Under the pieces are notes generated by a model. It was not told where the DNA came from and did no database searches. It worked only from the letters and a program-made list of their open reading frames with translations. This document shows, piece by piece, positions 1-64,000 of a stretch of DNA of 64,000 nt. Every line of letters begins with the position of its first letter. Positions within the stretch are counted from its first letter, which is position 1. Origin of the DNA: Nitrososphaerota archaeon (GTDB taxonomy: Archaea > Thermoproteota > Nitrososphaeria > Nitrososphaerales > UBA183); the NCBI GenBank assembly GCA_027386095.1, contig DAHXUN010000001.1, positions 1-64,000 on the forward strand, written 5' to 3'. The position numbers and the translations under genes were made by a program.

Positions 1-756
1 GTTGACGAAGAGGAAGCTGTTGCGGAATTTCTTCTCCCCTCTTATCGGGTCGCCGCCCGTGAGCATCTTGAAGGTCCCGACGCTCTTCAGCGCCGAGTCC
101 GGAAGGTCGGCGTAGAGGTTAGCGAGCTTGCCGAAAAGGTCCGCCTTTGCGAACCTGTTGATTTCGAGTTCCTGCAATGAGACCGCGCTGATGTTCTCGT
201 GGCCCAGGAGGCCCTTGAGGACGTTGATCAGGGTGCTCTTTCCGTTGTTGCCATCGCCGACGAACAGGATGGCGACCTGGGCCGGGTAGCCTCTGTGTAG
301 GCAATACCCGAGCCATTCCTGCACCACCGGTAGGTCTTCGGGGTAGAGTACTTCCGATAGGAACTTCCTGAACGCAGGGCAGTCGCGGGCTGGCTCGTAG
401 GTTACCGGGAGTCTGCTGAGGCTGTAAAAGTCGGGAGTGTGCGGCTCGAGCTTGCAGGCGGCGGTATCAAGTAGACCATTCTTGACTACCACGTAGGGGC
501 TCTCGGTGAAGAAATCGTCGTGTTTCACATAGGTAGACCGCTTTACGTGGCCGATCACCTCGTTGACCAGATGCTCGGTCAGCTGAGCAGGGTCCACGTT
601 GCGCTGAACGAGGGTCTTGACGTATGTCTCACCGCCCTCGGAATATACCCCATCTCTGTAGACCAGCACTTCGCTTCCGTTCAGCGTTGCGAAGCGGTTC
701 TCCTGCAGCACCTTCTCAGCGATGCTCCACGCCAATGCCCTGTCGGCGTCAGGCAT
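1..756 (-). CDS. P4-type plasmid/virus primase-helicase, C-terminal end cut by window edge
   Basis: The minus-strand frame is open from ATG at 756 to the window edge, so about 252 residues are visible and the C-terminus lies outside. The Walker A motif GDGNNGKST is followed by the D5_N/SF3 pattern, with an upstream stretch reading HDDFFTESPYVVVKNG and a later LTGGDPIRGEKKF. This arrangement is typical of the superfamily 3 helicase of P4/D5-type primases, which unwind DNA during replication of plasmids, viruses and integrated elements. The start overlaps the stop of the small gene before it (749..976) by 8 bases, so translation is probably coupled. No primase catalytic domain is seen in the visible part; the protein begins close to the D5_N region. 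It marks this end of the window as an integrated mobile element. Confidence 0.88.
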   Translation of the reverse strand, partial: MPDADRALAWSIAEKVLQENRFATLNGSEVLVYRDGVYSEGGETYVKTLVQRNVDPAQLTEHLVNEVIGHVKRSTYVKHDDFFTESPYVVVKNGLLDTAACKLEPHTPDFYSLSRLPVTYEPARDCPAFRKFLSEVLYPEDLPVVQEWLGYCLHRGYPAQVAILFVGDGNNGKSTLINVLKGLLGHENISAVSLQELEINRFAKADLFGKLANLYADLPDSALKSVGTFKMLTGGDPIRGEKKFRNSFLFVN

Positions 757-976
757 GCCACGAAGCACCCTCTTTGATGGCGAAAGACCGGGCTTTCGGG
801 GCGTGTTGCCCCGATGCCGCCTGGATTAGGTCAAACAGCCTTGCCTTTCGAACCACTTCTGCGAGTTCCCCTTTGGATACGACTGCCCATACCTCGGTGT
901 CAGGGATGTTCTGAACCTGAAAAACTAGGTCGGCTTTTTTGGGAACGGATACTATCACGAAGTCGGCTTTACTCAT
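749..976 (-). CDS. Small hypothetical protein, 75 aa, upstream of the primase-helicase
   Basis: ATG at 976 overlaps the stop of the preceding zinc-ribbon gene (ATGA), and its own TGA lies inside the start region of the primase-helicase. These overlaps on both sides make it a real member of a three-gene unit. The product starts MSKADFVIVSVPKK, has a short beta-rich N-terminal half (VFQVQNIPDTEVWAVV) and no cysteine pairs or membrane segment. I do not recognise a family. Context suggests a helper of plasmid-type replication; that is inference only. Confidence 0.65.
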   Translation of the reverse strand: MSKADFVIVSVPKKADLVFQVQNIPDTEVWAVVSKGELAEVVRKARLFDLIQAASGQHAPKARSFAIKEGASWHA

Positions 977-1182
977 TTGGAGGCCTCCCCGCTGGAACCG
1001 GGCGGACCTGGCCGTCGGCGGGAGGACCGACCCTTTTCCTCCCCCGCCGCTTTCGTGGCTTCGATCGGCTTCCATTTGGGACTGAAACAGCGGGGACACT
1101 TCCTGATGTCTTCTGGCTCCCTTCGAGGAATCCAGCGATGCCCGCACCTCGCACAGGTGACGCGGACGAGTGGTACCACCAT
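973..1182 (-). CDS. Small zinc-ribbon protein, 69 aa
   Basis: The protein opens MVVPLVRVTCARCGHRW and contains a second pair CPRC about 20 residues later, a four-cysteine zinc ribbon as found in many archaeal nucleic-acid-binding proteins. The C-terminal third is basic and Gly/Pro/Ser-rich. Its stop overlaps the start of the next gene (ATGA), placing it first in the primase-helicase unit. The ATG at 1182 lies 27 bases from a TATA-like sequence at 1205-1214, consistent with a leaderless transcript. Function unknown; nucleic-acid binding is a guess from fold and context. Confidence 0.7.
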   Translation of the reverse strand: MVVPLVRVTCARCGHRWIPRREPEDIRKCPRCFSPKWKPIEATKAAGEEKGRSSRRRPGPPGSSGEASK

Positions 1183-1204
1183 GGTGGTGGCTATATACGG
1201 AAAC

Positions 1205-1214
1205 GATATTTGAT
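1205..1214. promoter_or_regulatory. Shared TATA-like element of a divergent promoter
   Basis: The AT-rich stretch GATATTTGAT sits in the 48-base gap between divergent genes starting at 1182 (minus) and 1231 (plus). It is about 22 and 27 bases from the two start codons, the distance expected of archaeal TATA boxes for leaderless messages. The surrounding DNA is G+C-rich. One element may serve both directions. Confidence 0.4.
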
Positions 1215-1230
1215 AATGTGAGGGGGAAAT

Positions 1231-1701
1231 TTGGGCAAAAAAGACCTGTATCGTTCAGGAAACCACTTTGAGGGGGGCGAAACGTCGCAGGAGGTAGCGC
1301 GGAGCAAGCATCTGGGCAAGTCGCAGGAACGCGTGGTGGCGGCAATCATGGGTGCCGGACCCAAGGGAATCACGATTGACAATCTCGCGATGGTTCTCGG
1401 CGTGAAAGTAGGGCGTGTGAGAGATATTGTGGGTTCAATTCCCCGAGGAATAATCGAATCTCGAAGGTATCCAGAAGACAAACGAAGGGTTCTTCTTTCA
1501 ACCGAACCGGGGACGATCTCCGTCACGTACGCCAGACTACCCGGGGAAGAAATCCTCGTTCATCTTCCTGGGAACACCTTCGTCGTAACTACCATGAGAC
1601 CACGAAGGCGTCCCATTATAATCGGGTCGACTCAGGACGAAGTGTCAGCAGGGGAAGAACAGCCAACCGGGTCCCTTGACGGAGAAAATGTGCCTGGCTA
1701 A
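1231..1701 (+). CDS. Winged-helix-like DNA-binding protein, 156 aa
   Basis: TTG start; no better start is present. Residues about 33-80 read as a helix-turn-helix (SQERVVAAIMGAGPKGITID, then LAMVLGVKVGRVRDIVG and a basic wing ESRRYPEDKRR). The rest is beta-rich (ISVTYARLPGEEILVHLPGN) with an acidic tail. It diverges from the zinc-ribbon/primase unit and shares its promoter region, the usual position for a regulator of a plasmid or integrated element. The last bases overlap the convergent gene 1698..2177. Family not recognised; regulator role inferred. Confidence 0.6.
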   Translation: MGKKDLYRSGNHFEGGETSQEVARSKHLGKSQERVVAAIMGAGPKGITIDNLAMVLGVKVGRVRDIVGSIPRGIIESRRYPEDKRRVLLSTEPGTISVTYARLPGEEILVHLPGNTFVVTTMRPRRRPIIIGSTQDEVSAGEEQPTGSLDGENVPG

Positions 1702-2177
1702 TCGGGCCGGCCATCGAGTCGAGAAGGGCGCAAGACTCCCACCGTCTTGGGATTCCGGGCGCCGATCTCCTCGTTCCACCTCTCGCTGACCACGTGCGCG
1801 AGGTACATCAGGGACGGCGCCAACGGCCTGTGCCTCCCGACCGGCTGGAGGACCGCCCTGTATGCCCTCACCGCCCTCCTCCTCTCCCCGTCGTAGCTCA
1901 GGTCCTTGGCCACGAGCCCGAGCTCGACGAAGCGCCGGAGGACGGTGCCGTAGAAGTTCACCCGGGAGAGCCGGCACCCGAGCCTCCCCGACTGCAGCTC
2001 ATCAGCGAACCTGCTCATCTCCTCCCCGGTGCGCCTCCCTCCACTTTCCCTCAGCCACCGGAGGAATGCCTTCGCCGCGTCCCTGGAGTCACGCCTTGCG
2101 AAGAGCATCTCCACGATGTCCTTCTTGGAGGCGTCCTCGAGGCTCACGGCCAGCAAACCGATTTTGCGAAAAGCCAA
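1698..2177 (-). CDS. Hypothetical helical protein, 159 aa
   Basis: The product begins with TTG at 2177 (MAFRKIGLLAVSLEDASKKD); a GTG at 2147 is an alternative start. It is rich in charged helices (IVEMLFARRDSRDAAKAFL, then VLRRFVELGLVAKDLSYDGE), the latter resembling a winged-helix recognition region. It converges on the 156-aa gene with a 4-base overlap. No signal peptide or cysteine motif. Possibly a DNA-binding protein of the same element; family unknown. Confidence 0.5.
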   Translation of the reverse strand: MAFRKIGLLAVSLEDASKKDIVEMLFARRDSRDAAKAFLRWLRESGGRRTGEEMSRFADELQSGRLGCRLSRVNFYGTVLRRFVELGLVAKDLSYDGERRRAVRAYRAVLQPVGRHRPLAPSLMYLAHVVSERWNEEIGARNPKTVGVLRPSRLDGRPD

Positions 2178-2521
2178 CGCCGATGGATAAACTTTCGTTA
2201 CTGATCGGACGGCTCGGCCTCGGCGTCGTTACTGGGTTCGTCGCCTATGATTGTGTACCCCGGGATCATCACTCTTTGCTCCGGCAGGACGACTCGCAGA
2301 CTCGCTGCAGGTCGGATGCGGCCCTGTCGTCCTCTCAACGGCCCAGCCCGCGGCGGGGGCGGCGGTCGGGCTGGCCAGGCGCTGTCCGGAGGGGCCCTGC
2401 TCGTGCGAGCGTACGTGCTCTTCCACGGATGGCGCCTGGGTCCCCTGCAGGGATGGGAGCGGCGCCCCCGCCCCAGCCCTTGCTCCCTGCCCTCCGAACA
2501 AGCGCCATCCTCGCCCTCATG

Positions 2522-2646
2522 CCATCTTCGGAAATGGTGGGGAAGAGGGGAGCCTGGGCGAAGCCACAGGTTTACGGGGGACCGACCATGTCGACCGGCA
2601 CATCGGCCTTCCGTGCCGTGCGCCGGGTCCTTTCTATGCAGGGGAA
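2522..2646 (+). repeat. Diverged direct repeat, copy 1
   Basis: About 125 bases starting CCATCTTCGG match copy 2 at 3973..4101 by eye with scattered differences. Shared blocks include ATGGTGGGG, CACAGGTTTACGG, GGGTCCTT and the spacing between them. Neither strand gives the same clean protein in both copies, so it may be a duplicated control or RNA region. Confidence 0.6.
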
Positions 2647-2846
2647 GCACTCGGATTGGCAAGGGCCCACAGCAACCTCGGACGGGCTGCAGGGGGTCCG
2701 GGGAGGGGGCGATCCGAGCCGGGAGCCAGGGGGAACGTCAAGGGGGGTCGGTAGACCGGGGGATGTGCCGGTACGTCTCCTACTATAGGGAACGTGGGAA
2801 AGGGGATAGCAGCCTTTTCGGTGCCCAAATGCACCTCCGGTACAGT

Positions 2847-3010
2847 CGGTGCTCTTCCCCACGGTGGCGAAAATAGGGGGTACGTTCGGTGCTCGTTTCG
2901 CTCCCCTTCCCCACGGTAGCGAAAATAGGTGGGTAAAGTCGGTGCCCGGTTAGCCCCCCCTCCCCACGGTAGCGGAGACAGGGGGGGCAGTCGGGGCCGG
3001 GTTCGCCCCC
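2847..3010 (+). repeat. Tandem repeat array, unit about 52-53 bases
   Basis: The block CCCCACGGTAGCGAAAATAGG recurs with small changes beginning at 2857, 2909 and 2962, each with a TCGGTGC-type block before it; a weaker fourth unit follows. The spacing (52, 53) is regular. Next to it (3035-3105) the hexamer CACCGAAAC recurs in both orientations around ACCGGTAGCGG. Such direct repeats beside a P4-type primase-helicase resemble iterons of a replication origin, but no initiator gene is seen here. Confidence 0.6.
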
Positions 3011-3134
3011 CTCCCCCACGCTCAGGGGGGCACCGGGATAAGCACCGAAACAGCTACCGAAGTCGGACCTGGGTCCGAACAGGCACCGAAACCGGTAGCG
3101 GTTCGGGGGGTGTTTCGCCCCCTGCAAGAGACCC

Positions 3135-3372
3135 TCACCCCCACCCTCAGAACGAAAATGGGAACCCTCACCCCCCTTTTGACCAGAAATCGCTGTCTTG
3201 GCGCTCGCGCCTGACCGTGGACCCTGGGGGTACCCTCACCCCCCTCACCCCCTTTTCGTTCGGGGACCACCCCCCACCCTCACCCCCCGGGAGAGGACCC
3301 TCACCCCCACCCCCACCCCCCAAGAGGGCTCGTTTTCGGCCAAAAAGGGGGGTGAGGGGGGTGAGGGGGGTC
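3135..3372. repeat. Low-complexity CCCTCACCCCC block with inverted G-rich arm
   Basis: Many copies of CCCTCACCCCC on the plus strand are followed at about 3345-3372 by the reverse-complement pattern GGGGTGAGGGGGGTGAGGG, with CCTTTTCGTTCGG and GGCCAAAAAGG between arms. In translation the block gives repeated Thr-Pro-Leu or Gly-Val-Arg tripeptides. The G-runs could form quadruplex-like structures. It may be a degenerated linker-coding region or a structural DNA element. Confidence 0.55.
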
Positions 3373-3376
3373 AGGG

Positions 3377-3571
3377 TCAAAATCGCCCGTAGGTAGTGAC
3401 ATAGACCCATACCCTGATCCCCCCCGGGGTGGCCGAGGGGGGTACCCTCCGCAACTCGATCACGCGAGCCGGGTGGCCCACCCTCCCAGCAGGACGACAG
3501 GCGGAAGGGCTCCACCAGACCATCATGAGGCGGTCCTGCGTAGGGCTCAGCTGACGGGGTCCAAACACCAT
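3377..3571 (-). CDS. Possible small protein, 64 aa
   Basis: The minus frame starting at 3571 gives MVFGPRQLSPTQDRLMMVWW and ends IRVWVYVTTYGRF just before the low-complexity block. Tryptophan, tyrosine and hydrophobic content are more protein-like than in neighbouring shadow frames, but there is no recognisable motif and no clear promoter. Treat as tentative. Confidence 0.25.
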   Translation of the reverse strand: MVFGPRQLSPTQDRLMMVWWSPSACRPAGRVGHPARVIELRRVPPSATPGGIRVWVYVTTYGRF

Positions 3572-3628
3572 CGGGTCTTCTGAGCCGTGGCATATGTCTG
3601 GGCCCCGCCTGCTTCCGGGGGCCCCCCT

Positions 3629-3931
3629 TCACGCTCTCCACTCGTGCTTCTCGTAGTACGGGTAGGGGGTGATGTGATAGTGGTTCAGCTTCCGCCCGAC
3701 CACGGCCGTCTCCGGGGCATGCTGCCTCTCGCAGGGGGTGCCGCAGCGGGGGCAGGTCAGGCCGCACCTCGCTCCAGGACCGCCTCCTTGGGCCTCATCG
3801 CCTCGGTTCATCGTCCCCACGCCAGAGTCTTCTCCGGCGGCCGTCGGCCCGGAGGGCCCGTCGGTCTCGGAACCCTCCTGAAAGCGTCCTGGGCGGCGTC
3901 GGGGTTTACGGGAGGCGTGTTCTCGATCCAA
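3629..3931 (-). CDS. Possible small zinc-finger protein, up to 100 aa
   Basis: The C-terminal 45 residues are convincing: LTCPRCGTPCERQHAPE gives a C-x2-C-x4-C-x3-H metal-binding site, followed by an aromatic tail (HYHITPYPYYEKHEW). The start is uncertain: TTG at 3931, or the ATG at 3811 that would give 60 residues (MNRGDEAQGG). It lies just downstream, on the same strand, of repeat copy 2. Zinc-binding small proteins are common on archaeal plasmids. No family name can be given. Confidence 0.45.
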   Translation of the reverse strand: MDREHASRKPRRRPGRFQEGSETDGPSGPTAAGEDSGVGTMNRGDEAQGGGPGARCGLTCPRCGTPCERQHAPETAVVGRKLNHYHITPYPYYEKHEWRA

Positions 3932-3972
3932 CAGACTGCCCGTCCGCTATTCGAGAACCCCCCAGGTTCTTT

Positions 3973-4101
3973 CCATCTTCGGAGATGGTGGGGTGAAGGG
4001 GGCCTCGGCGACGTCGTCACAGGTTTACGGCCGCCCGATCAGGGTGGCCGGGCACGACGGCCCTCCGCGCCGTGTGTAGGGTCCTTCCTACATAAGGGGG
4101 G
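3973..4101 (+). repeat. Diverged direct repeat, copy 2
   Basis: This is the partner of 2522..2646. It starts with the perfect hairpin CCATCT-TCGG-AGATGG, with a second hairpin GAACC/GGTTC just before it (about 3954-3968). The hairpin stem is slightly damaged in copy 1 (AAATGG). Confidence 0.6.
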
Positions 4102-4102
4102 T

Positions 4103-4219
4103 TCGTGTGCGCCGCGTGTGCTGCACACGACCGGCCGGTTCTGACACACGATTTTTCGTGTGCATTTCGTGTGTCTTTGTGTGCAGGGGGGTGTGAGGAC
4201 GTGTGCCCTGGCGTGTGCA
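4103..4219. repeat. Cluster of CGTGTG motifs with a palindrome
   Basis: Within about 117 bases the hexamer CGTGTG or its complement CACACG occurs seven or more times. Two copies face each other as a long inverted repeat, GACACACGA near 4143 against TCGTGTGTC near 4167. This density is far above what its surroundings show, and looks like an array of protein-binding sites, for example iterons. Confidence 0.6.
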
Positions 4220-4534
4220 TTTTGGCTGCGGGTGTTTTTTGCGGTCCCTTTCCATATACGGGGAATCGCTCGGATGCGCCTGTTTTCCCCCGCACGAGCC
4301 CAAAGTCCGATCCGAACCGAGGAACCGAGGAACCGAGGGAGGCGCCTCGGGCATCCGAGGAATCCCCCACCGGAGGGCCGACGGGGTACCGAGAAGGGAC
4401 TTGGGACGCTTGGATGATGGGGTTGCCAGCAGGTGGGAAGACAAAGTCAAACCGAGCCGCATACGCCTATGTGGGTTATGCGCGTGACGCACTCGACTTC
4501 CGAGCAGGTACGATTCGGAATAGGTGCGGACTGA

Positions 4535-4756
4535 ATGCGTGACAGGGAGAAGTTCATGCGTGGAATCAAGCGGATGGACACCCCCATCCTGAAGGGGACT
4601 CGGATATTCCACAACTTCATCAAGCCGCACGAGGGCCGTCAGGGGAGAACTTCCGCAGAGGCCGCAGGAGTCAAAGTCGAGGGAGAGGACAGATGGAAGA
4701 CGCTGATTCAGAACGCGAGCGTGAAAGAGAGAGGAAGCCTTAACTCGCGGCCCTAG
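4535..4756 (+). pseudogene. C-terminal remnant of a DDE transposase
   Basis: The 73-residue frame reads DREKFMRGIKRMDTPILKG, then FHNFIKPHEG, TSAEAAGVKVEG and WKTLIQNAS. This is the closing segment of archaeal DDE transposases of the IS6-like or ISNCY-like groups (YNFIRPH ... TPAEAAG ... W.TLI). A stop codon lies directly upstream of the ATG, and the catalytic D-D region is missing, so only the last part of the gene remains. It marks an old insertion at the edge of the element. Confidence 0.75.
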
Positions 4757-4771
4757 ACCCAAGGTGCGACA

Positions 4772-4969
4772 TTGCCGAACTACAGGGTCACTTGGAAAGA
4801 GGGGACGATAGAGTATTCGGTAGTCATTCATATCAAAAGCAGATTGAAGGCCATAAACGCATTCCACAGAATCAAGGAAGCGAAGGAACTCTTGCAGACA
4901 AGCACAGGTTACAAAGGAAGCTTCCCCGTCGATTCAATCATACGGATTGACGAAGTAGGAAAAGAATAA
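4772..4969 (+). CDS. Small hypothetical protein, 65 aa
   Basis: TTG start 15 bases after the transposase remnant. The product has an alternating beta/helix look (YRVTWKEGTIEYSVVIHI, then RIKEAKELLQTSTGYKG) and is less G+C-biased than the flanking genes, suggesting foreign origin. No known motif is visible. The 260 bases that follow, up to cas6, hold no supported gene and probably include the cas promoter. Confidence 0.5.
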   Translation: MPNYRVTWKEGTIEYSVVIHIKSRLKAINAFHRIKEAKELLQTSTGYKGSFPVDSIIRIDEVGKE

Positions 4970-5232
4970 TCTGTAATCCTCCAAAAGACACGATAGAAAT
5001 CCCATCGGCGCCACTAAACGACTTTGGACAGTCGCAAGAACACCCTAAACCAAACGGAGATTAGACAGAACCCCGAAAAGATATGCGTAAATCGACAACG
5101 AGCGCTCCGTCCGCGCGGAGCTCAGGTCGAATTGAGCGCTGGCATAACATCAGACGATCCAACCCTCCTATTGGCGAACACCGAACGCGAAGCGCCACCC
5201 TGCGAAATCCCGAACGGTGGTCGCGATAGCAG

Positions 5233-5880
5233 ATGGTGACGGTAGACCTCGCGTTCAGGCTCAGCGGCTCCGAGATACCGGTCGACCACGGCTACGCCCT
5301 CTACTCTGCGATTTCGCACGTGATCCCTTCCCTGCATGGGGACGAAGGCGTGGGAATCCACCCCATCTCGGGGCTCCTCGCCGGGGACGGGCTCCTGCGG
5401 ATAACGGATAGGAGCCGCCTCGTGCTCCGGGTGAAGAGCGAGCGCGTCAGAGACTTCATCCCCCTCTCCGGCAAGCGACTGAACGTGGACGGGCACGGGC
5501 TCCTCGTCGGCCTCCCCACCCCGATGATGCTGCGACCTGCCGCCAGGCTCCGCAGCAGGGTCGTGGTGATCAAGGGCTTCCTCGACGTGGAACCCTTCCT
5601 CGAAGCTTGCGGGCGGCAGCTCGGCGCCCTGGGGGTGGCCGGCAGGCCGAGCGTACCTTCTCGAGCTTCGCCCGGACCCGTCGAACATGGCAAGGGCGGC
5701 AGACTCCCCTTCGTCAGGAGGACGTTGAGGATACACGACAGGACAATCGTAGGGTACGCGGTGGATGTGGACGATTTGAGTCCCGAGGGTTCGATAAGAC
5801 TGCAGGAAGAAGGTCTTGGAGGGAGAAGGAGATTCGGGTGCGGGGTGTTCACTCCTCCTAAGAGCGATGCAGAGCGTTGA
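5233..5880 (+). CDS. cas6: CRISPR repeat-processing endoribonuclease Cas6 (MYXAN/Cmx6-like)
   Basis: Cas6 cuts the CRISPR transcript within each repeat to make guide RNAs. The 215-residue protein opens with the Cmx6-type signature (VDHGYALYSAISHVIPSLHG, then GIHPISG) and closes with the glycine-rich RNA-binding loop GLGGRRRFGCGVFTP. It is the first gene of the locus; its TGA overlaps the TTG start of cas3 (TTGA). The repeat carries a 5-bp hairpin with a GUAA loop suited to Cas6 recognition. ATG at 5233 fits the conserved N-terminus. The Cas6 call is firm; the subtype label rests on recognised signatures. Confidence 0.87.
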   Translation: MVTVDLAFRLSGSEIPVDHGYALYSAISHVIPSLHGDEGVGIHPISGLLAGDGLLRITDRSRLVLRVKSERVRDFIPLSGKRLNVDGHGLLVGLPTPMMLRPAARLRSRVVVIKGFLDVEPFLEACGRQLGALGVAGRPSVPSRASPGPVEHGKGGRLPFVRRTLRIHDRTIVGYAVDVDDLSPEGSIRLQEEGLGGRRRFGCGVFTPPKSDAER

Positions 5881-8123
5881 CGGGACCCTCCCACCTCCTG
5901 GCGAAGTCGAGCAGGACCCCGGAGGATCCGGAGTACCACGAGTCGTACGTCGGACACCTGGTAGAGACGACGAAGGTGGCGCGCCACTTGGTTGACGCGA
6001 GGGGCCGGGTCTTCTTGGAGTCCCTCGGCCTCGACGGTGCCGCATGGTCGGACAAGCTGAGGAAGTCGGTCGTCCGCGGCTCGCTCCTCCATGACGTCGG
6101 GAAGGCCAACCATCAGTTCCAGCGTCTCGTCTCCGGAGACAGGAGGCACCCCCAGGCGTTCAGGCACGAGCAGCTGAGCCTGACCCTTGCCCTGAAGTGG
6201 AACCCCCTCTCTTCATTCGCGAGCCTCGAGGACGACGTCGCATACGCGACGCTGTTCGCCGTAGTCGGGCACCACTTGAAATTCGACAGCCTGGCGATGT
6301 CGCCCAGAGAGGGGAGCGGCGACAGCAGGGTCGTCCTCTACACCGGCCACCCCGACATGAAGGAGCTCCTCGACAGGGGGAGCCGCCTGCTTTCGCTCCC
6401 CCTGCCATCCGAAGGGCTGAGGGACGCGAGCGTGGACCTCTCCGGTGACCCGATGAAGGACGTGAGGAAATGGCTCCGGCGCGCCTCTCTTTGGTGGAGC
6501 AAAAACGGCGACGAGGCGAGGCGTTTCGTCGCGCTCACGAAGGCCCTCGTCATCGCCTCCGACCTCGCCGCCTCCGCGGTATCGAAGGACAGCGACCCCG
6601 TGGAGTGGGCCGAATCCGTGCTCGGTAGGGTGTGCGGACGCGGCGAAATCCTCAGGGTCGCAGAAAAGTCTCTCAAAGGGAAGGCGCCCCGGCGATTCCA
6701 GGAGGAGGTGGCCCGCGCCCGGTCGAGGGTGGCCCTCGTGCAGGCCGGTTGTGGCACGGGCAAGACCGCCGCCGCCTATCTCTGGGCAGCGGAGAAGGCG
6801 AGGGGGAGAAAGGTCTTCTTCTGCTACCCAACGACCGGGACGGCGACCCAGGGATACGCCGAACACGTCCTCGAAGGCATCGACTCGCGCCTGATACACA
6901 GCAGGGCCGAGGTGGACCTTGAGACCCTTAGAGAGAGCAAGGGGGACGAGTCAGACGTGCTCGAGCAGGCGATACGCTATGAGTCGCTCTCGGCGTGGGA
7001 CGCCCCCATCGTCGTCGCGACGACGGACGCCGTCCTCGGCCTGGTCCAGAACAACAGGAGGGGCCTCTTCTCCTTCCCAGCAATCGGGAACGGGGCGTTC
7101 GTCTTCGACGAGATCCACTCGTACGACGAGAGGCTGTTCGGGGCGCTCCTCCGTTTCATGGACGCGTTCTCGGGGGCCCCTACCCTCCTCATGACCGCAT
7201 CGCTCCAACGCGAAAGGTCCCGAAAGATAGAAGGCATGCTGGCCAGCCGCGGCGAGACGATGGAGGCGGTGCGGGGCCCGAGGGAGTTCGAAGAGGTCAA
7301 GAGGTACCAGATCCACCCTGTGGGACGGGGACCACCATGGGAGGAGGTCAGAAGGGCTGTCCGCGGCGGAATGAAGGTGCTCTGGGTGACGAACACGGTC
7401 GAAAGGGCGAGAGAGGTATGGAGGGAATCGAAGGAAGCGACCGGGGCCGAGCCGATCCTATACCACAGCAGGTATCGCTACCTTGACAGGGCAGCCCATC
7501 ATCGCAGCGTCGTGGAATCCATGAAGGGAGGCGCGGGGGCCTTCGTGGTGGCGACCCAGGTCTGCGAGGTTTCGCTCGACATATCCGCCGACGTCCTCGT
7601 GACAGACCTCGCCCCGGTCCCGGCGATGATCCAGAGGATGGGGAGGGTGAACAGGTATGCAGACGTCACGGGGCCGAAGCCGGTCCACGTGGTCGATGTC
7701 GACGCCCCCGAACCTTACTCCAAAGACGAAATCGAAGTCGCGCGGCGATGGCTCGGGGAGCTCGCGGAGGAGACAGGAGGGGCAGCGTCCCAGGCCGACC
7801 TCGCGAGGAAGTTCGAGTCATACGGCGCAGGCGGGGGGGCTGCTGCCGTCGACTCTGCCTGGCTCGACGGCGGGCCCATCAGCAGGCCGGCCCCCCTCCG
7901 GGAGGAGGGGTACACCGTGGCGGTCGTCATGGGGGAAGAAAGGGACGGGTGCGTCACATCGGGGGGCTGGGCGGCAGGCAGGGAGGTCGCGAGGCGCTCG
8001 ATGCCGATGCCGCTCTGGCCTGTCATGAAGGAGATACAGGGGTGGGAAAGGCTGAACGGAGCATTCGTGGCCCCGGCGGGGAGGGTCGAATACTCAGAGA
8101 CGCTCGGCGGGTCATGGAGATGA
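5877..8123 (+). CDS. cas3: Cas3 HD nuclease-helicase
   Basis: Cas3 is the effector that degrades target DNA after Cascade binding. The 748-residue protein has an N-terminal HD nuclease (GHLVE near 26, LLHDVGK near 71-77, a later IASDLAA) and a C-terminal superfamily 2 helicase: Walker A GCGTGKT at 291-297, DEIH at 411-414, TAS motif III near 440 and motif VI QRMGRVNRY. All key residues appear present, so the enzyme should be active. It is translationally coupled to cas6 by the TTGA overlap and to cas8 by an overlapping start. The HD-first single-chain form is the common type I layout. Confidence 0.95.
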   Translation: MTGPSHLLAKSSRTPEDPEYHESYVGHLVETTKVARHLVDARGRVFLESLGLDGAAWSDKLRKSVVRGSLLHDVGKANHQFQRLVSGDRRHPQAFRHEQLSLTLALKWNPLSSFASLEDDVAYATLFAVVGHHLKFDSLAMSPREGSGDSRVVLYTGHPDMKELLDRGSRLLSLPLPSEGLRDASVDLSGDPMKDVRKWLRRASLWWSKNGDEARRFVALTKALVIASDLAASAVSKDSDPVEWAESVLGRVCGRGEILRVAEKSLKGKAPRRFQEEVARARSRVALVQAGCGTGKTAAAYLWAAEKARGRKVFFCYPTTGTATQGYAEHVLEGIDSRLIHSRAEVDLETLRESKGDESDVLEQAIRYESLSAWDAPIVVATTDAVLGLVQNNRRGLFSFPAIGNGAFVFDEIHSYDERLFGALLRFMDAFSGAPTLLMTASLQRERSRKIEGMLASRGETMEAVRGPREFEEVKRYQIHPVGRGPPWEEVRRAVRGGMKVLWVTNTVERAREVWRESKEATGAEPILYHSRYRYLDRAAHHRSVVESMKGGAGAFVVATQVCEVSLDISADVLVTDLAPVPAMIQRMGRVNRYADVTGPKPVHVVDVDAPEPYSKDEIEVARRWLGELAEETGGAASQADLARKFESYGAGGGAAAVDSAWLDGGPISRPAPLREEGYTVAVVMGEERDGCVTSGGWAAGREVARRSMPMPLWPVMKEIQGWERLNGAFVAPAGRVEYSETLGGSWR

Positions 8124-9619
8124 CGACGGCCAACTCGCTCGCGATGAAGCTCTCAGGGCCGGGGATGACCGCCCTCCACAGGGCCGGGCTCGCGGGGCTG
8201 TGGATGACGCTCGACGCCCTCGGCAAGGAAGGGGCGGACCTCGCAGGAGGCTCGTGGACCCTCACCGACCAGGAGGTGGCCATCCGTTTCGGACGCCCCG
8301 GCCCCTTCTTCGACGCGCTGATCAGGGAATCGTTCAGGACGACCCGGGACGGGCTGGTCTGGTTCCCTGGCCTCGGGGACCCGGAAGACCACCCGCAGGC
8401 TTCGGCGCAGTTGAACGAGTGCCTCCTCGGCACGTTCCTTCAGCACGGAAGGACGAGGGGGTCGGACCCGGCGAACAATCCGACGGGCTCCAGGGCCGTC
8501 ACAGTGGACGACGTCGCATATCCGATCCGCTACCACAAGGTTCGCTGGTATGCGCACCAGAAGGTGAAGATCAGGCGGGCCGGACAGCCACAGCGCCTCC
8601 TCGGCTGGGTCCACCCGGGGGGAGCGGTGAGGCACGAAGCGTTCAGCAAGGCGACAGGGCTCCAGGAGCCGCTCGAGCTCTTCCTCCCCCTGCTGTACGC
8701 CGTCGTCGGGGTGCTGTACTTCGTGGTGAGGAAGAGAGGGGCCGGGGTCAGGCACGCCGTGGTCATACCTGACGTCGCGAACCTGAGAGAGTACGCGGTC
8801 TTCAGGAGAACCTACATGGGCGGGGGCGAGAAAGAAGTCACCGTCTCGGGCTCGGGCGAAGCGGCACTCAGGATGCTATCGGCGCTCAAAGCGACGAACA
8901 TGATGGATGCTGTCGGGTCGACTGCCTGCAAGGTGGTGACGTTCGGCAAAGTGCAGTGGGACCAGCAGCAGAGGAAGCGCATAAGCACGTTCGACGTGGC
9001 GAAGGGGAGCTCGGACGGCCTTGAGACTTACCAGAAGTGCATGCAATACCTCCCACCGAGGCTCGTGAAACCTGAAGGAGGGACGCCATTCTGGGACTAC
9101 CCCCAGACCCCGGAGCTCGTCGCCGAGAACCTGCTCCGGGGAGAGCCGTGGTGGAGGGGGTTCTCTCAGTTCGTCTCTGACGAGGAGGTCCGCGACCACG
9201 TCCTCGGGACAAGCCGTTATAAGGGGGAGAGAGAAGGACTTTCGAAGTTGATTTCAGACCCCGGTCTGGAAGGGCCCCAGCGCGCCTTCGTCGTGGCCTG
9301 CCAGGAGGCGTGGAGGAGGAGGCTCGGCGAGCTCGGCGCCAGGGCGGGGAGAGAAGGCGCCGACCCTGGCAGGCTCTTCCAAAGGGAGTTCGAGCGCGTG
9401 AGGGTGTCGTTCTCAAGGTGCAAGAGCGAGGCCACCATGAGGGAGGCAGTGACCGACTTCTGGGCGAGGGCGGGGCCCCTGCCGAGCCTCCAGTCAGACT
9501 GGCGCGAAGTCCTCGCGTTGCTCAACAGGGACTGGCGCCTCGCGAGGGACCTCGCCCTCCTCGCGCTGGCGAGCTACGCCCCGAAGAGGAAGGAGGAAGA
9601 GGAATTAGAAGCCCTGTGA
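8114..9619 (+). CDS. cas8: Type I Cascade large subunit Cas8 (Cmx8-like)
   Basis: The large subunit recognises the PAM and anchors Cascade. The protein has 501 residues from ATG at 8114; ATG at 8120 would give an ATGA overlap with cas3 and is an alternative. It begins with the conserved stretch MTALHRAGLAGLWMTL and otherwise lacks catalytic motifs, as expected for Cas8. Position between cas3 and a Cst2/DevR-type cas7 supports the call. The reading frame remains open well upstream into cas3, but that part is a shadow. The family name Cmx8 (MYXAN subtype) is given with moderate confidence because Cas8 proteins diverge strongly. Confidence 0.75.
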   Translation: MEMTTANSLAMKLSGPGMTALHRAGLAGLWMTLDALGKEGADLAGGSWTLTDQEVAIRFGRPGPFFDALIRESFRTTRDGLVWFPGLGDPEDHPQASAQLNECLLGTFLQHGRTRGSDPANNPTGSRAVTVDDVAYPIRYHKVRWYAHQKVKIRRAGQPQRLLGWVHPGGAVRHEAFSKATGLQEPLELFLPLLYAVVGVLYFVVRKRGAGVRHAVVIPDVANLREYAVFRRTYMGGGEKEVTVSGSGEAALRMLSALKATNMMDAVGSTACKVVTFGKVQWDQQQRKRISTFDVAKGSSDGLETYQKCMQYLPPRLVKPEGGTPFWDYPQTPELVAENLLRGEPWWRGFSQFVSDEEVRDHVLGTSRYKGEREGLSKLISDPGLEGPQRAFVVACQEAWRRRLGELGARAGREGADPGRLFQREFERVRVSFSRCKSEATMREAVTDFWARAGPLPSLQSDWREVLALLNRDWRLARDLALLALASYAPKRKEEEELEAL

Positions 9620-9660
9620 CCCCGGCCGTATACCGTCGTCTCTGATGCCTCCGGGCGTTC

Positions 9661-10680
9661 ATGACCAAGCACCTCTACGGGCTGATAGCCACGCCCTACG
9701 GCGTGGCGGCGAACAACAGGGGGGAAAACGAAGGGAACATAACGACCCTCCAGAAGATCCTCTGGAACGGCGAAGTCCACACCACTGTCTCGGCTGAGGC
9801 GATAAGGTGGGCGCTCCGCTACCAGTGGCAGAGAAGGGGGATTCCAGTCAACCGGAGATGGGACGAAGAGAAGAGCGAGCACGACTGGCAGGACAAGAGG
9901 TGGACATCCTGGACCGCGGCGGGCGGGGACGCAAAGCAGACCTTCATAGACGACGACGTGCTCGGCTTCATGGTTGCCGAAGCCGCCTCCACCGAGGGGG
10001 ACGAAGACCTCGGGGGGAAGATGGATGAGAGAGACAGGCTGAAAAAGGAGGCGGAGGAGATGAAGCCCCAGGAGAAGAAATCCGAGGAAGGCAAGCGGCT
10101 GCGGGAGCGGCTGAGGCTCGTCAACGAGGAGATCAAACAGGCGGGCAAGGGGACGGCGATAAAGAGGAGGGGGGCGCTCGAAGTCACGAGGGCCGTCTCT
10201 CTCACGCCCTTCTCCGGCGACATGACATTCAACGCGAAGAGCGGGGAGAAGACGTCGACGAGCCTCTACGGCACAGAGGTCCACGCGACGAGATACCAGT
10301 ACGGGTTCGCCGTGACGCCCGAGGCCCTCAGGCAAAAGGAGAGGATCATCGACGTGGTTGACGGGTTCGTAGGCCTCTCAGAGGTCGGGGGGAACCAGTC
10401 GAGGTTCCTCTTCGACTTCTCTCCCGAGGCCGTCGTCTTCCGCTGGACCGACGACCTTGCTCCGAGGATCCTCTACGGATTCGCCCTCGACGGCGCGGGG
10501 AACATCGCCGCTCCGTCCATCGCGAGGAAGATAGAGGCCGGGGACATAGACCCGAGGGAGGTCGTGGTCGGAGGGCCGGTCGGGCTCGGCCCGGGGAGCG
10601 CAGGCCTCAAGGCCCATTCCGGGGTGAGCGCCGCGGCCGAGGAGGTCAAGGCCAGGATACGGTCTGACCTCGGCCTGTGA
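9661..10680 (+). CDS. cas7: Cascade backbone protein Cas7 (Cst2/DevR family)
   Basis: Cas7 polymerises along the guide RNA as the Cascade backbone. The 339-residue product begins HLYGLIATPYGVAANNRGEN and carries the DevR-type C-terminal core VGGNQSRFLFDFSPEAVVFR. An unusual lysine/glutamate-rich segment at about 115-165 (DRLKKEAEEMKPQEKKSEEG) looks like an inserted coiled coil in the finger region. It follows cas8 after 41 bases and overlaps cas5 by 4 bases (GTGA). Confidence 0.9.
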   Translation: MTKHLYGLIATPYGVAANNRGENEGNITTLQKILWNGEVHTTVSAEAIRWALRYQWQRRGIPVNRRWDEEKSEHDWQDKRWTSWTAAGGDAKQTFIDDDVLGFMVAEAASTEGDEDLGGKMDERDRLKKEAEEMKPQEKKSEEGKRLRERLRLVNEEIKQAGKGTAIKRRGALEVTRAVSLTPFSGDMTFNAKSGEKTSTSLYGTEVHATRYQYGFAVTPEALRQKERIIDVVDGFVGLSEVGGNQSRFLFDFSPEAVVFRWTDDLAPRILYGFALDGAGNIAAPSIARKIEAGDIDPREVVVGGPVGLGPGSAGLKAHSGVSAAAEEVKARIRSDLGL

Positions 10681-11372
10681 GCGAGCGACAATTGGCCTAC
10701 GAGGTGCTCGCGCGGCCAACCGGGGAGGTGGGTCCCCTGGCTCTGTATGTGTCCGTGCCTGTGGCCTCGTTCAGGAACCCGCACGCGAGGGAGTACCTGG
10801 AGACGTACCCGTGCCCTCCTCCTTCAACGGTATACGGGATGCTCCTCTCGGCCGTGGGGGAGACCTCCCGCCGCGCGCACATGGGAGCGGAGATCGCCAT
10901 CGCGATGATTTCGAGACCTGCCCTGTCTACCGTCCTCCGCACCAAGTGGCGGGTGAAGTCCGGGCGCGTCCCCCTCGGGAAGGGGGAGAACAAGGTCCCC
11001 GACTTCCAGGAGGTGCTCACCGACGTAAGGATGGTCGTGTGGGTGAGGAGGGGCGAAGGGGAGAGCGCCTCCCCTCCGCTCGTGGAGCGGCTCCGGCAGG
11101 TCCTCCTGCATGGGGCAAGCGCCAGGCGGTTCGGCGCGCTCTCCCTCGGCGAGAGCACGCACCTCGTGGACGACTTCAGGGCCTGGCGCGGAGAGGACGG
11201 GTCGAGGGGGAGGGTGCTGGTCCGGGACGACGAAAGGGGCGACCTCACCCTGCCCATATGGGCGGACCACGTGAGCTCGATGCGCACCAGATGGGGGAGG
11301 TACCGGCTCGAAGAAAGCGAGTGGGGCGGGGGGTTGCCGGAGAGCGCCTGGGTGAAGATCGTTCCAGGCTGA
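10677..11372 (+). CDS. cas5: Cascade subunit Cas5 (Cmx5/DevS-like)
   Basis: Cas5 caps the 5' handle of the guide RNA. The 231-residue protein starts with GTG inside the cas7 stop (GTGA). The N-terminal RAMP strand and following motif (VSVPVASFRNPHAREYLETY, then PCPPPSTVYGMLLSAVGE) are typical of Cas5, where a PP-T-x-x-GM segment follows the first strand. Its stop overlaps an ATG at 11372 that is the natural start of the cas4-cas1 gene. Confidence 0.9.
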   Translation: MSERQLAYEVLARPTGEVGPLALYVSVPVASFRNPHAREYLETYPCPPPSTVYGMLLSAVGETSRRAHMGAEIAIAMISRPALSTVLRTKWRVKSGRVPLGKGENKVPDFQEVLTDVRMVVWVRRGEGESASPPLVERLRQVLLHGASARRFGALSLGESTHLVDDFRAWRGEDGSRGRVLVRDDERGDLTLPIWADHVSSMRTRWGRYRLEESEWGGGLPESAWVKIVPG

Positions 11373-13008
11373 TGAAGACCCACCCGTCCGGGCGGCTGGG
11401 CTTCACGCGCTGGCGTACTGCGAGCGGCTGTACTACCTCGAGGAGGTCGAGCAGATACGGCTCGCCGACGCATCGGTCTACGCCGGCAGGGAGATGCATG
11501 GGCGCCTGGAGCGGTCCGGAACGGCGCACGGCCATAGGCTCTTCTCGTTCGCGAGCGGGAGGCTCGGCCTGGCTGGGCAGGTGGACGCCGTCCACCACAG
11601 GGAAGGCGGCTGGATACCATACGAGCACAAGCGAGGGCGGGCAAAGCGAGGCCCTGAGGGCGAGCCCGAGGCATGGCCATCTGACGCCCTGCAGGTCATG
11701 GCTTACGCGCTGCTCATCGAAGAAGCCACGGGGAAGAGGGTCCGTGAGGGCAGGATCAGATACCACGAGGACAATGCGACAGTGAGGGTGCCCCTCACGG
11801 ACGAGGGGCGTGAGCTCGTGCGGAAGAGCGTTGCAAGGGCGAAGGAGCTGCGGACGCAGAATACGCGGCCGCCAGTGAACGCCAACGAGAACGCGTGCAT
11901 CCGCTGCTCGCTCGCGCCCGTCTGCCTCCCCGAGGAGGAGAGGCTCCTCACGTCCCCCCAGTGGGAGCCTGTCAGGCTGTTCCCGGCCACGACAGACGGG
12001 GAGGTGGTCCACCTCTTGACGCCCTCGCTTAGGGTGGTCAGGAGCGGCGAGGCCTTGGTCGTCAAGAGGAAGGGCGAAACCGTTTCGACGTACCCGATAC
12101 ACGGCATCGCTGCCCTGGCCGCGCACGGCAACGTGCAGATAACGACACAGGCGTTGCATCTCTGCGCGTTCAACGGGGTCCCGGTCAGCTGGTTCACCTC
12201 CGGCGGCAGGCACATCTCGTCTCTGACCGTCGGTCCCGGATCGGTACAGAGGAGGGTCAGGCAATATCACGCCCTCTGCGACCCCGCGACATGCCTGGGC
12301 CTTGGGAGGCGGCTCGTCAGAGCGAAGATCGAAGGCCAGCTGGCGCTCATCCTGAGGTCCAGCCGCGGAGGCCGTGGGAGGCCCGCTCAGACCCTCAGGG
12401 ACATAGTCGAGATGAGAGACGCCATCAAGATGGCCGGAAGGGCCGAGGGGATAGACTCTCTCCGCGGGATCGAGGGGACGGCTGCGCGAGCCTATTTCGA
12501 CGCGCTTTCCGTTCTCGTCGCGAAGGCCGACCCGAGCCTGCAACTCGCCGGTCGTACCCGCCGCCCTCCAAGAGACAAGTTCAACGCGATCCTGTCCTTC
12601 GGTTATTCGCTGCTCTACGCCTCCGTCCTCCAGGGGATAGTGTCCGTCGGGCTCGAGCCTTCCCTTGGGTTCTTCCACACGCCTCGTTCGTCTGGGCAGC
12701 CTCTCGCCCTGGACGTCATGGAGCTCTTCCGAGTCCCCGTCTGGGACGTCGTCGTTGTCGGTTCGGTCAACAGGCACCAGTGGGATGCGCCAGGGAAGTT
12801 CGAGGTAACAAAAGACCGCGTGTGGCTCTCGGACTCGGGAAGGAGAGAGGCCATCAAGCTGTTCGAACAGAGGATGGAAAGCCTGTGGAAGCACCCTGTG
12901 ACTGGCTATTCGCTATCATGGAGACGCACGATAGAGCTCGAGGTGAGGCTGCTGGAAAAGGAGTGGAGTTCGACCCCTGGTCTATTCGCGCGGGCGAGGC
13001 TGAGGTGA
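11372..13008 (+). CDS. cas4-cas1: Cas4-Cas1 fusion, apparent frameshift near the 5' end
   Basis: This fused adaptation enzyme joins a Cas4 PD-(D/E)XK nuclease with Fe-S cysteines to the Cas1 integrase. In frame are the Cas4 N-terminal cysteine motif (ALAYCERLYYLEEVE), nuclease residues (LAGQVDAVHH, YEHKRG) and the C-terminal cluster NACIRCSLAPVC. Cas1 follows from about 11965 with catalytic E in GIEGTAARAYF, H in GFFHTPRS and D in LALDVMELFR. The Cas4 motif frame has no start codon before 11494, which lies inside the domain. ATG at 11372 is one base out of frame. One extra C in the ACCCACCC run near 11380 would give MKTPPVRAAGLHALAYC, a normal Cas4 start. Either a sequencing error or a real 5' frameshift. 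Confidence 0.9.
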
Positions 13009-13018
13009 CCACGCGTAG

Positions 13019-13303
13019 TTGAGAGGCTGGTACCTCGTCTGCTATGACGTCAGGGACGAGACTCGGCTCAGAAGGGTCCAAAAAATCATGCTCGGGTACG
13101 GCCACAGGCTGCAGTACAGCATATTCAGATGCCGGCTGAGCGAAAGGGACGTGGAGCGGATGAAATGGGAGCTGATGGAGGCGATGGAGACCGAGGACGA
13201 CCTGCTCGTGGTGGGCCTGTGCAAAGCGTGCGTAGGCAGGCTGCGGGCGAACGGCTCGCACGCTACCTGGCCCAAGGAGGCCCCGAGCTACGAGATAGTT
13301 TGA
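13019..13303 (+). CDS. cas2: CRISPR adaptation protein Cas2
   Basis: Cas2 is the structural partner of Cas1 in spacer integration. The 94-residue protein begins with TTG at 13019 and shows the ferredoxin-fold start WYLVCYDVRDETRLRRVQ, then LQYSIFRCRLSERD, as in known Cas2 proteins. It is the last gene of the cas unit, 106 bases from the first repeat, which places the leader between them. Confidence 0.93.
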   Translation: MRGWYLVCYDVRDETRLRRVQKIMLGYGHRLQYSIFRCRLSERDVERMKWELMEAMETEDDLLVVGLCKACVGRLRANGSHATWPKEAPSYEIV

Positions 13304-13409
13304 AATTCAAGCACCGCCGAGTGGGTCGGGGCGGGAGCGGTAGAACGCACGGCGGACGCAGGGGAGATTAACGGGTGCTTGATTCCCGAGCTTCACGCCG
13401 TAGGTGGCG
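13304..13409 (+). promoter_or_regulatory. CRISPR leader
   Basis: The 106 bases between cas2 and the first repeat are G-rich with a short AT-rich block GGGGAGATTAACGGG near 13362-13376. The leader is assigned here because the degenerate repeat is at the opposite end of the array. No clear TATA box can be defined. Confidence 0.6.
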
Positions 13410-14742
13410 GTGCAGGAACCTCTGATGCCGTAAGGCGTTTAGCAGCAAGATGGTCGTGCGGAACTTCACCAGATCGCACGGGTGCAGGAACCTCTGATGC
13501 CGTAAGGCGTTTAGCAGAAGGGTTACGATGCGAAGGCGTTTCGTCGGCGGAAGTGCAGGAACCTCTGATGCCGTAAGGCGTTTAGCAGATTCTCATGATT
13601 TCCGGGGGGGTGGTGACAGGGATAGTGCAGGAACCTCTGATGCCGTAAGGCGTTTAGCAGATCGACCCGACAATAGAAAAGGTTCTGTTGTCGATGTGCA
13701 GGAACCTCTGATGCCGTAAGGCGTTTAGCAGAGACCTAAGGTGGTCGAAGTCGAAGACCGTCGGGGCGTGCAGGAACCTCTGATGCCGTAAGGCGTTTAG
13801 CAGGCTAATCCTGCGTCATTAGTCGATGTTACGGGAGTGGTGCAGGAACCTCTGATGCCGTAAGGCGTTTAGCAGGTTGAGGGTGTAGTAAGTGAAGTTG
13901 GAGTCTGAGCGTGCAGGAACCTCTGATGCCGTAAGGCGTTTAGCAGGTCGTCTACATGGCCTTCGCCCCCGCCGCTCAGGGGGTGCAGGAACCTCTGATG
14001 CCGTAAGGCGTTTAGCAGGGGGCAATCGCGACGGATGCCGAGGTGAAAGCAGGTGCAGGAACCTCTGATGCCGTAAGGCGTTTAGCAGTTCTCTGCCACC
14101 CCCGTAGGGAGCATCGTGGTCGCCGTGCAGGAACCTCTGATGCCGTAAGGCGTTTAGCAGGCTATGAGCGCGATGGAGTCGTTGGTGTCCATGTGGCCGT
14201 GCAGGAACCTCTGATGCCGTAAGGCGTTTAGCAGGTCAGGACGCCAAGCGCGACCACAGCCGCGATGATGACGTGCAGGAACCTCTGATGCCGTAAGGCG
14301 TTTAGCAGATCTACGTCGGAGACGCGGCGCTCGCAGGTTCTCCCGGTGCAGGAACCTCTGATGCCGTAAGGCGTTTAGCAGTCAGCCGGAAAGTTCACCG
14401 GTGGAATCATCGGCCTGTGCAGGAACCTCTGATGCCGTAAGGCGTTTAGCAGGTAAAGAAGGCCAGGGGGACGAAGTTCACGAACACGGTGCAGGAACCT
14501 CTGATGCCGTAAGGCGTTTAGCAGGAGGGGAGACGGGCAGCCCTTCCGCTTTTCTCCAATAGTGCAGGAACCTCTGATGCCGTAAGGCGTTTAGCAGATG
14601 GGTATCAGACACAAACCCAAACCTGCAGTCCTCCGTGCAGGAACCTCTGATGCCGTAAGGCGTTTAGCAGAATTGCTGTTCCTGTGGATTGAATTGGTCA
14701 TTCAGAGTGCAGGAACCTCTGATGCCGTAAGGCGTTTTTCGA
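13410..14742 (+). CRISPR. CRISPR array, 19 repeats of 36 bases, 18 spacers of 34-38 bases
   Basis: Repeats start at 13410, 13482, 13553, 13625, 13696, 13768, 13840, 13911, 13983, 14053, 14125, 14199, 14273, 14346, 14417, 14489, 14562, 14635 and 14707. The unit begins GTGCAGGAACC and ends GGCGTTTAGCAG; its core ATGCC-GTAA-GGCGT folds as a short stem with a GNRA-type loop. The first 18 repeats look identical. The last matches for about 31 bases and then diverges (GGCGTTTTTCG), marking the distal, oldest end. Spacers differ from one another, and by eye I saw none copied from this window. Confidence 0.98.
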
Positions 14743-14828
14743 ACCGAGAAAAACCTCCGGATATCCGAGAGATGCGCTTCAGAGGTCCGAGAGATGCCCG
14801 ATGCACGAGTAGCGACATAGAGCCAGCG

Positions 14829-15218
14829 TCAGCCTACGGCAATGACGAGCCTGGTGTCCTCCGTAATCCTGACGTCTCCAGCAGGGCTCGATGACGTGAC
14901 TTCGTAGTCGACGTAACCGTTGGTTGTTGTCCTGTCCTCATCGTACACCACGTTCTCGTTCAACTTTCCTCTGTGGCCCTGCCTAACCACTTCGCCTATC
15001 AAGGCCCTGTGGAGGGCTCTACGGGCAGCTGACCCCAGATACGCCATCTTTCTCCGCCCCCATTCCTCCAACATCTCTTTGTGAGACTCTTCTTCTGAGG
15101 TGTCCCACCACTCCCTGTAATCCGGGTCAAACCGATTCCAGTCCAAGGCCCGGAGGTGGATGACTACGTCAGTTGCGACAGGTATCCAAGACGCTGGCGC
15201 TACATGCTGTGAAGTCAA
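14829..15218 (-). CDS. Hypothetical protein, 129 aa, next to the insertion sequence
   Basis: The minus frame has a protein-like composition with Trp/Tyr-rich helices (LDWNRFDPDYREWWDTSEEE, then EMLEEWGRRKMAYLG). It begins with TTG at 15218, 12 bases from the inserted element, whose end supplies an in-frame TAA; the original N-terminus could therefore have been cut off by the insertion. Family not recognised. Its 3' end lies 90 bases beyond the last CRISPR repeat. Confidence 0.5.
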   Translation of the reverse strand: MTSQHVAPASWIPVATDVVIHLRALDWNRFDPDYREWWDTSEEESHKEMLEEWGRRKMAYLGSAARRALHRALIGEVVRQGHRGKLNENVVYDEDRTTTNGYVDYEVTSSSPAGDVRITEDTRLVIAVG

Positions 15219-15230
15219 TTTCGTGACTTA

Positions 15231-16125
15231 GAGCCTATCCCAATATTGTCCTCCTGTAGACGGTTAGGCAGCAGGCCAGTTGGACCAGTGCGAGATAGTT
15301 CTCAGCCTTCTTCTCCCACCTGATGAGGAGCCTCCTGAACCGGTTGAGCCAGGACGCGCTCCTCTCCACCACCCACCTCTTCGGCTTGTACCTCTTGGTC
15401 GGGTTCTCTAACTCTCCCCTGTGCCGCATGTGCGGCACGTAACCTCTCTCGACCACGCCCGCTCCGATTTCTGGGTAGTCGTATCACTTGTCCAGGCAGA
15501 GGTTCTGAGGATGGTAGCGCCTTGGGGCAGGCCTCTCCACGACGACGCCGTCCAGGGTCTCGAACGCCGCCTTCATGTCGTGGGTGTTGGCTCCTGTGAT
15601 CACAGCGGAGAGTGGTGTCCCTCTCCTGTCGGTGAGGATGTGCCTCTTGGTGCCGAGCTTGCCCCTATCGGTGGGGTTGGGACCTGTACTTTTCCCCCCC
15701 GAGGGGGGCCTTGACGGAGCTCGAGTCGAGCGACTGCCACTTCCATTTGGTGCTACGCAGCTCGTCATACCTCCCGAGGAGCTTGGTCCAGAGCTTCTGG
15801 AAGACGCCCTCCCTCACCCACTGCTGGAATCTGCGATGGGCCGTCGACCCAGAACCATACTCCTTGGGCAGGGACTTCCACTGGCACCCTGTCCTGAGGA
15901 CGTGGAGTATGCCATCCATGACATTCCTGAATGGGACCGGGGGCCTCCCCCTGGTGCCTGGCCTCTTCTCCTCTCCGAGCAGAGGCGCCATCTCTGTCCA
16001 GAGGTCGTCAGGAATCCGTCTGATCGTAGGTAATTTCTTCTTCATGGCAGAGCCGTTGAGAGATCACCCTATCGTCACCGACGTCAGACTGCCTAGGCCA
16101 TCAGGTGTATTTTTGGGATAGGCTC
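15231..16125 (-). mobile_element. IS5-family insertion sequence (IS427-like), 895 bp, decayed
   Basis: The element is bounded by 13-base perfect inverted repeats, GAGCCTATCCCAA at 15231 and its complement ending at 16125, flanked by TA on both sides as a 2-base target duplication. Its transposase lies on the minus strand in the IS5 arrangement. Two lesions in the transposase (see the pseudogene entry) mean it cannot move on its own unless a related copy supplies the enzyme. Confidence 0.9.
15235..16045 (-). pseudogene. IS5-type DDE transposase with frameshift and nonsense mutation
   Basis: The gene starts at 16045 (MKKKLPTIRRIPDDLWTEM) and has the IS5 N-terminal domain (GRPPVPFRNVMDGILHVLRT, then GCQWKSLPKEYGS), the first catalytic Asp in SLDSSSVKAPLGG, the second in GANTHDMK and the Glu in RWVVERSASWLNRFRRLL. 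One extra base at about 15688 breaks the frame inside the normal GGEKTGPNPTDRGK-like motif. A TGA at 15484-15486 replaces the usual Gly codon in CLDKGYD. The frame continues downstream to the normal end at 15235. The T insertion, not a slippery run, explains the shift, so this looks like decay rather than programmed frameshifting. Confidence 0.85.
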
Positions 16126-16127
16126 TA

Positions 16128-16571
16128 AGTGGCAACGCCTCCACGATTAGCACTCTCAATGCGCAAATCTCTTCAGATAACTCGCAGATATCCAACCTTC
16201 AGGCTCAAATATCATCCGACAATTCCGAAATCTCTTCTCTCCAATCGCAGGTATCGGCAGATACCGCACAGATATCGAGCCTTCAAGCCGCATCGGTGGC
16301 AGGTAGTTTCTCCTCAACGGTCAGCTGTCCTCTCTTCGGCAACTGTTCCTACACGATAAACGGTGCCTACGCCAACTACGGCACTAACACCGCATATGGT
16401 GTCTCGGTTACTTTCACCTTCTACTCAAGCAGTCAACAGACGCTGTGCAGCACCACAGTTTCTCTGGGGAGCGCATCAGGACACACCATAACACTGTTTC
16501 CCCAAACTACCTGCAACTCTAACTACAACATCGCCGCTTCTACTTATGGTTGGACATTCTCGCATACCTAA
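16128..16571 (+). pseudogene. Truncated coiled-coil extracellular-type protein
   Basis: An open frame runs from the edge of the insertion sequence with no proper start. It reads heptad-like repeats (ISTLNAQISSDNSQISNLQ and further copies of QISSxxx) for about 55 residues, then a beta-rich, Ser/Thr-rich domain with cysteines (VSCPLFGNCSYTINGAYANY) ending ASTYGWTFSHT. Such repeats plus a beta domain are common in archaeal surface proteins. The N-terminal part, including any signal peptide, is missing and is not found on the other side of the element. A GTG at 16296 could start only the beta domain. Confidence 0.6.
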
Positions 16572-16962
16572 GGCTGCAAGATAGTCGAACCCCTGTTTTC
16601 CATAGGTCTAATTGCCGTCGGGCGCGTAGAGCTCAATTTGAACCTTGTTTGATTATTTGATTAAAATTAGTTAGAGGAGTCAGGGCGATCAGACTCAATC
16701 AGGAACGAGGGCGGAAGTCCCGGCGACCGCACCGGGGCCTCGTGACATTATTAGCCGCACCTGATTTCTTCTGGCGTGATCGAGATATCTGTCCGCCAGC
16801 CGCATTCCGATTACGGCCTCATGCACGGGCCGATACATGGGGGGTTGAATGAGCGTGGAGGTACGGCTACCTGGGCTACCCGAAGCCTGGCCTTGTGACG
16901 ACGCTGCCCGGATGATAGTGTCGCAAGGCCGCCGGTTTACCAAGGATAAATATCCTGACAAA
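16572..16962. other. Intergenic stretch before glyA, no clear gene
   Basis: About 390 bases. A minus frame around 16695-16835 gives a short protein-like peptide (YRPVHEAVIGMRLADRYLDH) but has no promoter or family match and its longer form overlaps the start of glyA. It may be a gene remnant. AT-rich DNA at 16640-16680 may contain a terminator or promoter. Confidence 0.4.
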
Positions 16963-16972
16963 TGTATAATTA
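16963..16972 (+). promoter_or_regulatory. TATA box of glyA
   Basis: TGTATAATTA lies 28 bases before the glyA ATG (centre to start) in an AT-rich pocket, indicating a leaderless transcript. Confidence 0.6.
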
Positions 16973-16994
16973 ACGTGGGAGGGCGCCGGGCTAC

Positions 16995-18284
16995 ATGCCC
17001 TCCTACGAATCGGAATTCGAGGCTGTAATCAGCGGGATCCGCTCGCATGAGAAGTGGTTCTCAGAGAGCCTTCCGATGATAGCCAGCGAGAACCTCGCGT
17101 CCGAGCCTGTCCGGAGGGTCCTTTCGTCAGACCTCGGCCACAGGTACGCCGAGGGATGGCCGGGCGAAAGGGTCTACGCAGGGTGCAGGTACATAGACCA
17201 GATAGAGCTGCAGGCTATCGCGCTCGGCAAGAAGCTGTTCAGAGCCGACCACTTCGATGTCAGGCCTGTCTCGGGGGTCAACGCAAACTTAGCTGTATAC
17301 TCCGCGATTAGTGGGCCAGGGGACATGATGATGGCGCTCTCCATCCCCAACGGGGGGCACATCTCTCATGGGAAGAAGGACTTCGGAGGCACGGCGGGGC
17401 TGGTGCACTCCCTAGACGTGTCATACTTCGCGTTCGACAAGGATTCGATGAACATCGACGTCGATGAGACGAAGAAGAGGATTGCGGCGCTCCCTTCACT
17501 TAAGCTGGCGATGTTCGGCTGCAGCCTCTTCCTCTTCCCCCACCCCGTCAAGGAGCTGGCGCAGACCATACGCGACAAAGGTGGAGTAGTGTGCTATGAT
17601 GCGGCCCATGTCGCCGGGCTTATCGCAGGCGGACAGTTCCAGGACCCTCTCAGGGAGGGTGTCCAGATCATGACTATGAGCACCCACAAGGTGCTCTTCG
17701 GGCCTCAGGGGGGCGCGATAGCGTCGTCGGCCGAGTTCGCGGAGCCTCTTAAGAAGGCAGTCTTCCCTGGCACTGCGAGCAACCACCACCTCCATAACGT
17801 GGCCGCCAAGGCGATGGTCTTCGCCGAGTTCCTCCAGTTCGGGCGTGACTATGCGAAGGACGTCGTAGACAACGCTCAGACGCTCGCCGGGAGGCTCGCG
17901 GACCTTGGCGAGCGCGTCCTTGGTGAGAAGAACGGCTACACAATGTCCCACCAAGTGGCCCTCGACGTGACCAGGTACGCGGACGGAGGGGTGATCGAGA
18001 AGCTGCTGGAGGACCAGAACATAATATGCAACAGGGAGCCGATACCTGGAGACCTCCAGGCAGGGAGACACTATACGAACCCGGGCGGGATAAGGCTCGG
18101 AGTGTCGGAGCTGACACGACTGGGGATGGGCAAATCAGAGATGAACGAAGTGGCCGAACTCGTGCACCTTGGCCTCGGGGGGGAGAAGAAGCAGGAGGTC
18201 GTGGCCAGAATCGGGGAGCTCAGGAAGGGTTTCCAGAAGTTGAGATACTCGTTCAGGGACACGCCCGCGTACTCATTCAGCTAG
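16995..18284 (+). CDS. glyA: Serine hydroxymethyltransferase
   Basis: The enzyme interconverts serine and glycine, passing a one-carbon unit to a folate or pterin carrier. The 429-residue protein has the family's N-terminal ENLASEPV and GHRYAEGWPGERVYAGC segments, the PLP-contacting Asp in YDAAHVAG (about 202) and the Schiff-base lysine in MSTHKVLFGPQGG (about 232). Length is normal. The last 12 bases overlap the convergent DNA polymerase II gene. The start ATG agrees with the TATA box 28 bases upstream. Confidence 0.97.
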   Translation: MPSYESEFEAVISGIRSHEKWFSESLPMIASENLASEPVRRVLSSDLGHRYAEGWPGERVYAGCRYIDQIELQAIALGKKLFRADHFDVRPVSGVNANLAVYSAISGPGDMMMALSIPNGGHISHGKKDFGGTAGLVHSLDVSYFAFDKDSMNIDVDETKKRIAALPSLKLAMFGCSLFLFPHPVKELAQTIRDKGGVVCYDAAHVAGLIAGGQFQDPLREGVQIMTMSTHKVLFGPQGGAIASSAEFAEPLKKAVFPGTASNHHLHNVAAKAMVFAEFLQFGRDYAKDVVDNAQTLAGRLADLGERVLGEKNGYTMSHQVALDVTRYADGGVIEKLLEDQNIICNREPIPGDLQAGRHYTNPGGIRLGVSELTRLGMGKSEMNEVAELVHLGLGGEKKQEVVARIGELRKGFQKLRYSFRDTPAYSFS

Positions 18285-21200
18285 CGTAGGCGTTGAGAAG
18301 TCCGTCAGCTCCAGCTGGTCGGGCTTCCTCGGCCCCTGGAAGAGCTGGTCCAGTTCTCTCTGAAGCATGTCAAGCCTGTTCCTCAGATACGGGTCGACGT
18401 CGTACTCTCGGGCGAGGCGCTGCGCGATTTGGAGGTATTTCTCCACCGAAGCCCTGGTCAGTGTCCCCTTGATTTCGCCGCCGCAGCTGGGGCATTTGGA
18501 CGAGAGCGGAGGCCGCCGGAGCGTCATGCCGCAGCCTTTGCACTTGAACGCCTGGGTCGCGTACTTCTTCGCGTTCCCCATGATGTCCCTGATTAGATGC
18601 GTCCTGATGATGGATTCGACCACGTCGCGGGTAGACACAGCTTCTACAAGGGACGCGACCTCAATCTGCTTCGCGATCTTTTCATGGAGCGTCCTCAACG
18701 TGGAATAGGAAGCCCTGGAGCGTCTTATCGTGATGGAGCTTGTCGGATGGGTGAACCCGTAGCCGTAGAACTGGGACTCGCTTTCCAGGCGCGAGCCGAT
18801 GCGCTCGATCAAATGGGCCACGGATGACGCGGGCGGGGTGCCGAGGGTCTTCTCGTAGAACTCGAGCGGATAAATCCGTGCCACGTCGAAGTTATGCGCC
18901 TGCTCGTCCACCTCCGCCGGGAGGATCACCGGTTGTATCAATAGCGGCGTGTCCATGTAGCCGCCGATCTGCGCCGGGACATATTGCAGCGAGAAGTTCA
19001 GCAATGTGTCGACCAGCAGGAGTATGGAGTCGCCGTCTCCGTCGCAGTCCCGCCTCTTAGCAGAGTGCCAGTAGGGGTTTGCAAGGCAGACCTCCGTAGC
19101 TGAAAACCCCACTATCCGTCCGACTACACCCACCGAGGTATGGGGTGCGAGCCCGATCACCAGCCTCCCCAGTAGGTCGTCAGGCTTTGCGACGTTGTAA
19201 AACGGCTCCATACCATAGAGGCTCTGAAGCTCGTCGTCGATGCACTGGGCCATCTTGACCAAGTCTCCGCTGATGTCCGCAGGGACTATGATATCCTGGG
19301 GCTTGAGCTCCAGCACCTGGTCATCGGACTTCAGGGGGGCTCCCATGTGGTCGTGTGTGTAACCCAGACGAACCAAGGCTTGAAGGTCACCTTTTACGTC
19401 CCGTGGCCTGAAGTGGGTCAGAGGCTCGTTGGTGGCGTCGATCCTCAGGGTCCCGTCTTTGTAGACGAAGGCGTTGTGCCTGCTCCTGATGATCCCCTTT
19501 TCGATGGCTTCCGGGACCTTGGAGACGCTCGTCAGGCCCTTCACACCTTTCACCGGTTTGGACACAGAATGTGGGATCTTGGTCCTTAACCCCTCCAGCC
19601 GCGACTTGAAGTCGAAGTCCATCTTCGAATATGGGAGGGTCTTCGCCTTGCAGTTGGGACAGGCAGTGTCCTGGGACGTGGCGCCGCACCGGGGGCAGGC
19701 CATGAATGGTTCAGTCTCCTCGCCGCAGACTTCGCATTTTGGAGAGAGCCTTCTCTGGTTGCACCTGTGGCAGTACAGGTTGACGACCTCAATCTCGACC
19801 CTCCCCGCCCTGGCGGCGGCGAAGATGTCCCGCATCGGTCCGCCCCCGTAGCCCACGGGGAACAGCACGTGGACCGGGGGTTTCAGCCTCCTGACCATCG
19901 CCTTCTCCGGCCTCCCCACCCTGATGCCGATGGTGGTGGTGCTCTGCCTTCCCATCTGGATCCCCGAGAGGCGCCTGATGTAGTCAGGCGCGTCAGGAGA
20001 GACCACGGGCGCAGGCTCGCCTAGCCGCAGGAGCGCGCGGAGGATGACAGCCGGCTCTCCGGTGACGATTGCCACGTCTCCCTCGGCCTTGTGCTCGACG
20101 AGGCAGGTGTTCAGCACCCAGCGGACGTGTGGTACGGCGACGTCGATGACCACGTCCCTCCCCTCGGGTCGAGCGCTCTTCCGCAGTTCGGCCAGGTCGG
20201 AAGACTCTACCCTGTCGAAGCGCGGGGTATGCGAAGGATGCAGCGGGATGCCTAGCGCGCGTGAAATCGCTATGGCCTCCGCGGCGGTCGGGGCGATGGT
20301 CGGAGCAGAAGCCAGTTCCCTGGCCCTGTCGCCTCCTACCCCCGCCGAGGCCAGCGCTTCCGCGGCTCCTGGGACCTCCGCCATAGCGCGGCCCAGGTCC
20401 TGGGACCACCACTCTGGGACGTAGGGGGACGGCTGAAGCGCCTTGTTGCTCTCCAAAAAGTCGCCGTAGGTTATCAGGACGTCTCCGAGGTCGATTATCT
20501 TCGACATTAGCTCGCGCATCTCTTCCGCCTGCGACACGGTCGAGACCCTCATGACGCTCCCATCTTTCGTCAGGATTGTGGGCCCCTCTATGGAGTCGAC
20601 GAAGGCGATGGTGGCCGCCTTCCCCGGCATATCCACCTTCACTTGTGTCCCGGCCACGATTGGGAAGTCGAGGAGCGTGGCGACCGCCGGGTGTATCCCG
20701 ATGGTCGAGAGGCCCGTGTTCATTGACCGCCCATACCTGAGCCTGAAGCCTCCCTTGCTCCTAGGCATCGAGAGCACGGCCCTCCCCGAGATGACCTCTT
20801 CGAAGTGGGCGCCGGCCTTTTCGGTTTCGTTCGCCGTCTGTTGGGTCCCCCCTTTCAGCTGAGAGAGGAAGTCCCATCCCGATATGTTCAGGCTCGCGAG
20901 CTTCTTCGACAGTTTGTGGGCCCTGCCTATCACGCCGTCGTTGAGGACCCTCAGGGCGCCCCCTCTGAGCCTGTCTGTGGCCACCCGCTTGAGGTTCCTG
21001 TGGACCACCACTTCGATTGGATCAGTCTCGATTCCGTCGATCTCCACCGGGAGGTTGGAGATCGCCCGGCGGATGTCGTCGTCTGTCACCTTGTACTGGA
21101 AGTTCGCAACGTCGCGCTCGTAGATCCTCAGCTCCTCCGCGAAGCGGTCAATCTCTTCCTGGCCGGCCCTGTAGTTGCTCAAGCCTAGCTTCTTGGCGGT

Positions 21201-21737
21201 CACGTCCGCTATGACAAGAGAGAACGCCGCCTCGGTCCCCCCAGCCGAGCGCATCGGCCCTGCATAGGAGACAGAGACGTAATCGGTGTTGTCGTCGTTC
21301 TGTTTTATCGTGACTCCGGATATCCCTTCCAGGGGGGCCACGGTGACTCCATCTGTCATGACGGCGAGCCCTGCCCTGACCCCGTAGCTCAGGGCTTCGT
21401 GCCTCTCGAGCGCCCCGAACTTGCCCAGAGCTATCTCTTGGGAGATCGTCAGGGCTGCGCGCTCCTTAGAGGTGCTGTGGAGGAGCTCCCTGAGCCTGTC
21501 GACCAGCCCTTCGAATTGGTCCAGCCTGAGCATCTGGTTCACCCTGTCTGCCAGGTCGAAGACGGTCTTGCTCTCGACGACGCCTGTAGGATCGTGGCCT
21601 TTCATCCTCGCAGTGGAAGCCAGGCTGTGAGCGGCTTCGTACTGAGACAGTATGTCCCTGTAGTAGGGCTCAAGGCGAGGGGGGAATGGGGCCAGGGTCT
21701 TCACGCGCTGCCAGGCGAGGTCCGCCGAAAACGACAT
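18273..21737 (-). CDS. polC: DNA polymerase D (Pol II) large subunit DP2
   Basis: DP2 is the catalytic polymerase subunit of the archaeal replicative PolD; the small subunit DP1 is not in the window. The 1154-residue protein has the catalytic core NPYWHSAKRRDCDGDGDS, a central zinc-binding region (CHRCNQRRLSPKCEVCG, then CPRCG and CPNCK) and a C-terminal ribbon (CKGCGMTLRRPPLSSKCPSC). Length matches the family and no intein is present. ATG at 21737 gives the expected N-terminus. PolD places the organism outside the classic Crenarchaeota. Confidence 0.97.
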   Translation of the reverse strand: MSFSADLAWQRVKTLAPFPPRLEPYYRDILSQYEAAHSLASTARMKGHDPTGVVESKTVFDLADRVNQMLRLDQFEGLVDRLRELLHSTSKERAALTISQEIALGKFGALERHEALSYGVRAGLAVMTDGVTVAPLEGISGVTIKQNDDNTDYVSVSYAGPMRSAGGTEAAFSLVIADVTAKKLGLSNYRAGQEEIDRFAEELRIYERDVANFQYKVTDDDIRRAISNLPVEIDGIETDPIEVVVHRNLKRVATDRLRGGALRVLNDGVIGRAHKLSKKLASLNISGWDFLSQLKGGTQQTANETEKAGAHFEEVISGRAVLSMPRSKGGFRLRYGRSMNTGLSTIGIHPAVATLLDFPIVAGTQVKVDMPGKAATIAFVDSIEGPTILTKDGSVMRVSTVSQAEEMRELMSKIIDLGDVLITYGDFLESNKALQPSPYVPEWWSQDLGRAMAEVPGAAEALASAGVGGDRARELASAPTIAPTAAEAIAISRALGIPLHPSHTPRFDRVESSDLAELRKSARPEGRDVVIDVAVPHVRWVLNTCLVEHKAEGDVAIVTGEPAVILRALLRLGEPAPVVSPDAPDYIRRLSGIQMGRQSTTTIGIRVGRPEKAMVRRLKPPVHVLFPVGYGGGPMRDIFAAARAGRVEIEVVNLYCHRCNQRRLSPKCEVCGEETEPFMACPRCGATSQDTACPNCKAKTLPYSKMDFDFKSRLEGLRTKIPHSVSKPVKGVKGLTSVSKVPEAIEKGIIRSRHNAFVYKDGTLRIDATNEPLTHFRPRDVKGDLQALVRLGYTHDHMGAPLKSDDQVLELKPQDIIVPADISGDLVKMAQCIDDELQSLYGMEPFYNVAKPDDLLGRLVIGLAPHTSVGVVGRIVGFSATEVCLANPYWHSAKRRDCDGDGDSILLLVDTLLNFSLQYVPAQIGGYMDTPLLIQPVILPAEVDEQAHNFDVARIYPLEFYEKTLGTPPASSVAHLIERIGSRLESESQFYGYGFTHPTSSITIRRSRASYSTLRTLHEKIAKQIEVASLVEAVSTRDVVESIIRTHLIRDIMGNAKKYATQAFKCKGCGMTLRRPPLSSKCPSCGGEIKGTLTRASVEKYLQIAQRLAREYDVDPYLRNRLDMLQRELDQLFQGPRKPDQLELTDFSTPTLAE

Positions 21738-21859
21738 CTGTGGGTGCGAGGCCTGGGCCGGTCTTAAGCACTATGCATGGGCCATGGCGTTTCGTGTCTG
21801 GCACACTGCGCGGTGCGGCATTTTGGTCTCTTCGAGCCCGTCCATGTCGGTCTCTTTGA

Positions 21860-22381
21860 CTAGCGCGGCCGGGGGCGGCTCGCCTCGTTGGCGCGCCCTG
21901 ACGCGTCTGGTTGGAGGCTCGTCCGAGACTTGATGTGGTAATCGACGACGCGACGGTTCTCCCTGTCGTAGGTGAAACAGGCGTCGAAGCTTACGCCGTT
22001 CAGCAGGAGAGGGAGCCAGTACCTGTCGTCGTCCCACATCTTGGGGTAGGGGATCTCCCGGACGTCGAACCACCTGACCTCCCCCTCTTCGCTCGAGCGC
22101 GGTCTCCCAGAGAACCGCCTGACTGAGAAGACGTGCACCAAATAATCCAGGCTCCGGCCCCCGTTCATGTAGAACCCCAACTTGCCGTGGTAGAAAGGAT
22201 TGATTATCGACAGTGAGGTCTCTTCCATCACCTCCCTGACCACCCCCCTTCTGGCCGTCTCTCCTGGCTCTATCTTCCCTCCGGGCCCGTTCCACTTGCC
22301 GGCGCTTATCCCTCTGGTTGCCTTCTTCAGCAAGAGCCGGCGCCCCTTGATTATGTGGCAGACTGTCGCGTCGACCGTCAT
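21860..22381 (-). CDS. Nudix hydrolase
   Basis: Nudix enzymes hydrolyse nucleoside diphosphate derivatives; MutT-like members remove oxidised nucleotides. The Nudix box GKIEPGETARRGVVREVMEE is complete, and the N-terminal part (CHIIKGRRLLLKKATRGISA, then GKWNGPGGK) and C-terminal MWDDDRYWLPLLL resemble the MutT/NUDT1-like 8-oxo-dGTP branch. ATG at 22381 gives 173 residues; a GTG at 22429 would add 16. It lies behind polC on the same strand, but the 122-base gap suggests separate transcription. Confidence 0.88.
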   Translation of the reverse strand: MTVDATVCHIIKGRRLLLKKATRGISAGKWNGPGGKIEPGETARRGVVREVMEETSLSIINPFYHGKLGFYMNGGRSLDYLVHVFSVRRFSGRPRSSEEGEVRWFDVREIPYPKMWDDDRYWLPLLLNGVSFDACFTYDRENRRVVDYHIKSRTSLQPDASGRANEASRPRPR

Positions 22382-22650
22382 CGGCGAGACCCGGTCAAGG
22401 GCTACTGTTGGTAAATGTTGTTGTAACACCTTACGTGACTTAAGCTGGGCGGCTGACCCCTGAGCAGTCGAACTTCATACGGGTTCACGGAATGTGCAGG
22501 CTGGCGATCCCTCCCAAGGGCGCCATCCCCTGATTTACCCGCTCGACGGAGGGGACGTGGTCTGACCAGCGAGTGCCGGACTAAGGCCGAAGAACGTGGA
22601 GGACAGCGAGGTCGCTCCCGCAGTGGGCGGATGCGCCCTGAACGGCGCGG

Positions 22651-25600
22651 TCATGCGAGAGCCCCGCTCCTCCGTGCCTCGTAGCGCTCCATCAGCCTCT
22701 CCACGGCGCACGCCGGGTCGAAGGGCTCGAGGACGGAGGAGCACGCCTCGGCCAGCAGCCTGATGTAGCGGCCAGAGTCGTAGCGGTTTTGGTCCTCCAC
22801 CATGTCGAGCGGCGTCGCCCGCTTCGAGCCCCCGCTCCTGTAGTCCATGATGACGTAGCGTATCCCTTCCCCGGCGTGCAAGTCGACCCCTTCGTCCACC
22901 AGCTGTTTCGCTGCGGCGCGCTGCACGGTCGCCGTGGTGTACTCTCCAGGCGCCTTCGAGAGGTTGGTCGAAAAGGCCAGCTCGGAGGCTGGGACTTCGT
23001 GCCGCTCGAGCGTCCCCGCGCACCTGAGGAAGACCTCGACGCACTCCGAGACCTTGGCCCTCGCCGCAGCTACGGTGTCGGCCTCGGCCAGGATCTTCAG
23101 GATGGCCATCTGGCACCTCCTGAGAGCCGGCGGCGTGTCGCGGCGGCGCGCTTCGACCCCCCTCACCTTCAGGCGGCCGTCTTCGAAGGCCCCGAAGTAT
23201 CGATTGAGGGCAGGTAGCCCCGGCTCTGACTTCGATGACAGGAAGGCCACCCACTTGTAGACCCCCTCGAACGACATGGCGAACCCAGTCTTCTCCTCCA
23301 GCTCGGCTTTGAGCGCGAGGTAGTCGCCCTCCCCCGCCCCCTCTTTCCAGAGCCAGAGAGAGTCCACGATGCCATGCAGGACCTCGAAGCCTCTGGCTTC
23401 GGCCGCCCTCGCGGCGTCGGTTATGACCTTCCGGTCCCAGGCGCAGACGGCTATGTGGGCGTCGATGCGGCCGAACTTCGCGTTGTTGAACCCCAGGTAT
23501 CCGAAGCAGTTGTGGGTGAAGACGAGTCCGTCGCCTGTGAAGAACCCCGGCGTCTCGTCCTCGGCGATTTGGAAGCAGTAGACGTAGTCTGGACAGAGGT
23601 CGAGTCTCTCGATTTTTAGTATTCGGGCTAACCCCAGGTCGCTGTCAAAAAAATTCTCGACGTGCGACTTCTGGCGCGGCTGGGCTCGGTTCAACGCCCT
23701 AGGATCCATCCGGTCAAGCTTCAACGTGACTTGAGCCTGGCAGGTTCCGTACTCATACACGTGAGGCTCCGAGGAGGTTCGAGCGTCCTTGAGCGTGAAC
23801 CTGGCCCCGGCCGCCGGCAGTATGACGTATCTGGCGTGGTCACGGGTGCGAGAAGGTTCTTCCGACCAAGACCGAGCTACGCCTGGCTGGCCTTCCTTTG
23901 GATGCTCCCGGCTCCAGAACCACCTAGAGGTCTCAGGCCCCACAAAGTTGACGGTGTACATGGTGTCGTCGCCTTCGCGGTCGGTGCCTAGGCTGTAAGC
24001 CAGCCCGAGCCTGGACGCCAAGAACGCGATCTGTTGTTGTAGGCCTTTCGATGGCGTGGCGATGTCGAACCCACGCTTCTTGCCGGCGTGGCAGTCGCCG
24101 GCGACCATCCCGGAGACAAACCCATGCGCGACTGAATCACTGCAGTTGAAGACGAGCTCAGGGACCTTCAGCCCCCCTTTCTCTGCAGAACCCGGCAGCC
24201 CGAAGACGAGGTCGAGAACCCTCGCCAGGCTCGTGCTATTGACCTGGGCGACGTACATCTCTGCCCTCCGCTCCTTGTAGACTCTGGGCCTGATGCCGAA
24301 GAGAGACGCAACAACCCTCTTGGTTGCCTCCAGGAGGCCAGGCTCCGTCGATGCCATGCCCAGTCTTACGCAGGCGTTCGTGGCGCTGCCGCCGGCTACA
24401 TAGAGGCCAAGAAGGAACCCAAGCTCCTCGCCGACGTCTACCGCCGCTGGCAACCAGGCAACCCTGCCTCCGAGTCTGCGGCCGACCCCTATCCTCATTG
24501 TCGGATGTGAACTGGGACTGATATCGAGCAGCCCCAAGAACCCGAGCGGCATGGTCCCGCTCTTGATCCAATTGGCGACTGCTTGTGAAGAGTATCCCTC
24601 GGAAGCCGCCGCTCTGAGGAGCGCCTGTCTTCTTGTTTGAGCCCTTTCCTTCAGAAGCTCCCCGGACACCCTCCACAGGAACCGGTCGGCGGCTGGGATT
24701 GCCTCTAGCCGATCAATCAGGTCTATCTGACTGATCGAATGGCCCACCGACGAGATCCTGGTCGCTATGGGAACCGCTTCGTGCACCCTCAACTCTTCGG
24801 CTGTGGTTACCGTCAATCTCCCTCCTCTGAGGACGAAGAACGGGTGGTCCGGGGTGGTGGCTATCCTTCTGCCATCCTCCATCTCTACAGCTAGCAGCTT
24901 TTGGTTGTTCGGCTTCTTTATCAGATTGGCTACCCTGCTGTACTTCGCCTTGTAGTCAGGCCCCAGCCCTGCGACAGACACGTCCGGCGGACAGGCGATG
25001 ACTCCTGTCTTGTCTCCTGCGAGGCCATCTATGAAATCACCGATTCTGACGAACCGCTCGGTACCGCCTTGCTTCACAAGGACGGGTGACTCCCCGGGGA
25101 GGCAGGTCACCCCCAGCCATTTTAGGGCTGCCTGCCTGGCGTCGTAGCGTGCTCGGAGCGCCTCGTCGGCTGCCTTCCCTTTGATCTCCTTGTAGGAGAG
25201 CCTCTTCTCCACTATGATTCTGATGGAGCGGGGGACCATCCCCTCTCGCCGACATATATTCCAACCGAGCTCGGGGACGCGGTTCTCTGAGTCGGGGCAG
25301 CACGAGCACCTGACGGTCTCGGCAGAGATGTTCTTCCTGTACATGATGTTCGGGTAGAGGGCGGAGAAGTCCAGCTCCCCGACCCCTTCGTACACCCCCA
25401 CCCTCGGCTCGAAGACGAAGCCCCCTCGGTCCGCCGTCAGCAGCTCGTTCCTGTCCTTGAAGCGCTCCGCCAGGGTAGGCTTCCATGGAACCAGAAGGTC
25501 CGCTTTGAGTGCGTGGTAGAACTGGAGGCTGGAGAGGGCCTTGCCTATGCTCGCCCTGCTGGCTGTGTGGATGGGCATGCGGCAGACCCTGCTCAGCTCG

Positions 25601-26499
25601 AAGAGTACGTCGAGCCCTCCTTCGGAATAGGCGAACGAGGCGTTGACATCGATGTGCGCACGGCCACGGAGTCTCGTCGCCGAGGGCTTGTAGTGTATCT
25701 GCCCGTAGCTGAAATATGAAGTGCCCGGCTTCGACGGGAGCTTCAGGGGGGCGCCGTCCCTGTCGAGAGACAGCCTGACGCCGTTGGCCTCTGCACGCCT
25801 GACGAGGTAGGGGAAGAGGAACGTGTCCCCGTCGTCGGTCAGGATGACGTCCGGGTCGGCCTGGCGGACCGCCTCCGCCAGTTTGAGCAACTTCTCTGTC
25901 TCGCTCTGGCCTGCGATGGCCACTGGTTCGTCGTCGCACTCCAGTGTGAACGACTCTATCCGATCCGTGGGCTTCGGCAGCCTCCCCTCCTTAGCCACCT
26001 GCACGTCGAGTTTGGCTGTCCTCAGCGGAGGGGTGGCATAGTCGTAGGCCCAGGCGTCGTCCTCCAGGGTCCACCGCAGCCTCCCCCCATCGCTCATCAC
26101 CTCGCAGAAGGCGAGGGGGAAGAGGTCGTTCTCGTAGAGGTAGCCCTGGTCCGGCGGGACGTCGGCGTTGTAGATCCGGAACGTCCCGAAAGGGCCCAGT
26201 CTCTCTATCCGTTCGGCCACACGCCTGGCACTCCTGGCGTCGGCGAGTTTCGCTTCGAGCACGTCGGACCACTCGTGGCTGGTCACCGTTTCGCGCTTCC
26301 TGACCACCCTGGTCCACAGGAACTCGTCATGGAGTGTGTGGACAGGAACCGCGAAGTCTGACGCGGCGTTCGACCCTACGAACAGGGATGGTGACCAGCG
26401 GTCTGTCAGCCTCACCGCCCTGCCGTCCTCTGTCTTCAGCCAGACGACCATCTCCCCGGGGCCGCCCGGGTAGATGTCAAATATCCAGCCGCGAGTCAT
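22651..26499 (-). CDS. Divergent B-family DNA polymerase with intein (PolB2-like)
   Basis: The precursor has 1282 residues; without the intein it is 750. Motif A is intact (ELDFSALYPNIMYRKN). Motif B reads KWLGVT/CFGYLGF with the intein between T and C; the usual Asn-Ser-x-Tyr is changed. Motif C is HGIVDSLW instead of YGDTDS, keeping only the second Asp. The N-terminal exonuclease-like domain lacks the usual DIE motif (SFTLECDDEP instead). These changes resemble the altered PolB2-type lineage and suggest a special role such as lesion bypass rather than bulk replication. ATG at 26499 overlaps the preceding small gene by 23 bases. Last gene of a four-gene unit. Confidence 0.85.
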   Translation of the reverse strand: MTRGWIFDIYPGGPGEMVVWLKTEDGRAVRLTDRWSPSLFVGSNAASDFAVPVHTLHDEFLWTRVVRKRETVTSHEWSDVLEAKLADARSARRVAERIERLGPFGTFRIYNADVPPDQGYLYENDLFPLAFCEVMSDGGRLRWTLEDDAWAYDYATPPLRTAKLDVQVAKEGRLPKPTDRIESFTLECDDEPVAIAGQSETEKLLKLAEAVRQADPDVILTDDGDTFLFPYLVRRAEANGVRLSLDRDGAPLKLPSKPGTSYFSYGQIHYKPSATRLRGRAHIDVNASFAYSEGGLDVLFELSRVCRMPIHTASRASIGKALSSLQFYHALKADLLVPWKPTLAERFKDRNELLTADRGGFVFEPRVGVYEGVGELDFSALYPNIMYRKNISAETVRCSCCPDSENRVPELGWNICRREGMVPRSIRIIVEKRLSYKEIKGKAADEALRARYDARQAALKWLGVTCLPGESPVLVKQGGTERFVRIGDFIDGLAGDKTGVIACPPDVSVAGLGPDYKAKYSRVANLIKKPNNQKLLAVEMEDGRRIATTPDHPFFVLRGGRLTVTTAEELRVHEAVPIATRISSVGHSISQIDLIDRLEAIPAADRFLWRVSGELLKERAQTRRQALLRAAASEGYSSQAVANWIKSGTMPLGFLGLLDISPSSHPTMRIGVGRRLGGRVAWLPAAVDVGEELGFLLGLYVAGGSATNACVRLGMASTEPGLLEATKRVVASLFGIRPRVYKERRAEMYVAQVNSTSLARVLDLVFGLPGSAEKGGLKVPELVFNCSDSVAHGFVSGMVAGDCHAGKKRGFDIATPSKGLQQQIAFLASRLGLAYSLGTDREGDDTMYTVNFVGPETSRWFWSREHPKEGQPGVARSWSEEPSRTRDHARYVILPAAGARFTLKDARTSSEPHVYEYGTCQAQVTLKLDRMDPRALNRAQPRQKSHVENFFDSDLGLARILKIERLDLCPDYVYCFQIAEDETPGFFTGDGLVFTHNCFGYLGFNNAKFGRIDAHIAVCAWDRKVITDAARAAEARGFEVLHGIVDSLWLWKEGAGEGDYLALKAELEEKTGFAMSFEGVYKWVAFLSSKSEPGLPALNRYFGAFEDGRLKVRGVEARRRDTPPALRRCQMAILKILAEADTVAAARAKVSECVEVFLRCAGTLERHEVPASELAFSTNLSKAPGEYTTATVQRAAAKQLVDEGVDLHAGEGIRYVIMDYRSGGSKRATPLDMVEDQNRYDSGRYIRLLAEACSSVLEPFDPACAVERLMERYEARRSGALA
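23509..25104 (-). other. Intein (532 aa) inside the B-family polymerase
   Basis: The intein starts with Cys in CLPGESPVLVKQGG and ends FFTGDGLVFTHN, followed by Cys of the C-extein (CFGYLGF). Block B is seen as TTPDHPFFVL and the C-terminal splice motif as the final His-Asn. The middle carries two degenerate LAGLIDADG-type helices (LGFLLGLYVAGGSA and AHGFVSGMVAGDCHAG), a homing endonuclease of the DOD class that may have lost activity, as acidic residues are not in the usual places. Splicing residues look intact. The insertion site is polymerase motif B, a conserved active-site position favoured by inteins. Confidence 0.92.
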
Positions 26500-26737
26500 T
26501 CCCTGCCCTCGCCTTCGCCAACCCCGCCAGCCTTGCGATGGCATTGTGCTGTACGAGCAGGAGGCACATGATGAGTGCCTCGTCGGGGAAGACAGGGTCC
26601 CCGGCGCACATCGCTGAGGAGTATTCGTGGCACTTCTGGACCATACGTGCGAAGCGCGCCCTGTCTTCATCTGGCAGGGCATTCGCGAAGCTGCGCCAGC
26701 TGTCGAGCGCCTCGACGGCTTCGCCTGAGAGGGTCAT
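26477..26737 (-). CDS. Small helical protein, 86 aa, paralogue of the next gene upstream
   Basis: The protein (start MTLSGEAVEALDSWRSFANA) shares a pattern with 26734..27000: W-R-x-F-x3-ALP-x2-DR-x2-F, then a helix with C and Y-(A/S)-S-A, then a C-terminal helix with hydrophobic face. Its start overlaps the stop of that gene (ATGA), and its end overlaps the polymerase start by 23 bases. No catalytic motif. Probably a protein-protein adaptor of the polymerase unit (inference from context). Confidence 0.75.
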   Translation of the reverse strand: MTLSGEAVEALDSWRSFANALPDEDRARFARMVQKCHEYSSAMCAGDPVFPDEALIMCLLLVQHNAIARLAGLAKARAGNDSRLDI

Positions 26738-27000
26738 CTCTTCGCATCTCCTCGGCCCGCATTCGACGCCTCGATGGACCGCTCGATGAGCCTGTAGTGA
26801 TTGAATATCATCGCCATGGCCATGCCTTCGAACCTAGACGACCTGGTAGCAGCGGAGGAGGCGGAAGCGTAGAGCCTCGCCGAGCACAGCAAGTCATCAA
26901 AGGGTTCCCTGTCCCTCTTTGGGAGGGCCTTCCTGAAGGCCCTCCAACCGGCTGCCTCTTGGGCCTCGGCCACCCGGAACGAGGGGACGGTTCGACCCAT
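26734..27000 (-). CDS. Small conserved archaeal protein, DUF8156-like, 88 aa
   Basis: The start MGRTVPSFRVAEAQEAAGWR matches a small archaeal family that I recall as DUF8156 (MGRTLPTxR start, W-x2-F-R-x-A-L-x3-DR-x-x-F). Its ATG overlaps the stop of the RecA-like gene by one base (TGATG) and its stop overlaps the next gene by four. The family is found near B-family polymerase genes in archaea (from memory). Function unknown; probably an accessory of the polymerase/RecA-like pair. Confidence 0.75.
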   Translation of the reverse strand: MGRTVPSFRVAEAQEAAGWRAFRKALPKRDREPFDDLLCSARLYASASSAATRSSRFEGMAMAMIFNHYRLIERSIEASNAGRGDAKR

Positions 27001-27881
27001 CAGCGCCGAACCCCGACTCTAGCGGCCTTCAGCAGGAGGTTAGGTTTGAAGGTGGCGACGTAGGGGGCCAGGTCGCTTCGGCCGAGGCGCTCTGCCCTGA
27101 CGCAGTCCCTGCGGTGTGAAAGAGAGATCGCTGTGTCGGCCCATGACACGACAAGCCCGTCGTACTTGTTGGGCGATGGCAGGGTCGCGATGACGAGAGA
27201 GCGCTCCTTCAGCTCCTCGATGCCTTCATAGACGGCGCCCAGGACGCGCCTCGCCTCCCGCTCGTCCAGCTCCGGCTCGTTGAAAGTGCCGAGGACGTCG
27301 GAGATTATCACCAGCCTCGCCCCGTAGTCCTCTGCGGCTCGTGCCAGGCGCTCTGAAACCAGCTCGGCCAACTGATAGAGCGTGAAGGCGCGGCAGGAAG
27401 CGACCCGCCTCATCGCGGCGCGGGGCCCGACGCCTCGCTGCCTGGCGAAGGATGAGAAGAGGTATGGGTCGGAGCGGTTGCCCCCGTCTATGAACACGAC
27501 CGCAGAGTCGAGGCCGCCCGATTCGACCGGGAGCTGAGCCCTGAACGCTGCTAGCTCTGCGACAGTCGAAGCGTAATCTCCGCTGAACAACACCAGCCGC
27601 CTTTCCGACAGGGGCCTCAGGAGCGAATCCAGCGGAGGGAACCCGAGCGTGAAATGCGGAATCGAAGAGGCGCGCTGGAACAGCGCCTCCGGCCTTGGCG
27701 GGGATATGGGCCCCGGGACGTCTAACGGGCAGCCGCGATCGACGCATGAGCTGGCGGGGAGGTGCGCGTCGAAGGGCGGAGCTCGGCTGAGCTTCAGGAT
27801 GCAGTCGCAGCAGGAACAGTGGTAAACAGATATTTTCTTCCCTTCGACCGTCTGCTCATAGAGGTAACGCAACCGTTCCAT
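27000..27881 (-). CDS. RecA/RadA-superfamily protein lacking a P-loop
   Basis: The 293-residue protein has an N-terminal cysteine-rich segment (YHCSCCDCILK, later CVDRGCPLD) and a RecA-like core with a Walker B-type strand (GARLVIISDVLG) and a RadA-like end (DTAISLSHR). At the Walker A position it reads RRLVLFSGDYASTVAEL, with no GKT/GKS, so ATP binding of the usual kind is unlikely. It is first in an overlapping unit leading to the divergent polymerase. By analogy with the bacterial RecA-like ImuA beside translesion polymerases it may be a recruitment factor; this is a hypothesis. Confidence 0.75.
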   Translation of the reverse strand: MERLRYLYEQTVEGKKISVYHCSCCDCILKLSRAPPFDAHLPASSCVDRGCPLDVPGPISPPRPEALFQRASSIPHFTLGFPPLDSLLRPLSERRLVLFSGDYASTVAELAAFRAQLPVESGGLDSAVVFIDGGNRSDPYLFSSFARQRGVGPRAAMRRVASCRAFTLYQLAELVSERLARAAEDYGARLVIISDVLGTFNEPELDEREARRVLGAVYEGIEELKERSLVIATLPSPNKYDGLVVSWADTAISLSHRRDCVRAERLGRSDLAPYVATFKPNLLLKAARVGVRR

Positions 27882-27980
27882 TGTGCGATTGCTCGCCGCG
27901 GTCTGAATTTAACGTGGGATTCTCAGGCGACCCTTTTCGAACAGAGGGTGGAGCGAAAGTGCTTCCATCGGTTCAATGTT

Positions 27981-27987
27981 CTTAAAG
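27981..27987 (+). promoter_or_regulatory. TATA-like box for tRNA-Leu
   Basis: CTTAAAG lies 29 bases before the first base of the tRNA, in otherwise G+C-rich DNA. Confidence 0.5.
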
Positions 27988-28012
27988 CGAAGGTTAGGCT
28001 CGCCCTGACGGC

Positions 28013-28097
28013 GCGGGGGTCGCCCAGCCTGGTCAACGGCGTGAGGCTCAGGACCTCATCCCTTAGGGGTTCGAGGGTTCGAATCCCTCCCCCCGCA
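28013..28097 (+). tRNA. tRNA-Leu (anticodon CAG)
   Basis: The 85-base sequence folds as a class II tRNA. Acceptor arms are GCGGGGG and CCCCCGC with discriminator A; the D arm is GCCCAGCCTGGTCAACGGC. The anticodon stem TGAGG/CCTCA has loop CTCAGGA (anticodon CAG), there is a long variable arm, and the T arm is GAGGG-TTCGAAT-CCCTC. No CCA is encoded and no intron is present. Confidence 0.96.
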
Positions 28098-28109
28098 CTC
28101 AGGCACCCC

Positions 28110-28238
28110 ATGGGTGCGAAACCGAAGTCGATTTGTGCGGTCCCCGCAGCTGGGGCCTTCGCTTGGTCCCGACCCTGGTGGAACCCTGTGAAAGAAGCCG
28201 CAGACGCCTGCACGTCGGTTGCAGGCTGTAAGCGGTAG
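28110..28238 (+). CDS. Possible 42-aa peptide downstream of tRNA-Leu
   Basis: ATG at 28110 opens a short frame (MGAKPKSICAVPAAGAFAWS ending VAGCKR) 13 bases after the tRNA. It has two tryptophans in a row and three cysteines, but no recognised motif and no separate promoter. It may be a chance frame or the end of a lost gene. Confidence 0.2.
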   Translation: MGAKPKSICAVPAAGAFAWSRPWWNPVKEAADACTSVAGCKR

Positions 28239-28275
28239 ACATGAGAGACGCGAGGGCAGCCGATGAGTCGGCAAT

Positions 28276-28650
28276 GTGGGCGTGCTTCTGGCGCTGGCGT
28301 CGTACTTCCTAGTTGTGGCTTCGATATCTCGCAGAGTTCCCTATCAGCCGTCTCCGCCGGTGTACGTCTTCCTTGGCCTCTATGCGCTGACGTGGATAAC
28401 TCTCGCAAGGGAAGTAGGGTCCGGTTTCCTGAAGCCCGGACATGAAGCTCCAGACAGGGGAGAGATTGCTTTCGTGGCCCTCGGGGTTTGGTTCATGTCG
28501 GCGTTCTTACTGATAGGCATTGTGGGTTCCAAGCTGTTTCCTTGGCCAGTAACAGCGGCGTTGTACATCCCCCTTGCGGCATCGGTGGCATGGTTCCTCA
28601 AAGAGCACGTCGGGTTGACAGATAATGCATCGACAAGGCGGACTTCGTGA
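28276..28650 (+). CDS. Small membrane protein, 124 aa
   Basis: GTG start. Three to four membrane segments are visible: VLLALASYFLVVASI, PPVYVFLGLYALTWITL, GVWFMSAFLLIGIVGSKLF and TAALYIPLAASVAWFL. No family recognised. Directly after it, a plus frame at about 28650-28742 (MGAVAVFILFDLELELAKDP) might belong to a second small membrane gene, but it breaks. Confidence 0.6.
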   Translation: MGVLLALASYFLVVASISRRVPYQPSPPVYVFLGLYALTWITLAREVGSGFLKPGHEAPDRGEIAFVALGVWFMSAFLLIGIVGSKLFPWPVTAALYIPLAASVAWFLKEHVGLTDNASTRRTS

Positions 28651-28738
28651 TGGGGGCCGTAGCCGTGTTCATCCTATTCGACTTGGAGCTGGAACTCGCC
28701 AAAGACCCGGGAGGGTGCTCGCGTACGCTGCCGCCGTA

Positions 28739-29005
28739 CTAGCTCTCCTCGTCGTCGTCAGAGCGCGACTGAAACGCAGGGGGATGAGTGTCGAAGAATA
28801 TGCCCTCGTCAAAGGGCTGCAGCCGGCTTGGATGGACGGACGGCAGCCCCTGCGGCTGGGGCGCCGTGTGAGCCTGCGGGTCGACCTTCTCGGCTTGGGC
28901 CTGCCTGCACTGGGTGAAGGGCAGGGCCGGGGCCGCGATCCCCTCCTGGAGCATGCGGTCGAACCAGCGCTGGCGACGACCGCCTGCCGGCATGGGGCCG
29001 GCCAC
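28739..29005 (-). CDS. Possible small hydrophilic protein, 88 aa
   Basis: ATG at 29005 gives MAGPMPAGGRRQRWFDRMLQ with a C-terminus ending SRSDDDEES. A TATA-like CATATACG lies about 40 bases upstream, in the divergent gap with the glycosyltransferase gene. The opposite strand also has a plausible frame (a membrane-like stretch followed by KRRGMSVEEYALVKGLQPAW), so the assignment is uncertain and one of the two is a shadow. Confidence 0.35.
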   Translation of the reverse strand: MAGPMPAGGRRQRWFDRMLQEGIAAPALPFTQCRQAQAEKVDPQAHTAPQPQGLPSVHPSRLQPFDEGIFFDTHPPAFQSRSDDDEES

Positions 29006-29075
29006 CGGTGGTCAGAGCTGCTTCTGACGTGACCACAACAACGTATATGGGGACGCTGAGAGTTTTAGCGGCCCG

Positions 29076-29828
29076 TTGCAGCCCACAGAGGAAACTGCTG
29101 ACCTCGCGGTCTTCGTGTGCACCAGGAACTCGGCTGAGACTCTGGACGCGTGCCTTCGGAGCATCTCTCGAAGCGCGCACAGGGCCAAGATAACGGTGAT
29201 CGACCAAAACAGCTCCGACAGCTCCGTCGAGATAGCGAAGCGGCTAGGTGCAGAGGTTGTTTCCCAAAGCGTGGGGCTCGGCTATGCCCGGCAGCTTGCG
29301 TTCGACCTGTGCAAGACCAAGTACCTCGCATTCGTGGATAGCGACGAGGAGATCGTGCAGCCGCGGTTCTTCGACTTTGCGATCGGAGCCCTGGGCCGTC
29401 CGACGGTCGGGGCCGTGGTCGGCATGTCGGTCGGCCACCGGTTCGCCTATGGCCTCCCCATGGGACTGTTGGTGCTCCGCACCGAGGACTTCCAAGGAAG
29501 GGTGATCCCTTCGTCCATCAACGCCCGTGAAGAGTTCTACGTAAGGAGAAGGCTCCGGATGAGTGGTCTGTCGTCGGTCTTCGTTTCAGACGCCATGATC
29601 CACAGGTCGCGGTATAGAAGATACAAACCGGAGTGGGAGGGGGCGAACACCCGTGTCGCCGCGGGGGTAGATGCCTGCCAGCTCGTCTTTACCGCGCAGG
29701 TCGTCCTGTTGCAGAGCCTCAACAGCCGAAGCCCGAAGAACATCGCCTACGCTCCCTTGTTCTATCTGAAGTTCTTGAGGGGGTTCGTCCAACCAGAGAG
29801 GTGGCGGGTCCTGAAGCAGGCGAACTGA
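29076..29828 (+). CDS. Glycosyltransferase family 2
   Basis: The 250-residue GT-A enzyme would transfer a sugar from a nucleotide donor to a surface glycan or lipid. It has the typical N-terminus (LAVFVCTRNSAETLDACLRS), nucleotide-binding strand TVIDQNSSDSSVEIAK and a DxD-like FVDSDEEI. No membrane segment is clear. TTG at 29076 gives a start just before the first strand. It stands at the left end of the polysaccharide cluster but on the opposite strand to the others. Confidence 0.88.
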   Translation: MQPTEETADLAVFVCTRNSAETLDACLRSISRSAHRAKITVIDQNSSDSSVEIAKRLGAEVVSQSVGLGYARQLAFDLCKTKYLAFVDSDEEIVQPRFFDFAIGALGRPTVGAVVGMSVGHRFAYGLPMGLLVLRTEDFQGRVIPSSINAREEFYVRRRLRMSGLSSVFVSDAMIHRSRYRRYKPEWEGANTRVAAGVDACQLVFTAQVVLLQSLNSRSPKNIAYAPLFYLKFLRGFVQPERWRVLKQAN

Positions 29829-30050
29829 TGGAATCCGCCCAGCGTGGCCCGCCTGCGTCTCTTTCGAGCTCATGGTCGACGCACTGGGCAGGTTGTCATT
29901 GCGGAGAGCCGCAGCCTAGGCCAGACGCTGCGCTTCTTCCCCTGCGCCGGCGAACGTCATCGCGGCACCGTGCGAGCCCTGCCGGACCTCGTGGGAGATG
30001 GCCGGCGCCCAGACCCTGCCCCTTGCAAGGGACGCTGCTCCTGTAGGCGC

Positions 30051-30287
30051 CTAGTTGGGGAGGCATACCCGGTAGAGCCTCGGCCACTCCCTGATGATCT
30101 TCTTGATGTCGTAGTCGCAGAGCTCCACAATCCCCGGATTGGGGTCGGTGGTAGGCGCTGTCTTGCAGCCTACGTAGACCGAAGAGAGGAACACGAAGAA
30201 CGCTCTCTTCTTCGTGGTGACCGACAGCATCAACCCGTCCCCATCCAGGAGTACCTTGAACATCGTCCTTTCGTTTATGAGCTTCAT
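30051..30287 (-). CDS. Small hypothetical protein, 78 aa
   Basis: The frame (MKLINERTMFKVLLDGDGLM, then VTTKKRAFFVFLSSVYVGCK, ending EWPRLYRVCLPN) is beta-rich and protein-like, with ATG start. It follows the deazaflavin/methyltransferase gene on the same strand after 48 bases and may be the last gene of that unit. No family known to me. Confidence 0.55.
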   Translation of the reverse strand: MKLINERTMFKVLLDGDGLMLSVTTKKRAFFVFLSSVYVGCKTAPTTDPNPGIVELCDYDIKKIIREWPRLYRVCLPN

Positions 30288-30335
30288 GCGGGCGCCCGCC
30301 CCCGCGACCGCCTGATCGCACGCCCGGGCACGGGG

Positions 30336-31499
30336 TCATCCAACCCTACTGTACACTCCGAGGAAGTGATCTCCGAGCTGGCACCATGGGCTCCTCGACT
30401 GAAGGGAGACGTCCACGGCTTTGAAGGACCGGAGGAGCCGTCCCCGCGGTAGATAGCGGACAAGATTCGATGGAGGGAGCAGTATGCACACTCCTCTGAC
30501 CGACTCCAGTTCGAAGCGCCCTTGAATCTGCCGGGTCAGCTCCCCCACTGAGAATGCGTTGGTGGTCACGCAGAACCTCGACTTCCCTACAGGGACAGGG
30601 TTCCTGAGCCTGGCCACGACCATCGAGGGCCGCATCCTCATCGAATACCCGATGATTTCATAGAGGCAGAACCTGTTCCAGACGCCCAGCACGAGTTTCC
30701 CCTCCGGCCGGATCAAGTCGTGGAGGTTGGCCATCATCTCTCCAAGGCGTGGCTCCGTGTTGACGGCGCCATAGGTCGAATAGGCCCCGTCAGCCCTAGC
30801 GCACCCAGCCCTGGCCAGACCCTCCTTGAGCTGGTATGCCCTGCAGTGGACAGGGACGACGTTCTCCTCGAGCCCCCTCGCCCTGGCTTTTTTCATCAGC
30901 ACCTCGAGCATCTTCTGCGAGATGTCTGTCGCCACGACCTTGATGCCCTTGCTCGCCAGCCGGAGGGTCTCCGTCCCTGTCCCGCACCCTACCTCGACCA
31001 CCGTGTCCCCTCGCTTGAAGAGGGTGGTCATCAGGTCCACAGACCTGTCTCTGAGCCACACGTTCATCGGGTTGCCTAGGATGTGATGGTCGTAGGTCAG
31101 CGCGACCCCGTCGAAGGCCGCCTCCAGGTCCGAATAGACCAGTTCCGCGTAGTTCTCCTTCGTCATCGAGAGGAGGCTGATTTGAAAGAAGTCCACCGTC
31201 CCCCAGTATCTCTTCCTCACCTCTGCTCCGCCATACTTCCTGGTGAACGCCGCAAGGACTGGATCCGTGAGGCCGCTAGCCCTCCGCTGCTCCGCCACTC
31301 CTTCCCACCTCGCCTCCCCCGCGTAGACGCCCACCCTCGGGTTCCCCTTGAGATTGGCTACCCAGTCCTGATGTCCTCCCCTTTCCGGAAAGACGACCAG
31401 CTTCCCGTCGTACATCACGTACCGGACTAGGACTGAGTGCAGGCGGCCGGTCCTCCTCCCGAGCGTTTCGAGGCGCACATACTGGCCGGCTGGACCCAA
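30336..31499 (-). CDS. Fusion: deazaflavin-dependent (split-barrel) domain plus SAM methyltransferase
   Basis: Residues 1 to about 110 form a split beta-barrel of the deazaflavin-dependent nitroreductase type (ETLGRRTGRLHSVLVRYVMY, HQDWVANLKGNPRV, then FTRKYGG). Residues about 115-387 are a class I SAM-dependent methyltransferase with motif I VVEVGCGTGTETLRLASKG and motif II-like VVATDISQKMLEVL. Both enzyme parts look complete. The first suggests F420 or FMN binding, the second methylation of a small molecule or lipid-linked glycan. TTG at 31499 is the only upstream start. It follows the GT-C-like gene after 28 bases. A domain pairing of this kind is unusual. Confidence 0.8.
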   Translation of the reverse strand: MGPAGQYVRLETLGRRTGRLHSVLVRYVMYDGKLVVFPERGGHQDWVANLKGNPRVGVYAGEARWEGVAEQRRASGLTDPVLAAFTRKYGGAEVRKRYWGTVDFFQISLLSMTKENYAELVYSDLEAAFDGVALTYDHHILGNPMNVWLRDRSVDLMTTLFKRGDTVVEVGCGTGTETLRLASKGIKVVATDISQKMLEVLMKKARARGLEENVVPVHCRAYQLKEGLARAGCARADGAYSTYGAVNTEPRLGEMMANLHDLIRPEGKLVLGVWNRFCLYEIIGYSMRMRPSMVVARLRNPVPVGKSRFCVTTNAFSVGELTRQIQGRFELESVRGVCILLPPSNLVRYLPRGRLLRSFKAVDVSLQSRSPWCQLGDHFLGVYSRVG

Positions 31500-31527
31500 T
31501 CCGAGCGCGAAAATGGGGTAAAGAGAG

Positions 31528-33318
31528 TTAAACGTTCTCCATGGCCCGAGCCCCCTGGCGTATGGGCCTCAGCTGTGAATAGAGCGACAGCGCGTACATG
31601 GTCGTAGGAATCGCAGCGGCGATGAGGATGAGGAGCCAGTCAGTCTGGTAGAAGTAGTTGACCTTGACCTGGTCCGCGATTGAGGCGCCTAGGACGTACT
31701 CGTCCCGCAGTATTGCGGGCGAGACGAAGTAGAAGAGGTCGTAGGCGAACGCCACGAAAGCAAGGGGTACGGCTGTGAACGCCACGTAGGAGAGCCGCCT
31801 CCCCTGGAGCAGGAACAGCGGGAGGACCCAGTAAAAGTACTGCGGGTTGACGTAGTTGTATGTCAGGAACAGCACTAGAATCGAGACCAGCGTCCACTTC
31901 ACCACGTCGGTGTCGTTCGTCCAATATATCCAGACCAGCAGGGCCGCGTAGATGGGGACTCCCGCGTAGAGGAAAAGCGGCACGGGAGGAGACTTCAAGA
32001 CAAAAAGCACTTCCTGCCACGTCAGCCCGTTGACAGTGAACGCACCTGCGAATGTCGGGATACCCCTGGCGTAGAGGAAGACGAAAAGGCTGTCCAGAAC
32101 GTTCCCGTATTCGGCATAGAGGCCCATGGTCAGCGCCACGGCGGGTATCACAGCCGCAATCGGACGAACTGCCGCCTTCAAGCCCACCCTCCTGACCGAA
32201 ACCACGAGCATGATCGGAATCATGATCGCAGGCCAGACCTTGACCGCTGCGCCGAAAGATGCGAACAGGTACGCGTGATAGGTCCTCCCCTTCTGGAAGT
32301 AGTATAGGGACGCGACCGCCATGAGTGTCGCTATTGGGTCCAGCTGCCCCCAGACCGCCGCCACTAGTATGACCAGCGGATTGGCAAGCCACAGGACAGA
32401 GGTCGACCCCCTCCCGGTCATCTTCGTCAAGAGCCAGCCTGTAAGAAAGGCGGATGCCACCATGGGGAGCTTCAGGAGCGCCACGAGGACCGGGAGGTTG
32501 GAAGGGACGAACGCCAGGTACACGTTGTAGGTCGCCGTGAACCAGCCGGGCCACGTGAGAGATGAGACGGAAGGGAGGTGGGCCCCTGTGAACGCCTGAT
32601 AGACCAGGTATGAGAGAGCGCCGTAGACCGGGTAGATGGGAGGATAGGCCCACTTCAGTGGTCCGGGGTAGACCGGAGGGTTCCCCGGGGTGAACGGGTT
32701 GACGTGCTGGAGGACTCTGATGCCTGAGCTGATGAGGAAGTAGACGTCGTACCTCTGCCCCGTCCAGGGTGACAGGGCCAGGTACGCTGGTATCGCCAAT
32801 ATGAGGAACCTCCTCCAACCGAGCCTCCTCCCAAGGAGGAAGAACGCCAGGACAGAGCCCGCCACGGCTGCGTACGCCGCTGCGTCCAGCGCGACCGCGC
32901 TTGGGTCATACCCGACGTCGAAGGTCGCGCTGTTCGAGTAGCACGCCCCACCGGCCACCCTGACCGAAGTGGCCCCGAACCTCACCCATCCGCTGTCCAG
33001 ACCGTAGCTCGTCTCTGTGAACCCCAGACCGTTCGCAGTGAAGTTCTCCAGCTTGTACCACTGGCTCCCGTTGAGATACTCAAGCGTGAGCGTCTCGTTC
33101 GCCAGGGAAGGCGGATAGGTGACGTCGAACGTCTCGCTGAAGGTTGCCGCGCCAGGCGAAGGGATCGCACTCAGTGGAAAGCGGACCTGGGAGGGTCCGG
33201 CGGTCAGACCGACTCCGCAGCTCTGCGCTGCGGTCGCAGGCGACGCGGCCAGGACCAGCGCGGGGACGAAGAGCGCCAGCAGTAGCCAGCCCCAGCCCTT
33301 TCTCATGCCCAGAGGCAT
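31528..33318 (-). CDS. Multi-spanning membrane glycosyltransferase (GT-C-like) with extracytoplasmic N-terminal domain
   Basis: The 596-residue protein begins with a signal peptide (MRKGWGWLLLALFVPALVLA), then about 120 residues of beta-rich extracytoplasmic domain with two cysteines, then about 11 membrane segments. The segment VNPFTPGNPPVYPGPLKWAY and WLANPLVILVAAVWGQLDPI, with QLDP and NPQYFYW motifs, recall GT87/DUF2029-type polyprenyl-phosphate-sugar dependent mannosyltransferases. It probably adds sugars on the outer face of the membrane. ATG at 33318 is chosen; ATG four codons later would also serve. Confidence 0.75.
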   Translation of the reverse strand: MPLGMRKGWGWLLLALFVPALVLAASPATAAQSCGVGLTAGPSQVRFPLSAIPSPGAATFSETFDVTYPPSLANETLTLEYLNGSQWYKLENFTANGLGFTETSYGLDSGWVRFGATSVRVAGGACYSNSATFDVGYDPSAVALDAAAYAAVAGSVLAFFLLGRRLGWRRFLILAIPAYLALSPWTGQRYDVYFLISSGIRVLQHVNPFTPGNPPVYPGPLKWAYPPIYPVYGALSYLVYQAFTGAHLPSVSSLTWPGWFTATYNVYLAFVPSNLPVLVALLKLPMVASAFLTGWLLTKMTGRGSTSVLWLANPLVILVAAVWGQLDPIATLMAVASLYYFQKGRTYHAYLFASFGAAVKVWPAIMIPIMLVVSVRRVGLKAAVRPIAAVIPAVALTMGLYAEYGNVLDSLFVFLYARGIPTFAGAFTVNGLTWQEVLFVLKSPPVPLFLYAGVPIYAALLVWIYWTNDTDVVKWTLVSILVLFLTYNYVNPQYFYWVLPLFLLQGRRLSYVAFTAVPLAFVAFAYDLFYFVSPAILRDEYVLGASIADQVKVNYFYQTDWLLILIAAAIPTTMYALSLYSQLRPIRQGARAMENV

Positions 33319-33358
33319 GGGGCGAAGGGCTTTAGGCTTGCAGCGCCATCAGCCGCGC

Positions 33359-34918
33359 CTACGCGTCCCTCGAGCCAGAGGAGGCGAGTGTCTGCGCGAC
33401 GGTGAGATACAACACGCAAGAGTATCCGACCAGGTAGACAACCAGGATGGGCATTATGCCGTAGTTCGAAGTGACCCAGGCGTAGACCAGGGCAGCTACA
33501 GAGAGGGCCACGGCGCCGGCTTCCAGCCCTGCGGCCCTGTTGAAAGGGAGCTGGTACTTCTTCTCGCTCCATGTCCCTCCGGTTCGCTCGATAGCGTACT
33601 TCGGAGTCCTTGAGAACGAGCCCGTCTGCTTCGAAAAGATCCCTCCAAGGGCCTGGACAGAGTTGCTTATGCTGATCCCGTACCCTATGATGACTAGGAG
33701 GAGTATCTGTCTGACGTTCTTCAGGAGTCCCAGCTTCTGCACCCTGATGGCCTCAATGCAGTACAGCAGCACGGCGACGGTGGACACGACCACCAGGACA
33801 GAGAAGACCAGCCAGGGGACGAGCGTGAACGAGAGAGTCAAGGGTCCCGCTCCGGACAGGAGAGGCACCGAGAAATTGACGGCGTAGTTGATGACGTCTA
33901 CTGAGAGGAAGTCGGCCCCGACAGCCAGAAGAAACGACGCCACCATGAGCGGATGCACGAGATAGTAGGTCAGGTGAATCATCGCCTCCATCTTCTGCTT
34001 CAGGCTGAGCCTCTTGGAAGAGTTGACCGAGGGGACGAGCTTCTTTGCGGTCTGGAGGGACCCCCGCGCCCAGCGCCCCTGTTGCCTCTTGAGCCCGGTG
34101 ATGGTCGGCGGCAGCTCCCCCGGCACCTCCACGTCGTTCAGGTAGACCCCGCGGTACCCCTTTAGCTGGAGCCTGTAGCTCAGGTCGAGGTCCTCCGCCA
34201 GGGTGTCGGGAGCCCAGCCGCCTGCATCGGCGATGGCGGATGCCCTGAGCACCCCCGCGCTGCCGTTGAAGTTCATCAGGTACCCGTTCCCGTTCCTGCC
34301 CTTCTGCTCCAGTAAGAAATGGGCGTCTATTCCTATGGCGATGGTCTTGGTTATGAAGCTGTGGTCCCTGTCGAGGTGCCCCCACCTGGCCTGCACGAAT
34401 CCAATGGCAGGGTCGCTCTCCAGTACCGGGACGGTCCTCTCAAGGAAGTCCTCTGGGGGGACGAAGTCGGCGTCGAACACGGCCACGTACTTTTCGCCCG
34501 TCTCCGCCAGGGCTGCCTGCAGCGCCCCGGCTTTGAAACCTGCGCGGCTGCTCCTCCTTATCACGCTCATCCTGATCCCTCTGGACACATACTCTGAGAC
34601 CAGCCGGTCTACCTCAGGGCCGGTGGCGTCGGTGGAGTCGTCCAGGACGTAGATCCTGACGAGGTCAGACCCGTACCTTTCGGCCACCCGGGCGCATGAA
34701 GCGAGCAGCCTCCCGACGACGTAGAACTCGTTGTAAATCGGGAGGTGGATCGCCACCGTGGGGCGGGCCGAAATCGGGAGAAGGCGCACCTGCTTGTATC
34801 GCCTAGACCTTATGGTCAGGTAGAAGGTGTTGAGGCCGTACAGCACGAAGATCCCGCTGATGAGGACCGACACCACCAGCAGCACAGGCGCGACAGGCGA
34901 GTAGGAGGCTGCGAGCAC
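33359..34918 (-). CDS. Cellulose-synthase-like processive glycosyltransferase (GT2)
   Basis: The 519-residue membrane enzyme has an N-terminal membrane segment, a GT-A domain with YVLDDSTDATG, the DxD-type FDADFVPPEDFLERT, a third Asp in LAEDLDLSYRLQLKGYR and the processivity motif QQGRWARGS, then four to five membrane segments. This is the layout of CesA/BcsA-like enzymes that polymerise and export a beta-linked polysaccharide. GTG start at 34918, six bases after the stop of the nucleotidyltransferase gene, so they are co-transcribed. Confidence 0.9.
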   Translation of the reverse strand: MLAASYSPVAPVLLVVSVLISGIFVLYGLNTFYLTIRSRRYKQVRLLPISARPTVAIHLPIYNEFYVVGRLLASCARVAERYGSDLVRIYVLDDSTDATGPEVDRLVSEYVSRGIRMSVIRRSSRAGFKAGALQAALAETGEKYVAVFDADFVPPEDFLERTVPVLESDPAIGFVQARWGHLDRDHSFITKTIAIGIDAHFLLEQKGRNGNGYLMNFNGSAGVLRASAIADAGGWAPDTLAEDLDLSYRLQLKGYRGVYLNDVEVPGELPPTITGLKRQQGRWARGSLQTAKKLVPSVNSSKRLSLKQKMEAMIHLTYYLVHPLMVASFLLAVGADFLSVDVINYAVNFSVPLLSGAGPLTLSFTLVPWLVFSVLVVVSTVAVLLYCIEAIRVQKLGLLKNVRQILLLVIIGYGISISNSVQALGGIFSKQTGSFSRTPKYAIERTGGTWSEKKYQLPFNRAAGLEAGAVALSVAALVYAWVTSNYGIMPILVVYLVGYSCVLYLTVAQTLASSGSRDA

Positions 34919-34924
34919 CCCCCT

Positions 34925-35848
34925 TCACCTTCCTGCTTCGACCGAGGCGAGCGACTCTTCGTATCTCCGCCTCATCGAGACGTACCTTCTAGACTCGTAG
35001 ATCAGATGGTCTTCGTCGCATCGGACGTCGAACACGTCCCAGCTCCGACCCGTCGCCATCAGCTTCCTGTTCAACAAGGACGACTTCAGCGTCAGGTACC
35101 TCCCGGCGGTGGCGAACATGAAAAGGTTCAAGACCCTCTCCAAGGCACTCGGGCGATCCTCGGGCGGGAGCTCATCCCCAGAGGACCCTGAACGCCCGTA
35201 GGCAACCGGATAGAATGAGGAGATCCACCTTGCCGTCTTCATGAGGGACCTGTGGAAGTCATGGCCCATGAGGACCTTCGTCTCGAGGGCGTCCCTTGCG
35301 AAGAGCGGTCCCTGGCCCTTGGAGAACGTCGAGCGGGCGTATCTCTCGTCCATGATGCAGCTAAAACAGACAGAGGGCGACCGAGGGGAGAAGATGCCAG
35401 ATGCCCTCGCCATGATTAGGCCCCAGGTGAGGGAGCGCCACAGCGCCCCTGCGGGAGCGACGCAGAACAGGTCAAGATCCTTGGACCTCGAAGCCGAGCC
35501 ATAGGAGGTGGATCCGCTCACAGCCACCATCCTGAAGCGAGCTGGGCGGAGCAAGCGCGCGAACCTCGCCGCGTATTCCATGTTGAAAACTGCCCTCATC
35601 CTGCTGTGGGACTCCGCTTCGACGTCGTATCCCTCTGAGCTCGCGCGCCTTTCGGCGAGGTAGTCTCCCTTGAGCTCGAACCTGGAGCTGAGGAGCGGGT
35701 CGGAGGCGACGGCGTCAGCCACGTCTTGTTCCGAGGCGCCTTCGGTCAGAAGGCATGCCAGCTCGCGGACCGATATCAGGGAGCCGTTCTGCTTCGCCAG
35801 CTCGAAGAGCAGGTCGATCCTTTCGACGTTCTTCTCCGACAGGGTCAG
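34925..35848 (-). CDS. Minimal nucleotidyltransferase-fold protein
   Basis: The signature SGSTSYGSASRSKDLDLFCV is the G-S-x10-D-x-D motif of the Pol beta-type nucleotidyltransferase fold. Around it are helical regions, with an N-terminal LFELAKQNGSLISVRELACL that could be a winged helix. The frame is open far upstream, but that part overlaps the preceding glycosyltransferase. No ATG, GTG or TTG is present near the gene border; a CTG at 35848 overlapping the neighbour's stop (CTGA) is the most natural start and gives 307 residues. In this setting it may activate a sugar or modify a glycan-related protein; the substrate is unknown. Confidence 0.7.
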   Translation of the reverse strand: MTLSEKNVERIDLLFELAKQNGSLISVRELACLLTEGASEQDVADAVASDPLLSSRFELKGDYLAERRASSEGYDVEAESHSRMRAVFNMEYAARFARLLRPARFRMVAVSGSTSYGSASRSKDLDLFCVAPAGALWRSLTWGLIMARASGIFSPRSPSVCFSCIMDERYARSTFSKGQGPLFARDALETKVLMGHDFHRSLMKTARWISSFYPVAYGRSGSSGDELPPEDRPSALERVLNLFMFATAGRYLTLKSSLLNRKLMATGRSWDVFDVRCDEDHLIYESRRYVSMRRRYEESLASVEAGR

Positions 35849-36819
35849 GTGAATCGCCTCCAGACTTCGTGGGCCGTGGTGGACCTCAGGGTATCGATAA
35901 TCGAGAGAGCTGCAGCGAGGGCCTCTCCGACCCCCGCCAGGGGGAGGACGAGGAGGAACCTGGAATCGTTGGACAGCGACCTGGCCAGCAGCCGCATGCT
36001 GGCAAACGGCGAGAGAACCAGCATCGACTCGATGGTCATCGGAGGGGCGCCGACCTCGCGCCACACCTGCGCATGGCCGAAGAGGATTCGGCGCCGCTGC
36101 AGGATAACCTCTACGAGCCTGGAGGGGGTCCTGACCCGCACCTTTGCAGACTGGCATACCTTGACTTTGTAGCCTCTCCGCTTAGCCACCCCTGCCATGT
36201 AGGCGCCGTCGTTCACCAGGCCCGCCGGCAGAGGGGTAGTCGCCGATACCCTGAAGACTACCAGCTCGTCGCTGCTGTGGTTGGCCACTCCCAAGTGGTT
36301 GAGATAGACGGAGCATTCGTTGTGGGCGCTCCACATGAACCTGGCCAACAGGGACGCGACCCCCCCTGAAGCCTCTGGCACTGGGAGCGCAGAGACCGCG
36401 CCGTTCCTGGGACTGGAAGACACCAACTCGAGGAGGGATGCCATCGCGCCCGGTTCTGGGGTTGCGTCGGCGTTCACGAAGAGTATGTATTCTCCAGACG
36501 TGGAAGACAGTATGCGGTTGATCGCTTCCGCCTTCCCGCGCCTTTTCGGCTCTACCAGGAGCTTCACCCTTTCGTCCAACTCGCTTGCCTGCTCTAGCCT
36601 AGACAGGGTCGGCCCCTGAACCCCGCTGGCTACGATCACGAGCTCCCTCATGATAGCGGGGGAGCGGGCCGACTCCTCGAGTATGGAACGTACGAAGCCC
36701 ACCGGGTCGTCCATCCTGTCGGCGGCGCACACACCCACTGAGAACGAAGGAGGAGGCCGGATCCTGGCGTCCCCGGCTCCCCCTCCCCCGGGGGCTTGGG
36801 ACGGAATGGCGGGGGACAA
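35845..36819 (-). CDS. Glycosyltransferase family 2 with C-terminal membrane segments
   Basis: The 324-residue protein shows a GT-A fold (SVGVCAADRMDDPVGFVRSI, RRGKAEAINRILSSTSGEYI) with the metal-binding VNADATPEPGAM, and two C-terminal hydrophobic segments (SPFASMRLLARSL, FLLVLPLAGVGEALAAAL). TTG at 36819 is 31 bases from a CTTTAAGG element, fitting a leaderless first gene of the cluster. The true start may be later, at about the SVGVCAADR strand, as the first 25 residues are Gly/Pro-rich. Confidence 0.8.
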   Translation of the reverse strand: MSPAIPSQAPGGGGAGDARIRPPPSFSVGVCAADRMDDPVGFVRSILEESARSPAIMRELVIVASGVQGPTLSRLEQASELDERVKLLVEPKRRGKAEAINRILSSTSGEYILFVNADATPEPGAMASLLELVSSSPRNGAVSALPVPEASGGVASLLARFMWSAHNECSVYLNHLGVANHSSDELVVFRVSATTPLPAGLVNDGAYMAGVAKRRGYKVKVCQSAKVRVRTPSRLVEVILQRRRILFGHAQVWREVGAPPMTIESMLVLSPFASMRLLARSLSNDSRFLLVLPLAGVGEALAAALSIIDTLRSTTAHEVWRRFT

Positions 36820-36846
36820 CAGTGCGTAAGTTCGCTCCGACTCGGG

Positions 36847-36854
36847 CTTTAAGG
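36847..36854 (-). promoter_or_regulatory. TATA-like box of the polysaccharide operon
   Basis: CTTTAAGG (CCTTAAAG on the coding strand) lies about 31 bases before the TTG of the first glycosyltransferase of the minus-strand cluster 36819-30336. From here to 37106 I see no gene. Confidence 0.45.
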
Positions 36855-37106
36855 GTGCCTCGGGCGCGTCGGGACGGGTCCGGATGCGGCAACTAGGAGG
36901 AACCCACCAGGGATGCCGGAGGCGCCATGCAGGAGCGTGGGAGCTGCTCCCCCGATGCTAGCGGCAGGCCACCTCTTCAACCCAAGACCGACTACGACCC
37001 GACGCTGACCGTTGACCTACCTCGAAGACCCTGCCTCGACACATCCGCTGCTGGGCAGCTGCGCAGGCATCGGCCTGGTACCGTCGTCGCCCCTCCGCCA
37101 GGATGC

Positions 37107-37550
37107 TTAGCCAACGATCTGCGCTATCTGTTTCGCCAACCCATTCTCGACGTGCTCTGTCCAGAGCATCTCAGGGATATCCACAGCGAGGAACAGCTCC
37201 GAAAGCAACAGGGCCTCTATTGCCATCACCCCGAGGTTCTGGAAGAACTTGCCTACCCCTATGTGGACGGAGAAATCGTCGGGCTGCCCGGTCACCATGA
37301 TGGTGAAGGCCCTCTCTGAGGCGACCAGGTCCCGGAGTATGCCCCCCTTCTGTGCCTGGATGATCGTCCCGAGCGGCGCTGCGGCTACGTTGGCCCTGTA
37401 CCCCTCCGACTGGAGCTGCTGCGTTATCTGCTGGGCGAGGGAGCTCAGGTCCCTGTTCTTGTTCTGAAAACGGAGTATCTTCTCTGAAACCAATTCAATC
37501 GACCACGCGACGCCTGACCTCCGTATAAGTCTGCTGCCAGCCCGATTCAT
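37107..37550 (-). CDS. Hypothetical protein, 147 aa
   Basis: The sequence is clearly coding (FQNKNRDLSSLAQQITQQLQ, then GTIIQAQKGGILRDLVASER and DFSVHIGVGKFFQNLGVMAI). It has one amphipathic C-terminal helix (AIEALLLSELFLAVDI) but no true membrane span or cysteines. The start is uncertain: ATG at 37550 or a later TTG just before VSEKILRF. Family not recognised. Confidence 0.65.
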   Translation of the reverse strand: MNRAGSRLIRRSGVAWSIELVSEKILRFQNKNRDLSSLAQQITQQLQSEGYRANVAAAPLGTIIQAQKGGILRDLVASERAFTIMVTGQPDDFSVHIGVGKFFQNLGVMAIEALLLSELFLAVDIPEMLWTEHVENGLAKQIAQIVG

Positions 37551-37697
37551 GGAGCACCGGGAGGGTCGCGTTCATAGCTCTCGGTCTTTTCGTATGGCCG
37601 CGACGCCGCCCGCATGGGTGTAGAGAGGCCCGAGAGCTGCGCCGGACCTGAGGCGCACGGCTGCCGAAGCCGCGCGGCCAGAAGACCTAGCGCCTGC

Positions 37698-38342
37698 TTA
37701 AGCCCGTCCGAACTGCGACATGAACCTCAGTGTCTTGTCCCAGGCGTCCTTGGCTGCGGCCGGGTTATGGCCCTCCCATCCCGGCCGATGGAAGGCGTGC
37801 TTGGCGTTGGGGTACAGCTGCGTCTCCACCCTCTTGTTGTGCTTCATGGCCGCAGGGAGGAACTGCTGGAAAGCCCAGGGGGTCACCTTTGTGTCTTCGC
37901 TCCCGAGGACCAGGAGGACCGGCCCTTTCAGCTTCGACGCGTCTTCGGCGTCGGAGATCTGCCCATAGAAGTCGACACAGAAGTCCAGCCCGAGGTCACA
38001 GGCCGCCTGGAGAGCGAACCCTCCGCCCATGCAGAAGCCCATGGACCCGACCATCCTGGCTCCCGACCGGCTCCGGAGCAGCTCTGCGCCTGCGGACAAC
38101 CCCTCGCGGAGCGCCTCCTTTGTGACTGACTCCCTGAGCTTCATGCCAGCCTCCAAGGTGTCGGCCTTGGCTCCTCTGAACAGGTCGATGGACGCCGCGC
38201 TGAACCCGCCCTTCGCCAGCTCCGTCGCCACGTCCTCGACGTAGGGGCTGTAGCCGAAAATCTCGTGGATGACCACGACCCCGACGTCGGTCTTCCCCTT
38301 GGTTAGGAAGAAGTCCCATCCGTTCTGGGTAGCATGATTCAT
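37698..38342 (-). CDS. Dienelactone hydrolase family protein
   Basis: An alpha/beta hydrolase of 214 residues, acting on lactone or ester substrates in the cytoplasm. The nucleophile is Cys in GSMGFCMGGGFAL (Cys near 104), the acid Asp is in LLVLGSEDTKV and the His in YPNAKHAFHRPG; N-terminal VVVIHEIFGYSPYVED is typical of the family. Length is normal. Physiological substrate unknown; it stands alone on the minus strand. Confidence 0.92.
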   Translation of the reverse strand: MNHATQNGWDFFLTKGKTDVGVVVIHEIFGYSPYVEDVATELAKGGFSAASIDLFRGAKADTLEAGMKLRESVTKEALREGLSAGAELLRSRSGARMVGSMGFCMGGGFALQAACDLGLDFCVDFYGQISDAEDASKLKGPVLLVLGSEDTKVTPWAFQQFLPAAMKHNKRVETQLYPNAKHAFHRPGWEGHNPAAAKDAWDKTLRFMSQFGRA

Positions 38343-38580
38343 GCCCGCCTACGTAGACTCGCTGTCCTTATACATTTCAACCAGGTAAGTCCGGCGGCTC
38401 GTCTCTGTCGTGGAGAGCCCGTCTCGGGGGTCGGTGGCGGCCTGCTCTCACCCAAGGTTCAATATATGAGAGCGGGCCCCGTCCTGGGCCGTCCCTCGCT
38501 CAGCTGGCGCCGTGCCCGCCCCCTGCTCTTGGACGGCGGGCTGGGCGGAGGCCCTGGGAGGGGCGAACCTATGGACATGA

Positions 38581-38587
38581 TTTATCT
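38581..38587 (+). promoter_or_regulatory. TATA box of the 97-aa gene
   Basis: TTTATCT, centred 28 bases before the ATG at 38612, suggests a leaderless transcript. Confidence 0.55.
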
Positions 38588-38611
38588 CAAGGAGCGCCAG
38601 GAGCCAGGGGC

Positions 38612-38905
38612 ATGGAGCAGTCAAAGGAGCTAGAGAGCTTCGATGACCTCCGCAAGGTCAGACTGGCTGACGAAGGATTCATCGTGATCACCGGCACGAA
38701 CAAGTCAGCCATCATCCACAAAGTGAACGCCAAGTGCATCACGACGGACAGGTTCAACAACAAGGTCAGCATCAACGACCGCAAACAGGGGAGTTACTTC
38801 TGGGTGGACAGCGTAGCCACAGGTGCCCGCGAGTTCGGGGGGAAGAGGTGCAAGGTCTGCAGACCTGAGCTCCGCCTGGTCCTCCCGTCGACCTTCGACG
38901 GGTAA
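38612..38905 (+). CDS. Small conserved-looking protein, 97 aa
   Basis: ATG start with a well-placed TATA box. The product is beta-rich and hydrophilic (SFDDLRKVRLADEGFIVITG, then SAIIHKVNAKCITTDRFNNK, SYFWVDSVATGAREFGGKRC) with a C-terminal CKVC pair. The His and three cysteines could bind a metal. The pattern recalls the small archaeal proteins that end in a KxCxxC motif, but I cannot name a family. Confidence 0.65.
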   Translation: MEQSKELESFDDLRKVRLADEGFIVITGTNKSAIIHKVNAKCITTDRFNNKVSINDRKQGSYFWVDSVATGAREFGGKRCKVCRPELRLVLPSTFDG

Positions 38906-38956
38906 GTGGCTACGCGGCCGGCCCCTCCGCTTCAGGTAGGGCTGAAGACCAGCGGT

Positions 38957-39499
38957 CTAGGACGCAGGACCAGGTGAGCCTGCGTTGGGTGGGTTGCGCC
39001 TTTTCAACACCACGCCCACTATCAGGACGATTATGCCAACTACGAAGAGGAGCCCGCCGCCGAGGACCGCAAGGCCGCCGAAAGCCAGGGCTCCGAGCCC
39101 TGTCTGGACAGACGCATACTGGATGGAGACGGTCTTGGTCTGGTTGTTGAGTATGACCACCTGCCCAGCGACGGGGCTTGCGCCCAGCGAGGTGAAAATC
39201 GCGACGTAGTCCGTCACCCCGCCTCTTGTCACCGTCCTTGTGCTTGCCGTGGCCGCCACGGACGACACCTGGAGGGGCGCGCTTGCGTTGTCGGTGTATG
39301 CGACTATCGTGATAGTCCCCGGCTGGGTCGCCCCCACGCTCTTGGTGGATCCAGGCGCGAGGACCGCGGTAGTCTTCTGCGCAGAAACCCCCAGATTCGC
39401 GACCCCGGCCCGGTCCACCAGCAGGTAGAGCCCGGCCCCCAGCGCCGCTACTCCGATGATGATGATGACGGCGCCGGCGATGACTACTCCCTTGCGCAT
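38957..39499 (-). CDS. Membrane-anchored protein with extracytoplasmic beta domain, 180 aa
   Basis: One N-terminal membrane segment (GVVIAGAVIIIIGVAALGAG) and one at the C-terminus (LAVLGGGLLFVVGIIVLIVG) flank about 100 Thr/Ser/Val-rich residues with beta character (TITIVAYTDNASAPLQVSSV). This two-anchor form is common among archaeal envelope proteins of unknown role. Confidence 0.7.
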   Translation of the reverse strand: MRKGVVIAGAVIIIIGVAALGAGLYLLVDRAGVANLGVSAQKTTAVLAPGSTKSVGATQPGTITIVAYTDNASAPLQVSSVAATASTRTVTRGGVTDYVAIFTSLGASPVAGQVVILNNQTKTVSIQYASVQTGLGALAFGGLAVLGGGLLFVVGIIVLIVGVVLKRRNPPNAGSPGPAS

Positions 39500-39664
39500 C
39501 GGATGGAACTGCCAGTCTTCTTACTTTAAGGATTCCCCTCACCGGTTCTGGAGTAAACCGCCTTTTGGGTCTCGAATGAATCGGCGGCCCGGTTGGGCAG
39601 GTCGTGGCTGCAGGACTCCATCCGGTCTCCATTTAGGCCCTGCATGCGACCTGCCGGAGTTCGC

Positions 39665-40702
39665 CTAGTCGCGCGCCACCCCGGCGGGCCTCTTCCAGTG
39701 GCTCCTGACGACATCCAGCCCGAGGATGTACACCGTCGCGACCGAGATGACCCCTCCGATGGCCACGTCCAGAATCCTGGCCTCCGCGAAGTTCACCTGA
39801 TGCCCGTATATCAGGCCGAGCAGCACGATCACGAAGGGGGCGAGGAAGACCTGCATAAGGGCCGTGTTGACCCCCCTGGTCGCGAACATGAACACCGCGA
39901 AGGCCACGAGGAAGAGCAGTTGGGGATAGAGGCCCGGAGCATAGGCGACCGCAGCCGCCCCGATCACCGCCCCTACCATGGTGCCCAGCACCATCCCCGA
40001 TGTGTAGATGAACGTCGAGTTGAAGCTTGGTTGCACGCTCAGTATGATGGTGACCACGACCCAGAAGTCCCTCGGCAGGTTCAGGGCGAGCCCGACCGCT
40101 ATCCCGACGGCTGAGGCCGCCCCTACGGACAGCGCGTTCTTCAGGGCGTCCGGATGGAACTGCGACCCCGGCTCCTGGCCTGGAGGCCCGCTCCCACGTG
40201 CCGTCTTCCCGCCCAGGCGGCGCTGGGCCGCGATGCCGAAGAGCACCCAGAGGGTCCCCAGCAGAGAGAACCCTGTCCGCATGGCGGCCGCGTGGAGGTC
40301 CCCAGGGATGCCTACGCCGACGGCGAAGGTGATCGCTGTGTACGTCCCTACCCTGTCCCATCTTGGGGCGCCGTGGAGCAGCATGGGGAAGAACACCCCG
40401 AGGCCCACCAGGAGGGGGGTGAGCGCCCCGGCTGAGCCGGCCATGGTCCCTAGCCCCGTCGCAGCTGACTCCGCGAGGCAGGCGACCAGGAGGACCTTGA
40501 GCGGCGCTCCAGAGTCCGGGCCCTCAGTGTTCGTCAGCCACATCCCGTTGAGCGCGGCAAAAGCCGCCCCGACGTACCCGATTACGGGGGCGAGGAGGAA
40601 GGGGAGCACCACGAAAGCTCCGGCCCTGAGCCCGGTGACTGGGTCGAAGGAGGACAGGTCTAGCCTGGTGACGTTGCTGACGAACTCCTTCTCCAACCCC
40701 AT
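39665..40702 (-). CDS. FUSC-like inner-membrane protein
   Basis: The protein has about ten membrane segments in two halves separated by a hydrophilic linker (about residues 165-185), with the typical second-half motif LPRDFWVVVTIILSVQPSFN of the FUSC/YccC-like family, linked to export of aromatic acids or similar compounds in bacteria. ATG at 40702 gives 345 residues; a start at 40777 would add 25 poorly conserved residues. Substrate unknown. Confidence 0.75.
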   Translation of the reverse strand: MGLEKEFVSNVTRLDLSSFDPVTGLRAGAFVVLPFLLAPVIGYVGAAFAALNGMWLTNTEGPDSGAPLKVLLVACLAESAATGLGTMAGSAGALTPLLVGLGVFFPMLLHGAPRWDRVGTYTAITFAVGVGIPGDLHAAAMRTGFSLLGTLWVLFGIAAQRRLGGKTARGSGPPGQEPGSQFHPDALKNALSVGAASAVGIAVGLALNLPRDFWVVVTIILSVQPSFNSTFIYTSGMVLGTMVGAVIGAAAVAYAPGLYPQLLFLVAFAVFMFATRGVNTALMQVFLAPFVIVLLGLIYGHQVNFAEARILDVAIGGVISVATVYILGLDVVRSHWKRPAGVARD

Positions 40703-40870
40703 CGCGTCCCCTGCCTCTGCCGGTGGAAGGGGGAAGATTAAGCTGGAGAAGCCTCGCGCCCCACTCCCCTTCGCCACCGGAGGCTAGACCTGCCGGAGCT
40801 GCGGGGCCTTCCGAGCCGAAGGACGAACCTCGTGCTATCTAGTCTTCCAGCGTGCCCTGGGCCGTCCTGT

Positions 40871-41905
40871 TCATATCTTGAGCAACTGCTTGCCGAAGTT
40901 GGCGCCCTCGAAGACCCTCAGCAGCGCAGACGGGGCGTTTTTCAGGCCGACTATGACGTCTTCTACAGGCTTGAGCTTCCCTTCCAGTATCCAGGCCCTC
41001 AGGGCCTTCTTGGCTTCAGGAAAACGGTCCCCCGAGTCGTTCGCGTACACCCCCTCCATCCGCACCCTCTTCATGATCATGGAGAGGTAGTCCAACCCTC
41101 CGGTGCTCTGCTCTCCCATGTAATATTGGGTCGCCCCGCATAGAACCACCCTCCCTCGGGGGCGCATCCGCACGAGGATCACGTTCATCATCGACGGGAG
41201 GGCGTTGTTGTCGAAGAAGACGTCGATGCCGTCTGGGCAGAGCTCGTCGATCCTTGCTCCGATGTCTTCTGTGCGCCTGTCGATCGCTCCGTCGAAGCCG
41301 AGCTCGCTGACCACTCTGTCACAGCGTTCCTTCCCGCCAGCAATCCCGATGACCCTGGAGCCGTAAATCTTGGCTATCTGGCCTGCCAACGACCCCACCC
41401 CTCCGGCAGCGCTCGAAACGACGAACGTCTCTCCGGGCTTCGGTTTCGCCACATCCATGGTCCCCAGGTATGCCGCCATCCCGGTGATGCCCAGGGCGCC
41501 CACGGCCAGGTTGGGGGCGACCCCAGGAGGGATCTTCGTGAGCGGGAAGAGGCCTGGCGTGAGCTGGGGCGCGCCGTCGATGACGGTGTAGTCTTCCCAC
41601 CCCAGCCACCCCTGGACGAGGTCGCCGGGGTTGAACCCCGGGAGCTTCGACTCGACTACCCGGCCTGAGGCGATGCAGTGCATGGTCCCGCCGATGGGTA
41701 TAGTGTTCTCCCCTGACCCCGCATAGGCAAAGAGGATCTGGGTTGGGTCGAGGGAGAGCCAGAGGTTCCTGACCATGACCTTTCCCTCTCCAAGGGACGG
41801 GACCGGGGACTCGATGAATCGGAAGTCGTCTGGTCTGAGGCTCGCACCAGGTCTCCTCGCGAGCACCCATTTGCAGTTGATGGCCTGGCGCAAGTAGGAC
41901 CGCAT
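40871..41905 (-). CDS. NADP-dependent medium-chain oxidoreductase (CurA/prostaglandin-reductase-like)
   Basis: The 344-residue zinc-free MDR enzyme reduces activated double bonds with NADPH. It has the N-terminal LWLSLDPTQ segment, the nucleotide-binding motif VVSSAAGGVGSLAGQIAK and the family's LGFDGAIDRRTEDI and FDNNALPSMMNVILVRMRPR. Length is normal and ATG at 41905 fits. It is separate from its neighbours. Confidence 0.92.
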   Translation of the reverse strand: MRSYLRQAINCKWVLARRPGASLRPDDFRFIESPVPSLGEGKVMVRNLWLSLDPTQILFAYAGSGENTIPIGGTMHCIASGRVVESKLPGFNPGDLVQGWLGWEDYTVIDGAPQLTPGLFPLTKIPPGVAPNLAVGALGITGMAAYLGTMDVAKPKPGETFVVSSAAGGVGSLAGQIAKIYGSRVIGIAGGKERCDRVVSELGFDGAIDRRTEDIGARIDELCPDGIDVFFDNNALPSMMNVILVRMRPRGRVVLCGATQYYMGEQSTGGLDYLSMIMKRVRMEGVYANDSGDRFPEAKKALRAWILEGKLKPVEDVIVGLKNAPSALLRVFEGANFGKQLLKI

Positions 41906-41961
41906 TGTCCTGATTGTCTACTTGAGCGTTGTTGATAGCCCGCTGCTGGGAGGCAGGCCGT

Positions 41962-42930
41962 CTACTCTTCGACCCTCTTCAGGACGGTCATGGCCCGCAG
42001 GGTGATCATCTTGCTCGGGCGGCCTGCCTCCTCCAGGGCGAACGGGTGGTACTTGCCCTTCTCCGCCTTCCACCAGCGGGGGAACCTGCCGCCGTCGTCG
42101 AGGTCTGGGTGGACAGCGTCGAGCTCCCATCTCCCATCCTGCCGCCTCTTCTTCTTGAGAGCATCGAGTGCCGGGCGAAGTCTCTTGTCATCTGAGTAGC
42201 CCAACGCTGTGACGAACTCGAGCCCCACGAGGATGTCGTAGTAGTAGTGGTATGGGAAGTGTAACCGGAACCAAGGCTCGTATCTGTCCCCCTGTCTGAA
42301 CATCCTGCGCTCCAGGAAGAACTCGCAGCCCCGCTCCACGGCGGCCTTCAGCCCCCGGGTCCATTTCTGCCGTGGATACGCGGCGAAGGCGCTCAGCCCC
42401 TCCCAGGCGTCGATGGTCCCTCTGCGAGATGGGAAGCAGTGCCAGCCTCCGTCTTCCTTCTGGGTCTTCACCAGAAGCTCGAGGGCGCTCCGCACCCTGG
42501 GCTCGTCGGCGTACCCGAACCTGATGAGCCCCCTGGCCGTGTTCCCCACCAGGCAGTGCTCGCTGCTCTCGGCTCCCGGCGAGTCGAACCCGCCGTCTGG
42601 GCGGGAGTATGTGTCCATCCACAGGGAGCACGCCTTCGCTATCCGGGGGTCGTCCTTGGTCACCCCAAGGTCGGAGAGGGTCAGGAGCATCCAGTTGGTC
42701 GAGAGATACTTGGGTCGGTAGAGCTCATCCTCTCCCTCGAGCCAGTTGCCGCCTGGCTTCTGGTTCGAAAGGATGCCTGCCACCCACCCCCTCGCGGCGA
42801 CCGCCCGCCTCGCGGCTTCCAGATCACTCGTGCTCGTACCGTCTACGAGGTCGCGCATCGCGAAGTAGCGGACCGCGGGCTGCGCAGGCTCGAGGAGCCA
42901 CTCTATTGCCGTCTTCACGCCAGATATCAC
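41962..42930 (-). CDS. Terpene-cyclase/prenyltransferase-like alpha-alpha toroid protein
   Basis: The 322-residue protein contains QW-like repeats (SNQKPGGNWLEGEDELY, YSRPDGGFDSPGAESSEH, TQKEDGGWHCFPSRRGTID, RRQDGRWELDAVHPD). This is the fold of squalene cyclases and prenyltransferase beta subunits, but the cyclase DxDD motif is not seen. Many archaeal and bacterial genomes have such a stand-alone protein with unknown role. ATG at 42930 is chosen. Confidence 0.8.
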   Translation of the reverse strand: MISGVKTAIEWLLEPAQPAVRYFAMRDLVDGTSTSDLEAARRAVAARGWVAGILSNQKPGGNWLEGEDELYRPKYLSTNWMLLTLSDLGVTKDDPRIAKACSLWMDTYSRPDGGFDSPGAESSEHCLVGNTARGLIRFGYADEPRVRSALELLVKTQKEDGGWHCFPSRRGTIDAWEGLSAFAAYPRQKWTRGLKAAVERGCEFFLERRMFRQGDRYEPWFRLHFPYHYYYDILVGLEFVTALGYSDDKRLRPALDALKKKRRQDGRWELDAVHPDLDDGGRFPRWWKAEKGKYHPFALEEAGRPSKMITLRAMTVLKRVEE

Positions 42931-43366
42931 CCCGGCGGTCGTATGAACGTGTCGACCAGCAGCTGCCGTCGGCGGGGCGCACCGACAACAGCGTCAATCG
43001 GAGGAAGCGCTCGAGCCTGCCTGCAGCCGGCCGCGTTCCAGGTTGCACTGGAGGCCAAAGAGCCATTGGTTCTGTAGCCGAAGCCGGTCGTCAGGCCTAT
43101 ACGGCCGAGCCTCATATCGTCGGCCCCTCCTGCGGCTGAGGGTGGAAACAAGCGCCGATGAGAACCACGATGGATGGCGCTCCCCTTCGCTTCCTTGTAG
43201 CCGTGAAGGCCGCGTTGGGGCTGAGGTGGCTGCTCCCGCCTCTGGGTATGGAGCCTTCTTGGGCGGGCCAGCATGATGCCCTGCTGCGCCTTTGTGGGGT
43301 TGACTCGCCTAAACATAGGGCTTACGCGGAACTCGCGGCCAGCCGTTCGCCCTTTGGCTCCAGGGA
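42931..43366. other. Intergenic stretch, nothing recognised
   Basis: 436 bases between two minus-strand genes. Open frames on both strands have shadow-like composition; no RNA gene or repeat could be found by eye. Confidence 0.5.
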
Positions 43367-43948
43367 CTACGTCCGGACCAGCCTGAACCCTATGCCTGTG
43401 CCCAGCCCGAGCGAGTATCCCAGCTGGATGTTCAGGTTGCCAAGAGACTCCAGAAGCTTCGAGTTCGCCAAGGGACCTGCGTCTACCGCGTCGAAGCCCA
43501 GGTCTCTGCCTAGCTCAAGGACCTTGGCCTTCGCTTCACGGTCGTCGCCGGCGGCTAAGAAAGTGAGCTGCTGGTCTCCGATTCTCCCGGTCTCCATGTT
43601 CTTCGCGAAGTGCGTGTTGAAGGCCTTCACTACCTTGGCGCCGGCTGCCTTCCTCTGCAGCTCCTCTGCCCCGCTTCTCGAGCCTACCGCGGCCATCATC
43701 TCCGGAGTGTAGAGGTTGATCACGTCCACGAGCGGCTTGCCAACGATTCCATCGCCCATCGCCTTCAGGGTCTCGTCTATGGCTTGGAAAGGCACCGCCA
43801 AGACTACCAGCTCTGCCCACTTCGCTGTCTCGCCGACCTCCTTCGGGTCCCTTCCGACCGCCCTGACCTGATAGCCGGCCCTCTCCAGTCCTCTCTTGAT
43901 CGCGCTGCCTACGTTTCCCTTCCCGATTATCCCGACTTTTGGCTTCAT
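43367..43948 (-). CDS. NADPH-dependent F420 reductase-like protein
   Basis: A Rossmann protein of 193 residues starting KVGIIGKGNVGSAIKRGLER, then AELVVLAVPFQAIDETLKAM and AFNTHFAKNMETG. This matches the F420:NADP oxidoreductase (NpdG-like) family, which transfers hydride between NADPH and cofactor F420. With the split-barrel domains at 30336 and 57993 it suggests F420 use in this organism. Some members act on other substrates, so the cofactor is not proven. Confidence 0.8.
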   Translation of the reverse strand: MKPKVGIIGKGNVGSAIKRGLERAGYQVRAVGRDPKEVGETAKWAELVVLAVPFQAIDETLKAMGDGIVGKPLVDVINLYTPEMMAAVGSRSGAEELQRKAAGAKVVKAFNTHFAKNMETGRIGDQQLTFLAAGDDREAKAKVLELGRDLGFDAVDAGPLANSKLLESLGNLNIQLGYSLGLGTGIGFRLVRT

Positions 43949-44627
43949 GGGGCGCTCACCCTCCGCCTGGATAAAGAACTATCCCCGTCGAGCCGTCTCT
44001 CTGAAGCCAGTCGCTCCTCAGTCGGGAAATGCCGCCGAGGCGCTGCGGTAGTGCGTGTCGCGGTTGGGGCTCGCCACGATGCCGAGCGTTATGAACAACT
44101 TTGGTGTTGGCTGCTTAAAGTGATAGAAATGCGGAAGTTGGGCGTCTAGCGAAGCGATTTGGTTGTGATCTGCGTCGAGCATGTCCGAGTTGACCGCTGA
44201 AACAAATTAATGCTCGTGGCCAGAACTGAAATGCTTCATTCAGATGGCGTCCGCCTGCTCGATGGATGGGTTCGCCTTCTCCAGCATTGTCGGACCGGCG
44301 AAGTGCTTTATCCAGGCGAACGCGCTTCTGCCTTTCTGCGCCGAAAATGCTCCGAGGGAGTCTGAAGCCTCGATGAGCGAGCGTATCATCTGGTTAGGTT
44401 TCCTTTATGCCTTGCTTTATGAGCCTCTTTAGCTTCTCAGGGGTCGATTATTCACGGCGATGGCGGTCATTCTGTGCTATGCAATGTAGACTACGACATG
44501 CGGGTTCCTTTGCGTACGGGCTCGTTGCGTCCCCGTAGGGAGCAGTTCAGGGTCAGCTTTCTGCTCTTTCGCCCGTGCCTCGAGCCAAAGCGTTAATCGA
44601 ATGGTGTTCGAAAGGTGCGCCGTTGTC
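43949..44627. other. Long intergenic stretch with one possible small gene
   Basis: About 680 bases. The only supported candidate is the 49-aa frame at 44240-44389 listed separately; just upstream of it on the minus strand a second short frame ends EKLKRLIKQGIKET, possibly a gene remnant. No RNA gene is recognised. Confidence 0.45.
44240..44389 (-). CDS. Possible 49-aa protein
   Basis: ATG at 44389 opens MIRSLIEASDSLGAFSAQKG, followed by RSAFAWIKHFAGPTMLEK and ending ANPSIEQADAI with TGA. Composition is normal for a small helical protein, unlike the shadow frames around it, and AT-rich CATAAAG sequences lie 15-30 bases upstream. No family known. Confidence 0.4.
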   Translation of the reverse strand: MIRSLIEASDSLGAFSAQKGRSAFAWIKHFAGPTMLEKANPSIEQADAI

Positions 44628-45203
44628 ATGGCCCCTGATCTTGCCTACGTGTTCTGGCACTGGCCCCGCCCTGGCGTCCCAGCCGGCGCGTACAGGAGGA
44701 AGCTAGCCTCATTCCAGTCATCCCTGAGGGCGACCAGGCCTGACCTGGTTGCCGACCTCCTGTCCTACCGTGTGGGCTCTCTCCCGTGGGGCCCCGGGGA
44801 CTCCCCGCTCTATGAAGACTGGTACCTAATAAGAGACTTCTCGGCTCTTGGCTCTCTTAACGAGGCCGCCGTCACAGACGGCACCAGGCGCTTCCATGAC
44901 TCGGTAGCCGGAGACTATCTAAAGGGCGCCGGTGGGGTCTTCAGACGGGTGCTGGGGAGCATTCCTTTACGCGAGGCGAGATATGCTACTTGGATCGAGA
45001 AGACCGTGGGGACACCCTACCAGACGTACTATGAGGAAGTGAAAGAGGTGCTGAGAGAAGCGGAGTCAGACCTCTGGCGGAGGCAGATGGTCCTTGGACC
45101 CTCGCCCCAGTTCTGCGTGCACAGCACCGAGCCCCTCGACTTCCCGGAGAACTTCCGTCCTTTCGGAGCGAAAGTCAGGGCCGTAGTCGCTCCGGCGCCC
45201 TGA
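44628..45203 (+). CDS. Conserved-looking hypothetical protein, 191 aa
   Basis: ATG at 44628 (MAPDLAYVFWHWPRPGVPAG) is preferred to an earlier ATG at 44601. The protein is rich in aromatic residues and reads as a single globular domain (SYRVGSLPWGPGDSPLYEDW, then YATWIEKTVGTPYQTYYEEV). No signal peptide or metal motif. I do not recognise the family. Confidence 0.7.
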   Translation: MAPDLAYVFWHWPRPGVPAGAYRRKLASFQSSLRATRPDLVADLLSYRVGSLPWGPGDSPLYEDWYLIRDFSALGSLNEAAVTDGTRRFHDSVAGDYLKGAGGVFRRVLGSIPLREARYATWIEKTVGTPYQTYYEEVKEVLREAESDLWRRQMVLGPSPQFCVHSTEPLDFPENFRPFGAKVRAVVAPAP

Positions 45204-45282
45204 TAATCGAGGTACACGCGTTAGCGCTCAGGATACGTCTGAACGGCGGTGGCTGGTGAGGAAAGAGGTTCGTCATGTGAGG

Positions 45283-45538
45283 ACTGAAGGGAGAGATTCT
45301 CCACCTCCTCTGCCCCGCGAAGAAGCTCCCGAAGGTCCTGCAAGAGACAAGGTATGAGCTTCGCCGTTGCTATTCAGTGGAGTTGCCGCGAAACTGGACG
45401 AGAAGTTGAAAGACTTTGAGCTGTGCCTTCGGATTCGATAATCTAATCTGGCCGACAGAGGTTTACGAGCGGGTAACTCAGAAACTGTGGCTATCGCATT
45501 CTCAACCCATCAAAGTTCTGCCGAAGAAGGACTCATGA
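45283..45538 (+). pseudogene. Frameshifted remnant of a gene, family unknown
   Basis: Three protein-like pieces in different frames follow each other: GLKGEILHLLCPAKKLPKV, then AAKLDEKLKDFELC, then NLIWPTEVYERVTQKLWLSH ending PKKDS at 45538. None has a proper start and the frame changes between them, as in a decayed gene. The remaining bases of the 45204-45558 gap show nothing else. Confidence 0.35.
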
Positions 45539-45558
45539 AATTCTGTCGGGCAGGTTAG

Positions 45559-46023
45559 TCAGGATGTCGCGGTGACCATTTGCTCGGACATGCTGCCAGC
45601 CGTCGAGCTGGGGGGATCGTCTTGGCGATAGTAGCGCTTAGCGACCGTCATGACCTTTTCTAGGTTCGAGAGCAGAGTGGACAACCTTTTTCGTCCATTT
45701 CCATCCTGAAGGCCTTGGGCCTTCTCTAGGTACATCCTTGCGTTTTCCTTGTTGCCCCTGTACAGCTCGATTCTGGCCGCGGTCTCGTAATCGACCACCG
45801 CCATTGTCCGGTCGCCCCTCTCCATCGCTTCCGTTGCCATCTGAACCTGCAGCTCTGTCGCCCCTATTCGGGCGATTTGCTCTTCGGGTTTGAGATACAG
45901 AAAGTAGCTCATGGCGTAGTGCAGCTCTTCGTCCCCCTGACATAGGATTGAAAGCGAGTCCTGAGCAACAGGCGTCGGCTCCGTTTTGGCCGCAGCCTTC
46001 CTCCCACGCCGAAACAGGTTCAT
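45559..46023 (-). CDS. Helical hypothetical protein, 154 aa
   Basis: ATG at 46023 (MNLFRRGRKAAAKTEPTPVA) is preferred over an upstream extension. The product is helical with TPR-like character (GDRTMAVVDYETAARIELYR, GNKENARMYLEKAQGL). It lies 13 bases downstream of the binding-protein gene, so they may be co-transcribed. Possibly a scaffold protein; function unknown. Confidence 0.6.
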   Translation of the reverse strand: MNLFRRGRKAAAKTEPTPVAQDSLSILCQGDEELHYAMSYFLYLKPEEQIARIGATELQVQMATEAMERGDRTMAVVDYETAARIELYRGNKENARMYLEKAQGLQDGNGRKRLSTLLSNLEKVMTVAKRYYRQDDPPSSTAGSMSEQMVTATS

Positions 46024-46036
46024 CGTCGTTTGCTCC

Positions 46037-47017
46037 TCACTGCCCAGCCACCTGCGAGAATATCCGGAGGTCTCGGAGGTCGCCTTTGCTTGGTTGCAAT
46101 ATTGTGGCAAGTTCTCTGAACCATCTCTCGGGGGCATAGGCACCCTCTTGCCAATACCCGACGCCGAACCCGAAGACTCGGTTGTTTCTGTAGGCGAGAG
46201 AACCGACGATCTCCGGATACAGCGACGAGATATGCTGCATGGACGGTCTCACCATCGTAAACACTATGACGTCTGCTTCGCCCATCTTGTTGCCAATCCA
46301 TTCTCTTGATGTTTCGACGCTGCCGCGCGCTCCCGAATCTTGGGTCACGACTCTCGAACCTAGGCGCGAGATTTCGTGGGCCACCCAAGAGTTCCCACCT
46401 GTCACGAATTGGTACCCTTGGAAGTCGGTGAACCACAGGACCTTGCGGCCTTCAGACCTCATCTCAGAGGCGGTGCGGTCTACATCTTCGTAGATTTTGC
46501 TGATTGTACGGCGCGCTTCGTCCTCGACCCCGAAGAAGCAGCCGATGAACTCCATCCACCTTATCCTGTCGAGGAGACTCGGCTCGTACCAGGCGTCGAT
46601 GGTCACGTAAGGCAAGTTGTAGTGGTGCAACGCTCCGGCCAGAGATGGATTGTCGTGGGGATACGCGAAGGTGAAGATGACGTCGTACTGCATGCTTCTC
46701 AAGGCCTGCAGGCTCTCTGCGTTCTGTATCTGGCCGCTCCTGAATCTGCTGACGAGGTCTGGCAGCACCAAGTGCGCCTCCTGGGCGTTGACGATTCCTA
46801 CGAACCTGTCCAGGATTCGGACCGTATCGTTGAGTCGAAGCGCAAACGCGAGTGTTATTGGCGAGCTTGCGACCGCCCTGTCTACGGGCCGGCGCAAGAC
46901 CAGGTCTGCCTTTTTGCCGGACGGCTCGGATTTCATGCAAAGAAGAATCCGTCTCCCCAGGGCGTCTGTCAGGTTCAAGCCCCCGCCCTGACTAGGCTCG
47001 ATTAGGAAGTTGGCCAT
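46037..47017 (-). CDS. Periplasmic-binding-protein-like (TroA/BtuF-type) protein
   Basis: About 326 residues from ATG at 47017 (MANFLIEPSQGGGLNLTDAL); the longer frame from 47068 would overlap the zinc-finger gene. The fold signatures of helical-backbone cobalamin/siderophore binding proteins are present: RPVDRAVASSPITLAFALRL at the start, YDVIFTFAYPHDN, then a long helix and VLWFTDFQGYQFVTGGNSWV. No signal peptide is visible and no ABC permease or ATPase lies nearby, so it may have been recruited to a cytoplasmic or unlinked role. Confidence 0.72.
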   Translation of the reverse strand: MANFLIEPSQGGGLNLTDALGRRILLCMKSEPSGKKADLVLRRPVDRAVASSPITLAFALRLNDTVRILDRFVGIVNAQEAHLVLPDLVSRFRSGQIQNAESLQALRSMQYDVIFTFAYPHDNPSLAGALHHYNLPYVTIDAWYEPSLLDRIRWMEFIGCFFGVEDEARRTISKIYEDVDRTASEMRSEGRKVLWFTDFQGYQFVTGGNSWVAHEISRLGSRVVTQDSGARGSVETSREWIGNKMGEADVIVFTMVRPSMQHISSLYPEIVGSLAYRNNRVFGFGVGYWQEGAYAPERWFRELATILQPSKGDLRDLRIFSQVAGQ

Positions 47018-47054
47018 CCCTATCACCAAAAAAGAAGGAGGAAGCAGGGTAAAC

Positions 47055-47231
47055 CTACTTCGCTCCATGGGCCGACTTCAGGTGCTTGGAGAATTCAGGC
47101 GCGCCCTTGAAGGCGACACCGCAGCAGGTCAGCCTGCCCTGCCCGTGAATGGTCTCGATGTGCTTCGCGTACGCTCCAGCTTCCTTGAAGTTGATCCCGC
47201 AACAGCTGAGTTGAGTCGCTTTTGCCGGCAT
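47055..47231 (-). CDS. Two-finger C2H2 zinc-finger protein, 58 aa
   Basis: From ATG at 47231 the protein has two similar fingers: LSCCGINFKEAGAYAKHIETIH and LTCCGVAFKGAPEFSKHLKS followed by AH. Each fits C-C-G-x2-F-x8-KH-x4-H, with the first pair of cysteines adjacent, unlike the classic C-x2-C. Small proteins of this kind occur in Nitrososphaeria-like archaea. Probably a nucleic-acid-binding regulator. Confidence 0.7.
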   Translation of the reverse strand: MPAKATQLSCCGINFKEAGAYAKHIETIHGQGRLTCCGVAFKGAPEFSKHLKSAHGAK

Positions 47232-47380
47232 TTCTTTTTCACCGAGCTTCCAGACCTGCACTCGCTTTTGACCTCGTCGTACAATTTGTAACAATCTGTG
47301 TTATCGTGGAGACCCGTCTTGTAAGAGGATATCCGACAGAACATGACGCGTGACAGGCAGAGGAAGGGCTGGGAAGCACT

Positions 47381-47965
47381 GTGAGACGGGTTTATTATGC
47401 GCGGAACGCAGAAATAACGACGATTGGTCCTCAGGCGACTGGCTTGGCCCAGGCGCGGAAGAGCGTAATCAGGTCCTTCAGATTGGACGAGTCGGTCCTC
47501 CAGAGGCTCGAAGAGGAGGCAAAACGAAGGAACGTAAGCACCAACACGCTGATGAACCAGATCGTGTCTGGGTTCGTGAACTTCGACAGATACTTCGAGA
47601 AGCTCGGATTGATGAAAATCGCTCACCCCACCTTCAGTCACCTCCTGCAGTCAGCTTCCGAGGAGGAGGTCATCGACGCCGGAAGGAACGCTGGAAGGGA
47701 TGTTCCGAAGGCCATAATCTCGGCCAAACAGGGTTCCATGACCCTGTATACCGCTATAGACTTCCTAAGGATGATGGGGGACTACGCGAACCTCTACAAG
47801 TACAGCGAGATCGGAGAGGGAGGGGTAAGGACGCTGACCTTAATGCACGAGTTGGGCCCGAAAGGCTCCCTGTTCCTGATACACTATGCGGGAGGGGTGC
47901 TCGAGCAGGTCGGCATAAGAGCCAAGTATTCCTCGACCGACCATTCGGTCACCATCGAATTCTGA
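47381..47965 (+). CDS. Ribbon-helix-helix-type regulator with C-terminal domain
   Basis: Residues about 28-60 form a ribbon-helix-helix (VIRSFRLDESVLQRLEEEAK, then RRNVSTNTLMNQIVSGF). The remaining 130 residues (TFSHLLQSASEEEVIDAG and MTLYTAIDFLRMMGDYANLY) make an alpha/beta domain that may sense a ligand. GTG at 47381; the true start may be closer to the ribbon. It runs in the same direction as the secreted-protein gene at 48067. Confidence 0.7.
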   Translation: MRRVYYARNAEITTIGPQATGLAQARKSVIRSFRLDESVLQRLEEEAKRRNVSTNTLMNQIVSGFVNFDRYFEKLGLMKIAHPTFSHLLQSASEEEVIDAGRNAGRDVPKAIISAKQGSMTLYTAIDFLRMMGDYANLYKYSEIGEGGVRTLTLMHELGPKGSLFLIHYAGGVLEQVGIRAKYSSTDHSVTIEF

Positions 47966-48066
47966 AGCTCAATCCGAAGGTTTCTCGTGTTACACTTTGT
48001 TATACGATGCTACGGTTTACACGTCCTCGTAATATACGAAGTTCTGCGCGTCCACTACGAAGATAA

Positions 48067-49035
48067 TTGGCCAAAGGTAAATTCGCAATCTCGAACGTCA
48101 TCTTCGCATCTGTCACGATAGTCCTCCTGCTGATTGCCGCCGGTGGATTTGCTCTGTACACAACCAAGCAGAGCGCCGTCACGACGACAACGGTCGTATC
48201 GGTCGAAACTACCACGCTGACGTCGAACCAGTCAGTCTGGTTCGAAACAGGGGGCTTCTACAACGGGCAGGTTGTGACATTCGTCTATCCGCGTCAATAC
48301 GCCTGCACACCCAGCCTGCTGACCTTCTTCCCCAACCAGACGGAGGCAGCGTCCCAGACGGGCTGTGAAGTGGGCGCTGGCAACGGCAGCGCCGAGGCGG
48401 GAGCCGCTCCGCTGTGGGTCGTCGTCCCTGCATACGCAGGACTCTCCGTGTTCGGCGTCCAAGCCCTGGGCGCTTCTCCGCAGGGGTATCCAATCTTCGA
48501 CAACCAAACGATAATCACCGATTGTGGCGCGAGCGGGACGCCCTCCGGCTGCCCCGACCACCCGCTGCTCCTGTATTCTCCGTTCTTCACGGCCGTGGAA
48601 CAGCACCTCGGGATTACAAACGGCTATGGCGGCCTCCCTGAAGGGGTCTTGCCTACTCCGGCCCACGACCACCTGATAGACTGCTGCTTCCAGGTCATCC
48701 CCTGGTACACCATCGTCGTCCTGAACTTCGATCCCAACATCCAGCCGAACCCCGTCACTGGCCAGTGCTCGGAAATCGTGCCTTCGTCCATCGCCAACGC
48801 CACAGCCGACTGCCTCAACAACTACTCGGCGCTCATCAACGCCCTGACTACTCATAACTCCGCAATCTCCCAGATAAACGCCAACAACCCCATCTGGCAG
48901 ACCCTCGGAGGGCCGACCGCTCAGGTGGTAGTCCCCGGCGCAGCTACGGCGGTCCAACTCAATGACGCCAACACGAACCTCTTCGAGCACTTCACGGTCA
49001 ACTCGACCAACTTCTATCTCCAATACAAAGGATGA
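48067..49035 (+). CDS. Membrane-anchored extracytoplasmic protein, 322 aa
   Basis: TTG start; one N-terminal membrane anchor (NVIFASVTIVLLLIAAGGFA), a Thr-rich linker, then about 250 residues with many aromatic residues and several cysteines (QYACTPSLLTFF, CGASGTPSGCPDHPLLLYSP, HDHLIDCCFQVIPW). The HDHLIDCC segment could bind metal. No known family. It precedes a broken cupredoxin gene, so the two may have belonged to a surface redox system. Confidence 0.65.
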   Translation: MAKGKFAISNVIFASVTIVLLLIAAGGFALYTTKQSAVTTTTVVSVETTTLTSNQSVWFETGGFYNGQVVTFVYPRQYACTPSLLTFFPNQTEAASQTGCEVGAGNGSAEAGAAPLWVVVPAYAGLSVFGVQALGASPQGYPIFDNQTIITDCGASGTPSGCPDHPLLLYSPFFTAVEQHLGITNGYGGLPEGVLPTPAHDHLIDCCFQVIPWYTIVVLNFDPNIQPNPVTGQCSEIVPSSIANATADCLNNYSALINALTTHNSAISQINANNPIWQTLGGPTAQVVVPGAATAVQLNDANTNLFEHFTVNSTNFYLQYKG

Positions 49036-49146
49036 GTCGCGGTAGTCTGACCAGAGCCGCGTGCCCTCATCCTCCCCAGTTTTGCACTAGGATTCCACTA
49101 GGGATTTCCGGGTAGTCTCTTACTCGACCTTTGATTCACCGGTTAA

Positions 49147-49347
49147 TTGGAAGTCGAAACTGAACACCGAGCGCAGCGGGGGTGGTCCTTCACGTTCGCC
49201 CAAGCTGGCGTGTACCCCTACTTCTGTTCCTACTACACGTTGATGGAGGCGGACCACCACTGCCAGGGGATAGCAACTAACGCAGGAACGAGCGCCGTTC
49301 CATATATCCTCGTGCGGGGCCCCGGGGCGGTCGTCGGGATGCGTTGA
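49147..49347 (+). pseudogene. C-terminal remnant of a cupredoxin
   Basis: The frame contains GWSFTFAQAGVYPYFCSYYT and HHCQG, which is the C-terminal copper-site loop (F-x-C-x2...H) of cupredoxins such as nitrous-oxide-reductase-like or plastocyanin-like domains. The N-terminal half with the first histidine ligand is missing, there is no signal peptide, and the usual ligand spacing is disturbed. It starts with TTG and has no proper upstream frame. I read it as a remnant. Confidence 0.5.
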
Positions 49348-49591
49348 TTGCTCTGTGACGATCTAGCTGAGGTCTTCTGCCTTCCGGCCGCCAAATGGAG
49401 GTCTTGAGCAGGCACGGGTGAGGTTACGTCTCGGCGAAAGCCTGGGACCGAGGCTGAGCGCCAGATTCGTCGAGACCATGGGAATTCGTCAGTGGCCTAC
49501 GATGTTTCTCTGATATCGTTGTTCCCTGCACAGTCAGAATTTCTATCACGTGGAGCTCGCTCTTCAGTCACCGTGCTTCGGCATGCACCGC

Positions 49592-49867
49592 TCATCTAAC
49601 ACCTGCCACTTCCACCACCGCGCCCTCACGGACGATTAGGCAAAGGTCGTCGCTTTCGTTTATGGCCGAATAGCAGTTCCTGATGGTGAGGACATTCCCG
49701 ACTTCACCCATATCGCACCATCCTTCCCCGACCAGACGCACTTTAATCGACCATGTATCGCCTTTGACGACAGCGTCTCTGAGCATATAGGTGACGGGTT
49801 CGAAGGTTCCGAAATCTAGCCCCATGAACCGTTCGTAAAGCTCCGAGGATTCGACGATTTCTCCCAT
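49592..49867 (-). CDS. Small hypothetical protein, 91 aa
   Basis: ATG at 49867. The protein is beta-rich (VTYMLRDAVVKGDTWSIKVR, then GNVLTIRNCYSAINESDD) and acidic, with three cysteines not in pairs. Clearly protein-like; family unknown. The gap 49348-49591 before it is empty by eye. Confidence 0.6.
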   Translation of the reverse strand: MGEIVESSELYERFMGLDFGTFEPVTYMLRDAVVKGDTWSIKVRLVGEGWCDMGEVGNVLTIRNCYSAINESDDLCLIVREGAVVEVAGVR

Positions 49868-50033
49868 TACATCTACGCGACGCTAGCCCTCCTTGGTTTT
49901 GGGTATTTTCACGCGTGCAACTCATGCAAAGTCCCAGATAAGAATGTCCTGCCGTGGAAGCATCTCCGCCGGGAGGAGCGGGACCGGCATAAGATTGAGC
50001 CCACAGATTTTCGGACTGGTGGGGGCGGCAGCT

Positions 50034-50540
50034 CTATCCCCTTGACATTCTATCTGCCTTCGCCTTCGGGACTCCGGTCCTGGGCGAAGGAGTTGGCCGG
50101 TAGTCGCCGGGCACGGTCCCGAAGGCGACGTTGAACCTGTTCCATCCGTTGATTGCGACCACGGCCATGGTGAGGTCGACGAGCTCCTTTTCGGCGAAAT
50201 GGTTGCGCGCCTCTTCGAACACGTCATCGGGGACGCCCGAAGTGGCCACAAGCGTGACCGCCTCTGTCCAGCCAAGCGCCGCACGCTCCTTGGGGGTATA
50301 GAATGGCGTCTCCCTCCAGGCCGAAAGGGCGTAGACCCGCTGCTCGGTCTCGCCGGCCGCTCGGGCGTCCTTCGTGTGCATGTCGAGACACCACGCGCAC
50401 CTGTTGATTTGCGACGCGCGGATCTTGATCAGGTTCAGGAGCCTAGGTTCTAGGCCGCTGGATTCGACGTATTTCTCAAGGCCCAACATCGCCTCACGGA
50501 CGCCGGGCGCGACTTTTCCGTAGCTTAACCTCGGTTTCAT
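50034..50540 (-). CDS. Carboxymuconolactone decarboxylase/AhpD-like protein
   Basis: ATG at 50540 gives 168 residues (MKPRLSYGKVAPGVREAMLG). The redox motif CAWCLDMHTKDAR holds the C-x2-C and His of the AhpD family, which act as peroxidase partners or in thiol redox. Flanking helices (RLLNLIKIRASQINR, then ALSAWRETPFYTPKERAAL) match. A longer start at 50633 would add 31 residues of no similarity. Confidence 0.88.
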   Translation of the reverse strand: MKPRLSYGKVAPGVREAMLGLEKYVESSGLEPRLLNLIKIRASQINRCAWCLDMHTKDARAAGETEQRVYALSAWRETPFYTPKERAALGWTEAVTLVATSGVPDDVFEEARNHFAEKELVDLTMAVVAINGWNRFNVAFGTVPGDYRPTPSPRTGVPKAKADRMSRG

Positions 50541-50693
50541 AGGGTTGGGACCGTGCCACTTCGGTTCTATAAGACGTGTGCCAAAGGATTTCGGGACAGA
50601 TCTCGCCCCACCCCTGTAAGCTCGACATCCCAAAGGGCTTTGGGGGAGAGCATAAGGGAGTTCCTAGCTACCTAAGGGGCTGGAAGAGGACCA

Positions 50694-51449
50694 TTGGAGA
50701 AGAGGGATGCGCGTCGGAAAATCGGTGGCCGGCAGGCCTTGAAAGGGACGACGGTCTACGCCATAGGGCACTCGACGAGGAAAATCCAGGAATTCATCGA
50801 AATACTGCGGGCTCACGACGTGGACAATCTGGTCGACATACGCACGATTCCAAAGTCAAGGCACAACCCGCAATTCAACGGGAGCGACCTCGCACTTTCG
50901 CTCTGCTCAACAGGGATCGGATACATCCACCTCAAGGAGCTGGGGGGCCTCCGCCGTCCTGCCAAGGACTCGAAGAACACAGGGTGGCGCAACGCGAGCT
51001 TCCGCGGCTTCGCAGACTACATGCAGACGGAGGGGTTTGAGGCCGGCTTGGAAAAGCTCGGGCGCCTCGCAAAGGAAAAGAGAATCGCCATGATGTGCGC
51101 AGAGGGGAGTCCCTTCAGGTGCCACAGGTCGCTTGTGGCCGACGCCCTCACTGTGCGCGGGGGGAAGGTCATCCACATAGCGAGCAGAGGGGAGGGTCGA
51201 CCCCACAGACTCACCCCGTTCGCCCGAGTCAAGGGAACTGCTCTGTCCTACCCCACTGGAGCAGCCGAACCAAGGACCGGCTCGAAAGGCTGGGCGGACC
51301 CGCGTTGGGCCGCGGTGAGCGACAGAGGCGGCCGACCCCAAACATCTTTGGGCCAACCAATAACAGAAGCGGTTGGTACGAGGGTGGCGGATGCCTGCCC
51401 AGAAGCCAAGCGGACAAGAAATAGATGTCCGGGACCTTCCACCACATGA
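50694..51449 (+). CDS. DUF488 family protein
   Basis: The core (VYAIGHSTRKIQEFIEILR, LVDIRTIPKSRHNPQFN, IGYIHLKELGGLR, MMCAEGSPFRCHRSLVAD) is the complete DUF488 fold, of unknown enzymatic role with conserved Cys and Arg. TTG at 50694 or at 50739 may be the start. The family normally ends soon after HRLTPFARVKG; here about 75 further residues follow and overlap the next gene by 59 bases, so the natural stop may have been lost. Confidence 0.82.
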   Translation: MEKRDARRKIGGRQALKGTTVYAIGHSTRKIQEFIEILRAHDVDNLVDIRTIPKSRHNPQFNGSDLALSLCSTGIGYIHLKELGGLRRPAKDSKNTGWRNASFRGFADYMQTEGFEAGLEKLGRLAKEKRIAMMCAEGSPFRCHRSLVADALTVRGGKVIHIASRGEGRPHRLTPFARVKGTALSYPTGAAEPRTGSKGWADPRWAAVSDRGGRPQTSLGQPITEAVGTRVADACPEAKRTRNRCPGPSTT

Positions 51450-52026
51450 AAGGCATGGCAAGGTGCTAGAACTCTTCGACGCTCTGAAGCCAGGAGAGAC
51501 CCTTTCGGTGGTGAACGACCATGAGCCAGTGCACTTGGTGGCGTTCATGAAGCACGAGCGAAGGGACTTCGACCCTGAAGCGTACAGGGCCTACGAAAGG
51601 GCGCCTGGTGAATGGGTGGGGGTATTCGCAAAGGTCATGGGTGTGACTGGAGACAGGGCCGGTCCAGTCATAACGAGTTTTGGAAGAGAGAGGCAATACA
51701 GCGACTTCTCTTTCTCGCCGATTCCTGTCTACGCGACGCCTTCATACCGCGTGCTACTCACCTACATCAGGGCCGGGCAGTTCATCCCAGTCCATACGCC
51801 TAACATTGACCTGATCTTTGTGGTGCAGTCAGGGAGAGGCACTGTGGTTGCCGGGAGCGAGAGACAGAGAATATCCCCTGGAGGCGTGATAATAGTCCCC
51901 AAAGGAGTCAGACGTGGAATCTTGGCCGAGACCGACATGGAAGCTCTTCACGTAGTCTCTCCGCCTCCTGGCGATTCCGACCACGAAGAGGTCTCCCGGA
52001 AGATAGCGGCCGGCTCCTTCGAGTGA
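51391..52026 (+). CDS. DUF2249 (TusA-like) and cupin fusion
   Basis: From ATG at 51391 the protein has 211 residues. The N-terminal domain (VRDLPPHERHGKVLELFDAL, then PGETLSVVNDHEP) is DUF2249, and the C-terminal part is a cupin (AGQFIPVHTPNIDLIFVVQS, then GGVIIVPKGVRRG). DUF2249 is often found with hemerythrins and nitric-oxide-related proteins in bacteria and archaea; the NnrS-like gene follows after 30 bases. A sensor or carrier role in nitrogen-oxide stress is a reasonable guess. Confidence 0.78.
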   Translation: MPAQKPSGQEIDVRDLPPHERHGKVLELFDALKPGETLSVVNDHEPVHLVAFMKHERRDFDPEAYRAYERAPGEWVGVFAKVMGVTGDRAGPVITSFGRERQYSDFSFSPIPVYATPSYRVLLTYIRAGQFIPVHTPNIDLIFVVQSGRGTVVAGSERQRISPGGVIIVPKGVRRGILAETDMEALHVVSPPPGDSDHEEVSRKIAAGSFE

Positions 52027-52056
52027 CCACCCGAGGGATGCTGAACGCCTAAGAAC

Positions 52057-53253
52057 TTGGCCCTTCCCTTCATGGGCGCCTCCATTGCTTTCATGTTCCT
52101 CGCGCTGATGGTGGGGATTTTCCGTCTCATGGCTCAGAACGGAATCGGCCCTGTGGTGCTTGGCGACTTCTTCGCTCTGCACCCTCTGTTGATGGTCTTC
52201 GGTTTCATAGCAGGGATGATCGTCACGGAGAGGATAGCAGGCGTCGAACTGCTGCCACATACAAAGCAGACTTACCTCTCCCTCGTAATACCTCCATTCA
52301 TCTTCATAGGGATGGCGGTCGAAGTAGTAGGCTTTCTTTTCGGTCTTGCTCTGGCCAGCTATGTCGGCGCGGCGTTGCTCGTGGTTTCCTCCCTCTTCTT
52401 CCTCTCGTTACTACGCTCGTTCCTTACGATGGGGCGCGAAAAGGTGTCAGTCCTGTTCATGCTCGTCTCCGGCGTCGCTCTGCTGCTCTCTGCCCTCCTT
52501 TCCGCTTTCTTGCTCCCTGCTGGGAACGTGGGCTTCTGGATGACCCTTCTCCTGTTCCCTGTCGCCTTTGTGCTCGGCGAAAGAGTGGAACTGACTAGCT
52601 TGGCGACCAAGAGCTCTTCAGAGAGGTACGTCCCCGCGCTTTTTATGGTCGTGGTGGTGCTCGGTCTGTTCGGACTGGATGCGTTGTCCTTGACTCCTGC
52701 GGCAACGACGACCCCAGTCGCATTCGGGTTGATGGGCCTCACGTTTGGGTTCTTCCTAGTCGCTGAGAGGAAGGTGCGTTCGAACGCAGCAGCCTCACCC
52801 TTCCAGAGATATGTGAGCAACCACGTCGAGTTGGCATACATCTGGGGTCTAGCAGGATCGGTGTTTGGGATTGCGTATTCGCTCTCCCCCATGTTGGTAT
52901 TTTACGATGCCTTCATCCATTCGCTTGCCTTGGGCTTCATCGGGCTGATGTTCCTTGCACATGGCCCCATAATACTCCCCATGGTGACCCGCAGGCAGTT
53001 CGACAACGCGAAGCTCTCGTCCATCCCTCTCGCAATCCTCATGGTCGCTCTCGTCACAAGGATAGGCTCTGAGCTGGCGCTTCTGTACGATGGCGGTTGG
53101 CAGTTACATCTCTCAGTTGCGGTTTCAGGGTGGCTGGTCCTTCTCGCCGTCGTCGCCTTTTTCGTTGAGATTCTCCGCGGGACCAAGCGAAGCGGGGCAG
53201 AGCGCCACCTAGGCGCCGTCCAAGCGCCAAAGCGACTCGGTCCATTTCGGTAA
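52057..53253 (+). CDS. NnrS-like multi-spanning membrane protein
   Basis: The 398-residue protein has 11-12 membrane segments with histidines in the helices (FFALHPLLMVFGFIAGMI, VSNHVELAYIWGLAG, YDAFIHSLALGFIGLMF, LAHGPIILPMV). This matches the NnrS group, haem/copper-type proteins linked to nitric-oxide tolerance. TTG start at 52057, 30 bases after the DUF2249-cupin gene; likely co-transcribed. Biochemical role not established. Confidence 0.78.
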   Translation: MALPFMGASIAFMFLALMVGIFRLMAQNGIGPVVLGDFFALHPLLMVFGFIAGMIVTERIAGVELLPHTKQTYLSLVIPPFIFIGMAVEVVGFLFGLALASYVGAALLVVSSLFFLSLLRSFLTMGREKVSVLFMLVSGVALLLSALLSAFLLPAGNVGFWMTLLLFPVAFVLGERVELTSLATKSSSERYVPALFMVVVVLGLFGLDALSLTPAATTTPVAFGLMGLTFGFFLVAERKVRSNAAASPFQRYVSNHVELAYIWGLAGSVFGIAYSLSPMLVFYDAFIHSLALGFIGLMFLAHGPIILPMVTRRQFDNAKLSSIPLAILMVALVTRIGSELALLYDGGWQLHLSVAVSGWLVLLAVVAFFVEILRGTKRSGAERHLGAVQAPKRLGPFR

Positions 53254-53271
53254 GGGTGCAGGTGGCCTTGG

Positions 53272-54648
53272 TTAGCCCTTCCCTCTCCTCCCCACTCTGC
53301 CTAGGAGGGGAGTCAGCTCTTTGATTTCTATCTGGTCGAGGCGCCTCACTGCGTCCTCGATTTTCATCCTCAGGCCTTCAGGGACACGTGAGGACGCCAA
53401 CCTATGGAACTTCTCGGCGGCCCGTTCCCAGCTCATGGGTCGAGTGAAGAACCCTTCGTAGTCGTCCGCAAATCTTTCGAGAGACCGCCCGTCCTGCAGA
53501 CGGATGGTCACGCTGCATGGCATGGCATTCGGAAACTTGGAGCTGAGCTGTTCGTCGGGGTGGACGTCGACCTTTCTGAGGAGGGATTGGATGTCTTCCC
53601 CGGCGATCCTTTTTGGCAGGTACTGGTGCGGCATGACCTCGCCATCGAGAAGAGCCGCCGAGAGGATGTACGGAAGGCTGTGGTCCGCTTGCTCCTTGGT
53701 CTCTATCAGCTTTTTGTCCCCCTCTTCGCCGCCCCCTATGATGTTGTATGCCACGTCGAATATCCTCAAATCGATCGATTCGACGTCCTCGGCCTTGAAC
53801 TCTGACTCCGCCTGTAAGGCCAAGATGCACTCTATCGCGGACTGGGAATGGACCTCGGCGTTGTACTTCTTCACTATAGTGCGGGTGACGGCTTCGAGGT
53901 TCTCTCGCTCCCAGCCGATTTCGAAGTTGCCAGCGATCGAATCCATGAACCCCTTGTTCCCCTCGAAGACCTCCAGGGGGCCTGTGATCCCTTTTGCTGC
54001 CATGAAGACAGCCGTCAACGCGCCGAACGACACGAATGGGTAGGCGAGCCCCTTCCAGTTCGAGAGCCTCCCCGTCCGCGACACCCTCAGGGCGTTGAGC
54101 GCGGTGCCGGCGATGGCAATCGCGTTGGCTGCTTTTGCAGGGCTGAGGGAAAGGGCCCGTGCGGCCCCCGCGGCCACAGCGTACGCCCCCTGGGTCGTGT
54201 GGTCGAATCCCTTCGCTCTCACAGGCGCGACTTCGCTCAATCTGCACTGGACCTGATAGGCCACAGCCAGCGCCGTGAGGAAGTCTTTGCCGGAAGCCCC
54301 CGAGTATTCAGAGGCGGCGAGGACAGGGGCGACGTTGTCGCTGGGGTGGCAGGTCTCGCCCTTCGCGAGGAAGCTGTCGTTGAAGTCGAGGTACCTGACC
54401 AGCGCCCCGTTATAGAGCGCGGCCCTGTCCGGGCTCGTCTTCCCACCTCCTATCAGGGTGGAGAGGGGCGAGCCCCCGAAGCCTTGTTCGAAAGAGCGTA
54501 TCTTGGCCACCGGCCCGGCCGACAGAGCGCCTATCGCGCAGCCGATGGCGTCCAGAACCCTGACCTTCAGTTGAAGGACGGCTTTGTCAGATAGAGCCTT
54601 GTACGAAGAAGATGAAACGAATTCAGCCATCTCCTCGACTAGGGTCAT
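53272..54648 (-). CDS. MmgE/PrpD family protein (2-methylcitrate dehydratase-like)
   Basis: The 458-residue protein shows the family's features: VLDAIGCAIGALSAGPVAKI near the start, SDNVAPVLAASEYSGASGKD, then AFGALTAV-type and DHSLPYILSAALLDGEVMPH motifs. Members dehydrate 2-methylcitrate, cis-aconitate-like or other hydroxyacids. No 2-methylcitrate synthase is nearby, so the substrate is open. It lies back-to-back with the NnrS-like gene (convergent) and ahead of the phosphosulfolactate synthase gene on the minus strand. Confidence 0.92.
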   Translation of the reverse strand: MTLVEEMAEFVSSSSYKALSDKAVLQLKVRVLDAIGCAIGALSAGPVAKIRSFEQGFGGSPLSTLIGGGKTSPDRAALYNGALVRYLDFNDSFLAKGETCHPSDNVAPVLAASEYSGASGKDFLTALAVAYQVQCRLSEVAPVRAKGFDHTTQGAYAVAAGAARALSLSPAKAANAIAIAGTALNALRVSRTGRLSNWKGLAYPFVSFGALTAVFMAAKGITGPLEVFEGNKGFMDSIAGNFEIGWERENLEAVTRTIVKKYNAEVHSQSAIECILALQAESEFKAEDVESIDLRIFDVAYNIIGGGEEGDKKLIETKEQADHSLPYILSAALLDGEVMPHQYLPKRIAGEDIQSLLRKVDVHPDEQLSSKFPNAMPCSVTIRLQDGRSLERFADDYEGFFTRPMSWERAAEKFHRLASSRVPEGLRMKIEDAVRRLDQIEIKELTPLLGRVGRRGKG

Positions 54649-54707
54649 AGGCCAGCCTTCCCAGGTGTCAGGTTAGCGCCCTCATCGGCGCCGGGTCAAC
54701 CGCCGCA

Positions 54708-55577
54708 TCAGGCGTATTCGACCTTCTTCCCTTCCCAGATTTCCTTGTCGCCCCAGAGCCTGGTTCTCCAGGCCGTGAACTCGACGACCTGGGAGTGGTC
54801 GATGAACAGGTTGACATCGCGCCCGAAGGTGGTCAGGTACCATTTGAAGACCGGAGGGTCAGAGGCCTCGAACATGAACACTTTGTGCCCGAACCTGTCC
54901 ACGAGCTTCTCGATCACATCCTTCCTCCACCTTTCGGGGGGAATGTCCTCGGTCAAACCCTCTGACTCCACCATAATCATCTTGGCGCCGGCCTTCAGAT
55001 GCGCCTGAACCTCGTCCGAGAACTCATCGAAGTCTCTCATCCTCATGGACTCGTCGTAGCCTGCAATGTGGGTGCCCGCCCCCGCGCCTATCATCATCGA
55101 GACCTCAGGCTTGGGCTTCATCCCCAGCTTCTGAACGCGCTCGACAATCTCCAACTTGTCTTTGAGGGGGATGGGTGCAAGGCCGCTCGACACCTCGACC
55201 ACGTCAAACCCCAGCCCCTTGCACTCCTCGAGGTACCGGTCGACGGCCGATCTCCCTTGGACTATCACTCGCTCTACGAACCCGCCGGTCGACACGTAGA
55301 GGTCATGCTCGTGGCAAGCTCTGATGATCTCCTTCACTCTGCTTCTGTCGAGGAGTCGCATAGACCCGCCGGCGAACTTGTACCCGTCCACATAGTCGCT
55401 CCAGTCGTCCAGGAGGTCTTTGAGGTAGCCGTAGCTGATGGAAGTGTAGTAGGGCCCCCTCATCTCTACGACCCCCACCTGCCTGGGCTTCTTGGGCGGC
55501 ATGTCTATCCTGACGAAGTCGAACGCCTTCTTCTCTGCGGGCATGGATTGCCTGAATTCAGGAATTGTATTTACCAT
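54708..55577 (-). CDS. comA: Phosphosulfolactate synthase (ComA)
   Basis: The enzyme adds sulfite to phosphoenolpyruvate, first step of coenzyme M-type sulfonate synthesis in methanogens, and is also found in non-methanogens. The (beta/alpha)8 signatures are present: YGYLKDLLDDWSDYVDGYKF, AGGSMRLLDRSRVKEII, DVVEVSSGLAPIPLKDKLE and the C-terminal WRTRLWG. ATG at 55577 gives 289 residues; the frame is open further upstream without conservation. No other coenzyme M genes are seen in the window. Confidence 0.92.
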   Translation of the reverse strand: MVNTIPEFRQSMPAEKKAFDFVRIDMPPKKPRQVGVVEMRGPYYTSISYGYLKDLLDDWSDYVDGYKFAGGSMRLLDRSRVKEIIRACHEHDLYVSTGGFVERVIVQGRSAVDRYLEECKGLGFDVVEVSSGLAPIPLKDKLEIVERVQKLGMKPKPEVSMMIGAGAGTHIAGYDESMRMRDFDEFSDEVQAHLKAGAKMIMVESEGLTEDIPPERWRKDVIEKLVDRFGHKVFMFEASDPPVFKWYLTTFGRDVNLFIDHSQVVEFTAWRTRLWGDKEIWEGKKVEYA

Positions 55578-55673
55578 TTTCTCTCGAGAGTGGCACCCTC
55601 CTTCGTGGCGACCCTGGTAACCTGGCGGGCGCGTCCATGGATTATCGCCGAGCCCGAACATCTTGGGAGTAAT

Positions 55674-55877
55674 GTGTATGCCCGCTTGCGATCTTCTCGA
55701 GATAGACAGGGATTGGGCACCACGTGTGTGGTCTGCAGAGGACGCTGCAAGTTCAGTTTCGTCATCACCGAGTGGTCTGCCCCGAACGCCACCCCTCAGG
55801 AGTACACCATAACGACCAGATCGATTGAGCTTCTCTGCGAGTGCTGCGATGGCAGAGGCGACAACTGTACGTACTGA
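55674..55877 (+). CDS. Small Cys-rich protein, 67 aa
   Basis: GTG at 55674 opens a frame with two cysteine clusters, TTCVVCRGRCKFSFVI and LCECCDGRGDNCTY, giving seven to eight cysteines arranged as in a treble-clef or ribbon metal site. The middle part (EWSAPNATPQEYTITTRSIE) is normal protein. It lies between the divergent comA gene and the HTH_10 regulator. Tentative but coherent. Confidence 0.45.
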   Translation: MYARLRSSRDRQGLGTTCVVCRGRCKFSFVITEWSAPNATPQEYTITTRSIELLCECCDGRGDNCTY

Positions 55878-55946
55878 CTCGGCGCTCTTGATTGGGGTGT
55901 GGTCGCCGTGGATTGCCCATGCTTCCGGGCTACCGAAAGCCTCCTT

Positions 55947-55974
55947 CTAATCAGGATTCAACCTGAAATATAGG
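55947..55974 (+). promoter_or_regulatory. Promoter of HTH_10 regulator 1 with motif shared with regulator 2
   Basis: CTAATCAGGATT (55947-55958) precedes a TATA box GAAATATAGG (55965-55974), which is centred 26 bases before the ATG at 55995. The first motif nearly equals CTAATCAGAATT, the reverse strand of the palindrome at 60407-60422 in the promoter of the second HTH_10 gene. Confidence 0.5.
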
Positions 55975-55994
55975 ATAGCGCCTCCCTTCTTAGA

Positions 55995-56621
55995 ATGATA
56001 GAAGTCCGGTTGGCAATCCAGAACCCGGCGAACTGGGTAGGGAGCCTGGCCGAGTCTGCTCGCGTCAAGATAGTCGACGTGAAGGAAAGGAAGGGGGTCG
56101 TGGAAGACTTCGTGGAGCTCTCGTCGGAGAGCCTTTCGCCCGAGGAGATACTTTCTCACCTGAGGGCGACGGCGGGAGTCCTGTCCGCCGACATGACGAA
56201 GGTTGACAGGAACAGGGTGTTTGGCATGGTCTCTACACACAGTTGTCCCATCTGTTCCACATTCGCCGGATTGAACTGTTTTCTCATCTCGGCAGACTCC
56301 AGAGATGACGGGAAGATGGAGTGGAGGCTGTTTATCGGCGGCGATACCGACCTAAAAGAGCTCTGCGGGAGGCTCGACGCCAATCGGGTCAAGTACAATA
56401 TCCTTGAGGTCTCGCACCATGTGCAGAAGAAGGAAATGACTGCAAGACAGGAAGATATCCTGCGAACGGCTCTAGACCTCGGATACTTCGAATTCCCGAA
56501 GAGAATTCATCTCGAAGAGCTGGCTGATAAGCTTGGAATAACCCCCGCGACCCTCTCCGAGATTCTCAGAAGGGCGGAGAAAAAAGTGCTTTCGAGCCAC
56601 TTCGGCACAACTAAGGACTGA
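55995..56621 (+). CDS. HTH_10 (bacterio-opsin activator-type) transcription regulator 1
   Basis: The last 60 residues form the HTH_10 domain: EMTARQEDILRTALDLGYFE, FPKRIHLEELADKLGI and TPATLSEILRRAEKKVL. The N-terminal 140 residues are a sensor-like alpha/beta domain with cysteines in HSCPICSTFAGLNCF that could hold a metal or respond to redox/NO. Such regulators are common in halophiles and Thaumarchaeota. It is followed on the same strand by two hemerythrin genes and may control them. Confidence 0.88.
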   Translation: MIEVRLAIQNPANWVGSLAESARVKIVDVKERKGVVEDFVELSSESLSPEEILSHLRATAGVLSADMTKVDRNRVFGMVSTHSCPICSTFAGLNCFLISADSRDDGKMEWRLFIGGDTDLKELCGRLDANRVKYNILEVSHHVQKKEMTARQEDILRTALDLGYFEFPKRIHLEELADKLGITPATLSEILRRAEKKVLSSHFGTTKD

Positions 56622-56789
56622 CGTCTTCTCTCCTGACGCTTGTCCGCCTCCGGCGGTGGTGTATTCTACTCTGCACACGACTGAAAGTCCGCCCTCCGGA
56701 GTTCAGCCTTCGAAGGGAACTGGGAGTCTGGTCCTATGCCATAGCTGTTTGGGGTTAATGCTAAGTCAGTCCCCTTCCCACCGTCTCCT

Positions 56790-57251
56790 ATGAGCGACCT
56801 GCAAGCCCCGAGTTCACTGGAGGAGGAGCACCGTGAACTTTTCCGCGAACTTGTGGAACTGGAGTCGGAAGGAGGCGAGACAGGAAAAGCTGTCAAGGAA
56901 CTCTTGGCGGTCCTTGAACCTCACTTCGAGAAGGAGGAGAGCGTCGTGATGCCCCTTCTCGGAGCCTTAAGGCCGCTCTCTGATGGGAAGCCAATACGCA
57001 ATCCTTCCGAAGCGATGTCTCTTTACAAGATGCTCTCGTCAGACTACCCGAAGATGCTAAAGGAACATGCGCAGGTGAAGAAGCTTATCGAGCGTGTTCG
57101 GATGGCTGCAGCGAAGGTGGAGAAAGGTCGCGCGTTGACGGTAATGGATGGACTCGAGCACCACGCCAAGGTGGAGGAAGAGGTCCTCTACCCAGCCGCC
57201 ATGCTGGTCGGAGCCTTCGCGAAGGGTAAAACAAAGGCGAAGGTCCGTTGA
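56790..57251 (+). CDS. Hemerythrin-like protein 1
   Basis: A four-helix HHE protein of 153 residues with the di-iron ligands H-x3-E type pairs in LEEEHRELFRELVELE, EPHFEKEESVVMPLLG, LKEHAQVKKLIERVRM and LEHHAKVEEEVLYPAA. Hemerythrins bind O2 or NO at a di-iron centre. Its stop overlaps the start of a second hemerythrin (TTGA), so they form a unit. Confidence 0.88.
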   Translation: MSDLQAPSSLEEEHRELFRELVELESEGGETGKAVKELLAVLEPHFEKEESVVMPLLGALRPLSDGKPIRNPSEAMSLYKMLSSDYPKMLKEHAQVKKLIERVRMAAAKVEKGRALTVMDGLEHHAKVEEEVLYPAAMLVGAFAKGKTKAKVR

Positions 57252-57667
57252 GTGCCGTCGCGCCGATAGGACATCTGCAGGAGATCCGTATGCTGGTTGG
57301 CCGGCTGGAAAAGGAGCACAGGGCATTCGCATCAGACATAGGCGGATTGGAGGAGAAGGTCCAGGCAGACGAAGTAGGCATGGTCAGGAAGCTCTTCGTT
57401 CAGTTGCAAGACAGCCTAACCGATCATATGCTGGTGGAAGAGTTCGAAGTCTACCCCGAACTCATGCGAAAGAATCTGTTCGATGCGTCGATTAGTTCCA
57501 TAATGCAGCAGCATCACGACGTGACATCCTCGCTCGGCAAGATGGAGCTTTCCCTTCGTTTAGGGAACTTCATAGAATTCCAAGCTGTCCTTGAAGAGCT
57601 CGCCAGGGTCCTGCGCAAGCACCAGCCTGCGGAAGAAGAGAAGGTCTTTCCGCTGGCGACAGTTTAA
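57248..57667 (+). CDS. Hemerythrin-like protein 2
   Basis: The 139-residue protein has ligands in LEKEHRAFASDIGG, TDHMLVEEFEVYPELM, MQQHHDVTSSLGKMEL and LRKHQPAEEEKVFPLA, a full HHE set. TTG at 57248 overlaps the stop of hemerythrin 1. The tandem pair differs clearly in sequence, so it is an old duplication or a heteromer. Confidence 0.85.
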   Translation: MSAVAPIGHLQEIRMLVGRLEKEHRAFASDIGGLEEKVQADEVGMVRKLFVQLQDSLTDHMLVEEFEVYPELMRKNLFDASISSIMQQHHDVTSSLGKMELSLRLGNFIEFQAVLEELARVLRKHQPAEEEKVFPLATV

Positions 57668-57679
57668 GGGATATTCCTT

Positions 57680-57982
57680 ATGGCCGACTTTCGGCATCCA
57701 AGACCAAATGTCAAGCAGATAAGATTCTGTTCCCTGTGCGCGGTTTCTGGCATCGTCACCCCATCGGAGTGTTACCACGCAACGCGGCTGGATTACTGCA
57801 CCTTTCACTACTGGCTCGTGCGAGGGCGCGTTGGAAGCCACGGCTATTCGCTGGAAGACTACGTGAACTGGTCTAAGAAATTCTCTTTCCGGGTCTCTCT
57901 GCCGTCGAAGGCAGACTGCGCGAGGATGCAGAATGAGTACGACGGAGAACGGGATAGGCCTTCCGCAGAGCTCAGGGCCTGA
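57680..57982 (+). CDS. Small Cys/His-containing protein, 100 aa
   Basis: ATG at 57680, 12 bases after the second hemerythrin. It carries FCSLCAVSGIVTPSECYHAT and DYCTFHYWLV, giving five Cys and two His in the first half, a likely metal site. The second half is helical. It lies between the hemerythrins and the NnrS/deazaflavin fusion in the same direction, so it belongs to the same unit. No family name. Confidence 0.65.
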   Translation: MADFRHPRPNVKQIRFCSLCAVSGIVTPSECYHATRLDYCTFHYWLVRGRVGSHGYSLEDYVNWSKKFSFRVSLPSKADCARMQNEYDGERDRPSAELRA

Positions 57983-57992
57983 GAGAATATCT

Positions 57993-59714
57993 ATGTCTAG
58001 TCAGAGTCAAGCGGGTACAGACCAGGGAGCCGTCCCCTCCGTACAGCCGAAGGTCGCGCAGAGGCCGGAACGTGCTCTCACCCTCCTCTCGGTCTCGACC
58101 GGAGTACTGTTCGCTTTCATCGGCAGCGCGGTCGGCGCCCTTTTCCTGACCCAGCTTTCCGGGCTCCCCATCGATGCAGGCGCCAGCCTCTTTCCCAGCC
58201 ACCCCTTCCTGCAGATCTATGGCTTCATCGCGCTCTTTGTCATGGGCGTCGATTACTCCCTCCTGCCCCGATTCAAGGTTGGGAGGCTCCCTTCGGTCCT
58301 CCTCGGATACACCGCCTACGCCTTGGTCACCGCAGCCAACGCCTTCTTTCTCCTTTACTCTCTCCTTTCACCCGGCTCCTTTCGGTACGTGACGGCCGGC
58401 GCGCTGCTCATGCTCGTCGGCTCAGTGGTCTTTCTCTCGCAGGTGGTCATTCTAGTCACGAGGCCCTCCGGAGGCTTCCCAGAAGCCAACCCCCTGATCA
58501 TGCTGTCATCGATCTCCCTCGTCATGATATCGCTCCTCCTCGTCATCGAATCGGCTGGATATCAGCTCCCGGGCGGTGCGTTCTCCCCGCAGATGATCTA
58601 CCTAGCGCTCATAGGGTTCGCCGGTTCCATGATCTACGCTGTCGAGATCAGGTCAGTCAGCTTCAGGCAGTGCAACTACAGGAAGCGGGTCGCGAACCTG
58701 TGCGGGGCTCTGCAGGGGCTGGGCATAGGCGCGGTGTTCACTGGAGTGGTGACGAGGAGCGGCCCTCTTTCGCTCATCGGAGCGGTTCTTCTCCTCGGCG
58801 CGGCCCTGAGTGAGCTGGTGTCAGTCAAGATCCTGGAGCTTTCTCATCCGTTGATGTACAGACCTGCGATGACCAAGATGCATTTCAGGATCATGAGATA
58901 CAACGAGGTCTGCATGCTCTTGGCTTCCGGGTGGCTGGTGTTCGGGTCGCTGATGGGCGTGGTCTGGCTGGCAACCGGGACAGGCACCTTCTTCATCAGG
59001 GACTCTTTCATCCACGCTATAGCCATCGGGTTCGTAGGGTCAACCATAACCTGCTTCGCGCCTATGCTCCTCCCCGGACTCTTGGGGCATAAGGGGCCAG
59101 TTACGGGATTGTCGTTCGGCCCCATCGCCGTCCTGAACGCCGGGATACTGGTCAGAGTCGTCGGCGATTTCCAGACACTGGCGGCACAAGCCCCGCCCCT
59201 CTGGGAAGCCGCCTCAGGCCCGCTGATACTGCTGACGATGGGGTGGTTCCTGATAATGATGCGGGGGATAGGAAAGCCGCAACAGGTGGCTGCGTTGAGT
59301 AGCGCATCGAAGAAGTTCAGCCTCGAGGAGTCTCGGGGGATCGCGGAAGGAAAGCTCACCGTTTCCACCAGGAGGACAAAGAGAGAAGTGACGTTCCCGG
59401 TGTGGTTCGTCGTTGAGGATGGCTCCATCCATCTCCTTCCAGTCAACGGCTCCTCTACGAGTTGGTACAGAAACGTCTCGGAAAACCCCGGCGTGAAAGT
59501 CGTGATAGCCTGGCGAGTCTATGTTGGCACCGCACAATCCACTCGGGAGAAGGAGAAGGTGAAGCGGGTGATGGGCATGTTCAGGGACAAATACGGAGAT
59601 AGAAACTGCAATAATTTCTTCGGAGACCGAGCTGACGTGGTGGTGAGCGTCTACATCCCCTCGCCACAGCCGCCCGTGGCGCCCCCCTCCAGGGTGGGCT
59701 CCTCACCTGCCTAA
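57993..59714 (+). CDS. NnrS-like membrane protein fused to a deazaflavin/FMN split-barrel domain
   Basis: From ATG at 57993 (573 residues) the protein has about 12 membrane segments with helix histidines (SHPFLQIYGFIALFVMGVDY, DSFIHAIAIGFVGSTITCFA), matching NnrS-like proteins, then a C-terminal soluble domain (TKREVTFPVWFVVEDGSIHL, SSTSWYRNVSENPGVKVVIA, MGMFRDKYG). That domain resembles the one at the start of the 30336-31499 protein: W-x2-N-x3-NP-x-V and a final KYG. A haem/copper-type membrane part plus a flavin-type domain could form one redox chain. The end overlaps the convergent regulator 2 gene by 12 bases. Confidence 0.75.
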   Translation: MSSQSQAGTDQGAVPSVQPKVAQRPERALTLLSVSTGVLFAFIGSAVGALFLTQLSGLPIDAGASLFPSHPFLQIYGFIALFVMGVDYSLLPRFKVGRLPSVLLGYTAYALVTAANAFFLLYSLLSPGSFRYVTAGALLMLVGSVVFLSQVVILVTRPSGGFPEANPLIMLSSISLVMISLLLVIESAGYQLPGGAFSPQMIYLALIGFAGSMIYAVEIRSVSFRQCNYRKRVANLCGALQGLGIGAVFTGVVTRSGPLSLIGAVLLLGAALSELVSVKILELSHPLMYRPAMTKMHFRIMRYNEVCMLLASGWLVFGSLMGVVWLATGTGTFFIRDSFIHAIAIGFVGSTITCFAPMLLPGLLGHKGPVTGLSFGPIAVLNAGILVRVVGDFQTLAAQAPPLWEAASGPLILLTMGWFLIMMRGIGKPQQVAALSSASKKFSLEESRGIAEGKLTVSTRRTKREVTFPVWFVVEDGSIHLLPVNGSSTSWYRNVSENPGVKVVIAWRVYVGTAQSTREKEKVKRVMGMFRDKYGDRNCNNFFGDRADVVVSVYIPSPQPPVAPPSRVGSSPA

Positions 59715-60350
59715 GGGAGGGCCTTCTCTGAAGTGCTCTTCCAGCAGTTTCTTCTGCGTCTTCCGCAGCGACTCGTAAAGCGTGGGAGGCGCGACTTCGA
59801 GCATTCTTGCTAGTGGTCCGATGCGGATTCTCTTCGGATAATCGAAGTATCCGCCCTCATAGGCAGAGCGTATTAGCCACTCCTGTCGCGTTGTGAGCGC
59901 CCTCTTCCTCTTCACCTCAGAAATATCGCTCACCTTGAAATCGACCTTCAGCCTCTTCAACCTCGATAGGAGCTCTTTCACGGAGTGGTTCGTCCCGAGC
60001 ACCCTCCACGTGATCTCCTTGCTCGAACCGTTCGATGCGTAGACTAGGAAGCAATCCGAGTCGGCCACGCATCGCATGACCACCCCTTTCGCTCGTGCTA
60101 TGCCAACAAGTCTACCGTGGCTCGAGTTCGTTATCTCGAGCTCGGCTATGTCCGGGCTGTTCCGAAGGTACCTGAGCAAACGATCTTCCAGCTTCCGATC
60201 GACCGTGATCTCGAAGAGCTCGAGTACCTCGTCTCGCCTCCGCGTCCCTTTGGAGTTCAGAAGCCTCAGCCTCGCTCCATACCGTCCCGTCACGGTGTCA
60301 ATCCACTTCTGGTGACCCGCTACAAGAATCGTGGCCTCGACTAGGTCCAA
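59703..60350 (-). CDS. HTH_10 transcription regulator 2
   Basis: The 215-residue protein ends with the HTH_10 domain (ALTTRQEWLIRSAYEGGYFD, YPKRIRIGPLARMLEVAP, PTLYESLRKTQKKLLEEHF) and has an N-terminal sensor-like part (VVMRCVADSDCFLVYASNGS). TTG at 60350 fits a TATA-like ACATAAAGC at 60378-60386. It faces regulator 1 across the hemerythrin/NnrS cluster; both probably control that cluster. Confidence 0.87.
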   Translation of the reverse strand: MDLVEATILVAGHQKWIDTVTGRYGARLRLLNSKGTRRRDEVLELFEITVDRKLEDRLLRYLRNSPDIAELEITNSSHGRLVGIARAKGVVMRCVADSDCFLVYASNGSSKEITWRVLGTNHSVKELLSRLKRLKVDFKVSDISEVKRKRALTTRQEWLIRSAYEGGYFDYPKRIRIGPLARMLEVAPPTLYESLRKTQKKLLEEHFREGPPLGR

Positions 60351-60406
60351 GCCTCTGAGCCCTCCGCCTTCTGAAACATAAAGCCTGGCACGAAACCCAG
60401 ATATGC

Positions 60407-60422
60407 CTAATTCTGATTAGGT
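60407..60422. promoter_or_regulatory. Perfect 16-base palindrome, likely operator
   Basis: CCTAATTCTGATTAGG (arms CCTAAT/ATTAGG, 4-base centre) lies between the divergent promoters of regulator 2 (TATA about 60382) and the 108-aa gene (TATA-like GGTTAAAGT about 60421-60429). An HTH_10 dimer or another regulator could bind here. Confidence 0.5.
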
Positions 60423-60458
60423 TAAAGTCCCATATCGGCCCCTGGGTTTCCTTGGACC

Positions 60459-60785
60459 ATGCAGGGGATCCACGATGCGAAGAGTGCTACGAAATGGCTG
60501 GAGGGGCAGGTCATTTCATATCTCTACGGAGGGACAGACGAGCACAGCCTGAGCCGATGTGTAACCAAACTCATATCGACATACAAGGTCTCACCGCGAG
60601 ACATCAAGTCGTTGTTTGCGTCGGTAGAAAACAACCTCACGACCTACTACGGAGGCAGATACCGCCTCGCCTATGGCGCGATGGGAAGGCGTTTCGGCGA
60701 GACGAGTTTCACAGGAAACCATCAGAAGAAGGCGATCATGCAGTCGCTGGGAAACGTAAGCCGGACGCTTTCAAATTCGAGATAA
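60459..60785 (+). CDS. Small hypothetical protein, 108 aa
   Basis: ATG at 60459; helical, with a tyrosine-rich middle (SVENNLTTYYGGRYRLAYGA). It diverges from regulator 2 and shares the palindrome region. It is 13 bases upstream of the ferredoxin gene and likely the first gene of that operon. Family unknown. Confidence 0.65.
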   Translation: MQGIHDAKSATKWLEGQVISYLYGGTDEHSLSRCVTKLISTYKVSPRDIKSLFASVENNLTTYYGGRYRLAYGAMGRRFGETSFTGNHQKKAIMQSLGNVSRTLSNSR

Positions 60786-60798
60786 GGGGGAGAAGAGC

Positions 60799-61227
60799 GT
60801 GGTCAGAACAGTAGATTACAAGACGAAACCTATCGACCCTGATTTCCTTTCAAAGCCAGACGAATTCCAGATAACCGGCGAGCATAACGGTCACAAGGTA
60901 AGGGCGAATGGGCGCTCAAGAACGAGTGGCGATGGCAGCCCCTATCCAACCACCCAAGGGATACACGGCAGCCAGGTGGCGGTGGACTGGGAGGCGTGCA
61001 TTGCCGACGGGGTCTGCATGGATGTCTGCCCTGTCTTCGTCTTCGAATGGGCGCTCAATCCTGGCCAGGCAGGGACGGGGAAGGACAAGATAATCGAGCA
61101 GGGCACAAGCGAGTGGAACAGTTATCGGACAGATAAGTCAGAACCTATAAGGGAACCAGACTGCATCTTTTGCATGGCCTGTGAAACCAGCTGTCCGACC
61201 CAAGCCATCAAAATCACCCAGCCCTAG
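60799..61227 (+). CDS. Archaeal two-cluster ferredoxin (zinc-ferredoxin-like)
   Basis: The 142-residue protein has an N-terminal extension and two cluster motifs: CIADGVCMDVCPVFVFEW and CIFCMACETSCPTQAIKI. It resembles the dicluster ferredoxins of Sulfolobus and Thermoplasma that take electrons from 2-oxoacid oxidoreductases. The first motif has the spacing usually holding a 3Fe-4S or 4Fe-4S cluster. It is encoded directly upstream of the oxidoreductase genes. GTG at 60799. Confidence 0.9.
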   Translation: MVRTVDYKTKPIDPDFLSKPDEFQITGEHNGHKVRANGRSRTSGDGSPYPTTQGIHGSQVAVDWEACIADGVCMDVCPVFVFEWALNPGQAGTGKDKIIEQGTSEWNSYRTDKSEPIREPDCIFCMACETSCPTQAIKITQP

Positions 61228-61250
61228 AGCGAGCAGAGGTGTGAGACTAG

Positions 61251-61391
61251 TTGACGGTTGATGAAGGGCGCTTGGACGCCTGTCCTTTGTGCCAGAACAT
61301 CATCGATCAGTGCAGGTGCGCCTGTCCGTCGTGCGGCCAGGTCGAGGCGTGTGACTGCGCCATTGGGCCCGGCGTGGCAACGGGAGGATAG
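61251..61391 (+). CDS. 46-aa Cys-rich protein inside the oxidoreductase operon
   Basis: TTG at 61251 opens a short frame ending in TAG at 61389-61391. It reads DACPLCQNIIDQCRCACPSC and then EACDCAIGPG, nine cysteines in 46 residues, arranged as CxxC and CxC pairs typical of Fe-S or zinc binding. It lies exactly between the ferredoxin and the fused oxidoreductase gene, whose GTG start follows after 4 bases. It could be a small electron carrier or assembly factor; function unknown. Confidence 0.6.
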   Translation: MTVDEGRLDACPLCQNIIDQCRCACPSCGQVEACDCAIGPGVATGG

Positions 61392-61395
61392 CAGA

Positions 61396-64000
<2,605 letters not shown>

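Follow-up and report, generated by a model that had tools for sequence, protein, structure and literature searches.

What do four overlapping genes on the minus strand of an archaeal contig encode together, and how can the polymerase among them function when its gene is interrupted in a catalytic motif? These questions are raised by a locus in a 64,000-nucleotide stretch from a Nitrososphaerota archaeon (contig DAHXUN010000001.1, positions 1 to 64,000; hereafter, the window). It is highly likely, in our judgment, that the locus is a PolB2 mutasome operon (iRadA, PPB2a, PPB2b, PolB2) encoding a lesion-extending complex, in which the polymerase is made as a precursor with a probably immobile intein.

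Layout of the operon

The coordinates of the four genes were re-derived (Table 1), and successive genes were found to overlap by 1, 4, and 23 bases, in agreement with a preliminary description of this DNA that had reported four same-strand genes with overlaps of 1-23 bases. The automatic open reading frame start of the polymerase, at 26682, is too early; close relatives begin with MTRGW, which corresponds to position 26499 of the window. The overlapping iRadA, PPB2a, PPB2b, and PolB2 genes are probably transcribed together. Scans for sigma-70 promoters and terminators returned nothing above shuffled sequences, which is what one expects of an archaeal host. A TATA-like sequence, GTTAAATTC, is located upstream of iRadA and is kept in L113 and L116/L118, but it is only suggestive.

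Table 1. Features of the four-gene locus, with positions in the window
Feature	Position	Strand	Remarks
iRadA, 293 aa	27000..27881	-	RadA/Rad51-like core without Walker A; P-loop position 27552-27596
Cys cluster at iRadA N-terminus (C22, C24, C25, C27, C46, C51)	27729..27818	-	
PPB2a, 88 aa, MGRT start	26734..27000	-	Position and MGRT start as in published PPB2 (PMC11791011, in part)
PPB2b, 86 aa, without MGRT arm	26477..26737	-	Paralogue of PPB2a; aligned with second copies of six relatives
PolB2 precursor, 1282 aa	22651..26499	-	DNA_pol_B E 6.1e-22; 96% identical in G001
PolB2 N-extein, residues 1-465	25105..26499	-	Motif A DFSALYPNIM at 25342-25371
Intein, 532 aa, residues 466-997	23509..25104	-	Splits polymerase motif B between KWLGVT and CFGYLG
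First LAGLIDADG motif, LGLYVAGG	24388..24411	-	Catalytic Asp replaced by Gly
Second LAGLIDADG motif, GMVAGDCH	24088..24111	-	Asp kept, next Gly replaced by Cys
PolB2 C-extein, residues 998-1282	22651..23508	-	CFGYLGFNNAKFG at 23470-23508; motif C HGIVDS at 23359-23376

The polymerase

The polymerase was assigned to family B by Pfam DNA_pol_B and also matches NCBIfam PRK05761 (E 1.5e-112, with a score below the curated cut-off). In G001, the nearest genome among those searched, the identity given in Table 1 extends across the full length of the precursor. Minus the intein, the protein is 750 aa long and carries motif A DFSALYPNIM, motif B KWLGVT-CFGYLG, and motif C HGIVDS. The altered motif C had been pointed out in the preliminary description and is confirmed here: the first Asp is replaced, the motif-A Asp and the second motif-C Asp are kept, and the VDS core is common to 74 to 75 of 75 aligned PolB2s in the window's class. 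Motif B was likewise said to be altered, and in its spliced form it does read V-T where canonical family-B polymerases have N-S; however, the raw motif is actually split by an intein, whose interruption of the PolB2 gene had been overlooked. The exonuclease domain is barely recognizable (23.1 bits against a Pfam cut-off of 23), consistent with the earlier remark that exonuclease motif I is unclear. By motif and profile, the protein belongs to the PolB2 group of family B, with the first motif-C Asp replaced and the exonuclease site lost.

A replaced motif-C Asp, an exonuclease domain at the Pfam threshold, and an intein in motif B could also mark a degenerate operon, whose polymerase has lost its catalytic activity or is in decay, and PolB2 has been called inactivated in earlier papers (PMC4104785, in part). 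We consider this very improbable and reject it on extein constraint, dN/dS being 0.14-0.24 across extein comparisons. Both the motif-A Asp and the second motif-C Asp are retained, and Sulfolobus PolB2 of the same type is described, in the accessible part of PMC8764526, as active as an extender.

The partner proteins

The iRadA protein matches Pfam Rad51 (E 1.3e-5). A Walker A motif, GxxxxGK[ST], was looked for in iRadA and is absent, as is the Walker A lysine; the P-loop position reads SGDYASTV, with no GK[ST], which bears out the earlier reading of a RecA-like core without GKT/S. An AlphaFold2 model of iRadA built on 38 sequences (mean pLDDT 69) matches Rad51 and RadA chains in the PDB, with a best E of 1.2e-13. 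The Rad51 profile, the absent Walker A, and the model all identify an inactivated RadA-like gene adjacent to the polymerase operon's small genes.

The N-terminus of iRadA carries a cysteine cluster that is possibly a zinc ribbon. A C-x1-4-C ... C-x2-5-C pattern is present in 42 of 62 iRadA-model matches, and Cys25 and Cys46 are invariant among 38 close homologues; model confidence is low across the cluster. The word zinc does not occur in the main text of PMC11791011 (term look-up). Matches of NCBIfam NuoB on the iRadA N-terminus were taken as chance.

The two small proteins are paralogues, as previously claimed, with 31% identity over 78 residues (E 1e-7 in a single comparison); PPB2a begins with MGRT and PPB2b with MTLS. 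The AlphaFold2 model of PPB2a has three helices (mean pLDDT 71), and a PPB2a profile links to both PPB2 copies in relatives. Paralogy, alignment, and model agree in describing a ~90-aa, three-helix PPB2 with an MGRT arm on one copy. When an MGRT-like motif was scored with a loose pattern in 57 loci with two PPB2 copies, it was present in the first copy only in 49, in the second only in 3, in both in 1, and in neither in 4, so that exactly one of the two copies carries it in 52 of the 57. In two close relatives (L115/L036 and L116/L037), PPB2a seems to be disrupted or incomplete, unless the assemblies are at fault. Two PPB2 copies were found in none of 20 loci outside the window's class, and doubling of PPB2 therefore looks typical of this class.

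In outline, this layout of a RecA-type partner, small proteins, and a specialized polymerase is like that of the bacterial ImuA/ImuB/DnaE2 cassette, and the preliminary description proposed an archaeal translesion unit as its counterpart. The translesion inference is right in substance, as are the RecA-like partner and the helpers, although it is not new, the operon having already been described; the bacterial counterpart holds as an analogy only, the polymerase being of family B. That the locus is a homologous archaeal version of the cassette is extremely improbable, and we reject it on family assignment: iRadA is nearest to RadA/Rad51 in both sequence and fold, and no match to DnaE2 (C-family) or ImuB/Y-family was found among the four genes with Pfam and NCBIfam.

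Conservation of the gene neighborhood

When 400 genomes of the window's class were searched, 134 had a match at E 1e-20; other B-family polymerases are probably among these. Eighty stretches chosen from these matches, plus the window, make up 81 loci, a few of which are two gene halves or same-genome copies. In 55 of the 81, iRadA-PPB2-PPB2 lies upstream of PolB2 on the same strand, and three of these have a second RadA-type gene in front. The other loci carry iRadA with one PPB2 (3) or PPB2 only (5), or have neither partner detected, either despite more than 2.5 kb upstream (12) or with at most 2.5 kb of room (6). Given the 12 loci without partners despite upstream room, the PolB2 unit is not obligatory as an operon.

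Across the phylum, 55 of 398 genomes searched gave a match at E 1e-35, and 20 loci outside the class were taken. The order iRadA-PPB2-PolB2 is found in 12 of these, PPB2-PolB2 in 3, iRadA without PPB2 in 1, and neither partner on the PolB2 strand in 4; in two of the last four (G675 and G696), iRadA-model matches adjoin PolB2 on the opposite strand. Among ten genomes with a partner-less PolB2 locus, 8 have an iRadA-model match somewhere, some of these weak enough for an ordinary RadA, and 2 have none. The preliminary description had named conservation of the neighborhood in other genomes as a check on its reading, and the arrangement passes it both within the class and elsewhere. Together with an extein dN/dS of 0.17 against the nearest relative, this indicates that the four-gene unit is not due to chance. 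A DP2 gene, with NUDIX or SHMT near, lies downstream in 11 of 89 loci; the 11 come from 7 genomes, and the feature is confined to close relatives.

An intein in motif B with a probably inactive endonuclease

The intein begins with CLPGESPVLV and ends with FTHN, and Cys 998 follows. It matches Intein_splicing (E 8.1e-11) and LAGLIDADG_3 (E 8.9e-10) in Pfam, as well as TIGR01445 in NCBIfam (E 1.5e-11), and its splicing residues are intact (Cys1, TTPDH, a His-Asn end, and Cys +1). The motif-B site is empty in relatives L116, L118, and L119, where it reads KWLGVT-TFGYLG, so that intein-free alleles exist alongside it. With motif B interrupted, the unspliced precursor would be inactive, and the polymerase presumably works only after protein splicing. 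Of the two catalytic Asp residues of the homing endonuclease, the first is missing, Gly taking its place.

In a comparison of the window with L113, dN/dS is 0.17 for the extein, 0.11 and 0.00 for the Hint parts, 0.33 for the linker stretch, 0.60 for the LAGLIDADG stretch, and 1.69 for the stretch that follows LAGLIDADG. Residues 691-960 hold 28 nonsynonymous and 12 synonymous differences, compared to 20 and 40 for the extein plus Hint (Fisher P 0.0005, a contrast drawn from one sequence pair with few differences), and the sole indel between window and L113 falls within the same residues. When the comparison is made with L114, which is far more distant, dN/dS in the LAGLIDADG stretch is 0.21 and shows no relaxation, as expected if endonuclease loss is recent. 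A co-conversion tract was sought around the intein site in steps of 60 bases, with the empty allele of L116 as reference, and no gradient was seen.

These values indicate that, in the window's lineage, the endonuclease region is evolving nearly freely and the extein and splicing domain are constrained. The simplest reading is that endonuclease function was lost recently and splicing was retained; homing endonuclease activity has very probably been lost, and from the constraint we infer splicing in the cell. The sequence comparison thus points to a polymerase that is spliced and functional, and to an intein that is no longer mobile and would now persist by splicing alone.

Distribution and mobility of the intein family

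An intein-alone search, in which the 7993 best word-sharing candidates were scored, returned 37 proteins, 34 of them B-family polymerases, among the candidates scored. The 35 inteins that were parsed come from 31 of those proteins together with L033, L061, L063, and the window; L034 and L035 were filtered out. Cys1 is present in 35/35 and Cys +1 in 33/35, and block F, which in inteins usually has Asp at this position, has Cys in 35/35. Six of the 35 are mini-inteins without an endonuclease. Of the 29 full-length inteins, 25 retain the first LAGLIDADG Asp; the four exceptions, all with Gly there, are those of the window, L033, P0001, and P0002, and of these L033 and P0001 appear to be the same sequence. 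The second Asp is retained in 28.

The intein of P0033 is 28% identical, and a search with P0033 returned 38 proteins, namely P0033 itself, 34 more B-family polymerases, and 3 others. By pattern, 31 of these 34 second-group polymerases share the same insertion point, and 28 have a HALVDS motif C. The motif-B intein recurs both among archaeal PolB2s and in a second PolB2 group, mostly of HALVDS type, with full-length, endonuclease-deleted, and absent alleles. A plasmid search with the second-group P0165 yielded 104 records, and the best 10 of the 104 are haloarchaeal at ~31-32% identity; calling the hosts of this second PolB2 group bacterial is a guess. A different intein occupies motif A of L057, between GELDYS and SLYPNIM, and L123 carries both motif-A and motif-B inteins, its near twin L122 having the motif-B one only. 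In sum, PolB2 hosts inteins repeatedly, at two active-site positions (motif A and motif B), and inteins occur in both of the divergent PolB2 groups. The motif-B site of the PolB3 intein is presumably one residue further upstream than the PolB2 site here.

A FastTree of 115 exteins required at least 15 changes of intein presence, a figure that describes this sample only, its protein rows having been chosen for having inteins. The tree took in 28/34 first-group and 13/34 second-group proteins, leaving out L036, L052, L057, L067-L070, and proteins with unparseable intein ends; L061 was labeled as full but is a mini-intein, which does not affect presence or absence. P0006 and P0017 are 56% identical in the extein and 76% in the intein, and this greater likeness of the inteins suggests transfer. 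When 28 rows are compared pairwise, intein identity correlates with extein identity (Spearman 0.68, median difference -0.02), implying that much of their descent is shared. Between P0010 and P0031, the endonuclease region has been lost from one, and the remainder is 94% identical.

An insert in motif B that should make the precursor inactive might act as a switch, with conditional splicing freeing a mutagenic polymerase only under stress. The endonuclease seems inactive although the splicing domain is still under constraint, the block-F Cys, along with Cys1 and Cys +1, could allow redox sensing, and conditional splicing has been published for RadA and DnaB inteins (PMC5790916, PMC6195587, both in part). 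However, close relatives L116 and L118 manage without the intein, the gain and loss changes on the sampled tree look like those of a mobile passenger, and any intein lodged in a gene that the cell needs should have a constrained splicing domain. The redox idea itself is a supposition, for which the block-F Cys is no more than a hint. A switch is accordingly unlikely in our view, and equally unlikely is the wider reading in which PolB2 mutasomes are a favored intein host and, in lineages like the window's, an immobile intein with the block-F Cys in its splicing center serves as a post-translational gate on mutagenesis, keeping the mutator polymerase inactive until stress sets off splicing. The reading we prefer remains that of a mutasome polymerase whose intein is probably an immobile passenger. 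The PolB2 intein provides a testable case for protein splicing gating an archaeal mutator enzyme. PolB2 is a recurrent intein host at catalytic motifs, and its empty, full-length, endonuclease-dead, and endonuclease-deleted alleles form a natural series for intein life cycles.

Comparison with known systems

PolB2, arCOG07300, and an inactivated RadA were placed in one predicted operon by Makarova 2014 (PMC4104785), and Timinskas 2025 (PMC11791011) named PPB2 (arCOG07300) and iRadA, modeled a complex in which PolB2, iRadA, and PPB2 stand in a 1:1:3 ratio, and reported that where an operon carries two PPB2 copies, MGRT is found on only one, as far as the available portions of these papers go. 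In the portions available, Sulfolobus PolB2 is a damage-inducible, mutagenic translesion enzyme in genetic tests (PMC7390963) and an active extender polymerase without exonuclease in vitro (PMC8764526). From the Sulfolobus work and the published models, we infer a complex, lesion bypass, and damage induction for the present locus. By homology, PolB2 would be held in one complex by a RadA-like subunit without ATPase activity and by a helical trimer of PPB2, with the MGRT arm sitting between PolB2 and iRadA. PolB2 would act as an exonuclease-less family-B extender that carries primer ends past lesions, with mutation as the cost.

The locus is like the published PolB2 mutasome (PMC4104785, PMC11791011, in part) in its three families and their order, in having an inactivated RadA and a single MGRT-bearing copy among its two PPB2, and in the replaced first motif-C Asp. 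It differs in that the window's polymerase has a motif-B intein, that most iRadA matches here have the N-terminal Cys pattern, and that PPB2 duplication, a variant in PMC11791011, is the usual form in the loci here. The mutasome, usually with a PPB2 pair, is thus a frequent unit in the window's class. Dpo2 of Sulfolobus islandicus also has isoleucine at the first motif-C Asp (401-IID-403; PMC11791011, in part); its host is only distantly related, and the available portions of PMC7390963 and PMC8764526 mention no intein.

No report of inteins in the PolB2 family was found in the searched literature, in which coverage of subscription papers is limited, and a term look-up in the main text of PMC11791011 gave no occurrence of 'intein'. 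The 'PolB2' of PMC12707363, in its available portion, refers to metagenomic split inteins resembling a phage-type intein and is taken to be something else than the PolB2 family here. Inteins in PolB3 and PolB1 are spoken of in PMC4104785 (in part); those hosts are archaeal B-family polymerases too, whereas the host at the present locus is PolB2. Bacterial Pol V (UmuC/UmuD'/RecA) and ImuA/ImuB/DnaE2 also combine an error-prone polymerase with a RecA-type partner and small subunits, but their polymerases are of other families, and the RecA-type subunit here is without the ATPase motif.

Inteins of PolB2 and variation in its partner genes

A second intein site, within motif A, was found in the family-B polymerase PolB2 of two relatives (L057 in genome G312 and L123 in genome G696). 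L123 carries inteins at both motif A and motif B, whereas L122 has the motif B intein only. A single genome, G321, contains two PolB2 operons (L034 and L042), one encoding a polymerase with the intein (1292-aa frame) and the other a polymerase without (754-aa frame).

The partner genes vary as well. The frame of PPB2a is apparently broken or fragmentary in two close relatives (L115/L036 and L116/L037), in which PolB2 is constrained, and the MGRT motif was looked for and not found. This could reflect either genuine loss or assembly error. In three loci (L054, L085, and L086), iRadA, the RadA/Rad51-like protein lacking a P-loop, is immediately preceded by a RadA-type gene whose GK[ST] motif is intact.

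Surroundings of the operon

Immediately downstream of PolB2 lie genes for NUDIX, the PolD large subunit DP2, and SHMT; DP2 was close to PolB2 in 11 of the 89 loci examined, representing 7 genomes.

Features outside the PolB2 operon in the window
Feature	Position	Strand
Type I-like CRISPR-Cas locus	5877-14745	
Cas3	5877-8123	+
Two ORFs of the CRISPR-Cas locus lacking a Pfam hit at E 1e-5	7748-9619, 9661-10680	
Cas4-Cas1 fusion	11494-13008	+
Degenerate 36-base repeat	16157-16276	
NUDIX/DP2/SHMT stretch	16995-22429	
SHMT	16995-18284	+
DP2	18273-21737	-
NUDIX	21860-22429	-
Region upstream of iRadA	about 27881-28000	
tRNA-Leu(CAG)	28013-28098	+

The window also holds a Type I-like CRISPR-Cas locus, whose array comprises 19 repeats (core GTGCAGGAACCTCTGATGCCGTAAGGCGTTTAGCAG) spaced 70-74 bases apart, the final repeat being degenerate. 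A separate 36-base repeat is present in four degenerate copies at spacings of 21 or 42 bases.

At the upstream end of the operon, where a tRNA-Leu gene diverges from the operon start, the TATA-like sequence GTTAAATTC is located ~30 bases 5' of the iRadA start and is conserved in three relatives (L113, L116, and L118); this placement would suit a leaderless archaeal transcript.
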